Source: Deroplatys truncata (Eukaryota > Arthropoda > Insecta > Mantodea > Mantidae). From it: a stretch of 64,000 nt of DNA. A program made the position numbers and the translations under genes. The stretch is from positions 56,962,539-57,026,538 of the forward strand of contig CM060976.1 of the NCBI GenBank assembly GCA_030765065.1, in the 5' to 3' direction. Positions 1 to 64,000 of this stretch are shown here, in pieces. How positions within the stretch are numbered: position 1 is the stretch's first letter; each line of letters begins with the position of its first letter. Under the pieces are notes generated by a model. The model saw nothing but the letters and a program-made list of their open reading frames with translations, made no database searches and was not told the origin of the DNA.

Positions 1-440
1 GTCATGTTCCGTGGTCCAGTACCCACTCTTCGCTGCGTACGACCTTCTTTTATCCACTGCTTCTACACACGCATTACTGTGGTAGCAGCATGCTCTGTAT
101 GAGCCGAAATGTCACGGTATGACAAACCCGCTTTCCGGAGACCAATCATTCTGCCCCGTTCGAACTCACTCACATGCCAATATGGCTCCCTTTGACGTCG
201 ACGAGGCATACTGGCACTAAGTTTATTGCTTGTTTGACAGCTCTGCACTGACTACACTGGGCGCAATACTAACCTTGTCGGACCCACACGAGAGGGTTTT
301 GCTCGGCCTACGTGTACCCCATCTCTCTGCAGACCTAATCACTTATTGCTTGCGCACTCTTCTACACTTCCAGCAAGTTTAGAGTTAGGTATTCGGGAAA
401 TTCTTTCTTGGTGCTGCAATTTTCACAAACGGCACTGTAT
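1..440 (-). pseudogene. Tc1-like transposase relic, N-terminal part, with terminal inverted repeat
   Basis: Reading leftward from about 248, the protein carries the Tc1-family N-terminal helix-turn-helix (FERGRMIGLRKAGLSYRDIS, then ATTVMRV). An in-frame TAG at 63-65 replaces what is normally Trp after VMRV; the frame then continues as KQWIKEGRTQRRVGTGPR to the window edge, so the rest of the gene lies outside. The outer end at about 402-440 (ending cacaaacggcactgtat) matches the right end of the Tc1 relic at 16.2 kb, which marks it as the terminal inverted repeat. The element is inactive. Family assignment rests on recognisable motifs; the exact subfamily is not determined. Confidence 0.8.
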
Positions 441-445
441 ATAAA

Positions 446-1265
446 AAAACGATAAAAGGTAGAGAAAGTATGTGAATATAACATATCTGATTTTTGCAAA
501 GCGATCCATGTGTGCGCGTGTTTTTAAACTCAAAAACAAAAGTCGGTTAATTACCAAACATTATTTAAAGTTCATCACCTTCCAAAGATGTGACACGGGT
601 ACCATTGCTTTCAAGAAAACCCCCCACCCCAAACTACCCTTTACATGGAACATTTTTCGAAATGATTGATTTTATAAAATAAGGTTCTAATGATTTTGAT
701 TAAAATATCATATATTAAAGATATTTACATGACAAAGAAATTGTATATCTTGAATTTTCTTTGTAATTTTGGAATAACCTGAAAGGAATTTTGTATAATC
801 TTGCATAGCTGGTAAACGCTAAGTGATAGACGAAAACTACTACACAAAATACTTAGATTTCTTTAAAACACGCAATTTATATCAAACCATTTTTTTTAGG
901 CATAAGCCATTTCTGACATATGGTTATTAATAGTCCGAATAGTTCAATACTTGGTCATCTCTTTAAGCCCTGTTAACATGCAGTTGTTTCTCGTGATTGT
1001 ATGGAAAACAGTATGTATTTTAAAGCCAGCATATAGCGTCCATAAATATAAACATTTGACTATCTTTGTTTGGTTTATCTCTATAACGGAATGTGTAATG
1101 AGGCTATTTCTGCAAAAAATTTATTTGGATTAAAATGTAGTAGACAGAAAAATAAGCTTTTGTAAATATACTTTGTATACACATTAATAAACCATAGGGG
1201 ATAGAGAAAGTCATGTAAATGTATATAATTTATTTTTGCGACAGTTGCAGATAAGCAAGTCATTT
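446..1265 (+). repeat. R1 repeat copy (variant lacking the hairpin module)
   Basis: Copy of the most abundant repeat in the window. Diagnostic blocks in order are ggtagagaaagtatgtgaat, cttccaaagatgtgac, ctacccttta catggaaca, gatttacatgaca-like text, the tggtaaacgctaagtgatag block, and a closing gatagagaaagtcatgtaaa near 1202. This copy goes directly from the end-type motif into the aactcaaaaac block, without the ~120-bp hairpin module seen in other copies. Its small ORF (472-669) is a by-product: the same frame recurs in other R1 copies with stops and indels. No coding role is seen. Confidence 0.75.
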
Positions 1266-1573
1266 TATCTTGATTAAATGTGCTTTATTATTTTATTATG
1301 TAGGTTATATGTGTTTTATTATATTTGCATTCCACCTATAGTGGTGTTCTTTTTTAATTAAATAAGACTAGCCCATAAAAGCTGTCATGACTCATCTCAT
1401 GGACTATTTTGTTTGTTTCTTGTGCCACGAAGGTTGCTTACTATTCATTAAAAGTTTATAATGAACTTTTGCTTTTAGAACGCATAGGCAATTTGGAAAT
1501 TATGCAGAAGTTGGACCGCTCGAAACCATAACTGAAGTGCAGTGTTACTAGTAGGCTGTTTTATGCTGATTAC

Positions 1574-2320
1574 CTATATTTCTACTTTCTCTACCGCGTA
1601 TATAGTAGGTAGAAAAGGTATTACATTTCACCCAGAAATTCGATACATATTTCACCGGAAATACAAGGTTTGAGGCTCCCTGAATAAAAATAAAGTATTT
1701 TTAGAAAAATGTCTGTGAACAGCATAGCTGAATATCGAAAAGTCGGTTATATACTAAACTTAGAATTTGGATTAAAAAGTCATATATGAAAGATATTTAC
1801 ATGACAAATAAAATGTATATCTTAAATTTTCTAGGAATAGCCTGTAAAGTCTTCTTCATTCGAAAGGAATTTTGTATAATCTTGTATAACTGGTAAATGT
1901 TAAGTGGTAGACGAAAACGTACTTCACAAAAAATGTAGATGTGTTTAAAGCACACAATTTATTTTAAATAAGCTTTTTGTGGCATATACCATTTCTTATA
2001 TATCCGTTATTGAATGTTCGAATTGTTCATTTCTTGGTTATTTCTTGAAGTCCTGTCCACATTCAGTTGTTTCTTGCGATTGCATAGAAACAGTATGGAA
2101 TTTTAAGGCCAAATCATAGAGTCCAGTTCTTAAAAATTTGATTATCGCCATTGCCTGTGTATCCATAACAAAATGTGTAATGTAGCTACATATTTTTATA
2201 AAGTTTATTTGTATTAAAATATAGTAAATCGAAAATTAAGTTTTCGTGAGAGTAGTTCATACACCGACTAAAAACGTAGATGGTAGAGAAAGTAATGTGA
2301 ATGTATAACATAAGATTTTT
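1574..2320 (+). repeat. R1 repeat copy with hairpin module
   Basis: Starts with ctttctctaccgcgtatata, whose arm is answered by gtaggtagaaaaggt (a short hairpin), followed by the cccagaaattcgata block. An internal segment between about 1760 and 1770 is deleted relative to fuller copies. The copy ends with ggtagagaaagtaatgtgaa near 2284-2303. Orientation is the same as the first copy. Confidence 0.75.
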
Positions 2321-2529
2321 AATAACTTTGTTTGCCGGAAAATCTCCGTTATGGAATTAGACGGTAAAGTTAAACGTCCCGTCTTCCTGTTTGTTAGCCT
2401 TGGGACGAGTAGAAGGTTAGCGTAGACCGTTAGACCGAGCTAGGCTCAGCTATAACAATAGAACGTGTTCTTAGATTTAACCCTAGGTTAGCCTTAAGTT
2501 TAATACGTGTGTATGTGAACTCTAATGCC

Positions 2530-2885
2530 TGTACCATCTTCAATTCGGATGTCTGGGATGAACGAGACCCCCAGGAAGGGGCACTAGCCCGCCATCTAAG
2601 CGCCAGGGAGAATTCTTTACACAGCGTACACTTCCACGTCCTGGGCAACGCACAGATGGCTGTCGCCATCCTACAGCGCTGAAAGATATGAAGATGAAAC
2701 AGATGAAAGAAAATGATGCGGACAGGAAACTGGTGGTAGGAGAGGAACCACCACAACATTCGCCTACAGACCTACGAAAACCACGAAAAAGCCTAAGATC
2801 AGAGTTGCCGACCCGACGGGAATCGAACCCGCGATCTAACGAAAGCGAGCCCCGCACGTTACTACGAAGCCATCTCACTCGATAG
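2530..2885 (-). mobile_element. tRNA-derived SINE (family A relative)
   Basis: Read on the minus strand, the head starts near 2884 with gagtgagatggcttcgtag and has a clear box B, gggttcgattcccgtcggg, at about 2809-2828. The body then follows the family-A pattern: cttttTcgtggttttcgtagg, ggcgaatgttgtggtggttc, and a pyrimidine-rich stretch. It lies back to back with the next SINE. No convincing target-site duplication was found, so the left end is approximate. Confidence 0.6.
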
Positions 2886-2898
2886 TCATATGAATGTA

Positions 2899-3386
2899 AC
2901 CGAGCTGGATGGCTCAGGTGGTAACGTCTGTCGTCCGCATTCGGGAGGCCCCAATTCGAATCCCGGCGACCACATTCTTACCCATGGTTTTTTCGGGAGT
3001 TTTCCCGGGTTGTCAGGAGAATGCTGGAGTGGTTTCTTTTCTACCCCGAATTTCCTATTCCTCCATTTCGTTCCTTTAATCATTTCATTCTTCCTTCACC
3101 CCGTTTGGTCTATTTCAGAGTTGGAAGTGTCGGCGACGGTGTTTCGGTGCAAAAAAGGATGCTCTCTGTTAACGTTCTCCGTCCTTCGACTTTGAAGGGG
3201 CGGGGTCCCCGGTCTACTTGTCAGATTGCCGGAGCGTCTCAATCTGGAAACTGTAGCAACCCCTGTCATAGCTGTGCCATCACACCGCCCGATGTCTCCC
3301 TTCACCTCATCCTTCCCTCCCGGGAGCGTGGTACAATATCCTCATTCTTGGATCAGTGCCGAATCCCTTCCGCTTCACAATCCAAT
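2899..3386 (+). mobile_element. tRNA-derived SINE family A copy
   Basis: tRNA-like head ccgagctggatggctcaggt with box B caattcgaatcccggcgacc, then the family body (catggttttttcgggagttt, gtcaggagaatgctggagtg, pyrimidine tract, gttggaagtgtcggcgacgg). The 3' end closes in cacaatcc. It is flanked by tcatatgaatgta at 2886-2898 and tcatatgaatata at 3387-3399, a 13-bp target-site duplication with one mismatch. ORFs of 65-128 codons crossing it are not genes. Confidence 0.85.
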
Positions 3387-3968
3387 TCATATGAATATAG
3401 CACATGAAATTTTTATTCACGAAATACTTTTACTTTACACATTACGTACATTGATGAATAAACCCTTGAGAAATGCCACGCAAAATGTATGCAATAACAC
3501 AAAACATGTGTTTAATATTAGGGACCATTGATGATGAAAATATTAAAAGGTACCTTTCTTGGAAATGCACTTTCCTTATGAAATTAGCTACGTCTCTAAC
3601 AAAAACGAAAGCTAACATGCCTAAGCTGTCTTCACTGCCTGCCTCATATGGAAATATAGCATCCATAGATAAAACGGTTCAAAATCGCTTTCACCGAAAT
3701 ACTGAACCACAAATGAAGATAAAAGAATATTGCTCATAAATGCATACTCCCAATTTTTTAATGTTCTAAGGGCGGTTCTACAATCTGCCGATAAAGGTAT
3801 TTACCGGATTTCTTAGCGACTGGATTTCTACAGTGCTTCCCTTTTATGTCAAGGCCGCGATCGCGCGAATGCGTGTACACAGTCTACTACACTGCGGGGT
3901 TTTCCGTTCCGTAACTCCCGCGTTACTTACGAGTGTTAGTAATATATATGTAATCAGTATTAGCCTTG
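3387..3968. other. Unassigned sequence
   Basis: After the SINE target-site duplication there is about 580 bp in which no gene or named element is recognised. An 88-codon frame (3473-3739, plus) overlaps a 74-codon frame on the other strand; neither has a motif I recognise. Confidence 0.5.
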
Positions 3969-4325
3969 TTATAAGTGTTGTTGAAAGTGATGTCCATCTG
4001 CGCGAAGACATTCTTGACATCGTCGAATGAAATTACCATTCACACGCATAAGTTTTTCTTGCGTAACGTTCATAATTTTTGCGTTTATATTGTCCTTAAG
4101 TTTGTCCGTGGTGCGGGGAATGTTCCTATAAACTTTATTTTTAGCGTTTAGCGATCCCATTGTTCTAAATTTATTGACCAAACATCTCACAGTGTGTCTA
4201 CCCGGAATTGAATAACCAGGAAATTGCTGCTGGAATTGTCTACTCACCTGTCTACATGATTCAGTTTTCGCATATATATCCTATATAAAAACTCGCTGTT
4301 CCAGTGTGAATTTGTTGACAGACAT
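3969..4325 (-). pseudogene. Internally deleted transposase (IS630/Tc1-mariner superfamily type)
   Basis: A frame starting at 4325 reads MSVNKFTLEQRVFI, a stop (TAG), then DIYAKTESCRQVSRQFQQQF and PGYSIPGRHTVRCLVNKFRT. This is the N-terminal helix-turn-helix pattern of the arthropod transposases known from the DUF4817-type domain (FTLEQRVF..F...FPG...P...T..RLVNKFRETGS). After about 50 further codons it ends VNGNFIRRCQECLRADGHHF QQHL, which resembles the usual C-terminal tail (FxxRxxxCxxxxGxHFxHLL). The DDE catalytic region of about 200 residues is absent. So the N and C ends are joined by a deletion, and the copy also carries a nonsense codon. Confidence 0.65.
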
Positions 4326-5329
4326 TACCGTGGACTAATAAGAGTATTAACATCTCTAAGGAAATCACATAAAACACACATATTTTACAAACACTTCACA
4401 ACGCGAAGACAAAGCAACGACTGAGACAGCTCATAGCTGATAAACGTACCCTTGACATGTCCTGCGCCACTTCTGCGCAGTGGCATAATGTCGATGTCAC
4501 TGTCGTCTCGGCCGATACGCTATAAGACAGTTGTGGCCTTGGTATAAAACGAAGGCACTGTACAATCTCCGGATAGCATTATTCGGAAGATATCTTTGCC
4601 GATAAGTTCTCGGCTAGTTGAAGTAGCCGATACGTCCATTATCCGACAAATAACAAGTTTTCACGTTCGTGACTCAAACAATTCTTGCCACTAGGACTAA
4701 TAATCATGGCAGAATTTATATTTATCGGACGACGACGAGGAAACAACAAGGTTACTTTAATTAGTTTTATATACCTCCCACCATTCTTTATGAAATCATT
4801 ATACACTCGCGTAGAGGTTTTTGTGGTTAATCCTTACTTTTACCCCTTATAACTGTAATTTCATACAGGTCCGGCTATACCTAATAAGGGATGAAAAATC
4901 CCGATATTCACGCAAGCAGAACATCAGACTTCCTTCACCTCTCCCCCGATAGTATTCGCAAGTATGTTATTTTATAACGCCATGTGTTTATATTCTGATA
5001 CACAGACGTTTCAAACCCTTATTAGTATTTAAGTAATGTATGAATTGAAATTATAAGTTGTTTTATAGTCCATGTCCGTCACAAGTGAAAGAATTGTAAA
5101 AATCAATTGAGTGGTTTTTAAGATTAACTCGCATAGACATCGTTACTAATTTTCTCCCTTTATAATGTTATTTAGTAGAGATTTCGAATTAGAAGAAGGA
5201 GCATAAGCAAATGAGGAATACACCAACACAGAAGTAAGATTATGTGAAATCTGACGCAATAGTGTTCCAACATCCCCCCCCAAATTACCGCATTAGAATT
5301 GCTATTCTTGGACAATCTTATGTTTATAC
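4326..5329. other. Unassigned AT-rich sequence
   Basis: No gene recognised. A weakly matching pair, cgataaaggtatttaccgga near 3790 and cggcaaagatatcttccgaa (reverse complement, near 4590), could be degenerate ends of the element holding the deleted transposase. Only 14 of 20 positions agree. Confidence 0.4.
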
Positions 5330-5978
5330 TAGGGATGGAACCTCGATATCGTCGATACCCCGATAGTCTGGATCTAATACTTTGAGATAAATCTTCACTA
5401 CTTTTTCGATACTTTTAAATTTTTAAGTTTTGCTTTATTGAAAGTAGTTACTCTTAACCTTATGCTAGATAAGGGATATAAGGAGTCGAGACTTCAATGT
5501 TATTGCCTCGCACGTGTTCTCAAAGAGTTGCTGGACTCTTGGTAAACCTTGATTGGGTTCCTGGGGGTGAAAGAATACAACATTCCATAAACTTGCAAAA
5601 ATAATGGGGGAATATATAGACGTACTCATGTAACAGCCGTGTTAACTGAGTTGTGAACGAAGCTGATTTAGTTGATGTACTAAATCACGTTTCTGCAATA
5701 GCCTGGCTTGGCAACTCACTCTCAGCCATTACATTGATCTACTTCGGTGATCGAAATCTGGGAATCCAGCAGAAACAAATCAGAAATAAAGATGTGAGAT
5801 AGTGCAGCGCACGGAAATATTTAATTTTTAGTTGTTTGAATTTCATGAAAAATATATATTAGTTTATATTTTCAAGATAACGGAATAAAGATTTGCTAGT
5901 GTTTGTTTTTCTGGATAGAAAATTCTTTAAAAAAGTTTTCAGCACAAAATATAGTTAAAAGGAAGCAAAGAATGTATA

Positions 5979-6026
<48 letters not shown>

Positions 6027-6287
6027 ATTATTAGCCTTGACTAACAATAGAGGATATATCACATGTGGAATTATCTCGTTTCTGCTAATTGGAAAAAGAA
6101 GAGTTTCGGAATTAGCATGCAGTACAAAATTGGTTACAAGCGTATACACAGAAAACTAGTAATAAGTATATAATTCAGCAAATAAGCTATCACATTTACA
6201 TTTTTATAACGTGAGTATCCAGTATCTGTGCTCAAAAATCAAAATCGGTATCGAGTATCGAGAAATGGAGGTATTGTTCCATCACTA
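5330..6287. mobile_element. hAT-like non-autonomous DNA element
   Basis: The left end reads tagggatggaacctcgatat and the right end, reverse-complemented, reads tagtgatggaacaatacctc. Both then continue into gatac/cgat-rich text (cgtcgataccccgat and ctcgataccgatttt). Terminal (C/T)AGGGATGGAAC is typical of hAT elements. The flanks gtttatac (5322-5329) and tgttatgc (6288-6295) agree at 5 of 8 positions, compatible with a worn 8-bp target-site duplication. The 958-bp interior has no transposase and contains an ATT microsatellite. Confidence 0.55.
5977..6032. repeat. (TTA)n microsatellite
   Basis: About 18 uninterrupted TTA/ATT triplets inside the hAT-like element. The poly-Asn run of the reverse-strand frame over it is an artefact. 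Confidence 0.95.
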
Positions 6288-6295
6288 TGTTATGC

Positions 6296-6779
6296 AGAAG
6301 TTTTTGTTATGTAATATTTATTATGTAATCGATCTGCCATTGCATAATGTTTACTCTATCAAAATTTGACGTTGGCTAACCCGCATTAGGTTGGCTGAAT
6401 TGAAGCAGGTGAAAAAAATATTGGTCAGTTAAAAACAAATTAAATCCCAATGCGCAAAATCGACTTTCCACTTTGCGATCGATATGAGCATCGATATGTT
6501 TTCACGTTCTCGTTACCGGGCTGCTATGAACTAGAACATTGCTGCATAGCTTCCCATTCTCGTTTCCGTTTAGTCTACCGTTCTCGGCCTATTGTGAACC
6601 AGACTTTAAGTCTGATCGAGCCCGAAGACGCAACTTTGTACAGTGAAGTTAAGAAACTGATTAACAAATATAACTTACGCGGTGTTGGCACTTCGAACAA
6701 ATTGTAACCAATAAGTGAAGAAATATTAAAGTGAACTCGCAAAGTTAACCGGAAGTTTCAAGAGATACGTGAAATAAGG
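6296..6779. other. Unassigned sequence with an 85-codon ORF
   Basis: An ATG frame at 6450-6707 (plus) encodes 85 residues with five Cys/His-rich positions near its start (CDRYEHRY, CYELEHCC) and a Lys-rich end. I do not recognise the family. There is no visible splice context, signal peptide or neighbour that suggests a function, and it may be chance. Confidence 0.3.
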
Positions 6780-6899
6780 GGTCGTGCTCTCGCCCAGCGT
6801 AAGCACTAGAAGCGGTATTCAGATATAACCACAATTTTCTGGAAATTTTCATTCCCCCCGCCTCCCGAATATTCTAGAACTCTGGAAAATTCCAGCTAC

Positions 6900-6907
6900 T
6901 ATATAAG
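6900..6907 (+). promoter_or_regulatory. TATA box of LTR-Y
   Basis: tatataag followed by cgaacgcg. The same octamer followed by cgagc occurs at the equivalent place in the other two copies, the best-conserved feature of the family. Confidence 0.55.
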
Positions 6908-7089
6908 CGAACGCGTTCGCGGGTCAGCCGGTTAGTGAGTGCTTCTGATGTGACATCAAGAGCTGTTTTACGACTGATGATGTGACGTACAGTGAGTGCT
7001 GTTACTATGAGAGACTAGTGAAGCCGGGTGTTCGACAACCAAAGAGTGAAATGGAAGGAAGATGAAGCCTGTTTCATTTCACCGCTACG

Positions 7090-8760
7090 CGCAATCAAAA
7101 GTGAAAAGGCAGTAGAGCTGAAATAAAGCACACTAGGAAATGACAGTGAGAACTGAAGTGAATCACATTAGTGAAATTAAGAACTGAAGTGGATCACATT
7201 AGCGAAGTGACTGTGAAAACTGAAATAGACCACATTAGTGAAGTGACAGTGAGAACTAAAGAGGAATAAATTATGAAGTGACAGTCAGAGCTGAAATAAA
7301 TCAGATTAGTGAAGTGCCATCTGAGGTGGAACACATTAGTAAGTGACACTAAGAACTGAAATAGATCACATTAGTGAAGTGATAATGAGAATTGAAATAA
7401 AACACATTAATGAAGTGACGTAAGAAGTGAAACAGATCAGATTCACGAAGTGACAGTAAGAACTGAAATAGATCTCATTAGTGAAGTGACAGTGAGAAAT
7501 GAAGTGGATCACATAGTGAAGCGACAGTGAGAACTTAAATAGTTCATATTAGTGAAGTGACAGTGAGAACTGAAGTGGATCACATTCGTGAAGCGACAGT
7601 AATAGCTGAAATAGATGACATTAGTGAAGTGACAGTGAGACCTAAAGGTGATCACATTAGTGAGCTGACATGAGAGCTGAAATAGCTCAGTTTAGTGAAG
7701 TGACAATGAGACCTAAAGGTGAACACATTAGTGAGGTGACATGAGAACTGAAATAGCTCACTTTAGTGAAGTGACAGTGAATACCGAACTAAATCACATT
7801 AGTGAAGTGACAATGTGAACTGAAGTGGATCAGATTAATGAAGTGATAGTGAGTACTGAAATAGATCACATTCGTGAAGTGACGGTAAGAACTGAAATAG
7901 ATTACATTAGTGAAATAACAGCGAGAACTGAAGTGAATCACATTAGTGAAGTGACAGTGACAACTGAAATAGATCTCATTAGTGAAGTGACAGAACTGAA
8001 ATAGATCTCATTAGTGAAATGACAGAACTGAAATAGATCACATTAGTGAAGTGACAGAACCGAAATAGATCTCATTAGTGAAGTGACAGAACTGAAATAG
8101 ATCACATTAGTGAAATGACAGAACTGAAATAGATCACATTAGTGAATTGACAGAACTGAAATAGATCACATTAGTGAAGTGACAGAACTGAAATAGATCA
8201 CATTAGTGAAATGACAGAACTGAAATAGATCTCATTAGTGAAAAGACAGAACTGAAATAGATCTCATTAGTGAAATGACAGAACTGAAATAGATCACATT
8301 AGTGAAGTGACAGAACTGAAATAGATCACATAATGAAATGATAGAACTGAAATAGATCACATTAGTGAAATGACAGAACTGAAATAGATCACATTAGAAA
8401 AAATGACAGAACTGAAATAGATCGCATTAGTGAAATGACAGAACTGAAATAGATCACATTAGTGAAGTGACAGAACTAAATAGATCACATTAGTGAAGTG
8501 ACAGAACTGAAATAGTTCACATTAGTGAAAGGACAGAACTGAAATAGATCTCATTAGTGAAGTGACAGAACTGAAATATATTTCATTAGTGAAGTGACAG
8601 AACTGAAATAGATCACATTAGTGAAATGACAGAACTGAAATAGATCACATTAGTGAAGTGACAGAACTGAAATAGTTCACATTAGCGAAAGTACAGTGAG
8701 AATTAAAATAGCTCACTTCAGTGAAGTGACAGTGAATATCAAACTAGATCACATTAATGT
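7090..8760 (+). repeat. 36-bp / 32-bp minisatellite array
   Basis: Two homogenised blocks. From about 7130 to 7965 the unit is 36 bp: agtgaagtgacagtgagaac then tgaaatagatcacatt, with many substitutions. From about 7970 to 8690 the unit is 32 bp, the same sequence lacking four bases (cagtgagaactg has become cagaactg), and the copies are much more alike. In all there are roughly 45 units. One frame of the 36-bp unit is open (SEVTVRTEIDHI), but indels and the 32-bp block break it, so no protein is claimed. Confidence 0.95.
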
Positions 8761-8960
8761 AGTGACAGTGAAAAGTGGACAAGTCACTAAAGAGAACGTG
8801 TAAATACACATTAGCAAGCAGTGCGACCCATCATGTACGCCAGCTATAATATACCGCATCATGAATAATAAGTATAATTAAACACCTCAAGGAGTTTAGT
8901 TCTCAAACACCCTTGTTATCCTTAGCGGTAGCAACCCTATCTACAACCACATTTCCTCAC

Positions 8961-10048
8961 TCCGTCGAACGAAATGAACAGAAAAAACAACCATCCGGAA
9001 AAGAATCTAAGTGCATAGAGGTCATCTATCTGCGATGCCACGCCTAGTTAGCCGGCGCATCAATCAACCCAATGTAAGTAATGAATTACAGCATATAATT
9101 GTCAATAATCAACGGCGCCGAGGAGAAACCATCCTCGTGGCCTAATTTTGATCTTCTCCAGATGTATGTACCGGATTTGTCAGTTAAAATTTCCAACAGT
9201 TTCATTATTTTTAATCCTAGGAGAACACTATGAAATGGTTTTTTGCGGACACAAGTTAGATTTCTCTCACTTTTTCTTGGGCACATGGCTCAACTTAGCA
9301 TGGGATGTTAGATTTTTTCCCCTTAGCATGCAAAAGAAGTTGAAGGGAATCAATCTTCATTACATAGGCACGAGCATCTTTGTTTTCTTCCACCGACTTC
9401 ACGGATTAATTATCATATGAAGACAAAGAAGGCTACCATCCTGTGCAAGAAATATTCCTTCCTCCCAGCTATCAAACGATGGACCGACGACGGTAACAAA
9501 TGACACCTGCCACGGCTTCCCTTGTGCGGGACAAATTAGCAGACTATATCATATGCTTTTGTCCCCGTTGCTACACTTTCCTCTCCAAAATTCCGAGAAA
9601 AAGTATCTACACCAGGAGTGCCAAAAATGCCGGCAAATATTTAATGAACGGATATTAATAGCTCAGTTGGTTTATACTTAACACTGAAGCATTACAACAT
9701 TTTAATTTTTTGGTTTGCTCGAGCGCGCATTTTCTACATATATTCGATAGCATTTACGCAGCAGAAACTTTATAATTTAATACATGAATTCCTTTCCAAG
9801 GAAACCTATGCCAACCAGCATTAATTTGGTGGTTTTAATAACATACAATATGTACTAGGGGTTCATATGCCTCTTCAATATTTGTATCTTCATAATACAC
9901 CTCTTCGACTTCAAATTCTGCTTGAAATACTGAATCATTATCGTCCATATTATTGTTTTCAAACAACCCGCTTTGAGTCACGGCATCAACCATGAAACAA
10001 TGGACTCAAAGATTAAATCATAAATCTTACTAAATTGCAGTATCTTAC
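8961..10048. other. Unassigned sequence
   Basis: No gene recognised. Frames of 66 (9086-9286, minus) and 90 codons (9148-9420, plus) overlap on opposite strands and have no known motif. Confidence 0.5.
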
Positions 10049-10063
10049 TAAATTACCGCACTA

Positions 10064-10549
10064 CCGAGCGAGATGGCTCTGGCGGCAACGTCTGTGGCCC
10101 GCATTCGGGAGGTCATGGGTTAGATTCCCGCTGCCGTCCTTCCTGACCCATGGGTTTTTTTTCGGAGGTGTCTCCGGGTCGCTAGGCGAATGCTGGGAAG
10201 GATCATCAAGTCCTCCGAATTTCCTGTCCCTCCTCTTCACCTCCATTCTCATTTCACTTCATCTCTCAACCGCTTGACCTCTTTCGCGGTTATACGTTTC
10301 GGCGGGAGGCGTCGGCGTGTGCATGGCAGGGGAAAGGGATGCTCTGGGGAAATCTTCGTCCTGCGGATTCCGGGCCCCCCAGAGGATGTGCAAGTTACAG
10401 GAAGAGGGGAGCCGGCTGCATCAGTGTCCATCTGGGGAGTTTAAATCTGTAAATAGTAGGGACTCTGACCCCTGGCTGTCGTGCCGTGGTTGGGCCGCCC
10501 TGTTTCCTCTCACCTCATCCCTCCCGTCCGGGGCGTTGAATCCTAATCC
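10064..10549 (+). mobile_element. tRNA-derived SINE family A copy
   Basis: Head ccgagcgagatggctctggc and box B gggttagattcccgctgccg, followed by the standard body (ggaggtgtctccgggtcgct, aggcgaatgctgggaaggat, pyrimidine tract, gcgtcggcgtgtgcatggca) and a short tail made of aatcctaatcc. It is bounded by taaattaccgcacta (10049-10063) and taagttaccgtacta (10550-10564), a 15-bp target-site duplication with two mismatches. It is non-coding, carries internal polymerase III-type boxes, and was mobilised in trans by an unidentified LINE. Confidence 0.9.
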
Positions 10550-10773
10550 TAAGTTACCGTACTAGTTATACGAGTAGCTGTTGAATTGACATTCATGACG
10601 GGAAATCCGAGGTGACAATGGGCAAGTTCATTAGAAACATTTTATTGATAATTCATTCAAAATAATGAAACACACGATCGTGCAAAAGTAGTTTGTAATA
10701 AATGTATTTGAAATAAACAATAGATTATCGGAAATAGAATAGACTCGACTTCATCCTTTCTTTTCAAACCATT

Positions 10774-11339
10774 GGATTGGATTATGAAGCGGAGGGGATC
10801 CGGCACCGATCCAGGAAGGGGAATATTGTACTGACGCCCCATGAGAGGACACCCCCGGGAGGGAGGGATGAGGGAAGGGAAATCCCGAGAGCTCGGGCCC
10901 AGGAGTGACCTCACAGCAATAACAAGCTCCCTACAGTTTCCAGATGGAGTTGCCCCGGCAGTCGAACAGCCAGACCGACACCCCGCCCCATGCAGGGTCC
11001 AATGCCCTTTCAAGGGACGGTCCTTATACCTCGGCAACCAGCCGAAGGCCGAGGGGGGGGCGAAAGTTCACAGAGAATATTTTTTTCCTGCCACGCTGCA
11101 CCGAAACACCATCGCCGATACTTCCAACCCTCAAAGAGATAAAATGAGGTAAAGGATGAATGAAATGATTAATGGAACGAAATGGACGGACAGGAAATTC
11201 GGGAGATAAAAGAAACCACTCCAGCATTCTCCTGACGACCCGGGTAAACCTACGAAAAACCCATGGATTAGAGTAGGATCGAACCCGGGACTTCCCGAAT
11301 TCAGGCCACATACATTACCATCTGAGACTTCCCGTTCGG
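10774..11339 (-). mobile_element. tRNA-derived SINE family A copy
   Basis: Reverse-strand copy. The head is at the right end (ccgaacgggaagtctcagat) with box B cgggttcgatcctactctaa, and the aatcc tail is at the left end. It is bounded by perfect 13-bp duplications ttttcaaaccatt at 10761-10773 and 11340-11352. A perfect duplication implies a younger insertion than most neighbours. The long ORFs here (up to 126 codons) come from its GC-rich body. Confidence 0.9.
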
Positions 11340-11352
11340 TTTTCAAACCATT

Positions 11353-11815
11353 ACTCGATTCTGTAATAATGAATTTCCCACGCTCTTATCGCAATATATG
11401 ATTTAAGCACTGGTTTCATAATAACGATTTTTCAACCCTCATTTTAGTGTCGAAATTACATTGATTTTCGCATTCATAAATTAGCGCGCTTAAGTGAAAG
11501 CATATATTCCAAATATTTATTTATTATAAATATTCCTCTAGTGTCTTTGATTTTTGTGGAATCAGCATAATCATGGCAGTTACAGCTGCATTTTTTTGTC
11601 GGAATTCACCTGTGAATCATTGATTTTCCTGCTTATACAAAATCATTATGGTATTAATAGTTGTATATTAAAAACAAGCAAAATCTACTTAAACAACTAC
11701 CTAATAAACGGCATACAGTCATGAAAGGGCCATAAAATCGATAACATTCCATATGAGTTTAATAGCCTCTCGCGAGTTCGCGAGATTATTCTGTTTAAAA
11801 TACAAACACAATAGG
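11353..11815. other. Unassigned AT-rich sequence
   Basis: No gene, repeat or motif recognised in these 460 bases. Confidence 0.5.
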
Positions 11816-11825
11816 AATTTTCGAG

Positions 11826-12127
11826 GGCAGCGCCGCTGGTTGGACCGCTTGACTCCTAACAAGGCAGTCCGAGTTCGATCCCAGGGACCCGCATGTGGAA
11901 TTTATGGGCGTCTGGGCCGGTTTTCTCCGATTTCTCCGTCATTCATTTCACCAATTGCTCCATCATCACCTTTGGTTTCATCCATTTCGCCTTCTTTTCA
12001 TATCATGCTCTTCCTCTCATTCAATGTTCGTCTGCTCCTCGACAGGCCTCTGACCCTAGGCACGGTTATAAGTCCTAGGAGCGTAAGCCCTAAATCCGAG
12101 GAGGGTAAGTCGACTAAGGAGGTAAGT
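11826..12127 (+). mobile_element. tRNA-derived SINE family D
   Basis: A head unlike family A: ggcagcgccgctggttggac, then a box B gagttcgatcccagggaccc at 11869-11888. A pyrimidine-rich body and an end rich in agg/taag follow. Flanks aattttcgag (11816-11825) and aagtttcgag (12128-12137) form a plausible 10-bp target-site duplication with one mismatch. It is the only copy of this family seen here, so it is less certain than family A. The 131-codon frame across it is not supported as a gene. Confidence 0.55.
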
Positions 12128-12137
12128 AAGTTTCGAG

Positions 12138-13539
12138 CTAGTGTCTAAAATTACTTTGTATGAAACACGTGCTGCGAAATAAACGTCTTATACATAAATA
12201 AATATTTAAATTTTATTTATAACCCATATAATTACATATAACACTTAAATTTGGGCCAATACAATTTCTCTTTACAGGGGACAAGATCATTCCAAACACG
12301 ATTAGTACGGTTTTGATTACTACAATCTAAGAGGTCCTATTGGACATAAACATTTAATAAGAAATATCAATCGCTAACGTATAGTTTACCTGATAACTAT
12401 TATATAAAGATTGCTAATATCTAAATTCATAAAGAATTTCAAGTAAATTGTATTTTATAACAATCAGCCAAGAAAAGTTTTAAAATATTTAACAAGAAAA
12501 ATTCTTAAGTCCCTCAAGAAATAGATTGGCATGTTGGGAGCTACTGGTTGACCGGAGGAACTGGCGAAACATGAGCAATTTCTTGGCTAAAGTGCACGAA
12601 GCTGGGTCAAATTTGTTCAGTTATACAAAGGTAATTTATCTCTATTTTCCTTTTTATTGTTCTTTTTGTTTTGTTTTATTTTTCTGTTGTTTATTTATCC
12701 CCCTAATTGTATCTTAAATATGCATGTACGGCCAATGACCTATGTACCAAATACTTGTGTAATAACTTCAATAATTTGAAAACAATAAAGATATCTTTTC
12801 TATCTAAATATTTAAACCATATTTTCCCTTAGCTTTTTCCTCCATTTGTAAACGCTCTGAGGCAGTAAAGTAACTCATTGATGACTTTATTAATAAATAA
12901 GTGTTTATCTGCATTCCCCCTTTCACAATAAATGCTAACGGATATGGAAGTTTCTAAGCATTAAAGCCAGAATGGAAGGAAATGAAATTTAACTGTTACT
13001 GTACTTTACGCAGTAACTCGCATATTACAAATCACCCATGCCTCGTATAGTCTGTTGTGTTGATAGACAGCACTTATCTAACCGTGTTTACCTGCCTATA
13101 AGTGACTCCTGGCCGCTGTTGTTTACACTCTTTGTATTGACATATGTTTGAGCCCAAATAAACTAAAGCCAAATGCTTAAGAATTCCTACATCTGGTCAT
13201 AAGACATTTCATAAAATGTGTAGTAGATGTTTCTAATGAACTAAACATTGAAAACAGAGTTTAACGAAAAGCATTTAGATAGGTGTATCGTTCTAATAAT
13301 TTTGAACATAAATTGCTGAAACTCTCCAGACTCTGTCAAATGATGTGAACTGATTAGTCAAACTTAAACCCATAGCAAGCAGGATAGGTACTGCCCAGAG
13401 GAAATGAACTGGACAAGGAGTCAGGGATGCAAAATACCACAAGTTTCACATAAACCATTTTTTTTATTTCGGCAAATAACAATTGCCATATGTTTGAGCA
13501 GGCGCAACGCTCTTGGCAAAACAACGTAAGTATAAAATC
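12138..13539. other. Unassigned AT-rich sequence
   Basis: About 1.4 kb with only short frames, the longest 63 codons at 12526-12717 with a hydrophobic Phe-rich end. No known motif. It leads into the gag-like ORF, so its right part could be the leader of that element. Confidence 0.4.
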
Positions 13540-14094
13540 ATGAACAATCAGGGTAGATTATAAAACTATAATGAGCATAAAAGGGCAAGGACAAGTAATG
13601 TCAACGATAGACAAATTAATTATAAAGTACAAGAAAGTAGCAAAGAAATAGATAAACTTAGAAATAATTTTGAAACCTTAAGTACCAATGTACCAAAGGT
13701 AAATGCAAATGTAACTAGTTCTGTAAATGCTAATCAAATGCGTGACAATAATAGAAGTGCTGAAAAAAGTGTATCACCTTTGTTAACTAATAATACAAAA
13801 GACGCTACTGCTCTTTCCATAGCATTAGCCTCTCAAACACAAAACAATAATGATGACACACATGTGCATGTAAGAAATCAAGTGTCAAACTATCATTCTG
13901 TGCTCAATGAATTACCTTTACCTTATTTTAACGCCTACTCAAGTCCAGTACAATTTATTCATGATCTAGTAGAATATTTTAAATTTAAGAATGTGCCTGA
14001 AGCATTAAAACTGATCCTTGTTAGAAAATGCTTGGATAAGAATATCTTTATCCAATTAAATGAGGCATATTTTGACGAGTATAGGTGGGTATAA
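13540..14094 (+). pseudogene. gag-like ORF of a retrotransposon, truncated
   Basis: The frame begins at ATG 13540 (MNNQGRL), has one TAA at 13561-13563, then runs open to 14094. An Asn/Ser-rich N-terminal half contains a helical stretch (VQESSKEIDKLRNNFETL). It is followed by LPLPYFNAYSSPVQFIHDLV and EYFKFKNVPEALKLILVRKC, the pattern of retrotransposon capsid domains (LPxFxG...P..F...le.yf....p...k). The codons before the later ATG at 13738 fit the same frame, which is why the start is placed upstream. A SINE insertion ends it; no protease, RT or zinc knuckle follows. The gag assignment is inferred from pattern only. Confidence 0.45.
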
Positions 14095-14427
14095 AGGTAA
14101 AGATACTTATCACGGAGGGTCCCCCCGGAACCGGGGCAGAGCACCGCAAGTAAGCCAGTCGGCCTTTTCTTTTTCCTACGAGACTCCTGGGAGGGAAGAA
14201 TGAGGCGAGAGACCCTTAGGACGACCAGATCCGGATGCCTATGGATGTGTACAGGAAATGAGAGGAAGGAGAGTCGTGGTAGAAGATGAACTACCCCAGC
14301 ATTTGCCTGTTGACCCGGGGAAACTACGAAAACCCCATGGGCTAGAGTGGGCGGTCACCCGGGATCGATGCCGGGACCTCCCGAATGCGGGTCACAGACG
14401 TAACCGCCTCAATCATCCCGCTCGGTA
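14089..14427 (-). mobile_element. tRNA-derived SINE family A copy (ACCTTT-tail subtype)
   Basis: On the minus strand the head is ccgagcgggatgattgaggc, with a family-type body (tggggttttcgtagtttccc, caggcaaatgctggggtagt). Its 3' end, ctccgtgataagtatcttta cctttat, matches the end of the 38.5-kb copy rather than the aatcc-tailed copies. Flanks agtataggtgg (14078-14088) and agtatcagtgg (14428-14438) agree at 9 of 11 positions. It interrupts the gag-like ORF. Confidence 0.8.
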
Positions 14428-14439
14428 AGTATCAGTGGT

Positions 14440-15430
14440 ACATTGGCTCTTGCTGATGGAACATTTTTCCTGAAAAAGCAAAGTTCATAACTTCAAATAT
14501 ACCGCAATGGTAGCTATTTTCGTGCTTGTAAAAGTAAAATTAACTATTTTTATAGTAGAAATCGCTCGTATTAAATGTATTTATTTGCGTTTAACAATAT
14601 GAATATATAAATGAAATCTCTGGAATATTGTAAAATGTAAATAATGATATTGATGCAACCTTTTTAAATTATAAAACTACAACCCTAATATACAAGTTAT
14701 AAAATAGGGTTTAATCTGTGAAATAAATAAAAACAATATATGAAGGATCAGGGGAAAAAAGTTTTCGGTGCACATATCAAAACGTTTTAAGACTAAAAAC
14801 AAGTTTCTCTTTAAAAATCGGTATAATTACACTATTATAATTATAGTTTTAATATTTTATCATGGTACATGTTAATGGAGATAACACAAACTATTTTATA
14901 ATAATAATATGAATAATAATAATAAAAATAAAAATGGGTGTAAAGATTTCTATTGGCCTCCACCTCAACGTGTCAGCAGTATTCTGAAATAAAACCCTTG
15001 TAATGTATAGGTTGCAGTATATAAAATGTGTATAATGCTGATATTTGATCATTATTATTATGATATAATGAAATCAAGTAAAAGTAACATTGGTAACATG
15101 TTTAATCATCATTGTCGTTGATAAGTCCAAGTATACGCATCTTCCTGGTTGTTTCATGTCCATCTACTTCAAATTCTTACAAAAGCTCTTAGCTGTAACG
15201 ACAAACCTTGTTAAAGATTGCAAATCCTTGTATTTCATACAGAGATTGGGATTGGGGCCTCGTACAAAACTTTCAGTTCTCGGTAGGTACGTTCTTCTCT
15301 TTTTGATGGCGTTTTTGCCTTTTTTGCTTGTGGTGTGTCTCGTGGTGGAAACTGACGGTGCTGAACTATACAACGGCGTCAAAAAATTATTTTGTGGACC
15401 GAAAGCGTTTTCCTCCCTCATCTTTTATAT
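14440..15430. other. Unassigned AT-rich sequence
   Basis: Very AT-rich, with ataataat runs near 14900-14940 and no recognised gene. Overlapping frames at 15090-15455 (plus) and 15164-15421 (minus) have no motif I know. Confidence 0.45.
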
Positions 15431-15509
15431 ATACAGGGTGGACCATTTAAGTTGAGACTGTACAGTATCTCCAAAACTAAGCGTTGTAGAAAGAAATGTC
15501 TAATAAACG

Positions 15510-16205
15510 TTGCTTGATGTTATAAGGGAAAGTAAATGCTTCAACGTGTCCTACAGTGATGGCCGCATACGTGTCCGGCGGTACCGTGGTGAGCGCAACT
15601 TGGAGGGCTGCATTGTTGAGCGGCATAACGGACAAGCACCAGGTGTGATGGTTTGGGACGCCATTGGTACAACAACTGATCTCGCCTCGTACCAATTGAG
15701 GGCACTTTGAACAGCAACCGGTACCTAACTGTGGTTTTAGGTCCTGAGGTACTCCCCTGCCTCAGGCATTTTCACAGGCCACATTTCAACAGGACAATGC
15801 CCGGCCACATATTGCGAGGAATGTAAAAGCCTTCTTGGAAGAGCGACTGGTACCATTGCTTCCCTGCCCTGCACGTTTGCCTGACATGTCGCCCATTGAA
15901 CATGTCTGGGATATGGTTGGTCGGCACCTGGTGCGTCACGGTCCTCCAGTAAACAGTGTCATGGATTTGTAGGCTCGAATACAAACTGCGTGGAGGGAAA
16001 TCCCTCAGGAACTTATTCAGAACCTTTTTGATTCAATACCACGGCGTATAGTAGCGCATGGAGGCCACGTCCAATACTGAATATTAGGGCTCAAAGGTCA
16101 TGTATAGATTTGAAAAGTTTATCATTTGTTACTAGTCACGTAGCTAACCTGTGGTATTAAATTCATGCGTTTCCTTCTTGGTATTGCAGTTTTCACAAAC
16201 GGTGG

Positions 16206-16208
<3 letters not shown>
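15510..16208 (+). pseudogene. Tc1-like transposase relic, catalytic half, with right terminal repeat
   Basis: Frames in order read ESKCFNVSYSDGRIRVRRYR GERN, then GVMVWDAIG, then after two frameshifts (near 15700 and 15775) QQDNARPHIARNVKAFLEER, LPDMSPIEHVWDMVGRHL, a TAG at 15970-15972, and AWREIPQELIQNLFDSIPRR up to a stop at 16078-16080. The spacing from the second Asp to the Glu is 34, the DD34E type of Tc1. The right end, ttcttggtattgcagttttc acaaacgg, matches the terminal repeat of the relic at 400-440. The left part of the gene and its terminal repeat are missing. Inactive. Confidence 0.88.

Positions 16209-16247
<39 letters not shown>
16209..16247. repeat. (CA)n microsatellite
   Basis: About 17 CA units immediately outside the Tc1-like terminal repeat. 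Confidence 0.9.
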
Positions 16248-17990
16248 AATATACAAATGAAACGAAATTGCGTAACTTCAAAGTTTGTCTTCAGCATTAA
16301 TTTCAGTGTTATTATAGTTTTTGCACATATCAGTTACTAATTTAATGATTGCTCGCTTTAAAATTGAAATTCCACAATAATTTCACACAAACAAGTTTGT
16401 CTTCCCAGCAGCATATGCTAATTTGCACCACATTGCCCCATAATGTAATTACTGATTCAAGGTTCATTCAGGCAAGGTAATTTCTACAGCAATGTATACG
16501 TTAACCGCTTGAAAAGCTGCCTATGTTCTAACCCAGTTAATTCTCAGAAATAATACATGAGATCAGTTACACAAGCTATTATTGCAATATTTATCAACAT
16601 AAAAGTCTTACAATAAGCTCTATATCCTGGTTAACTGTAAAAATGGCGAGGCAATTCTACGCGAAGCAACAGGCAATAAGATACAAGAAGTATCAAAAGT
16701 GTGGGTAAAATAGCTCAAAGTACAAGGCACAAGTTTAATATGTTGAATATGCCAGTACCTAGAAAGGTCTAAAACTGTAACGCCAAGAGGTGCCGAGTGT
16801 TGGACAAAATAAAATACCTGATATTAAAATACACAACAGTTTTAACAAAGGCAAACGCATATAGTAAAGCACATAAGTATCCACATTTAATCAAATTCTT
16901 GTTCATACAAAAAAAACGCAGTTTCAAATAGAATATTAAAACCTCTTACAGCTCTACATGCATTTATTTGTTAGGTGTAGCAGAATATAAATAACTTTCT
17001 GTGTAAAACTTCCTGAGTGAAAAGCGAGGGAAAGTCTTCCGTTGCTATTGACCCCTTTGAACTTAGCTACCATAGGCCCTTTATCTCCGAGATTTGCGGA
17101 GTAATGGCTCTCGGCTGTCTGTGAAGTCTCAGCTTTAAGCAAGTTATCCATTAGCAGATATTACATCATCCCATATGTGTACAGTAACTAATAATTCTCT
17201 GGACACACCCCTATAATTTAGTCAGCTTCACATCTACAGTATTGTAATCATTTCGTATTGTTTTTCATTACAGAAATTTTAATTTTATGTACAAGATATT
17301 ACGTAATATAGTTCGTTCTTCTAAAAAACGTATTATCTAGTTTTGAAAGATCTGTTCTCTGCTAATGTCTGACATCTCTGAGGAAAATGGCAAAGACAAA
17401 GAGTCATTTACAATGCCCAAACAAATGGAGGTATTATATAGATTCAGAAACTTAAGCGTGAATGGTATTTAGGCATATATTGAACCTGCTAGCATAATTG
17501 AAATTCACTTGGTAAAATTTAAGGGTGTCAGGTGCGAAATGTTTGCTATTTTTTAATAAACACTACATTTTTGGTTTTCTTATAGAATAACAGCTTGAAA
17601 CCTTAGATTGTGTGATAGCAACAATTTAGAGTCTTGTGACACTGAAGTAATTTTAAAGTCATGTTTCTTCAAGTTAACTCCTGTTGCTACGTAAAACTTT
17701 TGTTATAAGTTTTAAAAGCGCGATTAAGAAGTCCACACAGCTCTGTTTTGGATAAAGTAAATACTTTAATAATTAAAAAAAGTAAACTAAAATTGCCACA
17801 TAGCTACTACAAAAATGTTTTGAAATTCACTGGATAAATCCTTTTACTTTCCGATCATTCACAATCTCAATATTACAATTATGGACCCAATTGTTGAACT
17901 ATAATACGTGTGTCAAAGCTGTAATAGAATTTCTCACGCCCGTACATTGGGTTTCATTTCTGTAGATACGCTTTTAAAAATATGTTGTGA
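16248..17990. other. Unassigned AT-rich sequence
   Basis: About 1.7 kb with no recognised gene or repeat. The only notable frame is 65 codons (16954-17151, minus) with no known motif. Confidence 0.45.
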
Positions 17991-17996
17991 TACATT

Positions 17997-18815
17997 CATA
18001 TGACTTTCTCTACCCGCTATCTTTATTAGTGGGTGTACAAACTATTCTTACTAAAGCTTATTTTTCTATCCATTACATTTTAATCCAAATAAATATTTGC
18101 AGAAATAGCTACATTACACATTTCGCTATAGATATATGAAAACAACATACTCAAACGTTTATGGGCTGACGCTATATGCTGGCCTTAAAATTTCATACTG
18201 TTTACATGTCATCCGAGAAGCAACAAGACAATGGCAAGGAAATGAACAATCCGAAGCATTAATAACGGGTACTCTGAAACGGCTTATGCCACAAAAAACA
18301 TATTTTAAAAAAAATTGTGTGTTTTAAAGAAATATAACTTTTTGTGGTTCATTTTTGTGTACCTTTACCAGTTGTACAAGATTATACAAAATTCTTTCCG
18401 AATGAAAAGGAGTTCACAGGCTACTCTAAGAAAATTAAAAATATACATTTTATATGTCATGTAAATGTATTTAATATATGGTACTTTGATCAAAATCGTT
18501 AGCCATTTTTAGAAAATCAGAATTTTCGAAAAAATTTCCCTGTAAAGGGTAGTTGGGTTGGCGGGATTTTCTTGAAAATCCGCGTGTCGCATCCTTGGAA
18601 AACACTGAACTTAAGTAAAAAGTTTGGTACTTCTCCGACTTTTCGTTTTTGAGTTATGTTGTTCACAGTCACACAGACAGGCAAACACAAAGACCTGTTT
18701 CTAAAAATACCTTTTTTGTATTCAGGGGACCTCAAAACATGTATTTATAGTGAAAGCTCGGTATGGAATTTTTGGTTGGAATGCTTTACCTTCTCTACTC
18801 ATAGGTACGTGGTGC
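17997..18815 (-). repeat. R1 repeat copy
   Basis: Reverse-strand copy. It enters with catatgactttctctacccg (the 3' end of R1, reversed), passes gtaaagggtagttgggttgg and ttgagttatgttgttcacag, and leaves near ttggaatgctttaccttctc. It carries the 5' module but without a complete left hairpin arm. The 72-codon frame at 18517-18735 arises from this repeat. Confidence 0.75.
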
Positions 18816-20172
18816 TACATAAATAATGAAGATACCAAGAAAACTTGAAAGTGTTAACAACAACAGGTTAATGCACATAAAAAGTTCGTAGTCCAATCAT
18901 AGGAATTTCTCTAACCACCTTAAGGTTTTAACCATTCCGCAGAATATTTGTGAATGAATGCTTTTTTTTCTACTTCTTCTTAATCATAAAAATGTTACAT
19001 ATTTTATTATACCTACATAAAAGCATACGACAATCAAGTATTTATATTGGACCTAATATTTTAAACCTTATTTATGTCCTGCTGGGAAACAAAAGAACCG
19101 ATATAACATTTTCAAAGGCGTGTGGCGAGAAATATTGTAAAATTGTGACCAAAAATATGAATTACGTATTTCGTTAACGGCTAAAGCTACAAAAAATGTA
19201 GTTCTAACCAAGTTATCTATGTTAATAAACTTTACATTCTTTCTGCAGAAAAGTTTAGTGCAGGTCCTATACAAAATATTGTACAAAATTCAATCATAGT
19301 TAAGATGGTATTCACAGGCTATCCACATAAAATTAAGGAGTAAATTTTATTCGTACATTTTATTCCTCATATTAGCAAGTCAAACATGATGTTTTAATGA
19401 AACTTGTAGGAGCGGATTTTGAGAAAATAAAATCTTCGTTTCGCAATCTCGCAAGATGCTGTATTTAAACACCAGTTTGATATCCATCACTTCTTGGCCG
19501 TTAGAGTCCTGTGCCACGGTATAGAAAATCCTGGAATCAACTGCACGAAACGGTGAGTAACGACGTTTCGAGTATCACTTCCGAAATTGAGTTTGCAACA
19601 GCTGTGAATATGGGTACCGTTATTATTCAAGAGTATCCGCTTGTATATTACATTGGTGTCAATATGTAATATCGTAAGATAGAAAGTAAAACGTTTTTTA
19701 TCGCCAAATTTATTAAGTTCATAACGCAGTTTCTGTTGTGCTAATCAAGTAATATTTTTTCTTCTATATGTCTATTGAAAGAGGGTATTTGAGTTACTTT
19801 TGATGGTCTTTTATTACCACTATGATATGAAATCCGTTATTAAAATGTTTTACATCTTAAATCACATCTTAAGGAGCGATAAAAAACCCCAAATTTCAGA
19901 GGAAATACATACCTCCTCTTCAGGGTTCTACCGCCTGAGTGTTGTGTGTTCAAGTAATTCACGCGACAAATCACCGAAGAGCAGACACATCTACCTCAAA
20001 AACTTTGAGCTTTTATTTTTTTAGGCATGGCTTAATCCATAAATTGTGTTTATAAGAAACCAGTGGCTATTATATATTGGTTCGTATGGCCATAAATTAA
20101 AATTTAATTACACAAAAGAATGACTTCAAATATTATCCACAAGTTCGCGATCAACGAAGCTGCGAGTAAATT

Positions 20173-20205
<33 letters not shown>

Positions 20206-20250
20206 ATATTTCATATTCTGCGTACTTAATGATTAATTACAAAATTAAAT
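18816..20250. other. Unassigned AT-rich sequence with AT microsatellite
   Basis: No gene recognised. A tatata run of about 40 bp lies at 20171-20210. The 75-codon and 72-codon frames near 18950-19286 overlap on opposite strands and have no motif. Confidence 0.45.
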
Positions 20251-20906
20251 ACGAGGCTTGTTTTTAAAGTAAATACCGATAATTTAAATAGAAAACAGAG
20301 CATTATTCTCTAAACACTTTATTATCATTCATTACCCTACACTACTTCTCCACACAGCCACCGCCGTTATTCAGACACTTGTAACGGGAAACCAGTTCTG
20401 GATGCCTTTGTCAAAGGATGCCGCCTGTGATGAGATACAAGACTGCACTTCTTGTTTTACATAATTTTTGTTGAAGTCTTTTCCATTAAGGAATTTCTTC
20501 AGTTGAAGAAACAGATGAAAATAGTTTGGAGTCAAATCCGGACTGTAGGGAGAGTAGTCGAATTTTTCCCAACCAAATTATACAATCAGATCTTGAGTTG
20601 TTTTGGCTGAGAGTGTCGGGCATTGTCACTCGTTATTGTTTCCAAATAAAACTCATAAATTGGGATGAATATTTTCTGGCGTAACATTTCTCGTATTCAA
20701 AAAACGAATCACTGATCTGACTTCACAGTCGGCGGATCATTCGATTGTTTGAACATTTCGAAACGCTCTAACAACAGGAAAACACAAAATGGCGATCGCT
20801 CACAGCTACGTCTGGCTTCGTAATGGAGGAAGCGATCGCGTATGCTCAAAATCATAAGTGTAGCGCTGCAGCGACAAAATATTAAAATGTTACTTACACG
20901 CCTCGT
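20251..20906 (-). mobile_element. Internally deleted mariner element
   Basis: The left end acgaggcttgtttttaaagt and the right end, reverse-complemented acgaggcgtgtaagtaacat, form mariner-type terminal repeats. Reading the minus strand, an N-terminal piece CEVRSVIRFLNTRNVTPENI comes soon after the right end. It is followed after a gap by DNAR and then GWEKFDYSPYSPDLTPNYFH LFLQLKKFLNGKDF and a C-terminal QAASFDKGIQNWFPVTS. These match mariner transposase at both ends, but the middle of the protein, including the first catalytic Asp, is missing. The 656-bp size fits an internal deletion derivative. Frameshifts and stops are also present. Confidence 0.75.
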
Positions 20907-21446
20907 AAGTTTGAATAATAAGAATTGTACTTAAGCCGAATAAAATAAAACAAAGAAACCCACGAATAACGGACATAGGTATGCTTTTCCTTAATACACT
21001 ACATCAGTGCAACTGAATTTACTCTTATGTAACCTATTCAGAGTTTAAATCTTCAACATGGGAATATACGTGTTATTCTTCTATTTAAAACCTTTAGTAG
21101 CAAATTCATAAGAAAATATATATATATATATACATATTTATATATACAGCCTTATAACACTAGCTAATGTAGAAAAAAGTTATAAGATTATTTCAGTACA
21201 CTGTTATGATGTAATTACCTGCAAACAAGTGCATGCAGGGAGATAAAATAAGTGACAAAGGATTAGCCTCAAAGATGGCTATCCTAACATTCTTATACCG
21301 AATTGGCATTGATTCATGGGCTAAATTATAGTTGATAAACGTTGCTACGATTCCATTTAGAACTTTTCTTTCGCCCTAATTATAAATGTTATAATGGAGC
21401 AATTTTTGCGTGCTGTATACGAATATTCCTGGAGAAATTGTATGGT

Positions 21447-21506
<60 letters not shown>

Positions 21507-22616
21507 GAAATGGAACCCTATTGTTGCAGCATGTAGATGCGCTGCAGCTGACACGTGTTGCAATTTCACATACACGTCTTGCACTACATAACATTGCAAT
21601 TTGGTGTAATCAAACCCATTAATACCTCCAAAACTATAAAAATTACAAGAAAGTAATTACTACAATAGTTTAATAACTGTGATATAATATCACATACCAT
21701 TTAGCATGAGTGTAGATAAACTCATTATCTTTTGTCTATGTTACAATCAGGATGAATCCGCTTGCCAGAGTCTATCTCGGTATCAATTTATGATGGAAAA
21801 GCATTATCATTACCTAGCTGTTATTTTCCATTTTCATTCAGTTGTTCCCATATGGTCAAAGTTAATTTCAGTATTTCAATACGTTGTATTTGAAAACTTA
21901 GATATAAATAATATACATTTTTGTGAAATCTTCAGTTTTGTGCTGCTATTTGAATGCCATCTCGAAAATTGCAGCCCACAGAGGAAGAAATAGGTATTGT
22001 ACGCGGAAGGGTGTGTGGATGCACTAAAGAGGATTCAACCTAAGTTTCGCAAGCCTGGACAAAGTTGGCAGTCCATGAGTATAGGCAACGACACATGTTC
22101 TGAGGGAGTTCACATAAGATGAGATAATAGGGCCTATTCAGAAGGCCAACACATGCAGTTTATCTTTTTCTATCAGCGGCTTAGAGAGAAGTGGGTGTTC
22201 TATAGTCGACAACGTGCTAATAGAGCTATCCGGAGCCGAAGCTACCATTCTGGATCCAGGAAACTTAACATCCAGCGGTTCTCCCTCTATTCAATTAGGA
22301 CCAATACCTGGTTTCACCCCCTCCGCACTTATTCGAGTCAGAAGTGGATACGTCACTTACAAGAGTCAACTAAAAGGGAAAAGTACCGAAGAAACTTGAT
22401 GGGAGTAACAGAGTCAAACTCGCAATCTACCTGCTGTCTAGGCTGGTGCTAGAGGACATTAAAGATTTTCGATTAATCCGCCCAGGTATCTACACCCAGA
22501 CGTACCCAATCCTCCTAAGATGTCGGAAGCAACTGCTCCATTGAGATCAATCCAATCCGAACCGCTCCCTGACTGAGGGATCAGATTTTCGCCCAACATA
22601 CCTCTAGTTATGTCCT
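20907..22616. other. Unassigned sequence with simple repeats
   Basis: Contains an AT tract near 21113-21135 and the GT tract listed separately. A 95-codon frame (21706-21993, plus) and a 99-codon frame (22153-22452, plus) are present; I recognise neither. The GC content rises after 22.1 kb, next to the family B SINE. Confidence 0.4.
21450..21505. repeat. (GT)n microsatellite
   Basis: About 27 uninterrupted GT units. The poly-Cys/Val and poly-Thr/His frames over it are artefacts. Confidence 0.97.
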
Positions 22617-22955
22617 GCGTCGTGGCGCTGTGTGCTAGAGCGTGGAACTCTAGTTCCTGGCCACAGGATGCGACCGGGTTCAATCTCGCTCATGGGGTTG
22701 CGGATTTTTAACTCCCATGTATAGGAAAGGTGCCCACTCAGCATTGTGAGGAAAGTGAGGAACTACGATAGGCAGCGATCCCGGCCACGGAGGCCAACAT
22801 TCTGCCTGGGGAATGTGTGATGCTGGCACATCACCTCCCGTATCCGTTGGATGATCGCCCACCTTGCCGTGCGTACGTAGGCGTGAGGTCGGCAGTCGGG
22901 TTGGTAGGTCAAGTCCCTTTACTGTCTTTAGCGCAACGGGGTTGTTATTATAAGT
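22617..22955 (+). mobile_element. tRNA-related SINE family B
   Basis: Matches the segment at 49.72-50.03 kb along its length: gctagagcgtggaactctag, a box B-like ccgggttcaatctcgctcat, aggtgcccactcagcattgt gaggaaagtgagg, gtgatgctggcacatcacct, cgttggatgatcgcccacct, gcgtacgtaggcgtgaggtc ggcagtcgggttg. The 3' end leads into ttgttattat. Two dispersed copies with a tRNA-like head support a SINE; no target-site duplication was identified. Confidence 0.6.
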
Positions 22956-23489
22956 ACTTCTAGTCGTGTCAGAAATACCACGAACGTTAAGGGTCTACAG
23001 TGGCCGAACAACGTGAGCTGAAGGGGCCCGAACCCCTCCACTTCACTAAATTCAATTGACAGTTTGGAAGATATTACACTATAGCCTGCACCAGAAATCG
23101 TACCATATTTGCAACATGCATCCCTTGAGATGAGGAATCATACCGGCCAAGAGGCTGAAGTGTAGGCTACGAGAGAAGAGGGCTTGATCAACATGTTTTC
23201 CAATGCGGTCTAGTGATTCTATGCCATCGAACACGGCATGAGATCCGTGAATGGCAGAGAAACATACTAAAAGTGAATGTTTGGGTGGAAGTATCGGAAT
23301 TGTAGGTCTCTGCATCTTTCATTTTTCGTGAAACAACAGTTGATGGACACACTTAGCTAGACATGCTGCAACAATGTCTAGACAGAATCCGGTGCAATTG
23401 TGGGCACAGTTGTTTATCAACATATGTAGAATCATCCCATACGATTACCTATCTGCTACATTTCGTGAACGATAATTCCGTCCGGTGAC
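22956..23489. other. Unassigned sequence
   Basis: No recognised gene. A 78-codon minus-strand frame (23079-23315) has no known motif. Confidence 0.45.
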
Positions 23490-24135
23490 CGGCGATTGCG
23501 TCCCGCGGTCACTTTTATAAGTCAGTTGCGTCTCTGGATTTTTGGTCATACGTCAGTTGCGTCTCTGAAAGATTTGAATTGTTAATTGTTGTTTTCAATT
23601 CCTGGCACAAACAACATTTCCCTTCCCATTTTGCAGACATAGGATTTCCTGTAACACTTTTAATTTAAACCCCACAAATGGATGAACTTTTTTTAGATTA
23701 CGTTGTGTTATGCATACAAATCTAAGAATTGCACACTAAGAAAGAAAGGAAAAAAGGAGAATTTGTATGGTTAAAACAGTAAGTAATTTAAAAATGGTGG
23801 TTAAAAATAAAGGCTTAAAGGTTTCCCCTTCTCACTTGTCATTGACTTCATGGGTCGTGCACAACTGAGAATGAGAAGTATTATGTTTGTCCAGTTTGAC
23901 TTTTATGCTGTATATGACGTAGCAGAAAGCGTTCTAAACAGGGCTTTGTTGTGTCTTGTCGCAGAATGCGTTCTGTAGTGTTTGTCTGTGTCTTATCCAA
24001 GAACCTAAACCTACCCAAGCTACCTAACAGGTAGCTGCGGACGTAACTGACAAATATATAGATATATGTTAAAAACCTCAGACGCAATTGTACTGATTTT
24101 TCCTAAACATGTTTACGTAGACGCAACTGACATAA
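23490..24135. mobile_element. Candidate non-autonomous DNA transposon with subterminal repeats
   Basis: On the left, cgattgcgtc, gtcagttgcgtctctgg (about 23521) and gtcagttgcgtctctga (about 23551) are spaced about 30 bp apart. On the right, the same word appears inverted as gacgtaactgac (about 24040), gacgcaattg (about 24081) and gacgcaactgacataa (about 24121). Inverted clusters of a short word at both ends are typical of transposase-binding subterminal repeats, as in MULE-type elements. No transposase is present and exact ends and target-site duplication are not resolved. Confidence 0.35.
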
Positions 24136-25076
24136 CCCCATTCCGTCATGGGTACTCCACTCACTACTCTTAGCATTGCTAGATTGTTTTCGTTTAGGGA
24201 CTTGTTAAATCTGAAAACCACAATATCAAGATAAAAGACACAGGACATTCTGTGATGCTTAATCCTTCATTGAACCTAGTTTTCGAAACGGGTGTTTAAA
24301 TGCGCTGACTGAGTGTGATACGGCTCTGTGTTTCCTAATTTTTTATTATTAATTATTATTATTATTATTATTATTATTTAAGCTTCGTTGTAAAATTCGT
24401 TTTCCCAAAAATGTATGCCTACATTATAATTGCCTTTAATCTTTTTGCAGAATATCAGAAATATTCCATCCGTGCACAAACGTTCCCAAATTACCACTGT
24501 TACCTTTAATTTTACAGCTAGGAAAAAAATAAAGCAGTTGTGGCATATTTTTGAACACGACTGTATGTTCAAGAGTTATAAAACTAGTCTCATTTTGAGC
24601 CGTCCACGAAATTCTGAGAAGCACTCCTTGTTTACCTGCCCGCAATTCTTTTGTTTGCCTCCAGTTTCCCTCGCTGGTTATACATGCACACAAGGTACGG
24701 TTAGAAATATTCAAGGTGCGAGTGACTGCGTCATGTAAAGTTTACCGAGGTTTTTAAAGTATCTGTTTATATGTGCGTTGCCGTGTCTGTAAAGCACCAC
24801 TTTATTTCCAAGGCTTATTTACTTTGTGGTCAAACTTCTCCTGTAGCGTAAGACTCATCACAGCCTGAGTACTTACACGAGGGTATCCGAAAGGAGGTAA
24901 TTAAAAGGTTAAGTCATCGAAACGCACAAAGTCGGAGTCTATGTATCCTTTTTCCAAATAGAAAACTACAGAGGAGGTAATATGCTTGAGTTCAAAGTAA
25001 AGGAGAGACGGTGCTGGGGGAATGCTAACAAACGGAAAGAAGAAAGAAAGAACGAAAGAGAGATCTGTAGGAACGT
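24136..25076. other. Unassigned sequence with (TTA)n tract
   Basis: A TTA/ATT tract lies at about 24343-24380. A 102-codon plus frame (24430-24738) overlaps a 92-codon minus frame; neither is recognised. A GA-rich stretch (aagaaagaaagaacgaaaga) lies near 25040-25060. Confidence 0.45.
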
Positions 25077-25800
25077 TGTTACGTTTTAATATCGAAATAA
25101 TAGTATATTCTTACGAAGCGGCCCAAGATTATTGGAAGGCCGGCGCCGGGCGGTTGGAGTTAACAAGATAGTTGCCGCCCGCTAGCGTAAACCCAGGCAC
25201 GTTACAGGAAGATAACTAGAACCTTCTTGAAGTTTCTTCTACTCCTTCATCCAGAAGGTGTGTCGAAATAGGTCTAGAACATTTCAGAAGCTTATGGAAA
25301 TATTCCACTGAATATATAAGCGAGCGCTCTCACGGGAATGTGTCAGTCAGTTGCAAGTCAAGCTGAGTGCGAGTCGAGTGTGGGTAGAGTTGATTAGTCA
25401 GTCAGTAAGCGAGTGAGTTAGCGAGTGCATCTCTGGTGCGACATCAAGGGCGAATCTCCGAGCGAGTTGGTGATGGCTGTTGTGACGTGCAATGAATTCT
25501 ACTGCGGAGCGATGGGTCGTGGAGATCTTGTGTTTGACTCCCGAGTGAAGTGAATGGTACGGAGTGAGGAGGCTAGAAGTGAAGGGATGGAAAATTGAAC
25601 TATTTCAGTTTAGTGAAGTGATACTGTGAATGAAGTGAACTGCCAGTGAAATTAACTAGATAAGAACCTAGAATACTGACAGTGAGAATTGAGAGTAGTG
25701 ATAGTTGAAAAACTGAACAAAGTCACAGTACTGTTTTATCCCTACACTGTCGTGCTCTGTGCGTTATTCATAAAACCAATAATACTCTTGTATTTATGCT
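25077..25800 (+). mobile_element. LTR-like element (family Y), short-array copy
   Basis: Begins tgttacgttttaatatcg, has ggcgccgggcggttgg (compare ggcgccgggcagtgc at 50.87 kb), ctagaacatttc, a TATA box at 25313-25320 in tatataagcgagcgc, then gtgcgacatcaaggg and gtgacgtgca blocks that match the 6.9-kb copy. Only one or two units of the agtgaagtgacagtgag word occur at about 25610-25700, where the 6.9-kb copy has the large array. No flanking internal coding region was found, so this may be a solo LTR. The 3' end is approximate. Confidence 0.55.
25313..25320 (+). promoter_or_regulatory. TATA box of LTR-Y
   Basis: tatataag followed by cgagcgctctc, at the same relative place as in the other two copies. 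Confidence 0.55.
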
Positions 25801-25872
25801 AGTAGTTCAACGCAGTGTTACTGCAACTGAGAATAAATCTGCTCATAACATTTTAAAAATACGAAGTGTTAA

Positions 25873-26722
25873 CATTCACATTACTTTCTCTACCTACTAT
25901 AATTTATTTTATACAGCTTCTACAGAATATTCTTACGAAACTTTATTTTTCTGTCTAGTTCATGTTAATCGAGATAAACGTTTACAGGAATAGTTTCATT
26001 ACACGTTTCGTTAAAGGCATAAGGAAGAAAGAGGAGACTGAATCAATAGCAAGATGTTTAAAAACTAGTTGCTACAGTTAGCCTAGAAATTCCACAATTC
26101 CACTTTCTTTCCACGACATCGAGAAAAACAACTGAATAACTACAGTACTTTAAAAATTGACCAAGTGTTGGAAAATTCAAACCAATAACAACGCATATCC
26201 CGGAAATAGCTAATGACACATGAATATATAGAGATCTATGATTTTGTGTAGTGTCTTTTTTCTATTTCTTATGGCTTACCGTTTATGCAAAATTATACAA
26301 AACTCCTTTTGAATGAAGAGGGCTTCATAGGATATTCCCAAAAAATTCAATATAATACATTTTATGTCATGTAAATATCCTAAACATATGGAATTTTTAT
26401 CAAAATCCTTAGAGCCAGTTTTGAGGAAATTGAAAATTTCCAAACACTTACCACGTAAAGGCTATTTTGGGATTTGGGAATTTCTTTGAAAATATTCTTG
26501 TCATATCTTTGGAATATGCTGTACCTAAATATCAAGTTTGGTATTTATGGACATTTTGTTTTGAGTTTGCGATCACATGCGAGCGGCTGGCACGTATTTT
26601 TTCTTAATTTTTAAATCAGGAGTCTCAAAGCTGTACTTCCGGTGAAATCTCGAAATAGAATTGTTGTGTGGAATGCAATATCTACGCTTATACCAAGTAG
26701 ATATGTAGTAGAGAAAGTAAAT
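25873..26722 (-). repeat. R1 repeat copy
   Basis: Reverse-strand copy entered through cacattactttctctaccta and left through gtagtagagaaagtaaa. The diagnostic ataggatattcccaaaaaat, ggctattttgggatttggga and cgaaatagaattgttgtgtg blocks lie between them. Confidence 0.75.
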
Positions 26723-26765
26723 TGTTGTTTCATTATGAAAGAGAGATACAAAACAGGAAAAGTTT

Positions 26766-27180
26766 TTGTATATTTCAAATGAACCTATTACAGAAATTCA
26801 CCGTGATATACTTGAGAGTTTTAAACAACCTGATTGTATCCGGGCTTTTACTCAAATAAATAACGACCTAACGCGGAAATTGGCTGAGAATGGCAGAAAA
26901 TACAGTAAAATTGAATTTCGTAAATTTAAAAAAATTCATAGAGCAGGAATAACAACTTCATTTTGAAATGATTTGCCTAAAAATGTCCGAAAATTTAGTT
27001 TAACGAAGCTAAATTGAAATTTAAAATCTTGGTTATTCATCCAAGATAATGAGCAAACTTTTCATTATGAAAACTATATTTTACGACGGTATGTTATAGA
27101 ACATCGAATGCCTTCTTGGGCACCCTTTGAAACACAAAGAATATTTATAGTAAAACTATAACCGAGGCTTTTCTAGTAAT
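26766..27180 (+). pseudogene. Possible retroelement C-terminal fragment
   Basis: A 66-codon frame ends at a TGA (26964-26966). Reading through it gives NDLPKNVRKFSLTKLN, another stop, then LKSWLF. That recalls the (W)NxLPxxVR...S...K..LK.WL pattern at the C-terminus of many LINE reverse transcriptases, with Trp replaced by the stop. The resemblance is short, and no RT core is visible upstream, where an R1 copy ends. Confidence 0.25.
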
Positions 27181-28437
27181 ATTAGAGAATTCATAAATAA
27201 TTGATACTAATGTGTGTAATGGGCTACCTTGAAGTCACAAATCACAGTTACAAATTTTGGTACGTCTTGTGTTCGACTCCCCAGAGAAGGAAACCTTGGA
27301 GAAGATTTTGGTTATCTGTCGAACCCTTCTGGGGTTTACGCTGGGAAATTGTGCTACCGCATCTACTTGTCTCTATCTCTACCCGACGTGAACCTCCCGA
27401 TAGGCTTGGACTATAGCCCTTACGTTACAGTATGTTACATCTCCACCCAAGAAGAGACAAACTGTCATGAAACTTAGAGCACAATATAGTTTAAAAATAG
27501 GGTATTTTGTATTTTAATTGGCTTCTCAAAGGGACGCAAAGTTGAGATATCTCTTTTTTTAATACTAATAAACGTATATAACCACCAATTAAATTTTTTG
27601 AAGGGCCAGTATTTAAGAAGATAATCAGTTTTTCGTTACTATTAATCGTGAACGTAAACCACTGACACAAATATGATAAACTCTAATTATACTGGTAAAC
27701 TTTAACTTAAACGCTTGATTTTAATACCCAGAAAAAGTAGATTTATTACCAGTTTTCAAAACATCACATTACATACGTTTCAGAGGGGAGAAAGAGGTGA
27801 GGACGATGGAGATGCTGAGAAAGAGGAAATACAATGAAATGTGCGAGAACGACGGATATGGGGGAGATTAAGAAAGTGAAAGATGAGGAGAGAAGAATCT
27901 CTTCATATGACAAAATAACTCGAGTAAAGCTGCGTTCTCTGCTAGTGTTTTAATAATTACTTTTAGCCTTTTACAGGTACAAAGATGGACACACCTAAAA
28001 CAAAACACGAAATTCTACACTGAAGAAGAGCGAAAATGAAATTGTAATATAAAGTTAACACTCCGCTAATTTTCAGCACAGCCGAGCATACTGCTCTATG
28101 CCTAGTAGCGTTGTGAAGTTATTGTGCTGTCTGGAGCAGATTTTCCTCCCTTAAGTATCGTATATCAGCATCTCCTTTATGTTTAGCTTCCTACACACTT
28201 GGTGCAAGTCGTGTGGGTTCATTTGTTTTCGTTGGTAACATACGGAGCGTAAATGACACATGAGCTAACCCTTGCATAGTTGACAAACGATACTATGATT
28301 AGCGTTAACCAACCAGAATAAATTGCTTTAATGTAAAGTCAGGAAGTTAGAAATAAACTGACAATTCCAATGAACACAGTAATGAATTCAATAATATATT
28401 ATTACTAAAGTAAAACTGTCTTAGTTGAAAGCACATG
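27181..28437. other. Unassigned sequence
   Basis: No recognised gene. A 71-codon and an 82-codon frame overlap at 27201-27477 in a locally GC-richer patch with no known motif. Confidence 0.4.
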
Positions 28438-29620
28438 GAACGGAGTAAGATGGCTCAGGTGCCAACGTCTGTGGCCTGCATTCGGAGGGTCCCAGGTTCA
28501 AATCCCGTAGGCCAACCAATCTGACTGTTTTTTCGTGGTTTCGCTCAGTCGGCAAAGGTAAATACCGGATTGGATTATTAATATCACGACCCAAAATTCC
28601 AGCTTAGATCTAGAATAATATTAATAATGAAAATAGATGGTAATAGCGAATGCTCTGCCATCTGTCCACAGAACATGAAATCAGGTAGACTGATGGCTAA
28701 GTGCCATCTGGCAGCACGTGTAGAATCAGAGACACAATTGCCTAGCTCTAAGGTCTTTGTAAACACGTGTCGAAGCTCCCATTGCCTAGCACGTCACATA
28801 TAGAAGCAGAGGTACAGTTGCCTAGCACTGAGGTCTCTGTATACACTGTCGAAACTGCCATCTGTCTTTCAAGTATAGAAACAGAGGTACAATTGCCTAG
28901 CACTGAGGTATCTCTGGACACTGTCGAAGCTCCGTCTGTTCGTCACGTATAGAAACAGAGGTACAGTTGCCTAACACTAAGGTATTTGTGGACACTGTCG
29001 AAGCTGTGTCTACCCGTCACGTATAGAAGCACCGGTACAGTTGCCTAGCACTAAAGTATCTGTGGACACTGTCAAAGCTGCGTCTAATATAGAATCAGAG
29101 GTACAGTTGCCTAGCACTGAGATCTCTGTGTGCACTGTCGAAACTGCTATCTGTCTCTCCAGTACAGAAGCACCGGTGCAGTTGCCTAGCACTAAGGAAT
29201 CCGTGGACACTGTCGAAGCTGCCATCTGCCCGTCATGTATAGGAGCAGAGTTACAGTTGCCTAACACTAAAATATCTGTGGACACTGTCGAAGTTGCAAT
29301 ATGCCCGTCACGTAAAGAAGCAGAGGTACAGTTGCCTAACACTAAGGTATCTGTGGACACTGTCGAAGTTGCAATATGCCCGTCACGTAAAGAAGCAGAG
29401 GTACAGTTGTCTAGCACTAAGGTCTCTGTGGACACTGTCGAAGCTGCCATCTGCCCGTCATGTATAGAAGCAAAGGTATAATTGCCGAGCACGAAGGCTC
29501 TTTGGACATATGCCGAAGCAATATAGTAGGTACAGGGGTGAGATCTAGAAGTTGTGTGCCACACACCGAGCTACGAGGTATCTTAACGGATCCTTAGTTA
29601 AAGCGACGTAAAATAAATAG
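28438..29620 (+). mobile_element. tRNA-derived SINE (short family, VNTR-bearing copy)
   Basis: A family-A-like head (gtaagatggctcaggtgcca, box B aggttcaaatcccgtaggcc) is followed by ttttttcgtggtttcgctca and aataccggattggatt, then a unique middle (gatggtaatagcgaatgctc, tccacagaacatgaaatcag gtagactgatgg). A 75-bp tandem array follows, and then a 3' end ggtgagatctagaag ... agcgacgtaaaataaata. The copy at 62.8-63.25 kb has the same order of parts with a single array unit, which shows that all parts belong to one element. Confidence 0.75.
28725..29505 (+). repeat. 75-bp tandem array inside a SINE
   Basis: Ten to eleven units of about 75 bp with the landmarks acagttgcctagcactaagg, tctctgtggacactgtcgaa, gctgccatctgcccgtca and tatagaagcagaggt. 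One unit near 29041-29105 is about 10 bp shorter. Units at about 29250-29400 are nearly identical, so homogenisation or unequal exchange was fairly recent there. Because 75 is a multiple of three and the unit lacks stops in some frames, it produces open frames of 146 (plus) and 184 codons (minus). I do not call either a gene. Confidence 0.95.
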
Positions 29621-30324
29621 AGGAAAATTTGAATATTTCGTGTTCTAGAACCTTCTAGTTTTGGAACCTTGAAAACGAAAAAAGCTAAAACGTAATCTGC
29701 GGATCTGGATGTTAGAGCTCATGATCGGTGAATATTGTGTGTGACGGGGAGTGAAAGGGGTGCGGGAGTCTCTGTAGTATAGAATTTCCCATCCTGTGTT
29801 CCTGCGTTCGATATTCGATACCTGAATGGGAGTTTTCCCATGCAGGAAAGTCTGAACGGTTCGGCCATTTGTTGAACAACTTGATTCAGAAGTAGCAGTT
29901 ACTGGTCTACCAAACCGCACTAAGAAGGCATGCTGAAAAGAGATAGGAAAAACTAGCCATAGGCTCAGTTAAAAATTTCAAAATACCAGCCCTACAAATT
30001 TGCACTAGAACGATCATATGGGTATTTTCATAATCCGTTTCACAAGTAACGCGCTGATGTAGAGAGTGCATTGTTTTACAGCACAGCAGTTATAAGTAGG
30101 GTTCAAATCGGGACCCGGTGTGCATTGCGGGGTTACAGGTATAGCGTAAATAAAGCTAACAGAATGTTTACTCAGTGACATTGAATAAGGTCGCTTAGGC
30201 ACCCAAAGTTCCAACTTCCCAGTCTTAGTTATAAGTATTGTTTAACGCAAGACCCTGGAACTGTCACTTCTTCTAAGTTGCAAAAGAGTACAATACCCCC
30301 TAGAAAACTTCCGACGAGTCAGAT
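29621..30324. other. Unassigned sequence
   Basis: No recognised gene. A 91-codon minus frame (29645-29920) is preceded on that strand by a cttttcag-like splice-acceptor string. I see no partner exon or family motif. Confidence 0.35.
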
Positions 30325-30337
30325 TTAATTATGCTAA

Positions 30338-30900
30338 CCGAGCGGGATAGCTCAGGCGGTAACGTCGTGGCTCGCATTCGAGAGGTCGTGGGTTCTATTC
30401 CCGCGGCCGACCTTCCTGACCTATGGGTTGTTTCGGAGGTTTTCCCAGGTCACTAGGCGAATGCTGGGAAGGATCATTACATCTCCCGAATGTCCTGTCC
30501 CTCATTTCACCTCGATTCTCATTTTACTTCACCTTCTACCTGCTTGGTCTCTTTCAGGGTTGCAAGTGTCGGCGGGAAGTCTCGGCATGTGCATGGCAAG
30601 GGAAAATTATGCTCTGAGTAAACCGTCGTCCCCCCGGAAAGGCGGCGGTCTCCGGGTTCTTGGGCCCACAGGGGATAGGTAAGCCCACAGGGGGAGGGGA
30701 GCTCGCTGCACCAGCTGCCATCCGGGGAGTTTAAACGGTAGAGACCCTGCCCTCTGCTGTCGTACCTCCTGGTCCGGCCATCCTCTGTCTCCTCTCACCT
30801 CATCCCTCCCTCCCAGGGGTGTCCCGTCAGGGGCTTAGGCACAGGAGATCTGCATAGGTCGAGGTGCTAAGTTTCCTCCGCTCCTAGTCCTATCCTATCC
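30338..30900 (+). mobile_element. tRNA-derived SINE family A copy, perfect target-site duplication
   Basis: Head ccgagcgggatagctcaggc, box B gggttctattcccgcggccg, body ggttttcccaggtcactagg cgaatgctgggaagg, pyrimidine tract, gtgtcggcgggaagtctcgg, and an end in tcctagtcctatcctatcc. Both sides carry the identical 13-bp ttaattatgctaa (30325-30337 and 30901-30913). The insertion looks relatively young and complete. Confidence 0.93.
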
Positions 30901-30913
30901 TTAATTATGCTAA

Positions 30914-31269
30914 TGAGGCCCTGTGATACACATGCAACAGGTAAATACCGGATATGTCGTTTTGGAAATATCTTTGGCATCATGCCAAGTGACACATGAC
31001 GGTTACTGACGGATGTCAATTCCTTTGAGGTGAATTAAGTAGGCAATTCTTATTTTATATAGAAGGAAATGGGCCTTCGTCCTCTGACACTGGAGAGAAA
31101 AGTCACGGCTAGATGTGGAAAGCACTATCTCGGTAAGAAACGTAAGATTGGATTTAGAGTATCTTGCTGTTATGTTTATATATAAATACTCAAGAACCTA
31201 TATGAACGGTTCTTTTGGAACGGTTATTTGGAACCTACAACTTTCTTGGAACTGGTACTGAAAATGAAA
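30914..31269. other. Unassigned sequence
   Basis: Nothing recognised in these 350 bases. Confidence 0.5.
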
Positions 31270-31533
31270 GTTTCATTTATGGACGCTCTCTAACTACTAT
31301 GGTCTCATTCTATATTGGGCATGAAAGACCGGAAATTTTGCTCAGAGGCCTCTTTATTAGGCTTGGGGTCTTTTACGTGCCGTAAATCTACTCCACGGGC
31401 CAGCGGCTTTATTGCCCTTCCGAAGGAAGCCATGCTAAGGATTTTTGCGCCCGAAAAAACACATGGCCTCCGCCGGGTTTGAACCTGCACCTCGGAAACT
31501 AGAAGCTAGCATGGTACCCCATACCATGGAGGA
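31270..31533 (-). mobile_element. tRNA-related SINE family C copy
   Basis: On the minus strand the tRNA-like head (tcctccatggtatggggtac, box B caggttcaaacccggcggag) is followed by aaaatccttagcatggcttc cttcggaaggg, gtagatttacggcacgtaaa, aggcctctgagcaaaatttc, and an end gaccatagtagttagagagc gtccataaa. The order is the same in copies at 51.3 and 57.5 kb. Confidence 0.7.
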
Positions 31534-32004
31534 AGACGAACTTGAACCGTTGGAACTATTGCTAAAGATAACCATTTTCCCCACCTTTGGTGCTCACCAC
31601 TTCTCGCACCATACTCCCCGCTATCCAAGCTGTCATATATGAATGGATTTAGCAGTTATGCAGTAGGCCCTCGTCCTTCTTGGACTATGCAGCACAGAGT
31701 TTAAAATGTTTTCTTTCAATAGCACTGCAATAATAAGGCAAACAACTTGTTTACGGTCGATACATTATCTATTTATTACTAAAGTATTTAACAATAATTT
31801 ATTTTTATTTAAACATCTTGCTTGATACAAAATACTGCGAGAAACTAAAAGAGCACACAGGATTATATCAAAGTGAAAAGTTAAAAAATAAAATTACAGT
31901 AACTGAAGCTGTTATATAAATATACAAAAGAATCTGTAAATATATCACAGCTTTTAGGAAATTAAGAAACATCAAGTTTTAGAGAACAAAAGGCTTGCTT
32001 TAAA
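31534..32004. other. Unassigned AT-rich sequence
   Basis: No gene or recognised repeat. Confidence 0.5.
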
Positions 32005-32530
32005 GAAATTGTGTTTTTTTAATTTTTAGGTGGTACATTTTCGTCTATCGCTTAACGTTTACCAGTTGTACAAATTGATGCAAAATTCCTTCCGAATAAA
32101 GAGGACTTCCTAGGCTATTCCTTGAAATTGAAAGAAATACATTTTCTCATGAAACTATTTTGCACATATGTGGTATGTTAATCAAAGTTGTTAGGCATTT
32201 TTTTATAAAATCAACATTTTCGAAAAATGTTCCATATAAAGGGTATAGTTGTGGGTGGGGGATTTTCTTGAAAATCTTCGTGTTGCATTCTTGGAAGATA
32301 CTGCACTCAAATTCCAAATTTACTGTTTATTTGACTTTTTATTTTTAAGTTATGCTACTCACAGTCACACAGAAACATACTCACATTCACTTATATGCTT
32401 CCAAAAATGCTTTATTTGCATTCAGAGCGCCTCAAAACATGTATTTACGATGAAATCTCGATACCGAACTTTTGGGTGGAATGCAATATCTTCTCTACCT
32501 ACTATGTGCATGGTAGAGAAAGTAAAAATA
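32005..32530 (-). repeat. R1 repeat copy, partial
   Basis: Reverse-strand copy lacking the 3' third. It contains cgtctatcgcttaacgttta ccagttgt, gtaaagggtatag, aagttatgctactcacagtc, and ends in the complete hairpin cttctctacctactatgtgc atggtagagaaagtaaaaa. The Harbinger element begins soon after. Confidence 0.75.
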
Positions 32531-32741
32531 GTTTTGTTGTATTGTGTGGTATTAATAAAAGAGAGACATGACTTAAAACTCGCAATTTCTGAGTCATGAC
32601 TCGCTTCCGTATTAATAAAACGCAACGACTCAAGCTTTAGCATAACCTTCGACTTTTCAATGACTCAACCCCTCCTTCTAGCGAGTCACGGCTCTAGCTG
32701 TGGTATTAATAAAACGGAACCATGACTTCACTTTAAGAGCC

Positions 32742-34505
32742 ATGGCTTATGATTTCTTAAGCCACCTCAGTAGCTGTCTCAAACTTGAAGGCGATGGCTC
32801 AGTTGCAAGTGAACGTCAACCTGAGAAAAGAAAATACTATAAAATGCGCCGGGATTCTGAAGACTACAATTATAAACAACTTTACAGGTTTGAGAAAGAA
32901 AACGTGAAGTTGTTTGCCTGGCATTTCCTTCCGGAAAATGTGGAGACAAGAGGAAAGACACTTACTAGAGATGGAAAAATAAGAATGTTTCTACGCTGCA
33001 TTGGGGATCCTGGATTCCAGTGTGGCGTGGCAGAGGACGTTGGCGTTTCACATGGTACAGTTTCAAATATATTTTCGGAACTTTCTTCTCGCATTAAACA
33101 AAAATCGAGAAACTGGAAGAAATTCCCAGCAACCACTGCAGTACTACAAGCTGCTAAATTTGATTGGCAGCAAAATTACACGTTTTCGGATGAGGCAGTA
33201 TTTTTAACACTTAAATGATATCAGTCAAATTATATAATATAAAAATATAATAACAGCACGCCTAAACGCAATGTGTGTATAATATAATATATAAAATGTA
33301 TGTAACAGTCATTGTATTGTGTTTATATTATTATGTACATGTATAACAATGTTATGTGAATGTATTACGTAATTTAACAATGTAGGAGCTGTGAGAATAG
33401 AAGCCGAAAGTTGCTAACAATGAGGTAACCTTGAGGCAATAATGAATTAGAAAGTTTAATAATGCTACCAATAATTCTTGAAACAATAACGTAATATTTA
33501 AAACAGTTTATAAACAGCCAATCAAAAACTAGAAAAAGCTTTAAGTTAAATAAAAGTATTCTATTGTAGTAGAATTAGCCAATCAGAGACTTGGAATATA
33601 GTAAAGTACAAATTTAAGCGGTAGAAGCCAGACGCTACTAGACAGGGTTCCCGAGCAGTTCGATACGTATTCAGTTTGAGACATATAAAATTCATTACGG
33701 CGTGAATAATATAAAGTTTACGTGTTAAAAAGTACAAGTAACAATAATCTCACAACTCTACAGTACGATATATCAGTGAAGTGTTATTTAATCGTGTGAA
33801 AGATTAATAAAACGAAGTTAAATACCATTATAATTTGTGAAAGCCTTCATTCTTTAGCCGCACCAACCCCTGCTAAGAGATACATGTTTCTGCAAATTAC
33901 TAATGACGCAGCCGAGGGAAAATATATAATATTTAAATAACCATTAAAAATACAAAGTTGATTTTTAAACGTGGGGGCGATGGCCACCGTAAAAGTGAAC
34001 TTGGGGCGAAGGCCACCGGAAACTTTGTAACGTGCGTGGTCTAAACAACTTCAAGTTTGGCTCTCCAACAGCAGCAATACATCTACTTCACTGATGCTAT
34101 TGGCGCAATACCCATGTACTGATTAAGAAATCTCATGTGCATGGTGACGAATTTATTAATATAAAAGGGGTTGGCAGTATAAACATCCAGGCCATGTGTA
34201 ATGCAAAGGTAAACTTTACTAGCGTAAATATAAAATGGCCCGGATCTGTAGACGATGCTCGCATATGGAGAAATTCTTTTACCTGCCGGGTAATGACTGG
34301 GAATACTGCAGATGCGCTAATGCTTGGAGATGTTGGTTATGGTACTGCACCGTGACTCATGACCCCATACAACTGCAGAAGAAAGCTCATACAATAGCAG
34401 TGAGCAGGCTATTATAGAACGATGCTTTGGCCAGCTAAAGCAGCGTTTCCCTACCCTTCAAAACAAGATATGTGCTACAGAGAAGATATTGGTTGAAAAT
34501 TAACA
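32742..34505 (+). pseudogene. PIF/Harbinger transposase, split by a solo LTR
   Basis: The N-terminal part (32742-33190; ATG 32742 chosen because the earlier ATG at 32700 lies in the putative terminal repeat) reads YRFEKENVKLFAWHF, TLTRDGKIRMFLRCIGDPGF QCGVAEDVGVSHGTVSNIFS and WKKFPAT, the helix-turn-helix and LRFL-like region of Harbinger. It stops at the LTR after NYTFS. Beyond the LTR (from 34091) it resumes as DAIGAI, then VHGDEFINIKGVGSINIQAM CNA, WPGSVDDARIWRNS, LGDVGYGTAP, a TGA in place of the usual Trp, LMTPYN, and finally AIIERCFGQLKQRFPTLQNK. The first catalytic Asp position is lost (GAIP), and the segment between LMTPYN and ERCFG is shortened. Inactive. Confidence 0.85.
33191..34090 (+). 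mobile_element. Solo LTR, family X, inside the Harbinger transposase
   Basis: Begins tgaggcagtatttttaacac and ends ctacttca; the same start and end words occur in the LTRs at 35.4-36.4 and 39.9-40.9 kb. It carries two agccaatca (CCAAT-type) motifs near 33515 and 33578 and a direct repeat ggggcgatggccaccg / ggggcgaaggccaccg near 33972-34020. Flanks cgga (33187-33190) and ctga (34091-34094) are a possible 4-bp target duplication. No internal region follows, so it is a solo LTR. Confidence 0.8.
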
Positions 34506-34692
34506 GTTGAATGTACTTTATTCCCTATTAATTGTTGTGAAATGTATTTGAATTATTTTACGTTATTGCAACCTCTCAAAAATAGCAGAGAGTTTTGTAA
34601 CCTTGAATTGTTTCATAAAACAGGCCTTTTTTTAGTAGCATCAATAAACTACAGAATAATCGAAAGTCATCCTTACTATTCTTATCTCTTAA

Positions 34693-35013
34693 CTAAACTA
34701 AAGATGGATTTGATTCCCCTTGAATAGCCTCTAAAAGTTTGTTTTCCCAGTTTTTCAGGGCTATGGGCCTGTAAATTGTCCGTCGCAGATCAATCTTCAC
34801 ATTTAGGCGACTTTTCACGTTTCTTATTTTCCTCGCTATCTGGTCTTCTGTTAGGCGAAGATTCAGATTTCCTTTTAGCTTTCGTTGCACTTCGGTCATA
34901 GCAGAAGCCTTTTTCGCTTGTTCCGTAGGCAGCTGAGATTTGCTCATTATCTCTTTGTGGCTGGCTAATAAGTTTACAAAAGAAGATACAAACTGATTGC
35001 TTTCTTCAGTCAT
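34693..35013 (-). pseudogene. Harbinger-associated trihelix/Myb-like DNA-binding protein
   Basis: From MTEESNQFVSSFVNLLASHK (a start chosen because upstream residues look non-coding) to LTEDQIARKIRNVKSRLNVK and IALKNWENKLLEAI, 106 residues. The TEDQ(I/V)xxKIxNxKxRL pattern with a basic helix is that of the trihelix/MADF-like accessory protein that PIF/Harbinger elements encode beside the transposase. It faces the transposase tail to tail with about 190 bp between them. The frame is intact here, but conservation of function cannot be judged. Confidence 0.55.
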
Positions 35014-35427
35014 TTCTGATGGATATACTGCCACAAAAATACCTAAACTGAATAGAATGTTTACTGTCGCTCGGAAATGGAGTATTTGCAATCAGGAGGA
35101 CGGGAAACACGAGCCAGAGACTAGCAATCATAGAGCTAAGGCTCAGCACGGAGGGGAAATTTTTATTAATAGCAAATCTGTGACTCCCGACTCCTGCTAC
35201 CGACGACTCGGTTTTGCTACAAGCCATGGATCGCTTTTATAATTATCTGATTGTTTGTGTCTGTATATTTATGAAAATGTATCAAGGATTACAATAAATA
35301 TTAGTTCATCAATGCATTCTGTTATAAGTCTATCTAATATGCTGTATATCTGCAATCAAAAAGGAAGTAATATGAGAAGAAGGTGCTTTGTTGGATTGTT
35401 ATTTTAGCACCACTTTGGGCGTCAATT

Positions 35428-36403
35428 TGAAGTAGTTAGTTGCTGCTACGTATTGAAAGTCAGTTTGTAGATGCTGTATTATATTTCAACTGTTGGGGAG
35501 TCGAATACTTGAAGTAGTTGCAACCGCACGTATAGTGCTCGGTAGGCTTTGCCCCAAATGTACTTTCAGGTGGCCTTTGCCCCAAATTTAAAAAAAATAT
35601 TAACTTTGTAATTTAACTGTTTCTTTAAATATTTATATATTTATGTTTGCCTCGGCTGCGTCAGTATTATTGTTAGAGACACGGATGTCTTGGCAGGGCG
35701 TGATGCGACAAGAATGTAGGCTTACGCAGATTTTAAGTTTTAATTCACTCCTTTTTATTAATCTTGACACAAATTAAATAGAACTTCACTGTATCGAGAA
35801 CTGTGATATTATTTTATTTAATACTTGCACTTTTTAATACGTATACTATTTTTGTCTCACACGAATACTTATTATATTTTTCGAGGACGAATCACGCTTC
35901 CAGTTACAAACACTGTCCACAGGCAACACGTTTGGTTATGAGCACTGTTTGGAGGCAACTGAATTGATTTCAACCGTCTAAACTTGTAAATTTCTGTATT
36001 TCAAGTCTCTGATTGGCTAATCCTCTCCAATAGAATACATTCATTTAACTAAAGCTTTTTCTGGTTATTGATTGGCTATTTTTAAACTGTCTTAAAATTT
36101 ACATTATTGTTGCTCAAATAATGACTAGTAGTATTTAAACTTCCTTACTAATTATTGCCTCAAGGTTACCTCATTGTTAGCAACTTTTAACTTATTATTC
36201 TCACAGCTCCTACATTATTAAATTACGTAATATATTCACATAACATTATTACACATGGATACAACAATATTAGCATATGCAATGACTGTTACATACATTT
36301 TTCAAATTATTACATACACATATTGCTTCAAGGCGGGCTGTTATTGAATTTATATATTATATAATTTGACTGAAGTAATTTAAGTGTTAAAAATATTGCC
36401 TCA
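35428..36403 (-). mobile_element. LTR family X with adjacent primer-binding site
   Basis: On the minus strand it runs from tgaggcaatatttttaacac to aactaactacttca. The bases just inside (35405-35425, read on the minus strand) are ttgacgcccaaagtggtgc, close to the tggcgccc-type primer-binding site of Gypsy-like retrotransposons. This identifies it as a 5' LTR. CCAAT-type motifs (agccaatca) occur twice. Only about 200 bp of internal sequence remains before the Harbinger region. Confidence 0.8.
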
Positions 36404-38404
36404 AATAGGAAATGAAAGAGGTCATACAACATAGGTTCATGTTTATTTTCATATCAAAACGCTGGTCTTACACAGTGGGGAAAAAGCAATGAACCGTACA
36501 ATCTAAGCTACAGTAAATTGTAGCCTAATTGAAGCTCCATAAAAGTTATAACTGTGTGCTTGAAATTTACTTAGCCATAATAGAAATACCATGAATATCT
36601 AACTGGTTTCACAAGCGAAGAAAGCATGAGAGTAGTTTCTCTGTTTTTCTTTTTCAAGCCCAAGCTTGGTCCAGAAATTATTACAACCCGCTTGCACGAA
36701 TCTGAACTCACAACTGTGTTGTATCTCAAAAATCGAGATCAAGACTTACACTCGAAATCAGCGATTTGAAAGTGAAACTAATAGACCGTGAATGATGAAC
36801 CTTCTTTGTGAGAGAAATCTTATCGAAATCTGGACGTTGCTCATGTAAAACTCTGCATTCGTCTACACTTCGATGAAACATTTCAAAGTGACTCTCTAGT
36901 TAAACACCAGGGCTCTTTTAGTATTTTCCCAGCAGAATTCTTTTAAAAGGCACGTTTCATTTAATTCTTTTTAGCTTTGATTTCGTGACCAATACTGAAG
37001 GCCCCAAGCCAAGGCAGTTAATTGGAAAGTCTCTGAAATGTTTGGTAAGGTATATCAATTTTGGTTTCTAAACGTTAGCACAGCCACAGGGTACAAAATT
37101 CTACATCGTGCTAAAGGTTTGTAAACACACAGGTAACGAATCTGTTAACCGCAGCTTTTAACAACGTTTGCCTCCCAGTGGAGGGATGAAACTGAATTAA
37201 TGGCAGTCTGTGGGAGCGATTCCCGAGCGAATGTTGTTATGCCAGCTTCTATATCCTCCTCTATAGCAGTAATGAGTACTGCTGATAACACAATACAGAA
37301 TTAGTGCACACAAGAAGCTAATGAGGGATTGTTAAAAACTTGCATGTCTGTCATAACTAAACGTTAAATAATTGAAGTTATATTAGTGCTTTGATGCTTG
37401 CGCTAAATAAAATTTGGAAGCTATCATTTAAATTTCTTTTGGATACCTAACAGATGAACAGCAATTGTTTTCACTGCTTTTTCTCTGACTGTAAACTAAT
37501 TTCCATTCTCAAAATGTTATTCTAACGGTAATAACAAAAACCCATATCATTTGAAAATATTTTGAGACACAAAGATACATTCAATTTTAATTCATATTTT
37601 CAGTGTTTACGATAATAAAGTAGAAATGCTTGTATTTGTAACACAAATTATTCTCTATTTATTTATAAATACATGTGATTTTGCAACTATTTTAAGTTAT
37701 TATTTATTTTAAAGTTCTTAACTGCAATTTACTTGAATTGTTATTTAATTAATGCACTTAAATTGTAATCACTCTCCATGTATGCAACGTATCATGCCTA
37801 GGGTGAATTATTGTCTTATAGTTTCGTTAATTTTTGTTATAAGCATGAAGCATGAAACGATAGTTAGACTACTGCTTTAGTAAATCCTGATTAAGCAAAC
37901 ATGCAGTAACATAACTCTTTGCTTCCTGTTATCAGCTAAATTTCGTTAATTATCTTCACGTGCATTGTACTCGTGTTTAGCATTAAGTGGGTGTTTACAA
38001 TAAATGTTCTGTACCGGCTCATAGTGACCTTGTTTGTTACTTTAACTCAAAATTCGGAGTCAATCATACAAAATCGTAACTACACATACCTTTTGTTAGC
38101 TTGAATAAACTCAGTTTTTAGACGGTTCCTTGCCGTAATCGTTGCACCTTGTGATCCGAGCACGTATTGTGTCTTTATGTTTTGCTCTTTCGAACTTAAT
38201 CTTTTTGTCTCATTTGCGTAGCAGCTTCTAACTTCTTTACTCACATCGGCTTTGTATTGAGAAATACGTGATGTTAAACTCGTTGAACTGTAGTTTTAAA
38301 GGTTGGTTTTATTTGTGTTTGCCATGGAACACACATTCATTCACTCCCACACGCGTACTTCCAAACTCTGCATAGGGTAGTCAATGATTCTATTAAAGAA
38401 AAAT
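36404..38404. other. Unassigned AT-rich sequence
   Basis: About 2 kb without any recognised ORF or repeat. No frame over 60 codons begins here until the flank of the next SINE. Confidence 0.5.
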
Positions 38405-38474
38405 GTCCTTTTCCCGGTCCGGGAATCGGACGCAAGACCTCTAGTTTGAGAAGCCAGAACACTGACCACTCGAG
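38405..38474 (-). mobile_element. Possible tRNA-derived SINE head, another family
   Basis: The minus strand reads ctcgagtggtcagtgttctg gcttctcaaactagaggtct tgcg and tccgattcccggaccgg. This has tRNA-like order (an A-box-like word, a loop region, a B-box-like word) but no intact tRNA fold that I can close. It lies directly against the family A SINE that inserted next to it. Extent to the left, possibly to 38330, is uncertain. Confidence 0.35.
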
Positions 38475-38484
38475 TACAGAGGTA

Positions 38485-39012
38485 CTCGACCGAGCGGGAT
38501 GGCTAAGACGGTTTCGCTGTGGTCCGCATTCGGGATGTCCCGGGATCGATCCCCGGTGACCACCCACTTTAGCCCATAGGTTTTAGTAGTTTCCCCGGGT
38601 CGCCAGGCGAATGCTGGGCTGCTTCATCTTTTACTACGACTCTCCTTCCTCTCATTTCCTGCACCCATTAGCTTCCTTGTCATCTGTTTCAGGGTTGGCG
38701 TTCGGCGCGTTGCGGCTGCGCGGTGGCTTGCGCTCTGTAATGGTTTCTTCCCTGGCGTCGCTGCGGTACCACTCAGTTAGGTCTGTCCTCAGTGTGGGCT
38801 CCGCTTCGGGGGACCCTGGAGTTTGGTGGCTTGTGGGTAGGGACTGTGAGGTGTCGGATGCGTTCTATCTGGAAACGTTAGGGACCCCTTCGTCCCGACC
38901 CGTTCACCCTTCGGGTCTCTCCCATCATTCTTCCTTCCCAGGTGTCCCACTGGCCTGAGTGTGATGCTCTGACCCGGTTCCAGGGGCCCCTCCGTGATAC
39001 TACCTTTACCTT
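38485..39012 (+). mobile_element. tRNA-derived SINE family A copy (ACCTTT-tail subtype)
   Basis: Begins within ctcgaccgagcgggatggct, box B-like gggatcgatccccggtgacc, then gtagtttccccgggtcgcca ggcgaatgctgggc. The 3' half differs from aatcc-tailed copies and ends ggggcccctccgtgatacta cctttacctt. Perfect 10-bp flanks tacagaggta lie at 38475-38484 and 39013-39022. Its 115-codon frame is not a gene. Confidence 0.9.
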
Positions 39013-39022
39013 TACAGAGGTA

Positions 39023-39889
39023 TTTTTAAACATTATTCTCAGCAAATATCAATAGCTAGAGTATCAAACTCTGAGTAAAAACAAATCATTTTGGTACTTT
39101 GATAATAAACCGTAAGTAAATGATGAGATGTTACTGCTGGAATTTATTTTGGAATTTGTTCCCCTTAAACTCGCTTATAAGCTACATCTTTGGTAACATT
39201 AAATGCCAATAATATTGCGCTAAACAGAACTAACCAACTATTTGTGATGCCCTTTTCGTCACTTCAAATGCTGAGCATGTAACCCACTATACCCGAGTCA
39301 GGTTTCTGTGCATCACTCGCAGATTTGAGTATGTAATGTCCCATGTCCATGTATTCTAATGAAGCAACGGATATATGTCCACTTAAGTCCGTTGCTCAAT
39401 TTCCCGGAAACAGAAATGAGAACCAGAACGGGAAAGATGTTAAAACACTGATTTTCAAATGTGAGCATGCGCAACCAACAGAAAGATTTCAGGAGGCCGA
39501 AAACGCCAAAAGGAAAGTTGAAAGAATGTTTCATGTCTCCCCTTTCCGATCATAGCATATTGTGCTATCTTCATTGCAGATATAACTTATTTCATTTTGG
39601 TAAAAATTGATTTTAGATACTGTAAGTTTTGTTTGTTCATTTTTTTATGCAGAGTTCCTTATTACAGTAGTCAACTCTAGTTCCTGTTTTCACAGAACAT
39701 TATGCTCTACTATTTGACTTTATGTATCGGAATTCCTTTCTGTTTTCTCCATCTCACCGCTATTCTTTGTGTTCTGCTTTTGTATATTTATCTAGCCCCA
39801 CAATACAAGCAGGATCGAAAAAAAAAAATGCCCAACGTTTGAAGAAGTTTATTTGTTGTAGGAGTTTGCCCCACCTTCTGGCGCCGATA
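39023..39889. other. Unassigned sequence plus LTR-X internal remnant
   Basis: The 39343-39555 frame (70 codons, plus) has no known motif. The last part, 39870-39889, is the primer-binding-site-like tcggcgccagaaggtgggg (minus strand) belonging to the adjacent LTR. An A-run lies near 39820. Confidence 0.45.
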
Positions 39890-40857
39890 TGAAGAAGGTG
39901 TTTTGTTGGAGTTGTTTGCAGTATAAAAAACCGATTTAAAGTAGGTTGTATTGAAGGAGTTGTATCGTATTTCAACTGTTGGGGAGCCGAACTTGTAGTA
40001 GTTACAACAGCATGTATAGTAAACAGTTTCCGGTAGCCTTCGTCCCAAATGTACTTTCAGATGGCCTTTGCCCCAAGTTTAAAAAATATTAACTTTGTAA
40101 TTAAACTGTTTCTTTAAGTATTAAATAATTATGTTTGCCTCGGCTGCGTCAGTATTATTGTTAGAGACATGGAAGTCTTGGCAGGGCGTGATGCGACAAG
40201 AATGTAGACTTACACAGATTTTAAGTTTTAATTCACTCCTTTTTATTAATCCTTGACAAAAATTAAATACCACTTCACTGATGTCGAGAGCTGTGAGATT
40301 CTTTTATTTAATACTTGCACTTTTTAATACATATTTTCGTCTCACACGAATACGTATTTAATTTCTCGAGGACGCATCATGCATCCGGTTACTATCACTG
40401 TCTGCAGGCAACTGACTAGATTTCAACCGTCTAAACTTGTAAATATCTATATTTCAGGTCTCTGATTGGCTATCCGCACTCCAATAGAATACCTGCATTT
40501 AACTAAAGCTTTTTCTGGTTGTTGATTGGCTATTTTTTATAAAATGTCACTAAGTATATATTAATGCTTCCAAGAATCACAAATAAGATTTAAACTCTCA
40601 AAATCGTTATTGCCTCAAGGTTACCTCATTGTTAGCAACGTTTAACTTATTCTCACAGCTCCTACATTATTAAGTTACGTAATATATTCACATAACATTA
40701 TTACACATGGATACAATAATATAAGCATATGCAATGACAGTTACATACATTTGACAAATTATTACATACACATATTGCTTCAAAGCGGGCTGTTATTGAA
40801 TTTACATATTGTATAATTTGAGTGAAAATCATATTAAGTGTTAAAAATACTGCCTCA
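39890..40857 (-). mobile_element. LTR family X with adjacent primer-binding site
   Basis: On the minus strand it starts tgaggcagtatttttaacac and ends aacaccttcttca. It is followed by tcggcgccagaaggtggggc, the Gypsy-type primer-binding site. The body matches the 35.4-kb copy closely (for example cctcaaggttacctcattgt tagcaac and ctcggctgcgtcagtattat). A 968-bp 5' LTR; the rest of the element is missing or unrecognisable. Confidence 0.82.
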
Positions 40858-41974
40858 CATTTTATAGGCAATAAGTTCAGAATGGGTTTTGAAGATTGGC
40901 AGATGTCAAGTTTGGACTTCTTGCTAGACAGCAATTGCTGGATTGGATGCTATCCTTGCTGGAGCGAGCGGTAATAACTAATGAGCAAAGATGGTGTGTG
41001 GGCTAGCATTGTGGATAGGCAAGGTATTGAGTTATTCTACGATCAAATGTAAAACCACCGAGTGAAATGCCAGACAAACGTTATTAGTCATGGTGCTGAT
41101 TATTTGGATTTTCTGAGAGATGCACGTCGTCTACTTGCGATTTATTTCAAGTGGAACCATTGTGAGTACCGAACCTGCATCACTACAGTCGCAAAGTTGA
41201 GTGCTTTCTTAGAGAAAACTCCCCAATAAAAGCGCTGAGGTCAGACTTAATGGTAATGATCACCTGTTTTGGTGAAAAAACCAAGAAGTGTTGGTCCATT
41301 AGACCAAACTCGCGCCATCCGATTTTCAACTGTTCTGACCACCGAAGAAATTCCTAGTATGCCAAAGTTTCGTTTCAGATGAAGAATTGTATTTCATCAT
41401 GGTACCCAGGAAACGAGCTTATACGTTAGGTGAATATTGTGGCTTCTGGTTGTGGCAACTCTGTAACAATATATGCGGTTATGGCAACATTTTTTGGTGA
41501 CCCTTTAGGTTGGTAGTACGGGCCGGTAATGATGCAATAGGAGTGGGGGTAAACCGGTGGTATTTTGAGTTAGCGTCTAAGACGCTTTTTCTCTTCTAAC
41601 TTAACCAGGGAGCAGTGTAGACCTGTTAGGACAAGACGCTTCATCAAGCAGGAGGTAACATGTATCTTTATTACTTTTGAATATAACTTGCCACCCAAAT
41701 TCATACCATGTAGTTATTTGATGTAGATTATTCCTTCCTTCCTTCTCCACAATGATCTAGGGATATTTTAGTAATTTTCAGGTGTTTTAGGAACTTTGTT
41801 GAGCTCGTCCCGTCGGACCTCGTGTTAGTTAGATATGATTTAAACTCCGGTACCATGCTCTACCCCACGTGATATGTGAAAATATAAGAGGTTACGACAA
41901 TATTCATTTTGGTGCAATGATGGAAAGAATGTCTCAAGAGACTTGGTTTATATTTTGGAAAAGGGGAGAAATCT
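40858..41974. other. Unassigned sequence
   Basis: About 1.1 kb with no frame over 60 codons and no repeat I could match elsewhere in the window. Confidence 0.5.
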
Positions 41975-42812
41975 TATGTATTACATTCACATGACTTTCT
42001 CAATACTGTAACGCACATTAGTGGGCATTCAATTATTCTCAAAAAAATTTATTTTCCTATCTACTTCATTTTAATCGTGATAAACCTTTCCGTAAACAGC
42101 TGCATTACACATTTCGTTATAGTCAAATGTTTAAGAAGTGGACGTTATACGCTGGTCGTAAAATTCTACACTCTCTCCATGACATCGCGAGGAACAACTG
42201 AAAATCGAAAGGAGATAGAAAGAATGGTCTAAGTATTGAACAATTCGAACCATTAGTAACGGATATCTTGAAAACGGGTGTAGCCACAAAAATTTTATTT
42301 ATTTGAAATAAATTGAATGTTTTAAAGACATCTACGTTTTTGTGTAGTATGTTTTCGTCTATCACTTAACGTTTACCGTTAAGCAAAATTATACCTTGTA
42401 CATTTTCTTCCAAATGAAGGTGACTTCATAGTTTATTCCCAGAGAATTCAAGATATAAACTTTATTTTTCATGTAAATATAGTATTTTAATCAAAATCGT
42501 TAAATCCATTTTTCAAAAAATGAAACATTTAGAAAAATATTCCATGTAAAGGGTAATTGGGGGGAGCGATTTTCTTAGAAACCTTCGTGTGGCATCTTTG
42601 GAATATATCAAGTTTGCAATTTATCCGATTCTTCGCTTTAACTTATCCTGTTCACAGGCACATATACAAACTCGCGGATCTTTTTATAAAAATGCTTGTT
42701 TTGGATTCAGGGGGCCTCAGAACATGCAATTTCGGTGAAATCTCGCTATCGAATATTTGGGTGGAATGCAACACCTTCTCTACCTACTATGTAAGTATTA
42801 GAGAAGGTAAAA
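41975..42812 (-). repeat. R1 repeat copy with hairpin module
   Basis: Enters via cattcacatgactttctcaa and exits via the hairpin cttctctacctactatgtaa gtattagagaaggtaaaa. It contains all main R1 blocks, so it is one of the fullest copies. The 80- and 140-codon frames over it derive from the repeat. Confidence 0.8.
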
Positions 42813-43411
42813 GCTATGAGAGCATTCCACTCTCTTTGCATGTCCAGGACATAAAAAAGAATAACGAATTCCCATTTGAGAGAAGTATAAGTATTGGAAA
42901 ATTAAAAAAAATAACAAGAAATATCTCGGAAATGGTTATAAATTGTGTTTGTTTTAATGAGATATATATTTTTTGTTAGTAAAATGTTGTCTGTTGCTTG
43001 TGGTTTACCAGTTATGCAAAATTCATTCTGAACGAAGAGAACTTTTGGGGACATTCCCAGAAAATTAAGATATACATTTTACATGCTATGAAAGTATCTT
43101 AAACATATGGTATTTTAATCAACATCGTTACAACCATTTTGAGAAAATCAAAATTTTCGAGCAATGTTCCATGTAAAGGGTAGTCTGGGCTAGGGAAATT
43201 ATCTCGAAATACTTCGTGTCACATCTTTGAAAGATACCTAGTTTGGTGTTTATCCGATTTTTCGTTTTTGAGTTATGTTGTTCAAACACACACACACACA
43301 CACACACGCAGAGGGCCTCAAAGCATGTATTTTCGGTGGAATTTCGATATCGAATTTTTGGGTGGAATGTAATGCTTCTCCTACTTGCTATAGTGGAGAA
43401 AGTAAAAATGT
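42813..43411 (-). repeat. R1 repeat copy, partial, in tandem with the previous copy
   Basis: Follows the previous copy head to tail, starting at gagcattccactctctttgc and ending gtggagaaagtaaaaatg. The same sub-block arrangement (ctctttgcatgtccaggac, ataacgaattcccatttgag) recurs at 60.2 kb. A CA microsatellite lies at 43284-43309. Confidence 0.75.
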
Positions 43412-44144
43412 AAACTGTAAGCAAACAAATTAAAGTAAATAAATTACTACACCGGTTAAGATGCACGCAATCTGAGAAAATCCATGTTCTAATACAAAAT
43501 ATAAGCGCAAGGAGAAAAGAGAGATACGAAAAACCCCAAAGGCGTTTGAGCGATCAATTTTGAAGAGGCGCGATTAGATCTACGCTCTAAAACTTGTGTA
43601 ATCGATGTTTGCTTTTGTATAAATTTAAAGAGTGGAAGCTCACCAGCTGTTGACGAATTGTTCCTAACGGTGAGAGAGACAAGAGAAACAAGTGCTTCTC
43701 TTGTGATGCTACAAGTTGTCACATTATGGATGTTCTGACGAACATATGATGATACTGAATCTTGCGAGAGAGCAAAACCATGTTCATATTGGACAAACTT
43801 AGGGAACAAATATCAATTAGCGGGTGAGTTCAACATTTCTGCGATATATATTCCGTCAGGTGGAAAAAAGCCAGCTTACATTACGCAACAAGCCAGAACA
43901 GGTACATTAGTGTTACTACATCGTGTGGCGTTTGTAGTCGGTAGCACGGTGTAACTTTGAAGTAGAGGTTTAGTTTATGCAGTACTTCACATCTTTATCC
44001 ACGCCCTTTCAATTAGTAAAATGTCTGACATGTTTTAACAGACAAATATGTTTGGCTGCTACGGAGTTTTGAACTCATCATTTGGAAATCTTTAATCTTA
44101 CTGTTAGGTTAACTGGTGGCTTAGTTAGGAAAGAAAAAGTCTGA
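43412..44144. other. Unassigned sequence with a 106-codon ORF
   Basis: A minus-strand frame at 43489-43809 encodes 106 residues (begins MFPKFVQYEHGFALSQDSVS). I do not recognise it. It lies between two R1 copies, with no promoter or partner visible. Confidence 0.3.
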
Positions 44145-45012
44145 TTTGTTACATTCACAGGGCTTTCCCTACCCTCATCGCTTATTAGTACATATGCAAA
44201 TTTTTAGTACGGAAGTTTATTATCCTATCTGCTTTACTTTAATTGAGCTAAACCTTTGCTGAAATAGCTGCATACATTTCGCTATATATATACAATGGAA
44301 ACATTATATTCAAATATTTTAGAAGTTGACGCCATATGCTGGCTCTAAAACTCCATACTCTTTCCGTATAATCGCGAGAAACAATGAAAATCAACAGGAC
44401 TTGAAAAGAGTGGCTAAATGTTGACGAATTCGAACCATTAATAACAAATATCTGGGGAATGGTTGGTGCCACAAAAAATGTTTTTGAAATAAATGCGTTT
44501 TAAAGAGATGTATAGTTTTTGTATAGTACGTTTTTGTGTATAACGTTTAGCAGCTATACAAGATCATATAAAATTCCTTGTGAACAGAAAAGATTTCACA
44601 GGTTATTCCCATAAAATTCAAACTATACATTTTATTCGTTATACATACACCTTTAATGTTTGGTATTTTAATAAAAATCGTTGGAGCCATTTCTTAGCCA
44701 ATCGAAAATTTCGAAAAATCTTCCATGTAAAGGGTAGTTTGTGGTGGGGGTATTCTTTTGAAAATCTTCGTATTCCATCTATGGAAGCTACTGAACCTAA
44801 TACCAAATTTGGTGTTTATGCGACAATTCTTTTTCAGTTACGTTATTCGCGCGCGCACGCACACACAAGTACTCACACACGCATACATACACACACACCT
44901 TTTTCTAAATTTTTGGGGAGATTCAGGAGACCCGAAAACATATATTTCTGATGAAATCTTGGTATCGAATTTTTGGGTGGAATTTAATACCTTCTCTGCT
45001 TCCTAGGTACAC
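44145..45012 (-). repeat. R1 repeat copy
   Basis: Enters at cattcacagggctttcccta and exits at gaataccttctctgcttccta-type text. It contains gtaaagggtagtttgtggtg and gaatttttgggtggaattta. Frames at 44580-45006 arise from it. Confidence 0.75.
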
Positions 45013-46728
45013 AGAGCGCCAAAGAAAATCTTCGGCGGATTTTGTATCGTTTTCTGCGGTCTTTTGAGGCGTGTACTTCACGTTATCTATCGCAGAGCGC
45101 GGTGGCTTGATAACACAACAATAAGGGGCAAAAGAGGGGAGGTTGGTGACTTTGGTTTTCTTGTGTTCTTTAACCCAAAACATGTTTATTGTCTCAGAAC
45201 CAGTCTGCCGTATACTAGCGAAATTACTCGTGGACATATCGTGGGTATGTGGGAGCTGGTCGCACTGTTACAGCAAATGCAACGAAAAGTGCATAAAAGT
45301 GTTTTATAGTAAATTACTGGATAAAAATATTCCAAGAAAGTGGGTAAGACGGTCTACATTCTCGTCAGAAAGTGGGCACTCCCCGTGAAACATGCGCAGA
45401 TGATGATATTCGTTTACTAAATGCAAATTACTCTTTGGTTTAATTGACTGATCGTGTTTGGAAACTAGAGATAGATATGCATATGGTTTACCGAATATGA
45501 CATACTTATTATGGCAATAAAATTGGGTTATATTTTTGTCTATATTCCTAATATATTACTATGATGAGCAATATGTTATTAACCAATTAGAGTTTGAATT
45601 AGAGGGAAAACATTATGCTTTATTCATTTATTTATTTATTGTTTAGTTACGTTTGCTTCTATGCAACAACAGGCATTGATATTACTGTGGGAATACAATT
45701 CTGTTTATTTTTATTATAGAATGCTGCCTTGCTATGTATTTCATGAATACCATTCAAGCTTTAATTTGCACCCCCTGAAAATCTCACACTACACATTCTA
45801 CATTTCGCTAACCTGGGCGCTCATCAAGTTTTCCCCTTAGCTTTTAACCCTTTCAAAGGCATGTCTTGCACTAGCCGATAAGGTATGGTCTACCAATAAC
45901 GATAAGAGGTCTGTATGACAAACTAAATGCACTCACTCTACCTCCTTCTCTTTTAGCCAATACGATCGCGAGCGTAAACGTATATTTCTTTCTACGCCAA
46001 TTTGTAACCTTTGTTATGGTTATTGTGTAACTATTTAGCAGAAGGACTGGCGCACCCTTGCACCGTGGCCTAAAGGAACCAATCAAATGGCGATGGCTTA
46101 GTAAGGCCACTACAACGATAAATAATGTCAGATAGGCGCGAGGTGCAGTGAGGTTTCCTTTGGCGCTCTTTGTACGTGGTAGAGAAAGTAAAGCGTTTTT
46201 CCTCCAGGTGGGACTCCCCACCCCATACAAGTTCATATAAACACTCGCCTGGCTAAAACACTAACGAATAGACTGTGGGTCTAAGCATTTAACCAGAAAG
46301 TTTCCATGGTTTCTTTTCCGTTAACTTATCCAATTCTGCATAACAGTCACTAGGCGAATTGATAAAGTCATTTGATGAAAAGTTATTCACAAGTCAAGGT
46401 TTTAGGTTTTAAAGTAGAAATAAAGTACGAGAAAGAGGCTGGATGGGAAATCAATTCCAAGTTTATTATTTATAATTTTTAGGCGTCGCAGCTGCCATGC
46501 ATGGGAACGTGAGTTTTCTTGGTGGAAAACTTGTCAATCTTCATGGAACTGCTTACAGTACCTTCCCAAACGGGCCAAAAATGATGCGTAATGTGCTTCA
46601 AGTATGACAAGTTTTGCCATTTTCTAGGAAGGCTAAGAAAAGTAAGACATAGCGCGTATCACTTTTCCGGCTAAGAACATAGTGATTGGTATATTAATAG
46701 GGCTTTCACCAGCTTTTTTTTACAGTTT
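45013..46728. other. Unassigned sequence
   Basis: No gene recognised. A 121-codon minus frame (45871-46236) has no known motif. The stretch at 46175-46240 contains gtggtagagaaagtaaa, which resembles the R1 end word, and tcatataaacactcgcc, which could be a TATA-like site; neither is supported by anything else. Confidence 0.35.
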
Positions 46729-47250
46729 TCATATCTCTTTGACTCTGGAGTATAATACTGGCTCCATTTTCCATACCCAGAGGTAAATCGGCGCGAAACG
46801 TTCTTTGGAATGCCCTTGCTCGTGCAATGTCAATGCATAGTCAGCAATCGCTGTATACCTCTGGCCCAATAATTGTGAAGCTACTTCTTGTCTTGCAAGT
46901 TCAGCAGCTCTTTCATTTCCCTTTATACCAATATGATCCGGCAACCAGATGAGTTGATCTTCATTCTGTTCTACCAAGCTTGTGAGAATTTTAGGCAGTT
47001 TAAAACCAGTCCTGACGTTACCTTATGACTACTTAGAGCCTTAAGTGCAGCCTGGCTATGCAATAAGATAAGGCTCTGTTCACCAGTATAAGCCCTCCTT
47101 ATATTTTCGTGTATGCATTGAATAATGGCATAAATGTCTTTAAAAACAGTAACGTGTTCACCCAAGGGAAAAACGCTTTTTGTATCTTATGCCATGTACT
47201 CCGGATCCTGTTGCTGAGCCATCCTTTGAGCCGTCTGTAAACCACATTAC
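46729..47250 (-). pseudogene. LINE RNase H domain remnant
   Basis: Minus-strand frames in order: WFTDGSKDGSATGSGVHGI near 47200-47250 (the first RNase H motif, with its Asp), VFKDIYAIIQCIHENI, then SQAALKALSSHKVTSGLVLN CLK, and after a frameshift near 46975 DQLIWLPDHIGIKGNERAAE LARQ. The last is the WxPGHxGIxGNExAD motif of RNase H domains found at the end of I/Jockey-type non-LTR retrotransposons. The usual Glu in the second motif and the Asp before SQAAL are changed (KD, LLHSQ). At least one frameshift and one stop are present. No reverse transcriptase was recognised to the right. Confidence 0.75.
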
Positions 47251-49040
47251 TTCTTTATTTATTTCTTTCTTTTAGGAGTTTCCAGATTTGGTCTCTTGAG
47301 GATTAGTCACTTAATCTGGTGATTACGCCTGTGTTATTTTAAGCTCTTAATGACGCGCTTGTGCGAATAAGATTTACCGGCCATTGCGAAGGGTTTTGCC
47401 GGTAAGCATTTTAGTAACTCACAGCAAATTACGCTTCTAGTTTCTTTTACTGCGGAAACAGCTATTTCAAACCGTAAAATTTATGCTGCAAAGGTTAGCA
47501 GGTATAATAATTCAATTGTTATGGATTCGAGTGCCACGATTCATAATTAGTTTCATGCTTTATCTTCAAATGATCGGCAACTCGCTTCAATAGCTCAAGT
47601 ATTATATCACATTGCATTTCTCAGTCAATTTAAACTGGTGTTATCCTTTCAAAATACACCCACACATACCCTGAGAGAAAGATCTCATAGCCAACCACTG
47701 TAGCAGCCTGCACAGAATCAACAGCAGATATTGAAGAAGGGGTACAATTTCAAAAGGTAACGACCATCGCCCGGCTCTACGTTCTTGCAATTATCACCTG
47801 GTCATCCGCATATAGAACTGTATTCAAAATAAAATTCTTTGTCATCTGGTTACTTTTTATCAGGAGATGCCATTCCCTTAAGGCTTTATCTTTATAGAAA
47901 TAGAGTGGTTGGTTAACGGAAAGAAAATATCGGTAGTAATAACGTACGTGAGCCCAGAAAGTTCAGTGGTTCAGTATATGTTTGCTGAGTAAATGAAAAA
48001 GGATATTTTTGAGGAAAGAAAAGAACAGTTAGATATTTATTGTTGTAATCCATAATCGGAGAGAAGTTAATAGTGATAAAAGAATCACACACAGACAGTA
48101 TAAGATCTCCGCTGCCCCAACAATATCCTGAAATGCTCAAACTGTCCTAATCTGTAGTACCAAGAAGCTCCGCTTAGCACCTAGCTCCAACCCTATGAAC
48201 CTAAACATAGAATTTTACGCAAATCCACCGCACTGCCAGTTTTCCGTTCAAATTGCAGAATCAATTTACGCAAAATATCATGAACTCCAGCCCAAAAGGA
48301 GGCGCGTATGTCTTCCTTAATCTTGAATTTAACGAACTTATTTTTTTCTATATTTAAATTTAACGAACTTCTTTCCTTAAATGAGAGTTTATACGATTTC
48401 ATTTGAATCATAATGTGAATTTGTAGGAATATCTATAAAATGAATGACATATTGTACTGTTCAGGGATGGAACTCATTTTAACTCATGAAATACGGGATA
48501 TTGATGTCATTGATCCTTACCAGAGCATGTTATGCGTAAAATAAGCTTGCTGAGAAACATTCTCAAGAATTACGACATTCCCAAATAATTCTGTAGGTTT
48601 TATAATCAATCCCAATAGCTGCAAATGTACTGTTACTGAGACATTTAATACTCTCTTCCGAAATCAACTTCATGTATGGTCTGTGACGTTTCCACTTCAA
48701 AATTCCGTACAATACAAAAACTTACTGCGCCAATGAAACCTAAAATAACTTTGGACTTTGATCAATAATACACTGTTTATCTTGTAGTCAATTATATAAC
48801 ATCATAAGCCAGTTTTGAATACGCATAACTCATTATAACCATGGGCTGCAACCAGCTTCTCTCTCAGCGTGCTCTAGTATTATTGGACTTCATATCTCTT
48901 CAGTGTGGTTAAAATCATCGGCTCTTCCAAAAATCCCTACACAAAAACATGAAACAAGTAGATATACGTTTTCCCTGTGGTTTTTTGTTTCATATTTGAT
49001 GCTTTGCTTGTTTGTTTGTGGATCAGTGATGCACAAACGT
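47251..49040. other. Unassigned sequence
   Basis: No gene recognised. cagggatggaactcatttta at about 48463 looks like a lone hAT-type terminus; I could not find a matching inverted end. Confidence 0.4.
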
Positions 49041-49165
49041 TTATATGGCGGGTAGATTTTTAAACAAAGGGAAGGTCATAAAGCTAGCCAGTTCCTTTCT
49101 GAGCGGAACGCTATTCCAGATTTCAGTCGCCCGGACGCGACGCCCGCACAAAAGCATCCCATCAC
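49041..49165 (-). pseudogene. Possible LINE reverse-transcriptase C-terminal fragment
   Basis: A minus-strand frame reads GRRVRATEIWNSVPLRKELA SFMTFPLFKNLPAI and stops. The R(V/T)xxIWNS(L/V)P ... (F)xxFKxxL pattern is usual at the C-terminus of non-LTR reverse transcriptases. It is short, so family and extent are uncertain. Confidence 0.35.
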
Positions 49166-49721
49166 GGTTCACTGCTCCAGAAAAAAATCCCTCTATCGAT
49201 TCACTGTGTTAAATAGAAAAACATTTCATTTTTACCAAGTATGCATAATTTCTAAATCATTGCACGTGGCATCAGCGAACTTTGCTATTACAAATGTAAC
49301 AATATTCTTGATACTCAACTGAATACAAAGCACAGTGGTTTATTTACTATAATGATTGGTGTAACCACAGCAAGGTCCCATTGACGAAGCTGGAACATTT
49401 ACAAACACTGTTACAACATTTGTAATGCGTTTTGTGACTACCACATTTTGTGAGAGCTGGTGTCAGTGACGCAGAGGAGTATTTGTAAATTTATAGCACT
49501 TTATTTACAATAAATCAAAAGCAGTTTATCAAGTATATGACAGAATCCCTGAAGAGAACGCGAATAATTGGAAGGTGCAAAATGATGGATTAAAACTATT
49601 CTTATTGCGAATATTAATTCTAATTATAGAACATTTCTATGTGTACATACTAATGAGGATTATACAGCATTGCTAATAATTTTATGTTCCTTGCTCTATG
49701 TTCCTTTGAAGTCTTGCGTGT
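49166..49721. other. Unassigned sequence
   Basis: Nothing recognised. Confidence 0.5.
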
Positions 49722-50028
49722 TTGCTCCATGGGCTAGAGCATAGAGCTCTAGTTCCCGTCCAGGGAATGCGCCCGCGTTCATTTTACCCATTGGGGTGCG
49801 GATTTAAGTCCCGGTTATAGGATCGGTGCCCACTTAGCGTCTTGAGGAAAGTGAGGAGCCGCGGTAGGCAACATTATGGCTGGGGCATGCGTGATGCTGG
49901 CCACATCACCTCCTCATATCGTTGGATGATCACCTACCTCTGCTGTGCGTACGTGGGTGTGAGACCGGCAGTCGGGTTGACAAGCCTAGGCCCTCCACAT
50001 GCTGTAGCACCATGAGATTATTATTGTT
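49722..50028 (+). mobile_element. tRNA-related SINE family B copy
   Basis: Colinear with 22.62-22.95 kb (gctagagcatagagctctag, cggtgcccacttagcgtctt gaggaaagtgagg, gtgatgctggccacatcacc, gttggatgatcacctacctc, accggcagtcgggttg). It lacks one block of about 20 bp present there (gatcccggccacgg) and ends in attattattgttatt. Confidence 0.6.
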
Positions 50029-50825
50029 ATTAATGTTCCTTTTAATTAGACTGCATCGCTTACTATTGCAAACAGTTTGAAGGATTATATCTTCAAATGT
50101 ACTAGAAGTGCTGTAAATATAACTATTTTAGTTGAATAGCAATTCGTGCTTATTTTTGAACCGTATTTTAAACTCTGAGTAACGCGATGTTTTTATTTAA
50201 ACACTTGCTGTACCCATTTTTTTGCACAATAGTTCGCCGGATTAATTGTATCTCCTTTAGATTCTCTGCTTGAATTCTGGTGATTGTTGGATCTTGTGCT
50301 ATACTTTCTGAATTTTAAATAGCCTTATAGTCAATAATGATTTGGGTTGGTCTAAATAAATGTAGAAGAAATTAGTAAGAAATAAATGAAAAATAACAAA
50401 TAAGTCAAACCCTTAGTAGAAAGAATTGAGAGGACAGCTCAAAGATGAAAAAGCAAATATTGTATGGCCGAGGAAGTAGATCTTGCAAATTATAATGTGC
50501 AAATAAAATGGACACTAAGTAAAAAACAAATACATGCTTTGAGATTATCTACAAAGCGCGGGTCAAGTAATCTTTATTCTTTTGAATTCTATAAATGTGA
50601 TAAGGGACAGACAAAAACTCACTCCTAGAAAACATTTAGACCGGTTAAAATATACAATTTATGTCGAATTTATTTTTCGTAGCATTGGCCGATTGTTTTC
50701 CATCTTCCTCCAATCCAAACGCTGTTAACGATGCAACATTTACCCACTTTCTTTCAAACTTTAATCACTTCTTTACAATATTGCTGTGTAGATTTATATG
50801 ATATTTCGTCTCTAGACATAGTATT
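50029..50825. other. Unassigned AT-rich sequence
   Basis: No frame over 60 codons and no match elsewhere in the window seen. Confidence 0.5.
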
Positions 50826-51065
50826 GTAACGCGCCGGCTATGCCTTATGGTTATCAGGAGATTGGCGCCGGGCAGTGCAGAGATAAATAGAGATATGTAG
50901 CGTTCCCAATCTGCGTAAACACCAGATGTGCTATGGAGAGATAACCAGAATCCTCTGGAAGTTTCCCTTTTCTCCGCCTCTGGAACGTTCTAGAACTCTA
51001 ATCAGCTGCTATATAAGCGAGCATTCTCGCTAGTGTGCCAGTTATTATCTATAAACAGTAAAACT
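50826..51065 (+). mobile_element. LTR-like element (family Y), truncated
   Basis: tgtaacgcgccggctatgcc start, ggcgccgggcagtgc, attctagaactct-type words, and a TATA box at 51010-51017. Similarity stops shortly after the TATA box, where R1 sequence begins, so the copy is cut off before the minisatellite position. Confidence 0.55.
51010..51017 (+). promoter_or_regulatory. TATA box of LTR-Y
   Basis: tatataag followed by cgagcattctcgc, as in the two other copies. Confidence 0.5.
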
Positions 51066-51074
51066 ATTTTTTAA

Positions 51075-51270
51075 GTTCAGTATCTTCCGGGGATGCAATA
51101 CGAAGATTTTAAGAAGATCCCCTCACCCCAATCTACGCTTTACTTCGAAAATGTTTATTATTGTTTTATGTTCTCAAAAATGTCCCTAACGATTTTTTAA
51201 GGTGCTGCCCCTGTTCACTTGTTTCTCGCAGTGTCGTAAAAAGAGTGGTAATTTAAAGACCAGCAAAGCC
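51075..51270 (+). repeat. R1 fragment
   Basis: Contains ttcagtatcttccggggatg, then a jump to gttcacttgtttctcgcagt and aatttaaagaccagcaaagc, so it is internally deleted. It sits between the truncated LTR and a SINE. Confidence 0.65.
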
Positions 51271-51284
51271 ATTAACTTTTAAAC

Positions 51285-51553
51285 ATCTCTGTATCGATTC
51301 GGTCCGAGGTCCCGGGATCAAAACCAGCGGAGAGCCACGGAGCTTTTCGGGCGCAAAAATGCTTAGCACGGCTTTCTTCGGAAGGGAAGAAAAGGCGGTG
51401 GTACCGTGTCGTAGATTTACAGCACGTAAAGGAACCTCAAGTCTCATAAAAAAGGCCTCTGAGCAAAACTTTTGGGTCTTTCACACTCCATACACAATGC
51501 TGCGCTAAGAACCACAGTAGTCAAAGAGCGTCCACAAATAAAACTCAATTTAA
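51285..51553 (+). mobile_element. tRNA-related SINE family C copy
   Basis: Plus-strand copy with a worn head (gaggtcccgggatcaaaacc), then aaaaatgcttagcacggctt tcttcggaaggg, gtagatttacagcacgtaaa, aggcctctgagcaaaacttt, and the end ccacagtagtcaaagagcgt ccacaaataaaac. This copy shows the fullest 3' end. Confidence 0.65.
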
Positions 51554-51559
51554 TTATCG

Positions 51560-53110
51560 AATCAGTTTCCTCTAATACCCTTATAGCTACAATAGAATGT
51601 AAAATGATACTATTTCTGCAAATGTTTATCTCGATTAACATGAAGTAGATAAGAAAATAAGCTTTCATTTGAATATTCTGTAGAAGTTATATATAAATAT
51701 AGATCTGTGGGTAGAGAAAGTCATATGAGTATAACACATCAGAGAGACTTTTATTTTTTCTACTACAAAGTATAGTAGGTATAGTATGTATAGTAAGTAG
51801 GCGAAGTATAGCATTCCTCCCAAAAATTGATACCAAGATTTTACTGGAAATACATGTCTTGAGGCGCCCTAAACGCAAATAAAGCATTTTTGGAAATATA
51901 TCGTGTGTTTATGTGTGACTGTCTGTGAACAGCATAAATCAAAAACGAAAAGAAGATACCAAGTTACCAAGTTTAGTATCTTCCAAGGATGCGACACGCA
52001 GATTTTCAAAAAAATCAGCCACTTCCATCTACCCTTCACTTGGAACATTTTTACAAAATTTTGATTTTCTAAAAAACGGCTCTGACAATTTTGATTAAAG
52101 TGCCACATGTAAAAGATATTTACATGACAAATAAAATGTATATCGTGAATTTTCTGGGAATAGCCTAGGGAGTCCTCTTCAATCGGAAGGAATTTATGTA
52201 ATCTTGTAAAACTTGTAAATGTTAAGCAATAGACGAAAGCGTACCACACAAAAAATGTAGATCTCTTTAAAGCTCACAATTTACTTAAAATATACCGAGT
52301 AGGATGGATCAGGCAGTTGCGTCTGTGGCCCGCATACGGGAGATCGTGGGTTCGATTCCCGCGGCCGACCTTCCGGACCCACGGTTTTTTTTTTTCGGGA
52401 GATTTTACCGGGTCAGTATGCAAATGCTAAGGCTCATTGACTCCCCCGAACTTCTCTTCCCTCGTTCACTCATTTATCTTCGTCTTTCACGTTACAGGCT
52501 GATTCCGGTTCTGCGTAGGACGAATGCGAACATATGGCTTGCATGTTGGAATTTCTTTTCGGCCCCATCAAATGGAGGCCCCTCGTGTCTCCGCTGCTGG
52601 GTCGAGCTTTCCCCGGTCTCCTCCAGAGTGGACCCTCCAGTGGTTTGGTGAGGCTGCCTTCAGCGCTCTCCGGCTGGGTGGTCTAGCTTGTAAATGTTAG
52701 GGACCTCTGCGCGTCTCTGTTGCATACGTCGGCCGGTCCTGCAGCCCATACGTCAACTGCGGTTCCTTTATCTAATTCCGTTTTTCCCGAGGGTTAATGC
52801 ACATCAGATCCCTGTGTGGGTTGAGGTGTTAGGTGTCACCTCCGTAACACAATCCTAATGCTAATTCTGTTGAAAATAATTTTTTTCCGACATTAGTCGT
52901 TTCTGAGATAACCGTTATGAAACGTTCGAATTGTTCAATACTTGTCATTCTATTAAAGTCCCATCGATTTTCAATTGTTTCTCGCAATTGCATTGAGACA
53001 GCATGGAATTTTAAGGCCAGCGTATAGCGTCCAGTTCTTAAACATTTGGCTATCGCTGTTCTCTTCGATTCTGATTTTTTGGGTTAAAATGCAAAAATTT
53101 ATCTTATGCA
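51560..53110 (+). repeat. R1 copies interrupted by a SINE
   Basis: R1 3'-end sequence (51560-51740) runs into the hairpin module (ctactacaaagtatagtagg, 51755 onward), the attgataccaagattttact block and the main body to about 52290. The body resumes after the SINE at 52870 (ttctgagataaccgttatga aacgttcgaattgttcaata) to about 53090. Confidence 0.75.
52295..52868 (+). mobile_element. tRNA-derived SINE family A copy inside R1
   Basis: Head ccgagtaggatggatcaggc, box B gggttcgattcccgcggccg, a ttttt-rich body with ccgggtcagtatgcaaatgc, and an end cctccgtaacacaatcctaa tgcta. R1 is continuous on either side when it is removed. The flanks (ttaaaatata and ttgaaaataa) suggest a worn target-site duplication. 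Confidence 0.8.
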
Positions 53111-53739
53111 AATAGCAGAGATAGTTAAAATGAAGGAATATCTGAGCTGTAAGAGCAAATCGTTCTACATGTGTCCTAGCATTTAAACTCGTCGAAATAC
53201 TTCGATTTTAATCGGGTTACGCAGCAAATGCTAATCCTCAGCATGCCTTTTTTTATCCGTTTTATATTTGAGAGGCGGGCTCGCTGGTTGAGGTCAATTT
53301 GAAATTCCATGATAGCATGTGGCAGCTAGATGGTTCTGGAAACATCTGGTATCGCGACCCCTCTGAAATGCTGACCGAGGATGGCAAACACGGAGATCGG
53401 ATAGCTTGGGGGGATATGCGTAGATAACTTCTCAGCGAAATGGATATCGCAGAGGAAGAAAACTTTTCTGTAGTTGACCCTCGTTTTACTGGGAGGTTTT
53501 TAGTTTAGAAATAGTTCGAAATTCATAACAGGCTCTTGCAATTGGCAAGGCAGTTCACAATAACGACAACGATAATAATAGAGGTGTTCCCTGGATTCGA
53601 GAGCTAAAAATAAAGTTATATTATGGCCTGGCGGTATATCTCGATACTTCTGTAGCAAAACCAAAATCATCTACCTTGAGATTTTCCACCCATTTTGGCA
53701 TACCGACACTTAAGTAAGAGGTGAATAAATTCATAGATA
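53111..53739. other. Unassigned sequence
   Basis: No frame over 60 codons or known motif. It separates two R1 blocks. Confidence 0.5.
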
Positions 53740-56700
53740 TGGCGTCAGTCTTTTACTTTCTCTACGACGTACATAGTGTGCATTCCACACAAAAATTCGA
53801 TACCAAGATTTTACCGGAAATACATGTTTTGAGAACCCTGAATAAAAATAATTTTTACTTTCACTGATAAGTATGGTAGGTGGGGGAAGTATTGCATTCC
53901 AACCAAAAGATTAGATACCGAGATTTCACCGAAAATACAGGTTTTGAGGCTCCCTGTATCCAAACAAAGCATTTTTACTTTTTACACAACGTATAGTAAG
54001 TAGGGTAAGTATTGCGTTCCACCCAAAAATTCGAAATCGAGATATCACTGGAAATACGTAGTTTGAAGCCCCTGAATAAAAAAAATTTAGAAAAAGGACT
54101 GTGTGTGTCTGTGAACAGCATAATCCATGAACCAACGAAACTTGGTATTTATGTTCAGTATCTTTCAAAGATAAGACACGAAGATTTGCAAGAAAATCCC
54201 CCATCGTTTTCATCGAAAAATTTTCGAAAGTTTTTATTTTCTCAAAAATGGCATTAACAATTCTGAATAAAATATCATATGTTTTAGGATATTTTTATGG
54301 CAAATGAAATATAGAAACGTCCCCAAAAGTCCTCTTCATTCAGAATGGCTTTCACATAACTGGTAAACCGTAAACGATAGACACAATTTTACTACTCAAA
54401 AAATGTATATCTCGTTGAAACAATTTATGTCATATACATTTTTTGTGGCCTAAATCATTTACGAGATATTCCTTGTTATTTGTTTGAATTTTCCAATACT
54501 ATGCTTTTACGCAAATGGGAATTCGTTATGCGTTTTCTTTATGTGCTTGACTTGCAAAGAGAGTGGGATGTTCCACATAGCAACCAGCTCTTAAAAGATT
54601 TGACTATAGCTTAAAGCCTACCATATTCCCCTTGCACCTACAAGAAAATTAGGAATAAGATAGTTACTGCAAATGTTTATCTCGATTAACATGAAGTAGA
54701 TGGAGAATAAGCATTTGTAAAAATAGTTTGTACAAGAGTAGAGAAAAACACTGTGAGTAGAACACATCAGAGTTTTGGAAACATGTCCGTGTGTTTGTGT
54801 GTCTGTGAACACGACAACTCAAAAACGAATAGTAGGATAAATACCAAACTTTTCATTTAGGTTCAGTATCTTACAAAGCTGGGACACGAGGACTTTCAAG
54901 AAAATCCCCCACTTTTAACTAACCTTTACATGGAATATATTTCGAAAATTTTGGTTTTCCTAAAATGGCTCTAACGAATTTGATTAAAATACCATATGTT
55001 TAAGACATTTTTATGGCAGATGAAATGTATATTTTGAATTTTCTAGAAATATTCCCAAAAGTCCTCTTCATTCTAAATTATTTTTGCAGAGTGGTGAGCC
55101 GTAAGTGATTGACAAAATGTTAGTATAAAATGTAGATCTCCTTAAAACACACAATGTATGTCATATACATATTTTTTGTTGAGTGAAACATTTCCAAGAT
55201 ATTCTTTGTTTTTGTTTGAACCTTCCAACACTTACACCTTTTCTCAAATGAGAACATTATTGAAGATTTTCAAGAAAATCCCCCTATCCGAGGCTGCCCT
55301 TTACATGGAAGATTTTTCGAATTCCTTTCTTTTTTTTCTTACTTTTATTCATTTTGTTTTTGCAAAAATGGTTGTAACGATTTTGATTAAAATAACACAT
55401 ATTAAAGCTATTTACATTACAAATAAAACGATTATCTAGAATTTTCTAGGAATAGCCTGTAAAGTCCACTTCATTTGAAAGAAGTTTTGTATAATCTTGT
55501 ATAACTGGTAAATCTTAAGCGATAGACGAAAACATACTTCACAAAAAATGTAGATCTCCTTAAAACCATAATTTCTTTCACATAAGTTTTTGTGGCATAA
55601 GATATTTTTGAGATATCCGTTATTATATGTTCGAATTGTCCACTTCTTGGTAATTCTCTTTAAATTCCTGTCAACATGCACTTGTTTCTCGCGATTGCAT
55701 GGAAATGGTATGAACTTTTAAGGCCAGCATATAGTGTGCACTTTAAACACTGGACTGTCGCTGATCCCTTTGTATCTATGACGAAATGTGTAGTGTAGTT
55801 ATTTCTGCAAAGGTTTATTTGGATTAAAATGTAGTAGAGAGAAAAACGGGCTTTAGTAAGAATAGTTTGTATACCCACTAATATACGATAGAGGGTAGAG
55901 AAACTCATGTGTATGTATCACATCAGATTTTTACTTTCTCTACTGCGTGTAGTGAGTAGGGGAGCTGTTTTATTTCATCCAAAAATTCGATACCGAGATT
56001 TCACCGGAAATAAATGCTATGAGGTACCCTGAAAAAAAAAGATTTTTAGAAAAACTCGCGCGCGTGTCTGTGAACAGCATAACTCAAAAACGAAGAGTCG
56101 GTAAATACTAAACTTGGTATTTAGGTTCAGTACCTTCCTAAGATGCAGCACAAATATTTTCGAGAAAATCCTCTTCCTCAGACTACCCTTTACATGGAAA
56201 AGTTTTGGAAAGTTTTTATTTTGTAAAAAATGGCTCTAACGATTTTGATTAAAATGTCATATGTTAAAGATATTTGCGATACCAATAAAATGCATATCTT
56301 GAATTTTCTGTGAATAGCCCGTGAACCCCACTTCCTTTGGAATACATTTTATCTTATATAACTAGTAAACGTTAAGCGATAGACGAAAACGTACTACACA
56401 AAAAGTACATCACTTTAAGACAAATTTATTTCAAATAACATTTTTGAGGCATCCGCCATTTATGAGACATCCATTATTAGTGGTTCAATTGTCCAACGCT
56501 TCGTCATTATTTTTAAGTCCTGTCTACTTTCAGCTGTTTCTCGTGACGTCATGGAAGGAATATAGAACCTTTATGCCAGCGTATAGTGTCAAGTTCTTAA
56601 ACATTTTTCTATCGCCATTACCTTTATATCTATAACGAAATGTGTAACGCATTTGTTTCCGGAAACGTTTATTTTGATTAAAATGAAATGGGTGGGAAGC

Positions 56701-57340
56701 TAAACTTTCGTAACTTTGTATACCCAGTAATAAGCGATAGAGGGTAGAATATGTCATGTGAATATAGCACATCAAGTTTTTAGAAAAACGTCCATCCGTG
56801 CGTGTCTATGAGTGTGTGAGTGTGAACAGCATAACTCAAAAACGAAATGTCGGATAAATACCAAATACACAAAGATTTTCAAGAATATCCCCCACTGCAA
56901 ATTACCTTTAGATGGAAGATTTTTCAAAATTTTGGATTTTCTCAAAAAAAGACACTAAAGATTTTCATTAATATGTATTATATTTAAGACGTTTACATAT
57001 TAATTAAAATGAATATCTTGAATTTTCTGGAAACAGCGTGTGAGCTCCTTTCATTAGGAAGGAATTTTGTATAATTTTGTTTAACTAGTAAACCATAAGA
57101 CAGAGACAAAAATGTACTGCACAGAAAATGTAGACCTCTTTCAGACACACAATTTATTTCCAATAATATTTCCTTGTGGCGTCATCCCTTTCTGAGATAT
57201 CCGTTCTCATAGGTTTTTACACTTTTTAAGTATTGCCAACGTTTAGTTGTTACTAGTTATGCCATGGAAAGAGCATGGTAATTTAAGGCCTGTATATAGC
57301 GACTAGAGTTTAAAAAGTAGAGAAAGTCATGTGAATGTAT
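53740..57340 (+). repeat. R1 tandem block, about four units
   Basis: Units follow one another on the plus strand at about 53750-54770, 54770-55930, 55930-56775 and 56775-57340, joined through the end word gtagagaaa(g/c)tcatgtgaatgt followed by cacatcag and a T-run. The first unit carries the 5' hairpin module three times in a row; the third carries it once; the second and fourth lack it. All ORFs in the block are short and shared with R1 copies elsewhere, so they are not genes. Confidence 0.8.
53752..54090 (+). repeat. Triplicated ~115-bp R1 5' module
   Basis: Three successive modules begin at about 53752 (actttctctacgacg), 53857 (actttcactgataag) and 53975 (actttttacacaacg). Each continues gcattccacccaaaaattcg ataccgagatttcaccggaa with ttttgaggctccctg and ends in an A-rich stretch and a T-run. 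Elsewhere the module is single or absent. Confidence 0.8.
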
Positions 57341-57489
57341 CACATCGTAAATTATTTTATTAAGTGCTGAATTCGGCTTCAATTTTTGGTAGTATGCCTT
57401 CATTTTGAGAACTAAACTTCGATAGGAAAAAGTAGTGAATCCAGAACCCGAAGCACAAAAATTATTGCATTGGCGTGCTGGGCCAAAAA

Positions 57490-57763
57490 TTAAATTTAAC
57501 TACTATGGTCCTTAGCGTACCATTCTATATTGGGCGTGAAACACCGGAAGATTTGCTCAGAGGCCTCTTTATCAAGCTTGAGGTTCTTTTACGTGCCGTA
57601 AATCTACGACACGGGACCACCGGCTTTACTTCCCTTCCGAAGGAAGCCATGCTAAGGATTTTTAGTCCCGAAAAAATCCATCGCCCTCCGCCGGGTTTGA
57701 ACTCCCGACTTCGGGAACTAGAGGCTAGCATAGTAACCACTACACCGCGGAGGACGACGTGCT
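57490..57763 (-). mobile_element. tRNA-related SINE family C copy
   Basis: The best preserved head of the family on the minus strand: cgtcctccgcggtgtagtgg ttactatgctagcctctag, with box B ggagttcaaacccggcggag. Then aaaatccttagcatggcttc, gtagatttacggcacgtaaa, aggcctctgagcaaatcttc and a 3' end ggaccatagtagttaaa. The 116- and 84-codon frames over it are not genes. Confidence 0.72.
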
Positions 57764-57841
57764 GTGCCAGAATACGCATATGGAAATTGATTTATCATTC
57801 AAATAAAGTAGCATATACCAAGTGAATCAATTCCCTTAGGT

Positions 57842-58575
57842 GCTTTTACCTTCTCTATCACGTAGATAGTAGGTATAGAAAGTTTTGCACTCCATAAAAA
57901 AAATAGATACCGGGATTTCACCGGAAATACAAGTTTTGGCGCCCCACGAGCTAAAGAAAGCATTTTTAGAAAATGGTATGTGTGTGTGTCTTTGTGTGTA
58001 TGTTTACAGCATAACATAAAAATGAAAAGTAGGATAAATACCAAAGTTGGTATTCAGGTTCAGTCCCTTCCAAAACTGCGACACAAAGATTTTCAAGAAA
58101 ATTCCCCCAGGGCAAACTACCTTTACTAGGATTTTTCCTGAAAGTATTGATTTTCTAAAAATAGCTATAACGATTTTGATTAAAACAGCATGTATTAAAG
58201 ACACTTATATGAGAAATAAATGCATATCTTGAATTTTCTGAAAATAACCTGTGAAATGCTCTTCGCTCGGAAAAAATTTACACAATCTGGCATAACTTGT
58301 AAACTTTAAGGAAAGGCGAAAACTACCATATAAAAGTGTATCTCTTTAAAACACAATTTATTTCATATAACGTTTTTATAATATCCGCCATTTCCAAGGT
58401 ATCCGTTATGAATGGTTTGAACTATTCAATAGTTAAGTAATTATTTTATAGTCCTGTCGATTGTCATTTATTTTTCGCGATGTCATGGAAAGAGTATAGA
58501 ATTTAAGGCAGCATATAGCGTCAGTTCTTAAACATTTGACTATCGCTGTTCTCTTTGTATCTATAACGAATATTG
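57842..58575 (+). repeat. R1 repeat copy with hairpin module
   Basis: Starts ccttctctatcacgtagata gtaggtatagaaag and proceeds through gataccgggatttcaccgga, aagattttcaagaaaattcc and aaatttaaggcagcatatag. It stops near 58575, lacking the final end word. Confidence 0.75.
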
Positions 58576-59744
58576 TGGTTGTAATATTTGTTTTATTAGG
58601 CACCACATTGCTGGATTCCAATTAATATTATTTATTGATTATGCAGCCGGCGAATAACGAATTTTGTGTCTTCCTGTATGTCGCTGCGTCAATGTTCTCT
58701 CCTTGTCGCAGGACCTCGGTTGTTTTCTGTATTTCTTGACTATCTGCATGAAACTGGGTTTGGAGATCTCAGTTGGAAAGGACATTGAAGACACTAAGTA
58801 AAGATATATGAAGTATTTAATCATGAAGATGTCAGGTAAAGAATAAATGTTAAGATAGGTACTGTTAAACACTTGTTTGTTTATTATCACGTTTAAACTC
58901 CATATATAAAGACAAACTTTTTTTAGAAGTTTATGGCCACATATGCAAAGTTAGGATTACAAGATAGAGCTTCACCTTTAATAGAGCAGTATAAATAAAA
59001 ATTAAATAAGTCATTTTTATAAATTAACGAAAAAACCAAATAATTTAAATTACTATAAAGATAGATCATTCCTATTAACAACGGCATTTCCTCTTTATGT
59101 TTCTATTTAGCATTGAATTTACTGTTATAACACTTTAGCTCGATTTGGTAACTTCGCGCACACGATTATAATATAATTCCTTGTTGATCCATTGTTCATT
59201 TGGCGCGGAAATTTGCTGCAAAGTGACGCAGGTTTGTCATACGATGCAATTCACTAGACGACTGACTTTAGCGTTCCTCCATCAGCTTATATACCTGGGT
59301 TCTCCGTGGTTTGAGTTTTCTTGTAAATTTTCTCATTGGTTGGTGAGAGCCGCAAGTTACAAGTTTGACAACATTTGAAGGGCGATTAGGCTTTGGTATT
59401 CGTCGTTTCAAAACCACGTGGGAGAAAACAATTCAGGATTCCCCGGTTTCAATATTACTTTGGGATTCCTTAGGCGTCTGTTGCATAAGTCTTTCTAGAA
59501 CTAAGCGCTGATAAAGAACTTTGGTTCTGCAGCCAACTTTCTCCTAGTCATTGTATGTTACTAGCTTGTGGAAATCGTATGGTCTTATACATGCGTAAAA
59601 TACATCTAACAAAATATTAAATAAAATAATGTAGTTTGTTTATACACTGATATAGTTATACATTGATATTACACTAATTAAATCTAATACATACATGATT
59701 ATAAATGTGATAATAGTACAGCAGAAAATACTGTCTCAGTGTGT
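58576..59744. other. Unassigned sequence
   Basis: No gene recognised; a 65-codon frame at 59181-59378 has no motif. The stretch 58870-59100 is strongly AT-rich. Confidence 0.45.
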
Positions 59745-59875
59745 AATGCAGCTACTTCCGGAAGGTCTGTATCAAACTTAAGTAAACAGGAAAATAAACT
59801 TTCATAAGAATAATTTATACCCCCACTAATACGCGATAGAGAAAGTTATGTAAATGTAACACATCAGAATTTTAG
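59745..59875 (+). repeat. R1 3'-end fragment
   Basis: gtgtaatgcagctacttccg, aaaataaactttcataagaa, then gatagagaaagttatgtaaa tgtaacacatcag: only the terminal 130 bp of R1. Confidence 0.7.
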
Positions 59876-59999
59876 TTAGCAACCTATTAAGAGGGAAATG
59901 CGTCTTAGGTCCGTCTTCTAAGTAAGCGTAACTGATCATGTATTTATTAGATAGAAAAGCTATCTTTGGTGTAGTCTCAATGAAAAAAAAATCTGATGT

Positions 60000-60335
60000 C
60001 TTGCATTCACATGACTTTCTCTACTCTTGTGCAAACTATTTTTACAAGCGCTTATTCTCCATCTACTTCATGTTAATCCAGGTAAACATTTACAGAAACT
60101 ATGTTAACTATTGCTAATTTTCTTGTAGATTCAAGGAGAATATGGTAGGCTTTAAGCGATAGTCAAATCTTTTAAGACCTGGTTGCTATGTGGAGCATCC
60201 CATTCTCTTTGCATGTCCAGGACGTACAAAAACGGAAAGAATAACGAATTTCCATTTGAAAAAAGGGTAAGTATTGGAAAATTCAAACAAATAACAAGGA
60301 AGAACTCGGAAATGGTTCACTCCTGAAAAAAAGTA
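60000..60335 (-). repeat. R1 copy, right-hand part before the Tc1 insertion
   Basis: cattcacatgactttctcta ctc through ctctttgcatgtccaggac to gaactcggaaatggttcact cctg. The copy resumes at 61581 after the Tc1-like element. Confidence 0.78.
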
Positions 60336-61580
60336 CACTACGTGATCAAAAGTATCTGGGCACCTGGCTAAAAATGAAGTACAAGTTCGCGGCGTGCTCC
60401 ATCGGTAATGCTGGAAGTCAATATGGTGTTGGCTCACCCTTAGCCTTGATGACAGCGTCCACTCTCGCAGACATACCTTCAATCAGGTGCTGAAAGGTTT
60501 CTTGGAAAATGGCAGCTCATTCTTCACGGAGTGCGGAACTGAGGAGAGGTATCGATGTAGGTCGGTGAGGCCTGGCACGAAGTCGGCGTTCCAAAACATC
60601 CCAAAGGTGTTCTATAGAATTCAAGTCAGGACTCTGTGCAGGCCAGTCCATTACGGGGTTGTTATTGTCGTGTAACCTCTCCGCCACAGCCCGTGCAGTA
60701 TAAACAGGTGCTCGATCGTGTTGAAAGATGCAATCGCCATCCCCGAATTGCTCTTCAACAGTGGGAAGCAAGAAGGTGCTTAAAATATTAATGTAGGTCT
60801 GCGCTGTGATCGTGCCACGCAAAACAACAAGGGGTGCAAGCCCCCTCCAGGAAAAACACGATCACACCATCACACCACCACCACCGAATTTCACTGTTGG
60901 CACTACACACGCTGGCAGATGACGTTCATCGGGCATTCGTCATATCCACACCCTGCCATCGGATCGCCACATTGTGTACCGTGATTCGTCACTCCACACA
61001 ACGTTTTGCCACTGTTCAATCGTGTAATGTTGACGCTCCTTACACCAAGTGTGGCGTCGTTTGGTATTTTCCTGCGTGATGTGTGGCTTATGAACAGCCG
61101 CTCGACCATGGAATCCAAGGTTTCTTATCTCACGCCTAACTGTCATAGTACTTGGAGTGGATCCTATGCAGTTTGGAATTCCTGTGTGATGGTCTGGATA
61201 GATGTCTGCCTATTACTCTTTATGACACTCTTCAAATGTCGACGGTCTCTGTCAGTCAACAGACGAGGTCGGCCTGTACGCTTTTGTGCTGAACATATTC
61301 CTTCATGTTTGCACTTCACTATCCCATCAGAAACAGTGGACCTAGGGATGTTTAGGAGTGTGGAAATCTCGCGTACAGACTTCTGACACAAGTGACACCC
61401 AATCACCTGACCACGTTCAAAGTCCGTGAGTTCCACGGAGCGTACCATTCAGCTGTTTCACGATGTCTAATGACTAGTGATGTCAAGGATAATGAGTACC
61501 AGGCACTAGGTGGCGCACAAATCACCTACGATGAAAAACGTATGTTTGTGCGGTGTCCGAATACTTATGATCACATAGTG
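60336..61580 (-). mobile_element. Complete Tc1-like element, inactive, TA target site
   Basis: The ends cactacgtgatcaaaagtat (60336) and, inverted, cactatgtgatcataagtat (61580) are the terminal repeats. Each is flanked by TA (60334-60335 and 61581-61582), the Tc1/mariner target duplication. The 1,245-bp length is normal for a Tc1-like element with one gene. The R1 repeat on both sides reads through when the element and one TA are removed. Confidence 0.93.
60418..61448 (-). pseudogene. Tc1-like transposase, DD34E, with stops and a frameshift
   Basis: The N-terminus, MVRSVELTDFERGQVIGCHL CQKSVREISTLLNIPRSTVS, is the paired-type helix-turn-helix; GRPRLLTDRDRRHL follows. A frameshift near 61170 leads into TVRREIRNLGFHGRAAVHKP and WSDESRYTMWRSDGRVWI, which holds the first catalytic Asp. 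In the same frame come a TGA, MPDERHLPACVVPTVKFGGG GVMV, a second TGA, FSWRGLAPLVVLRGTITAQT, QHDRAPVYTARAVAERLHDN and WPAQSPDLNSIEHLWDVLER, with Asp-to-Glu spacing 34. A third TGA precedes AAIFQETFQHLIEGMSARVD AVIKAKGEPTPY. All three stops replace expected Trp codons. The gene is the right length, so decay came by point changes, not deletion. Confidence 0.93.
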
Positions 61581-62096
61581 TATATGACATAAATTGTGTG
61601 TTTTAACGAGATCTGCATTTTTGCGTAGTAAAATGTACTCTTAGATTTACCAGTTATGTGAAAGTCATTCAGAATGGACAGGACTTTTGGGGACATTCCC
61701 AGAAAATTCTATATATACATTTCATTTGCCATGAAAATATCTTAAACATATGATATTTTAATAAAAATTGTTAGAGCCATTCTTCAAAAACAAAAATTGT
61801 CGAAAAGTGTTCCATGTAAAGGGTAGTCTGGTGTGGAGAATTTTATTGAAAAGTTTGGTGTTGTATCCTTGGAGATACTAAAATCAAATGCGAAGTTTGG
61901 TATTTATCCGACTTTTCGTTTTTGAGTTATCTGCTCACAGACAGACAGACAGACACACACACCGATATGTTTCGAAAAATGCTTTGTGTGGATTCAGGGC
62001 ACCTCAAAACACGTATTTCGGTGAAATATCGCTATCGAATTTTTGGTGGAAGGCAATACTTCCCCTACTTATTATACGTAGTGGAGAAAGTAAAAA
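61581..62096 (-). repeat. R1 copy, remainder after the Tc1 insertion
   Basis: Starts tatgacataaattgtgtgtt and continues through gtaaagggtagtctggtgtg, ttgagttatctgctcacag, gaatttttggtggaaggcaa and gtggagaaagtaaaaag. A short GACA run lies at 61940-61953. The 115- and 62-codon frames come from the repeat. Confidence 0.78.
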
Positions 62097-62786
62097 GCAG
62101 TTTAAGATAAGATTAAAACCAGCATACGCTAACGTTAATTTAGGTAAGTTCATGACTCATTATCTCAGAAAGTATTTAGGATATCAAAGTGAAATTTGTA
62201 CTGAATATGAATATATATCTTCTAAATTCAATTAAGAGAGATGGGATTATCTGTTAATTATACACTTTTTATTTAAACACTTTTGGAAATTAGTTATTTT
62301 GAAATAACCAACCATTTTATTTTTAGCATGAATGTGCTGTTTTTGTCATCGTAAAATATTCTTTAATTATCTTCAATAGTTTCTGAGAAAATTAATCAAA
62401 AAGGTGTTCATAGCAAACTTAATCAATCTTCTCTTATATTTGGAAAGAATGAAACCATATGGCTTGCACAGGAAACCTACAATATTTAGCTACCATCTAA
62501 AATTCAGTTAAAAGTTACCACTACACAAAAAGTATAGGAGTTATAAGTTTCTCTGTCAAATGATGCAGAATTCAAAGCAAAAACTGGCAGATGTAGTACC
62601 ATTTTAAATATATTCAAAATACAAGCACTGTACCTGTAATGAGAAAATATATATTAAATTATAGAACAAAACTCAATTTATATGCATCTACCAGAAACTA
62701 AAGCGATACGACTTTTTGACAATTTTTGTTATTAAATCTCCTTTAAGGAACGCAAGTTACTCTGGGTTGAGGTATTTTTTTAAAAA
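62097..62786. other. Unassigned AT-rich sequence
   Basis: No gene recognised. Confidence 0.5.
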
Positions 62787-62800
62787 AAATTGCTATTATT

Positions 62801-63253
62801 ATATTTATTTTACGTCGCTATAACCACATTGTCATATCCCGACGGATCTTAGTAGATAACTAGCGGATCGATGTGTGGATAGTTAGCCTTCTAGGTCTCA
62901 TCCCTGTAACCATGTCATTTTGCTTCATCACGTGTTCACAGAGACCTTAGTGCATATCAACTGTATCTTCTGCTGCGTGCCGTGCAGATGCATTAGGGTG
63001 CCAATCAGTCTACCTGCTTTCATTGTCTGTGGATAGTGGCATAGCATTCGCTATTACCACCTATTTTTCATTTTTACTATTGTTTTAGACTTAAGGTGGA
63101 ACTTTGGGTATTGGAATTAAATATCCAATCCGGTATTCACCTAGGCGACCGAGGGGAAATCACAAAAAACCCTCAGCCAGATTGGTCGGATTTGAACCCG
63201 GGACCTCCCGAATGCGGACCACAGATGTTGCCATCTGAGGCATCCCGCTCGGT
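62801..63253 (-). mobile_element. tRNA-derived SINE (short family), single-unit copy
   Basis: On the minus strand: ccgagcgggatgcctcagat, box B gggttcaaatccgaccaatc, ggttttttgtgatttcccct, aataccggattgg, ggtggtaatagcgaatgcta, gcaggtagactgattgg, one 75-bp-type unit (acagttgatatgcactaagg tctctgtgaacacg), gggatgagacctagaagg and an end agcgacgtaaaataaata. Flanks aaattgctattatt (62787-62800) and aaattggctatttt (63254-63267) form a plausible target-site duplication. Confidence 0.78.
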
Positions 63254-63267
63254 AAATTGGCTATTTT

Positions 63268-64000
63268 GCAACAAACGTAAACCAGTTTTATGGTGAAATT
63301 TATAAATGTTTACTCTGCATTATGCTTTGCTTCCCACCTCCGAAATCTCATGATGGATAACACAAGTAACACAAGTGGTCTAATATCAAAATCAATCAAC
63401 CTCACGTAACTAGAATTTTGGGTGAAATTACAACTCATGCATTTAATACGCCATTACATAATAGTTTGTACCATTAGATCAACAAAATTGAAGCATCTAA
63501 TCTTATTACTAAAAGGCTCTAAGATACAAACAAAGCTTCGAAATGGTATCAGAATTCAAATAGCATAAAGCTAGGTTAGTTATTTAAAAAGATCCGCGTT
63601 TTAATGCTCTACGTCAGGGTCGATCAAGGCAATTACGAGTGAAGTATTAAAACCCCTGTGATGTAGTAATTGTTCCAGATAAGCATAGGTAAGGGTAGCG
63701 GAAGGAAGGGAGAGATTTAAGAACCACCTAGGTACAAAGTACAACATGCATTCCCCTTGCCCCGCTAGTACATCTATCACTGACTCCACCTTTCTTTCCT
63801 CATCTGCCGCACCCATCTCCATGAGCTTCTCTAGAAATCATCTTTCTTACTGGTGTCACCAACCTGGCCATTTGACTTTTCTGCTATTGGACCAGCCTGC
63901 TTGCGCTATGTATAACCAGCAATTTGTGTACTATCGGCTTGGTTTGCGACCACGTGGAACATTTCACATGATATATGCTGTCCTGCGGTGTCACCTCAAA
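63268..64000. other. Unassigned sequence with a 73-codon ORF
   Basis: A minus frame at 63601-63822 (MEMGAADEERKVESVIDVLA ...) has a hydrophobic Leu/Pro-rich second half. I do not recognise it; it could be part of a longer gene or element beyond the window. Confidence 0.3.

Follow-up and report, generated by a model that had tools for sequence, protein, structure and literature searches.

The R1 repeat is very probably a HINE (Helentron-associated interspersed element) of about 0.85 kb that is mobilised by a Helentron of the same family and inserts into T-runs, including those of its own copies. HINEs are gene-less, non-autonomous Helentrons, which are rolling-circle transposons of the Helitron2 type. 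R1 shares its ends with a Helentron that has an open ORF with the corresponding domains, and T-runs are present at most R1 edges. At the nested sites compared there is no duplication other than of T's, and the two-sided cases found obey a strand rule. R1 belongs to a known kind of element and has a clear history of self-nesting. A first-pass annotation had proposed a non-autonomous DNA or Helitron-like element of no nameable family. The Helitron-like half of this proposal stands, in the form of a Helentron derivative, and the terminal-inverted-repeat (TIR) DNA transposon does not; the family can be named as DINE-1/HINE.

Abundance and ends of R1

With a profile made from 19 R1 units of this genome, 28 hits (E up to 0.001) were obtained in the window, the whole stretch of 64,000 bases that was analysed, and both strands carry them. 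The hits cover 13,156 bases, or 20.6%, in agreement with the initial estimate of at least a dozen copies on both strands and roughly a fifth of the sequence. The end motif ACTTTCTCTACC occurs 18 times with at most one mismatch, where 0.36 are expected by chance, and the post-terminal palindrome occurs nine times with at most three mismatches, where 0.02 are expected. The window is probably R1-rich relative to the genome: R1 occupies 1,124 of 69,411 bases in L031-L050, 20 loci retrieved for a different purpose, which serve as a weak substitute for genome density. The genome holding R1 and the Helentron is 4.29 Gb. The window contains no Rfam match and no tblastn hit to the Helentron protein, and 10 of its 22 ORFs of at least 120 aa gave no Pfam family at E 0.01. 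The R1 3' end has no exact match in IMG/VR contigs.

The R1 parts of the window are listed in Table 1. The interval 53740-57340, given initially for R1, is not one unit and is made up of several units and halves. When the flanks of unit C are joined, with the 3' T-run trimmed, they align with uninterrupted R1 copies at up to 83%. Fragments B3a and B3b belong to different subfamilies, so that copy B is either chimeric or two pieces, and the parse is uncertain there.

Table 1. R1 units and fragments in the window, with R1 profile positions
Feature	Position	Strand	Evidence
R1 116-864, without 5' module	490..1223	+	profile hit
R1 with both ends (hits 1-207, 324-870), interior part absent	1584..2311	+	profile hit
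R1 nearly complete, 10-869	17986..18813	-	profile hit
R1 292-867	18889..19436	-	profile hit
R1 nearly complete, 1-867	25867..26718	-	profile hit
R1 1-539	31986..32523	-	profile hit
R1 complete, 1-870	41976..42808	-	profile hit
R1 1-662, adjoins 5' end of the 41976..42808 unit, same strand	42823..43403	-	profile hit
R1 nearly complete, 12-870	44144..45013	-	profile hit
R1 pieces 375-553, 182-328, 603-707, 708-871, discontinuous	50533..51740	+	profile hit
R1 11-556	51784..52321	+	profile hit
R1 516-720	52865..53068	+	profile hit
Fragment A5, 1-120, 5' subTIR and 5' module	53755..53855	+	profile hit
Fragment B5, 1-122, ends at internal T-run	53857..53977	+	profile hit, nest comparison
Unit C, 2-871, within T-run of copy B	53978..54768	+	profile hit, nest comparison
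Fragment B3a, 116-610, read as B continued beyond C	54771..55249	+	profile hit, nest comparison
Fragment B3b, 233-871, 3' subTIR and palindrome	55262..55924	+	profile hit
Unit D, complete, 1-871, head to tail behind preceding 3' end	55933..56773	+	profile hit
Fragment A3, 117-695 and 839-871, 3' subTIR and palindrome	56777..57346	+	profile hit
3' palindrome CATGTGAATGTATCACATC, 6-bp stem in this A3 copy	57328..57346	+	motif search
R1 1-736, 3' truncated	57848..58574	+	profile hit
R1 3' end, 732-871	59738..59865	+	profile hit
R1 528-871, 83% like part of unit C (~54435-54776)	59995..60335	-	profile hit
R1 1-575	61529..62091	-	profile hit

Complete units, defined as end-to-end profile matches from the window and the other loci examined (n = 29), are 809-946 bp long and typically about 850 bp. 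Their edges are T-runs, in the form TTTTT/ACTTT...CACATC (the slash marks the junction), followed most often by AGATTTTT; AGATT starts 26 of 63 3' ends. At least four T's precede 49 of 64 5' ends (chance 1.4%), and the other 15 are without a T4 run; the 64 remain from 67 ends found, of which three repeated a single junction within the Helentron and were dropped. A T4 run lies within 12 nt of 55 of the 63 3' ends (chance 9%). By inspection, the base preceding the T-run (A 33, C 11, G 5; n = 49) is not clearly different from the background (A 643, G 332, C 271), which gives no clear sign of a target motif beyond the T-run.

The consensus ends of the 29 complete copies are ACTTTCTCTAC... and ...GTAGAGAAAGT followed by ATGTG-n7-CACAT. 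The 5' 11-mer is exact in 17 copies and has at most one mismatch in 25, and the corresponding numbers for the 3' 11-mer are 10 and 16. The 12-bp inverted repeat first described at the ends is present as 11-12 bp in the consensus; within one copy it is often imperfect (on average 9.7 of 12 bases pair), and it is subterminal. The 5' subTIR directly follows the T-run, and the start of the 3' subTIR is about 39 nt from the end of AGATTTTT, a placement characteristic of HINEs and Helentrons. Excerpts from the study of predatory mite HINEs place the subTIRs (12-15 bp) 2-4 nt inside the 5' terminus and 38-60 bp inside the 3' terminus, with a palindrome of 5-10 bp at 8-35 bp from the latter (PMC4067079). 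The R1 palindrome likewise has the HINE/Helentron form: it ends about 9 nt before the R1 end and has at least 5 of 6 pairs in 20 of 29 copies. The perfect 6-bp stem reported initially (ATGTGA/TCACAT) exists in two copies; 18 copies have 5 of 6 pairs and nine have fewer. The usual form, ATGTG-n7-CACAT, is exact in 18 of the 29. Canonical Helitron ends, which are given in the part of PMC3288121 consulted as 5' TC and 3' CTRR with insertion between A and T, are absent from R1, whose ends are T-run/ACTTT... and ...CACATCAGATTTTT.

The 3' palindrome is supported by its conservation and position, not by folding energy, as its hairpin is no more stable than expected from shuffled sequences (z = -0.75; 55 of 200 shuffles equally stable). 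A 5' hairpin that the first-pass annotation had missed, ACTTTCTCTACC-n12-GGTAGAGAAGGT, is more stable than all 200 shuffles (z = -4.06), and its R1b form has a z of -2.43. Covariation of the two subTIRs within copies did not reach significance (Fisher p = 0.08; shuffle p = 0.225), and was dropped as proof of pairing.

A Helentron with R1 ends

A longer relative sharing both ends, the search for which had been proposed from the outset, is present in the same genome as a 10.4-kb Rep/helicase Helentron (C9, L062/L063, 628..11036), related to R1 at the family level. It starts with the R1 5' end, TTTTTT/ACTTTCTCTACTACGTATAGTAAGTAGGGG, and ends with an R1-type 3' subTIR and palindrome, GTAGAGAAAGTTATGTGAATGTAACACATC/AGATTTTT. 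Both termini are common to all four Helentron copies compared. These copies are 97.9-99.5% identical on the 5' side (about 2.5 kb compared) and 99.4-99.7% identical on the 3' side (about 1.05-1.23 kb compared). Most R1 copies, in the principal stretches that were scored, are 73-80% similar to the unit from the window. Judged by sequence, most R1 copies are old and the four Helentron copies are young.

The C9 copy contains an open ORF of 2287 aa with Rep, PIF1 helicase and AP-endonuclease domains. A Pfam search with the protein lacking its last 34 residues gave Helitron_like_N (1.1e-27) and PIF1 (1.8e-28). Exo_endo_phos_2 is close to its cut-off (2.6e-06; 27.7 bits, cut-off 27.4), and no transposase domain is among the Pfam hits. 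Matches in the Protein Data Bank include Helraiser and PIF1 helicases. The Rep motif is RGSPHEH, which has the Helentron form RGSPHxH, in all ten loci L051-L060 and in the C9 copy. The Helitron form RGLPHAH is found in 8 of the other 20 loci (L031-L034, L037, L041, L046 and L048); the remainder comprise five decayed variants and seven matches that stop before or at the motif. Among the Rep matches listed, at least 18 lie in open frames of 2000 aa or more. The non-coding leader of the Helentron consists of R1 sequence, positions 1-620 followed by 1-694, so that two R1 5' ends are carried in all four copies. In L063, where the 3' end lies, the longest plus-strand frame between the main ORF and that end is 76 aa, and no long second ORF (an RPA gene, for example) was seen.

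Both R1 consensuses and the Helentron carry ACTTTCTCTAC and GTAGAGAAAGT without a difference. According to the published rules, elements belong to one family when their subTIRs are identical over at least 11 bp and to one subfamily when the last 60 bp are at least 80% identical. In an ungapped comparison of these 60 bp, the Helentron is 72% identical to each R1 consensus (48/64 and 50/63 columns with gaps). The well-matching stretch is confined to the last 39 bp (36-37/39), of which 8 bp are the AGATTTTT tail appended to both, leaving 28-29/31 without it. R1 therefore belongs to the same family as the Helentron examined and to another subfamily. In the one partner family examined, which falls below the subfamily cut-off, the exact R1 driver was not found. 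At the family level, this Helentron is the probable driver of R1.

By analogy with the Helentron family, the Rep/PIF1-helicase/AP-endonuclease protein of full-length Helentrons would recognise the common ends, that is, the 5' subTIR with its hairpin and the 3' subTIR with its palindrome. One strand would be copied by rolling-circle replication and transferred into a T-run, with the target presumably cut by the endonuclease. The run reads T on the strand that has the same orientation as the inserted element. Landing at a T-run would produce same-orientation nested or head-to-tail arrays, and landing at an A-run would produce opposite-orientation nests.

Nested copies and the origin of the arrays

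R1 contains T-runs at positions ~117-121 and ~617-623 and A-runs at ~106-113, ~487-492 and ~789-793. Because of these runs, and because R1 itself sits between T-runs, new copies are often found in or beside old ones. Split R1 copies have their halves parted at a T-run by R1 or a Helentron. All 13 two-sided nests, gathered by eye from loci chosen for holding R1 or flanking a Helentron, obey the strand rule (eight in the same orientation at T-runs and five in the opposite orientation at A-runs). Of the R1-internal junctions, 24 of 25 lie within about 6 nt of a T4+ run on the same strand or an A4+ run on the opposite strand; the exception, at position 157 in L028, is at no T-run. The joined flanks of nests match uninterrupted R1 copies, and base-by-base comparison of nested sites with empty copies shows a gain only of T's, as in T-rich insertion; no other target duplication was present at the nested sites checked. 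One nest (L027) is imprecise, with about 57 bp of the target lost.

A MITE-like derivative of a cut-and-paste TIR transposon is an extremely improbable explanation of R1, even though 12-bp inverted repeats lie near the ends and, according to excerpts of PMC2374699, DINE-1 was once called a MITE. The R1 repeats are subterminal, the palindrome is present only at the 3' end, and the aligned nests show no fixed duplication except T's. The Helentron that shares these ends codes for Rep, helicase and endonuclease domains, with no transposase among its Pfam hits. The notion that R1 is ordinary satellite DNA that has been scattered is highly improbable as well. It would account for head-to-tail copies and for an array of 120-bp period at 53779-54088, but the latter can be traced to 5' modules that were interrupted at the T-run. 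A satellite would be expected to occur only head to tail with homogenised neighbours, and this is contradicted: R1 has sharp ends with flanking T-runs, common to a protein-coding Helentron, and lies on both strands. Neither the ragged ends nor the exclusively head-to-tail arrays that the first-pass annotation associated with a satellite occurred. No R1 hit is found within 60 bp upstream of 39 of 64 5' ends (43 of 64 for 15 bp), in loci mostly picked for holding R1, so these counts are not genome frequencies. Homogenisation is likewise absent from the window array, as judged from one unit: D is 67.8-77.8% identical to its array neighbours (four alignments, 248-581 bp) and has a median identity of 75.3% and a maximum of 79.9% to copies elsewhere (57 alignments >500 bp). 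Adjacent units thus resemble each other no more than they resemble copies elsewhere, which is unlike a homogenised satellite.

Rolling-circle read-through past the 3' terminator could instead generate several head-to-tail copies in one event, without later T-run insertion. Perfect junctions of the form CACATCAGATTTTT/ACTTTC exist in the window (55924/55933), L028, L064 and L069, and an R1 3' end stands immediately before 8 of 64 R1 5' ends. Tandem Helitron arrays are ascribed to terminator bypass in excerpts of PMC4067079. A half-unit (627-871) in the C5 array, which goes against the prediction of strict nesting, is also easier to explain by read-through; its 5' half was not found in the 14 kb upstream of L068, with the 6.9-kb Helentron interior (L068-L069) excluded. 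Read-through alone, however, does not make split copies around intact units (1-12x/117-871 and 1-62x/627-871) or opposite-orientation nests at A-runs, and the window array neighbours are different subfamilies, unlike the products of one event. As the source of the arrays it is unlikely. The evidence points mainly to insertion of R1 within the T-runs of existing R1 copies and next to R1 ends; "expands in tandem" holds as a description, not as satellite-like expansion. More tentatively, and on balance doubtfully, the T-runs at ~117-121 and ~617-623 of R1 and the Helentron may be built-in landing pads that are reused, with growth by self-nesting, new composite autonomous elements arising from nests that are copied starting at their outer 5' end, and the endonuclease setting both the T-run target and the strand rule. 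The Helentron with an R1 half (1-620) before its second 5' end would be such a product.

R1 compared with known HINEs

In some animal genomes HINEs rank with the most abundant repeats, yet they have been annotated as MITEs. Here a high-copy HINE occurs in one genome together with Helentron copies of its family that are young and have open frames, so that Helentron target choice, strand polarity and array growth become testable. The bracket-like nests give the relative insertion order at single loci.

The following comparisons draw on excerpts of the published descriptions. R1 resembles HINE-Mo of the predatory mite in subTIR placement, the 3' palindrome, T-rich sites without target modification and a Helentron with common ends (PMC4067079). 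The mite subTIRs are themselves palindromic, whereas in R1 the 5' subTIR pairs in a hairpin with another copy located downstream; the R1 partner, compared by description, also differs in being less than 80% identical over the last 60 bp and in lacking a long second ORF. With DINE-1/INE-1 of Drosophila, R1 shares a complement of the 5' subTIR just downstream (a nested inverted repeat) and a 3' stem-loop, as well as, by description, very high copy number and clustering (PMC4067079). For the microsatellite and central repeats of DINE-1, the only possible R1 counterpart in our reading is a GT-rich stretch at ~130-160.

Autonomous HINE partners can be hard to find, and in the portion of the Pacific oyster study consulted none could be linked to Cg_HINE (PMC7492417); for R1 a family-level partner was identified. 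Cg_HINE has, as R1 does, a left module with a subTIR and inverted repeat, a right subTIR with a palindrome, and an association with tandem repeats. In Cg_HINE short satellite-like arrays lie between the modules inside the element, whereas in R1 whole elements nest (PMC7492417). The FoHeli Helitron2 elements of Fusarium oxysporum form self-insertion composites in which a single 3' end is combined with several 5' ends (PMC5148889), and the Helentron described here, with two R1 5' ends in four of four copies, is similar. FoHeli1 and FoHeli2 insert between TNAT and A (PMC5148889), whereas R1 and its Helentron insert into T-runs, and self-insertion is frequent in the R1/Helentron loci examined.

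R1 copies and their ends

A profile search of the window revealed 28 R1 stretches on both strands, covering 13,156 of 64,000 bases. Of 23 units first extracted from this genome, 19 complete ones went into the R1 profile; the other four (L003, two from L016, and L029) were left out because of ends from different copies or an interrupted unit. The consensus of about 850 bp, with the flanking T-run set off by a slash, is TTTTT/ACTTTCTCTAC(C/T)-acgtac...-GGTAGAGAAGGT ... (G/A)GTAGAGAAAGT-CATGTGAATGTAACACATC-AGATTTTT. On folding, the 5' subterminal inverted repeat (subTIR) and its complement downstream form a stable hairpin (z -4.06). The 3' palindrome is kept among copies, mostly with a 5-bp stem, and its folding stability is not unusual (z -0.75). 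At least four T's directly precede 49 of 64 5' ends (67 were found, and three recurrences of a single junction in copies of the Helentron were left out), compared with 1.4% by chance. Similarly, four T's are situated within 12 nt of 55 of 63 3' ends, compared with 9% by chance.

A genome search with 1,461 bases of the array as query gave 25,675 candidate places; among the 40 scored, R1 places outside the window matched at 73-80% over the main stretch. There are two main kinds of R1, an older one (GGTAGAG..., including window unit D) and the younger R1b (AGTAGAGAAAGTCATGTGAGTG...). At least 90% identity to the R1b consensus was observed for 17 of 21 R1b-like pieces, eight of which built that consensus. 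A limited text search, in which long sequences were not usefully searchable, did not find the R1 family in print.

The identity of unit D to its neighbours in the array is 67.8-77.8% (248-581 bp in four alignments). Against other loci it is 66.9-79.9%, with a median of 75.3%, in 57 alignments longer than 500 bp; some loci supply more than one of these, and L040 and L061 overlap. This comparison argues against the reading of R1 as a satellite.

Other tandem arrays are present in the window. Positions 7149-8768 consist of about 48 tandem copies of a 32-bp unit (79% matches) with raised GC and AT skew, and the R1 profile search gave no match there. Positions 28702-29508 contain about 11 tandem copies of a 75-bp unit (25 codons), with open frames of 166 and 186 aa on both strands. 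This array could be a repeat-protein remnant.

Nested insertions and run orientation

The 120-bp tandem repeat of the window is formed by the R1 5' modules A5 and B5. Once the 3' T-run is trimmed, the joined flanks of unit C align as one continuous sequence to R1 copies that lack an interruption, with identities of up to 83% over long alignments; the same comparison for the L016 nest gave 85%. Because pieces B3a and B3b are of two subfamilies, the reading of B is less secure.

Pieces of the window array and two-sided nests
Feature	Position	Description
A5	from 53755	R1 5' module
B5	from 53857	R1 5' module, second of two
C	53978-54768	R1 unit following B5
Remainder of B	54771-55924	after C
D	55933-56773	R1 unit after remainder of B
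Remainder of A	56777-57346	after D
Window: C in B; B-to-D in A		same orientation, T-run
L010; C13		same orientation, T-run
C5: a/b, c/d, d/e, g/Helentron		same orientation, T-run
L003, L016	R1 ~791	opposite orientation, A-run
L006	R1 470/488	opposite orientation, A-run
L023	R1 478/494	opposite orientation, A-run
L027	R1 112/55	opposite orientation, A-run; imprecise, ~57 bp lost

On contig C5 (L070, L068, L069), R1b halves and wholes are arranged like brackets, in the order a(b)a', c(d(e)d')c', f, a 25-bp gap, g(Helentron)g', h, i, and one unmatched tail. The halves of one copy join at a T-run near position 622. By inspection, one variant occurs in both halves of a and c, and another in both halves of d and g. 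On contig C13, another R1 copy holds an R1 plus a Helentron within its T-run at 117-121, and locus L010 has a nest at the same T-run.

All 13 two-sided nests, which are not independent (four are in one array) and were picked by eye from loci selected for R1 or Helentron, have the same orientation at T-runs (8) and the opposite orientation at A-runs (5). For 24 of 25 R1-internal junctions, a T-run on the same strand or an A-run on the opposite strand, four bases or longer, lies no more than about 6 nt away, the exception being position 157 in L028. These are all the junctions flagged by script in the window and the loci up to L069; several of them pair up as opposite sides of a single nest, and their positions were matched to the run list by eye. 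On either strand, such runs with the margin of about 6 nt make up, by rough reckoning, about one quarter of R1. The excess of junctions at runs is therefore large, although the margin is generous. Elements inserted into their own kind, and composites that carry several 5' ends, have been described for Fusarium (PMC5148889) and maize (PMC3288121), so self-nesting in itself has precedents.

The Helentron partner

In the 4.29-Gb genome, PF14214 (Helitron Rep) has at least 152 matches (150 of 291 candidates were scored), and at least 18 of the matches listed have an open frame of at least 2000 aa. The Rep motif was read off the printed residues of each match, using the Helentron (RGSPHEH) and Helitron (RGLPHAH) forms as defined in the portion of PMC4067079 available. 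RGSPHEH is present in 10 of 10 loci (L051-L060; frames 428-2441 aa); the other 20 comprise eight with RGLPHAH, five decayed variants, and seven stopping short of or in the motif.

A second, canonical Helitron lineage (RGLPHAH) occurs at L031-L034, L037, and L041, with at least one stop in each. At L061 (C4:46956000-46964999), the Rep fragment of a canonical Helitron ends abruptly next to a truncated R1 that runs on the other strand; an old Helitron seems here to have been either hit by an R1 insertion or joined up by a deletion.

The Helentron copy on contig C9, read end to end (L062, L063), is 10.4 kb long and has a single ORF of 2287 aa. From the N terminus, the protein consists of a Herpes_teg_N-matched stretch, a charged repeat, DUF6570, Rep, a PIF1 helicase, and an AP-like endonuclease, whose domain match is barely over the cut-off. 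Four Helentron copies on four contigs have common termini, the 5' end being that of R1 and the 3' end the R1 3' subTIR and palindrome. The leader upstream of the ORF is R1 sequence (1-620, again 1-694, then a piece of 316-521). By published rules, the identical 11-bp subTIRs place R1 and Helentron in one family, and the 72% match over the last 60 bp places them in separate subfamilies. The comparison thus identifies a driver of the family, but not the exact driver of R1. A rolling-circle chemistry is inferred from the family. The definition of HINEs is that of PMC4067079, as far as its text was available, and oyster HINEs are treated in PMC7492417.

Also present in L062 are antisense frames as long as 322 and 240 aa. 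In the protein, the N-terminal domain is separated from DUF6570 by a long repeat, of some 21 residues (e.g. SERKRNKEYMEQAREDEEYKK), at L062 ~4031-4855 (residues ~265-600). The Pfam family Herpes_teg_N, which we take to have a cysteine-protease fold, matches residues 30-175 of the protein (E 1.2e-08; L062:3241-9999), and the sequence contains a candidate QC and, further on, DPH. A protease-like domain at the N terminus would be reminiscent of the OTU-like proteases that PMC4067079 names for other Helitron-like elements.
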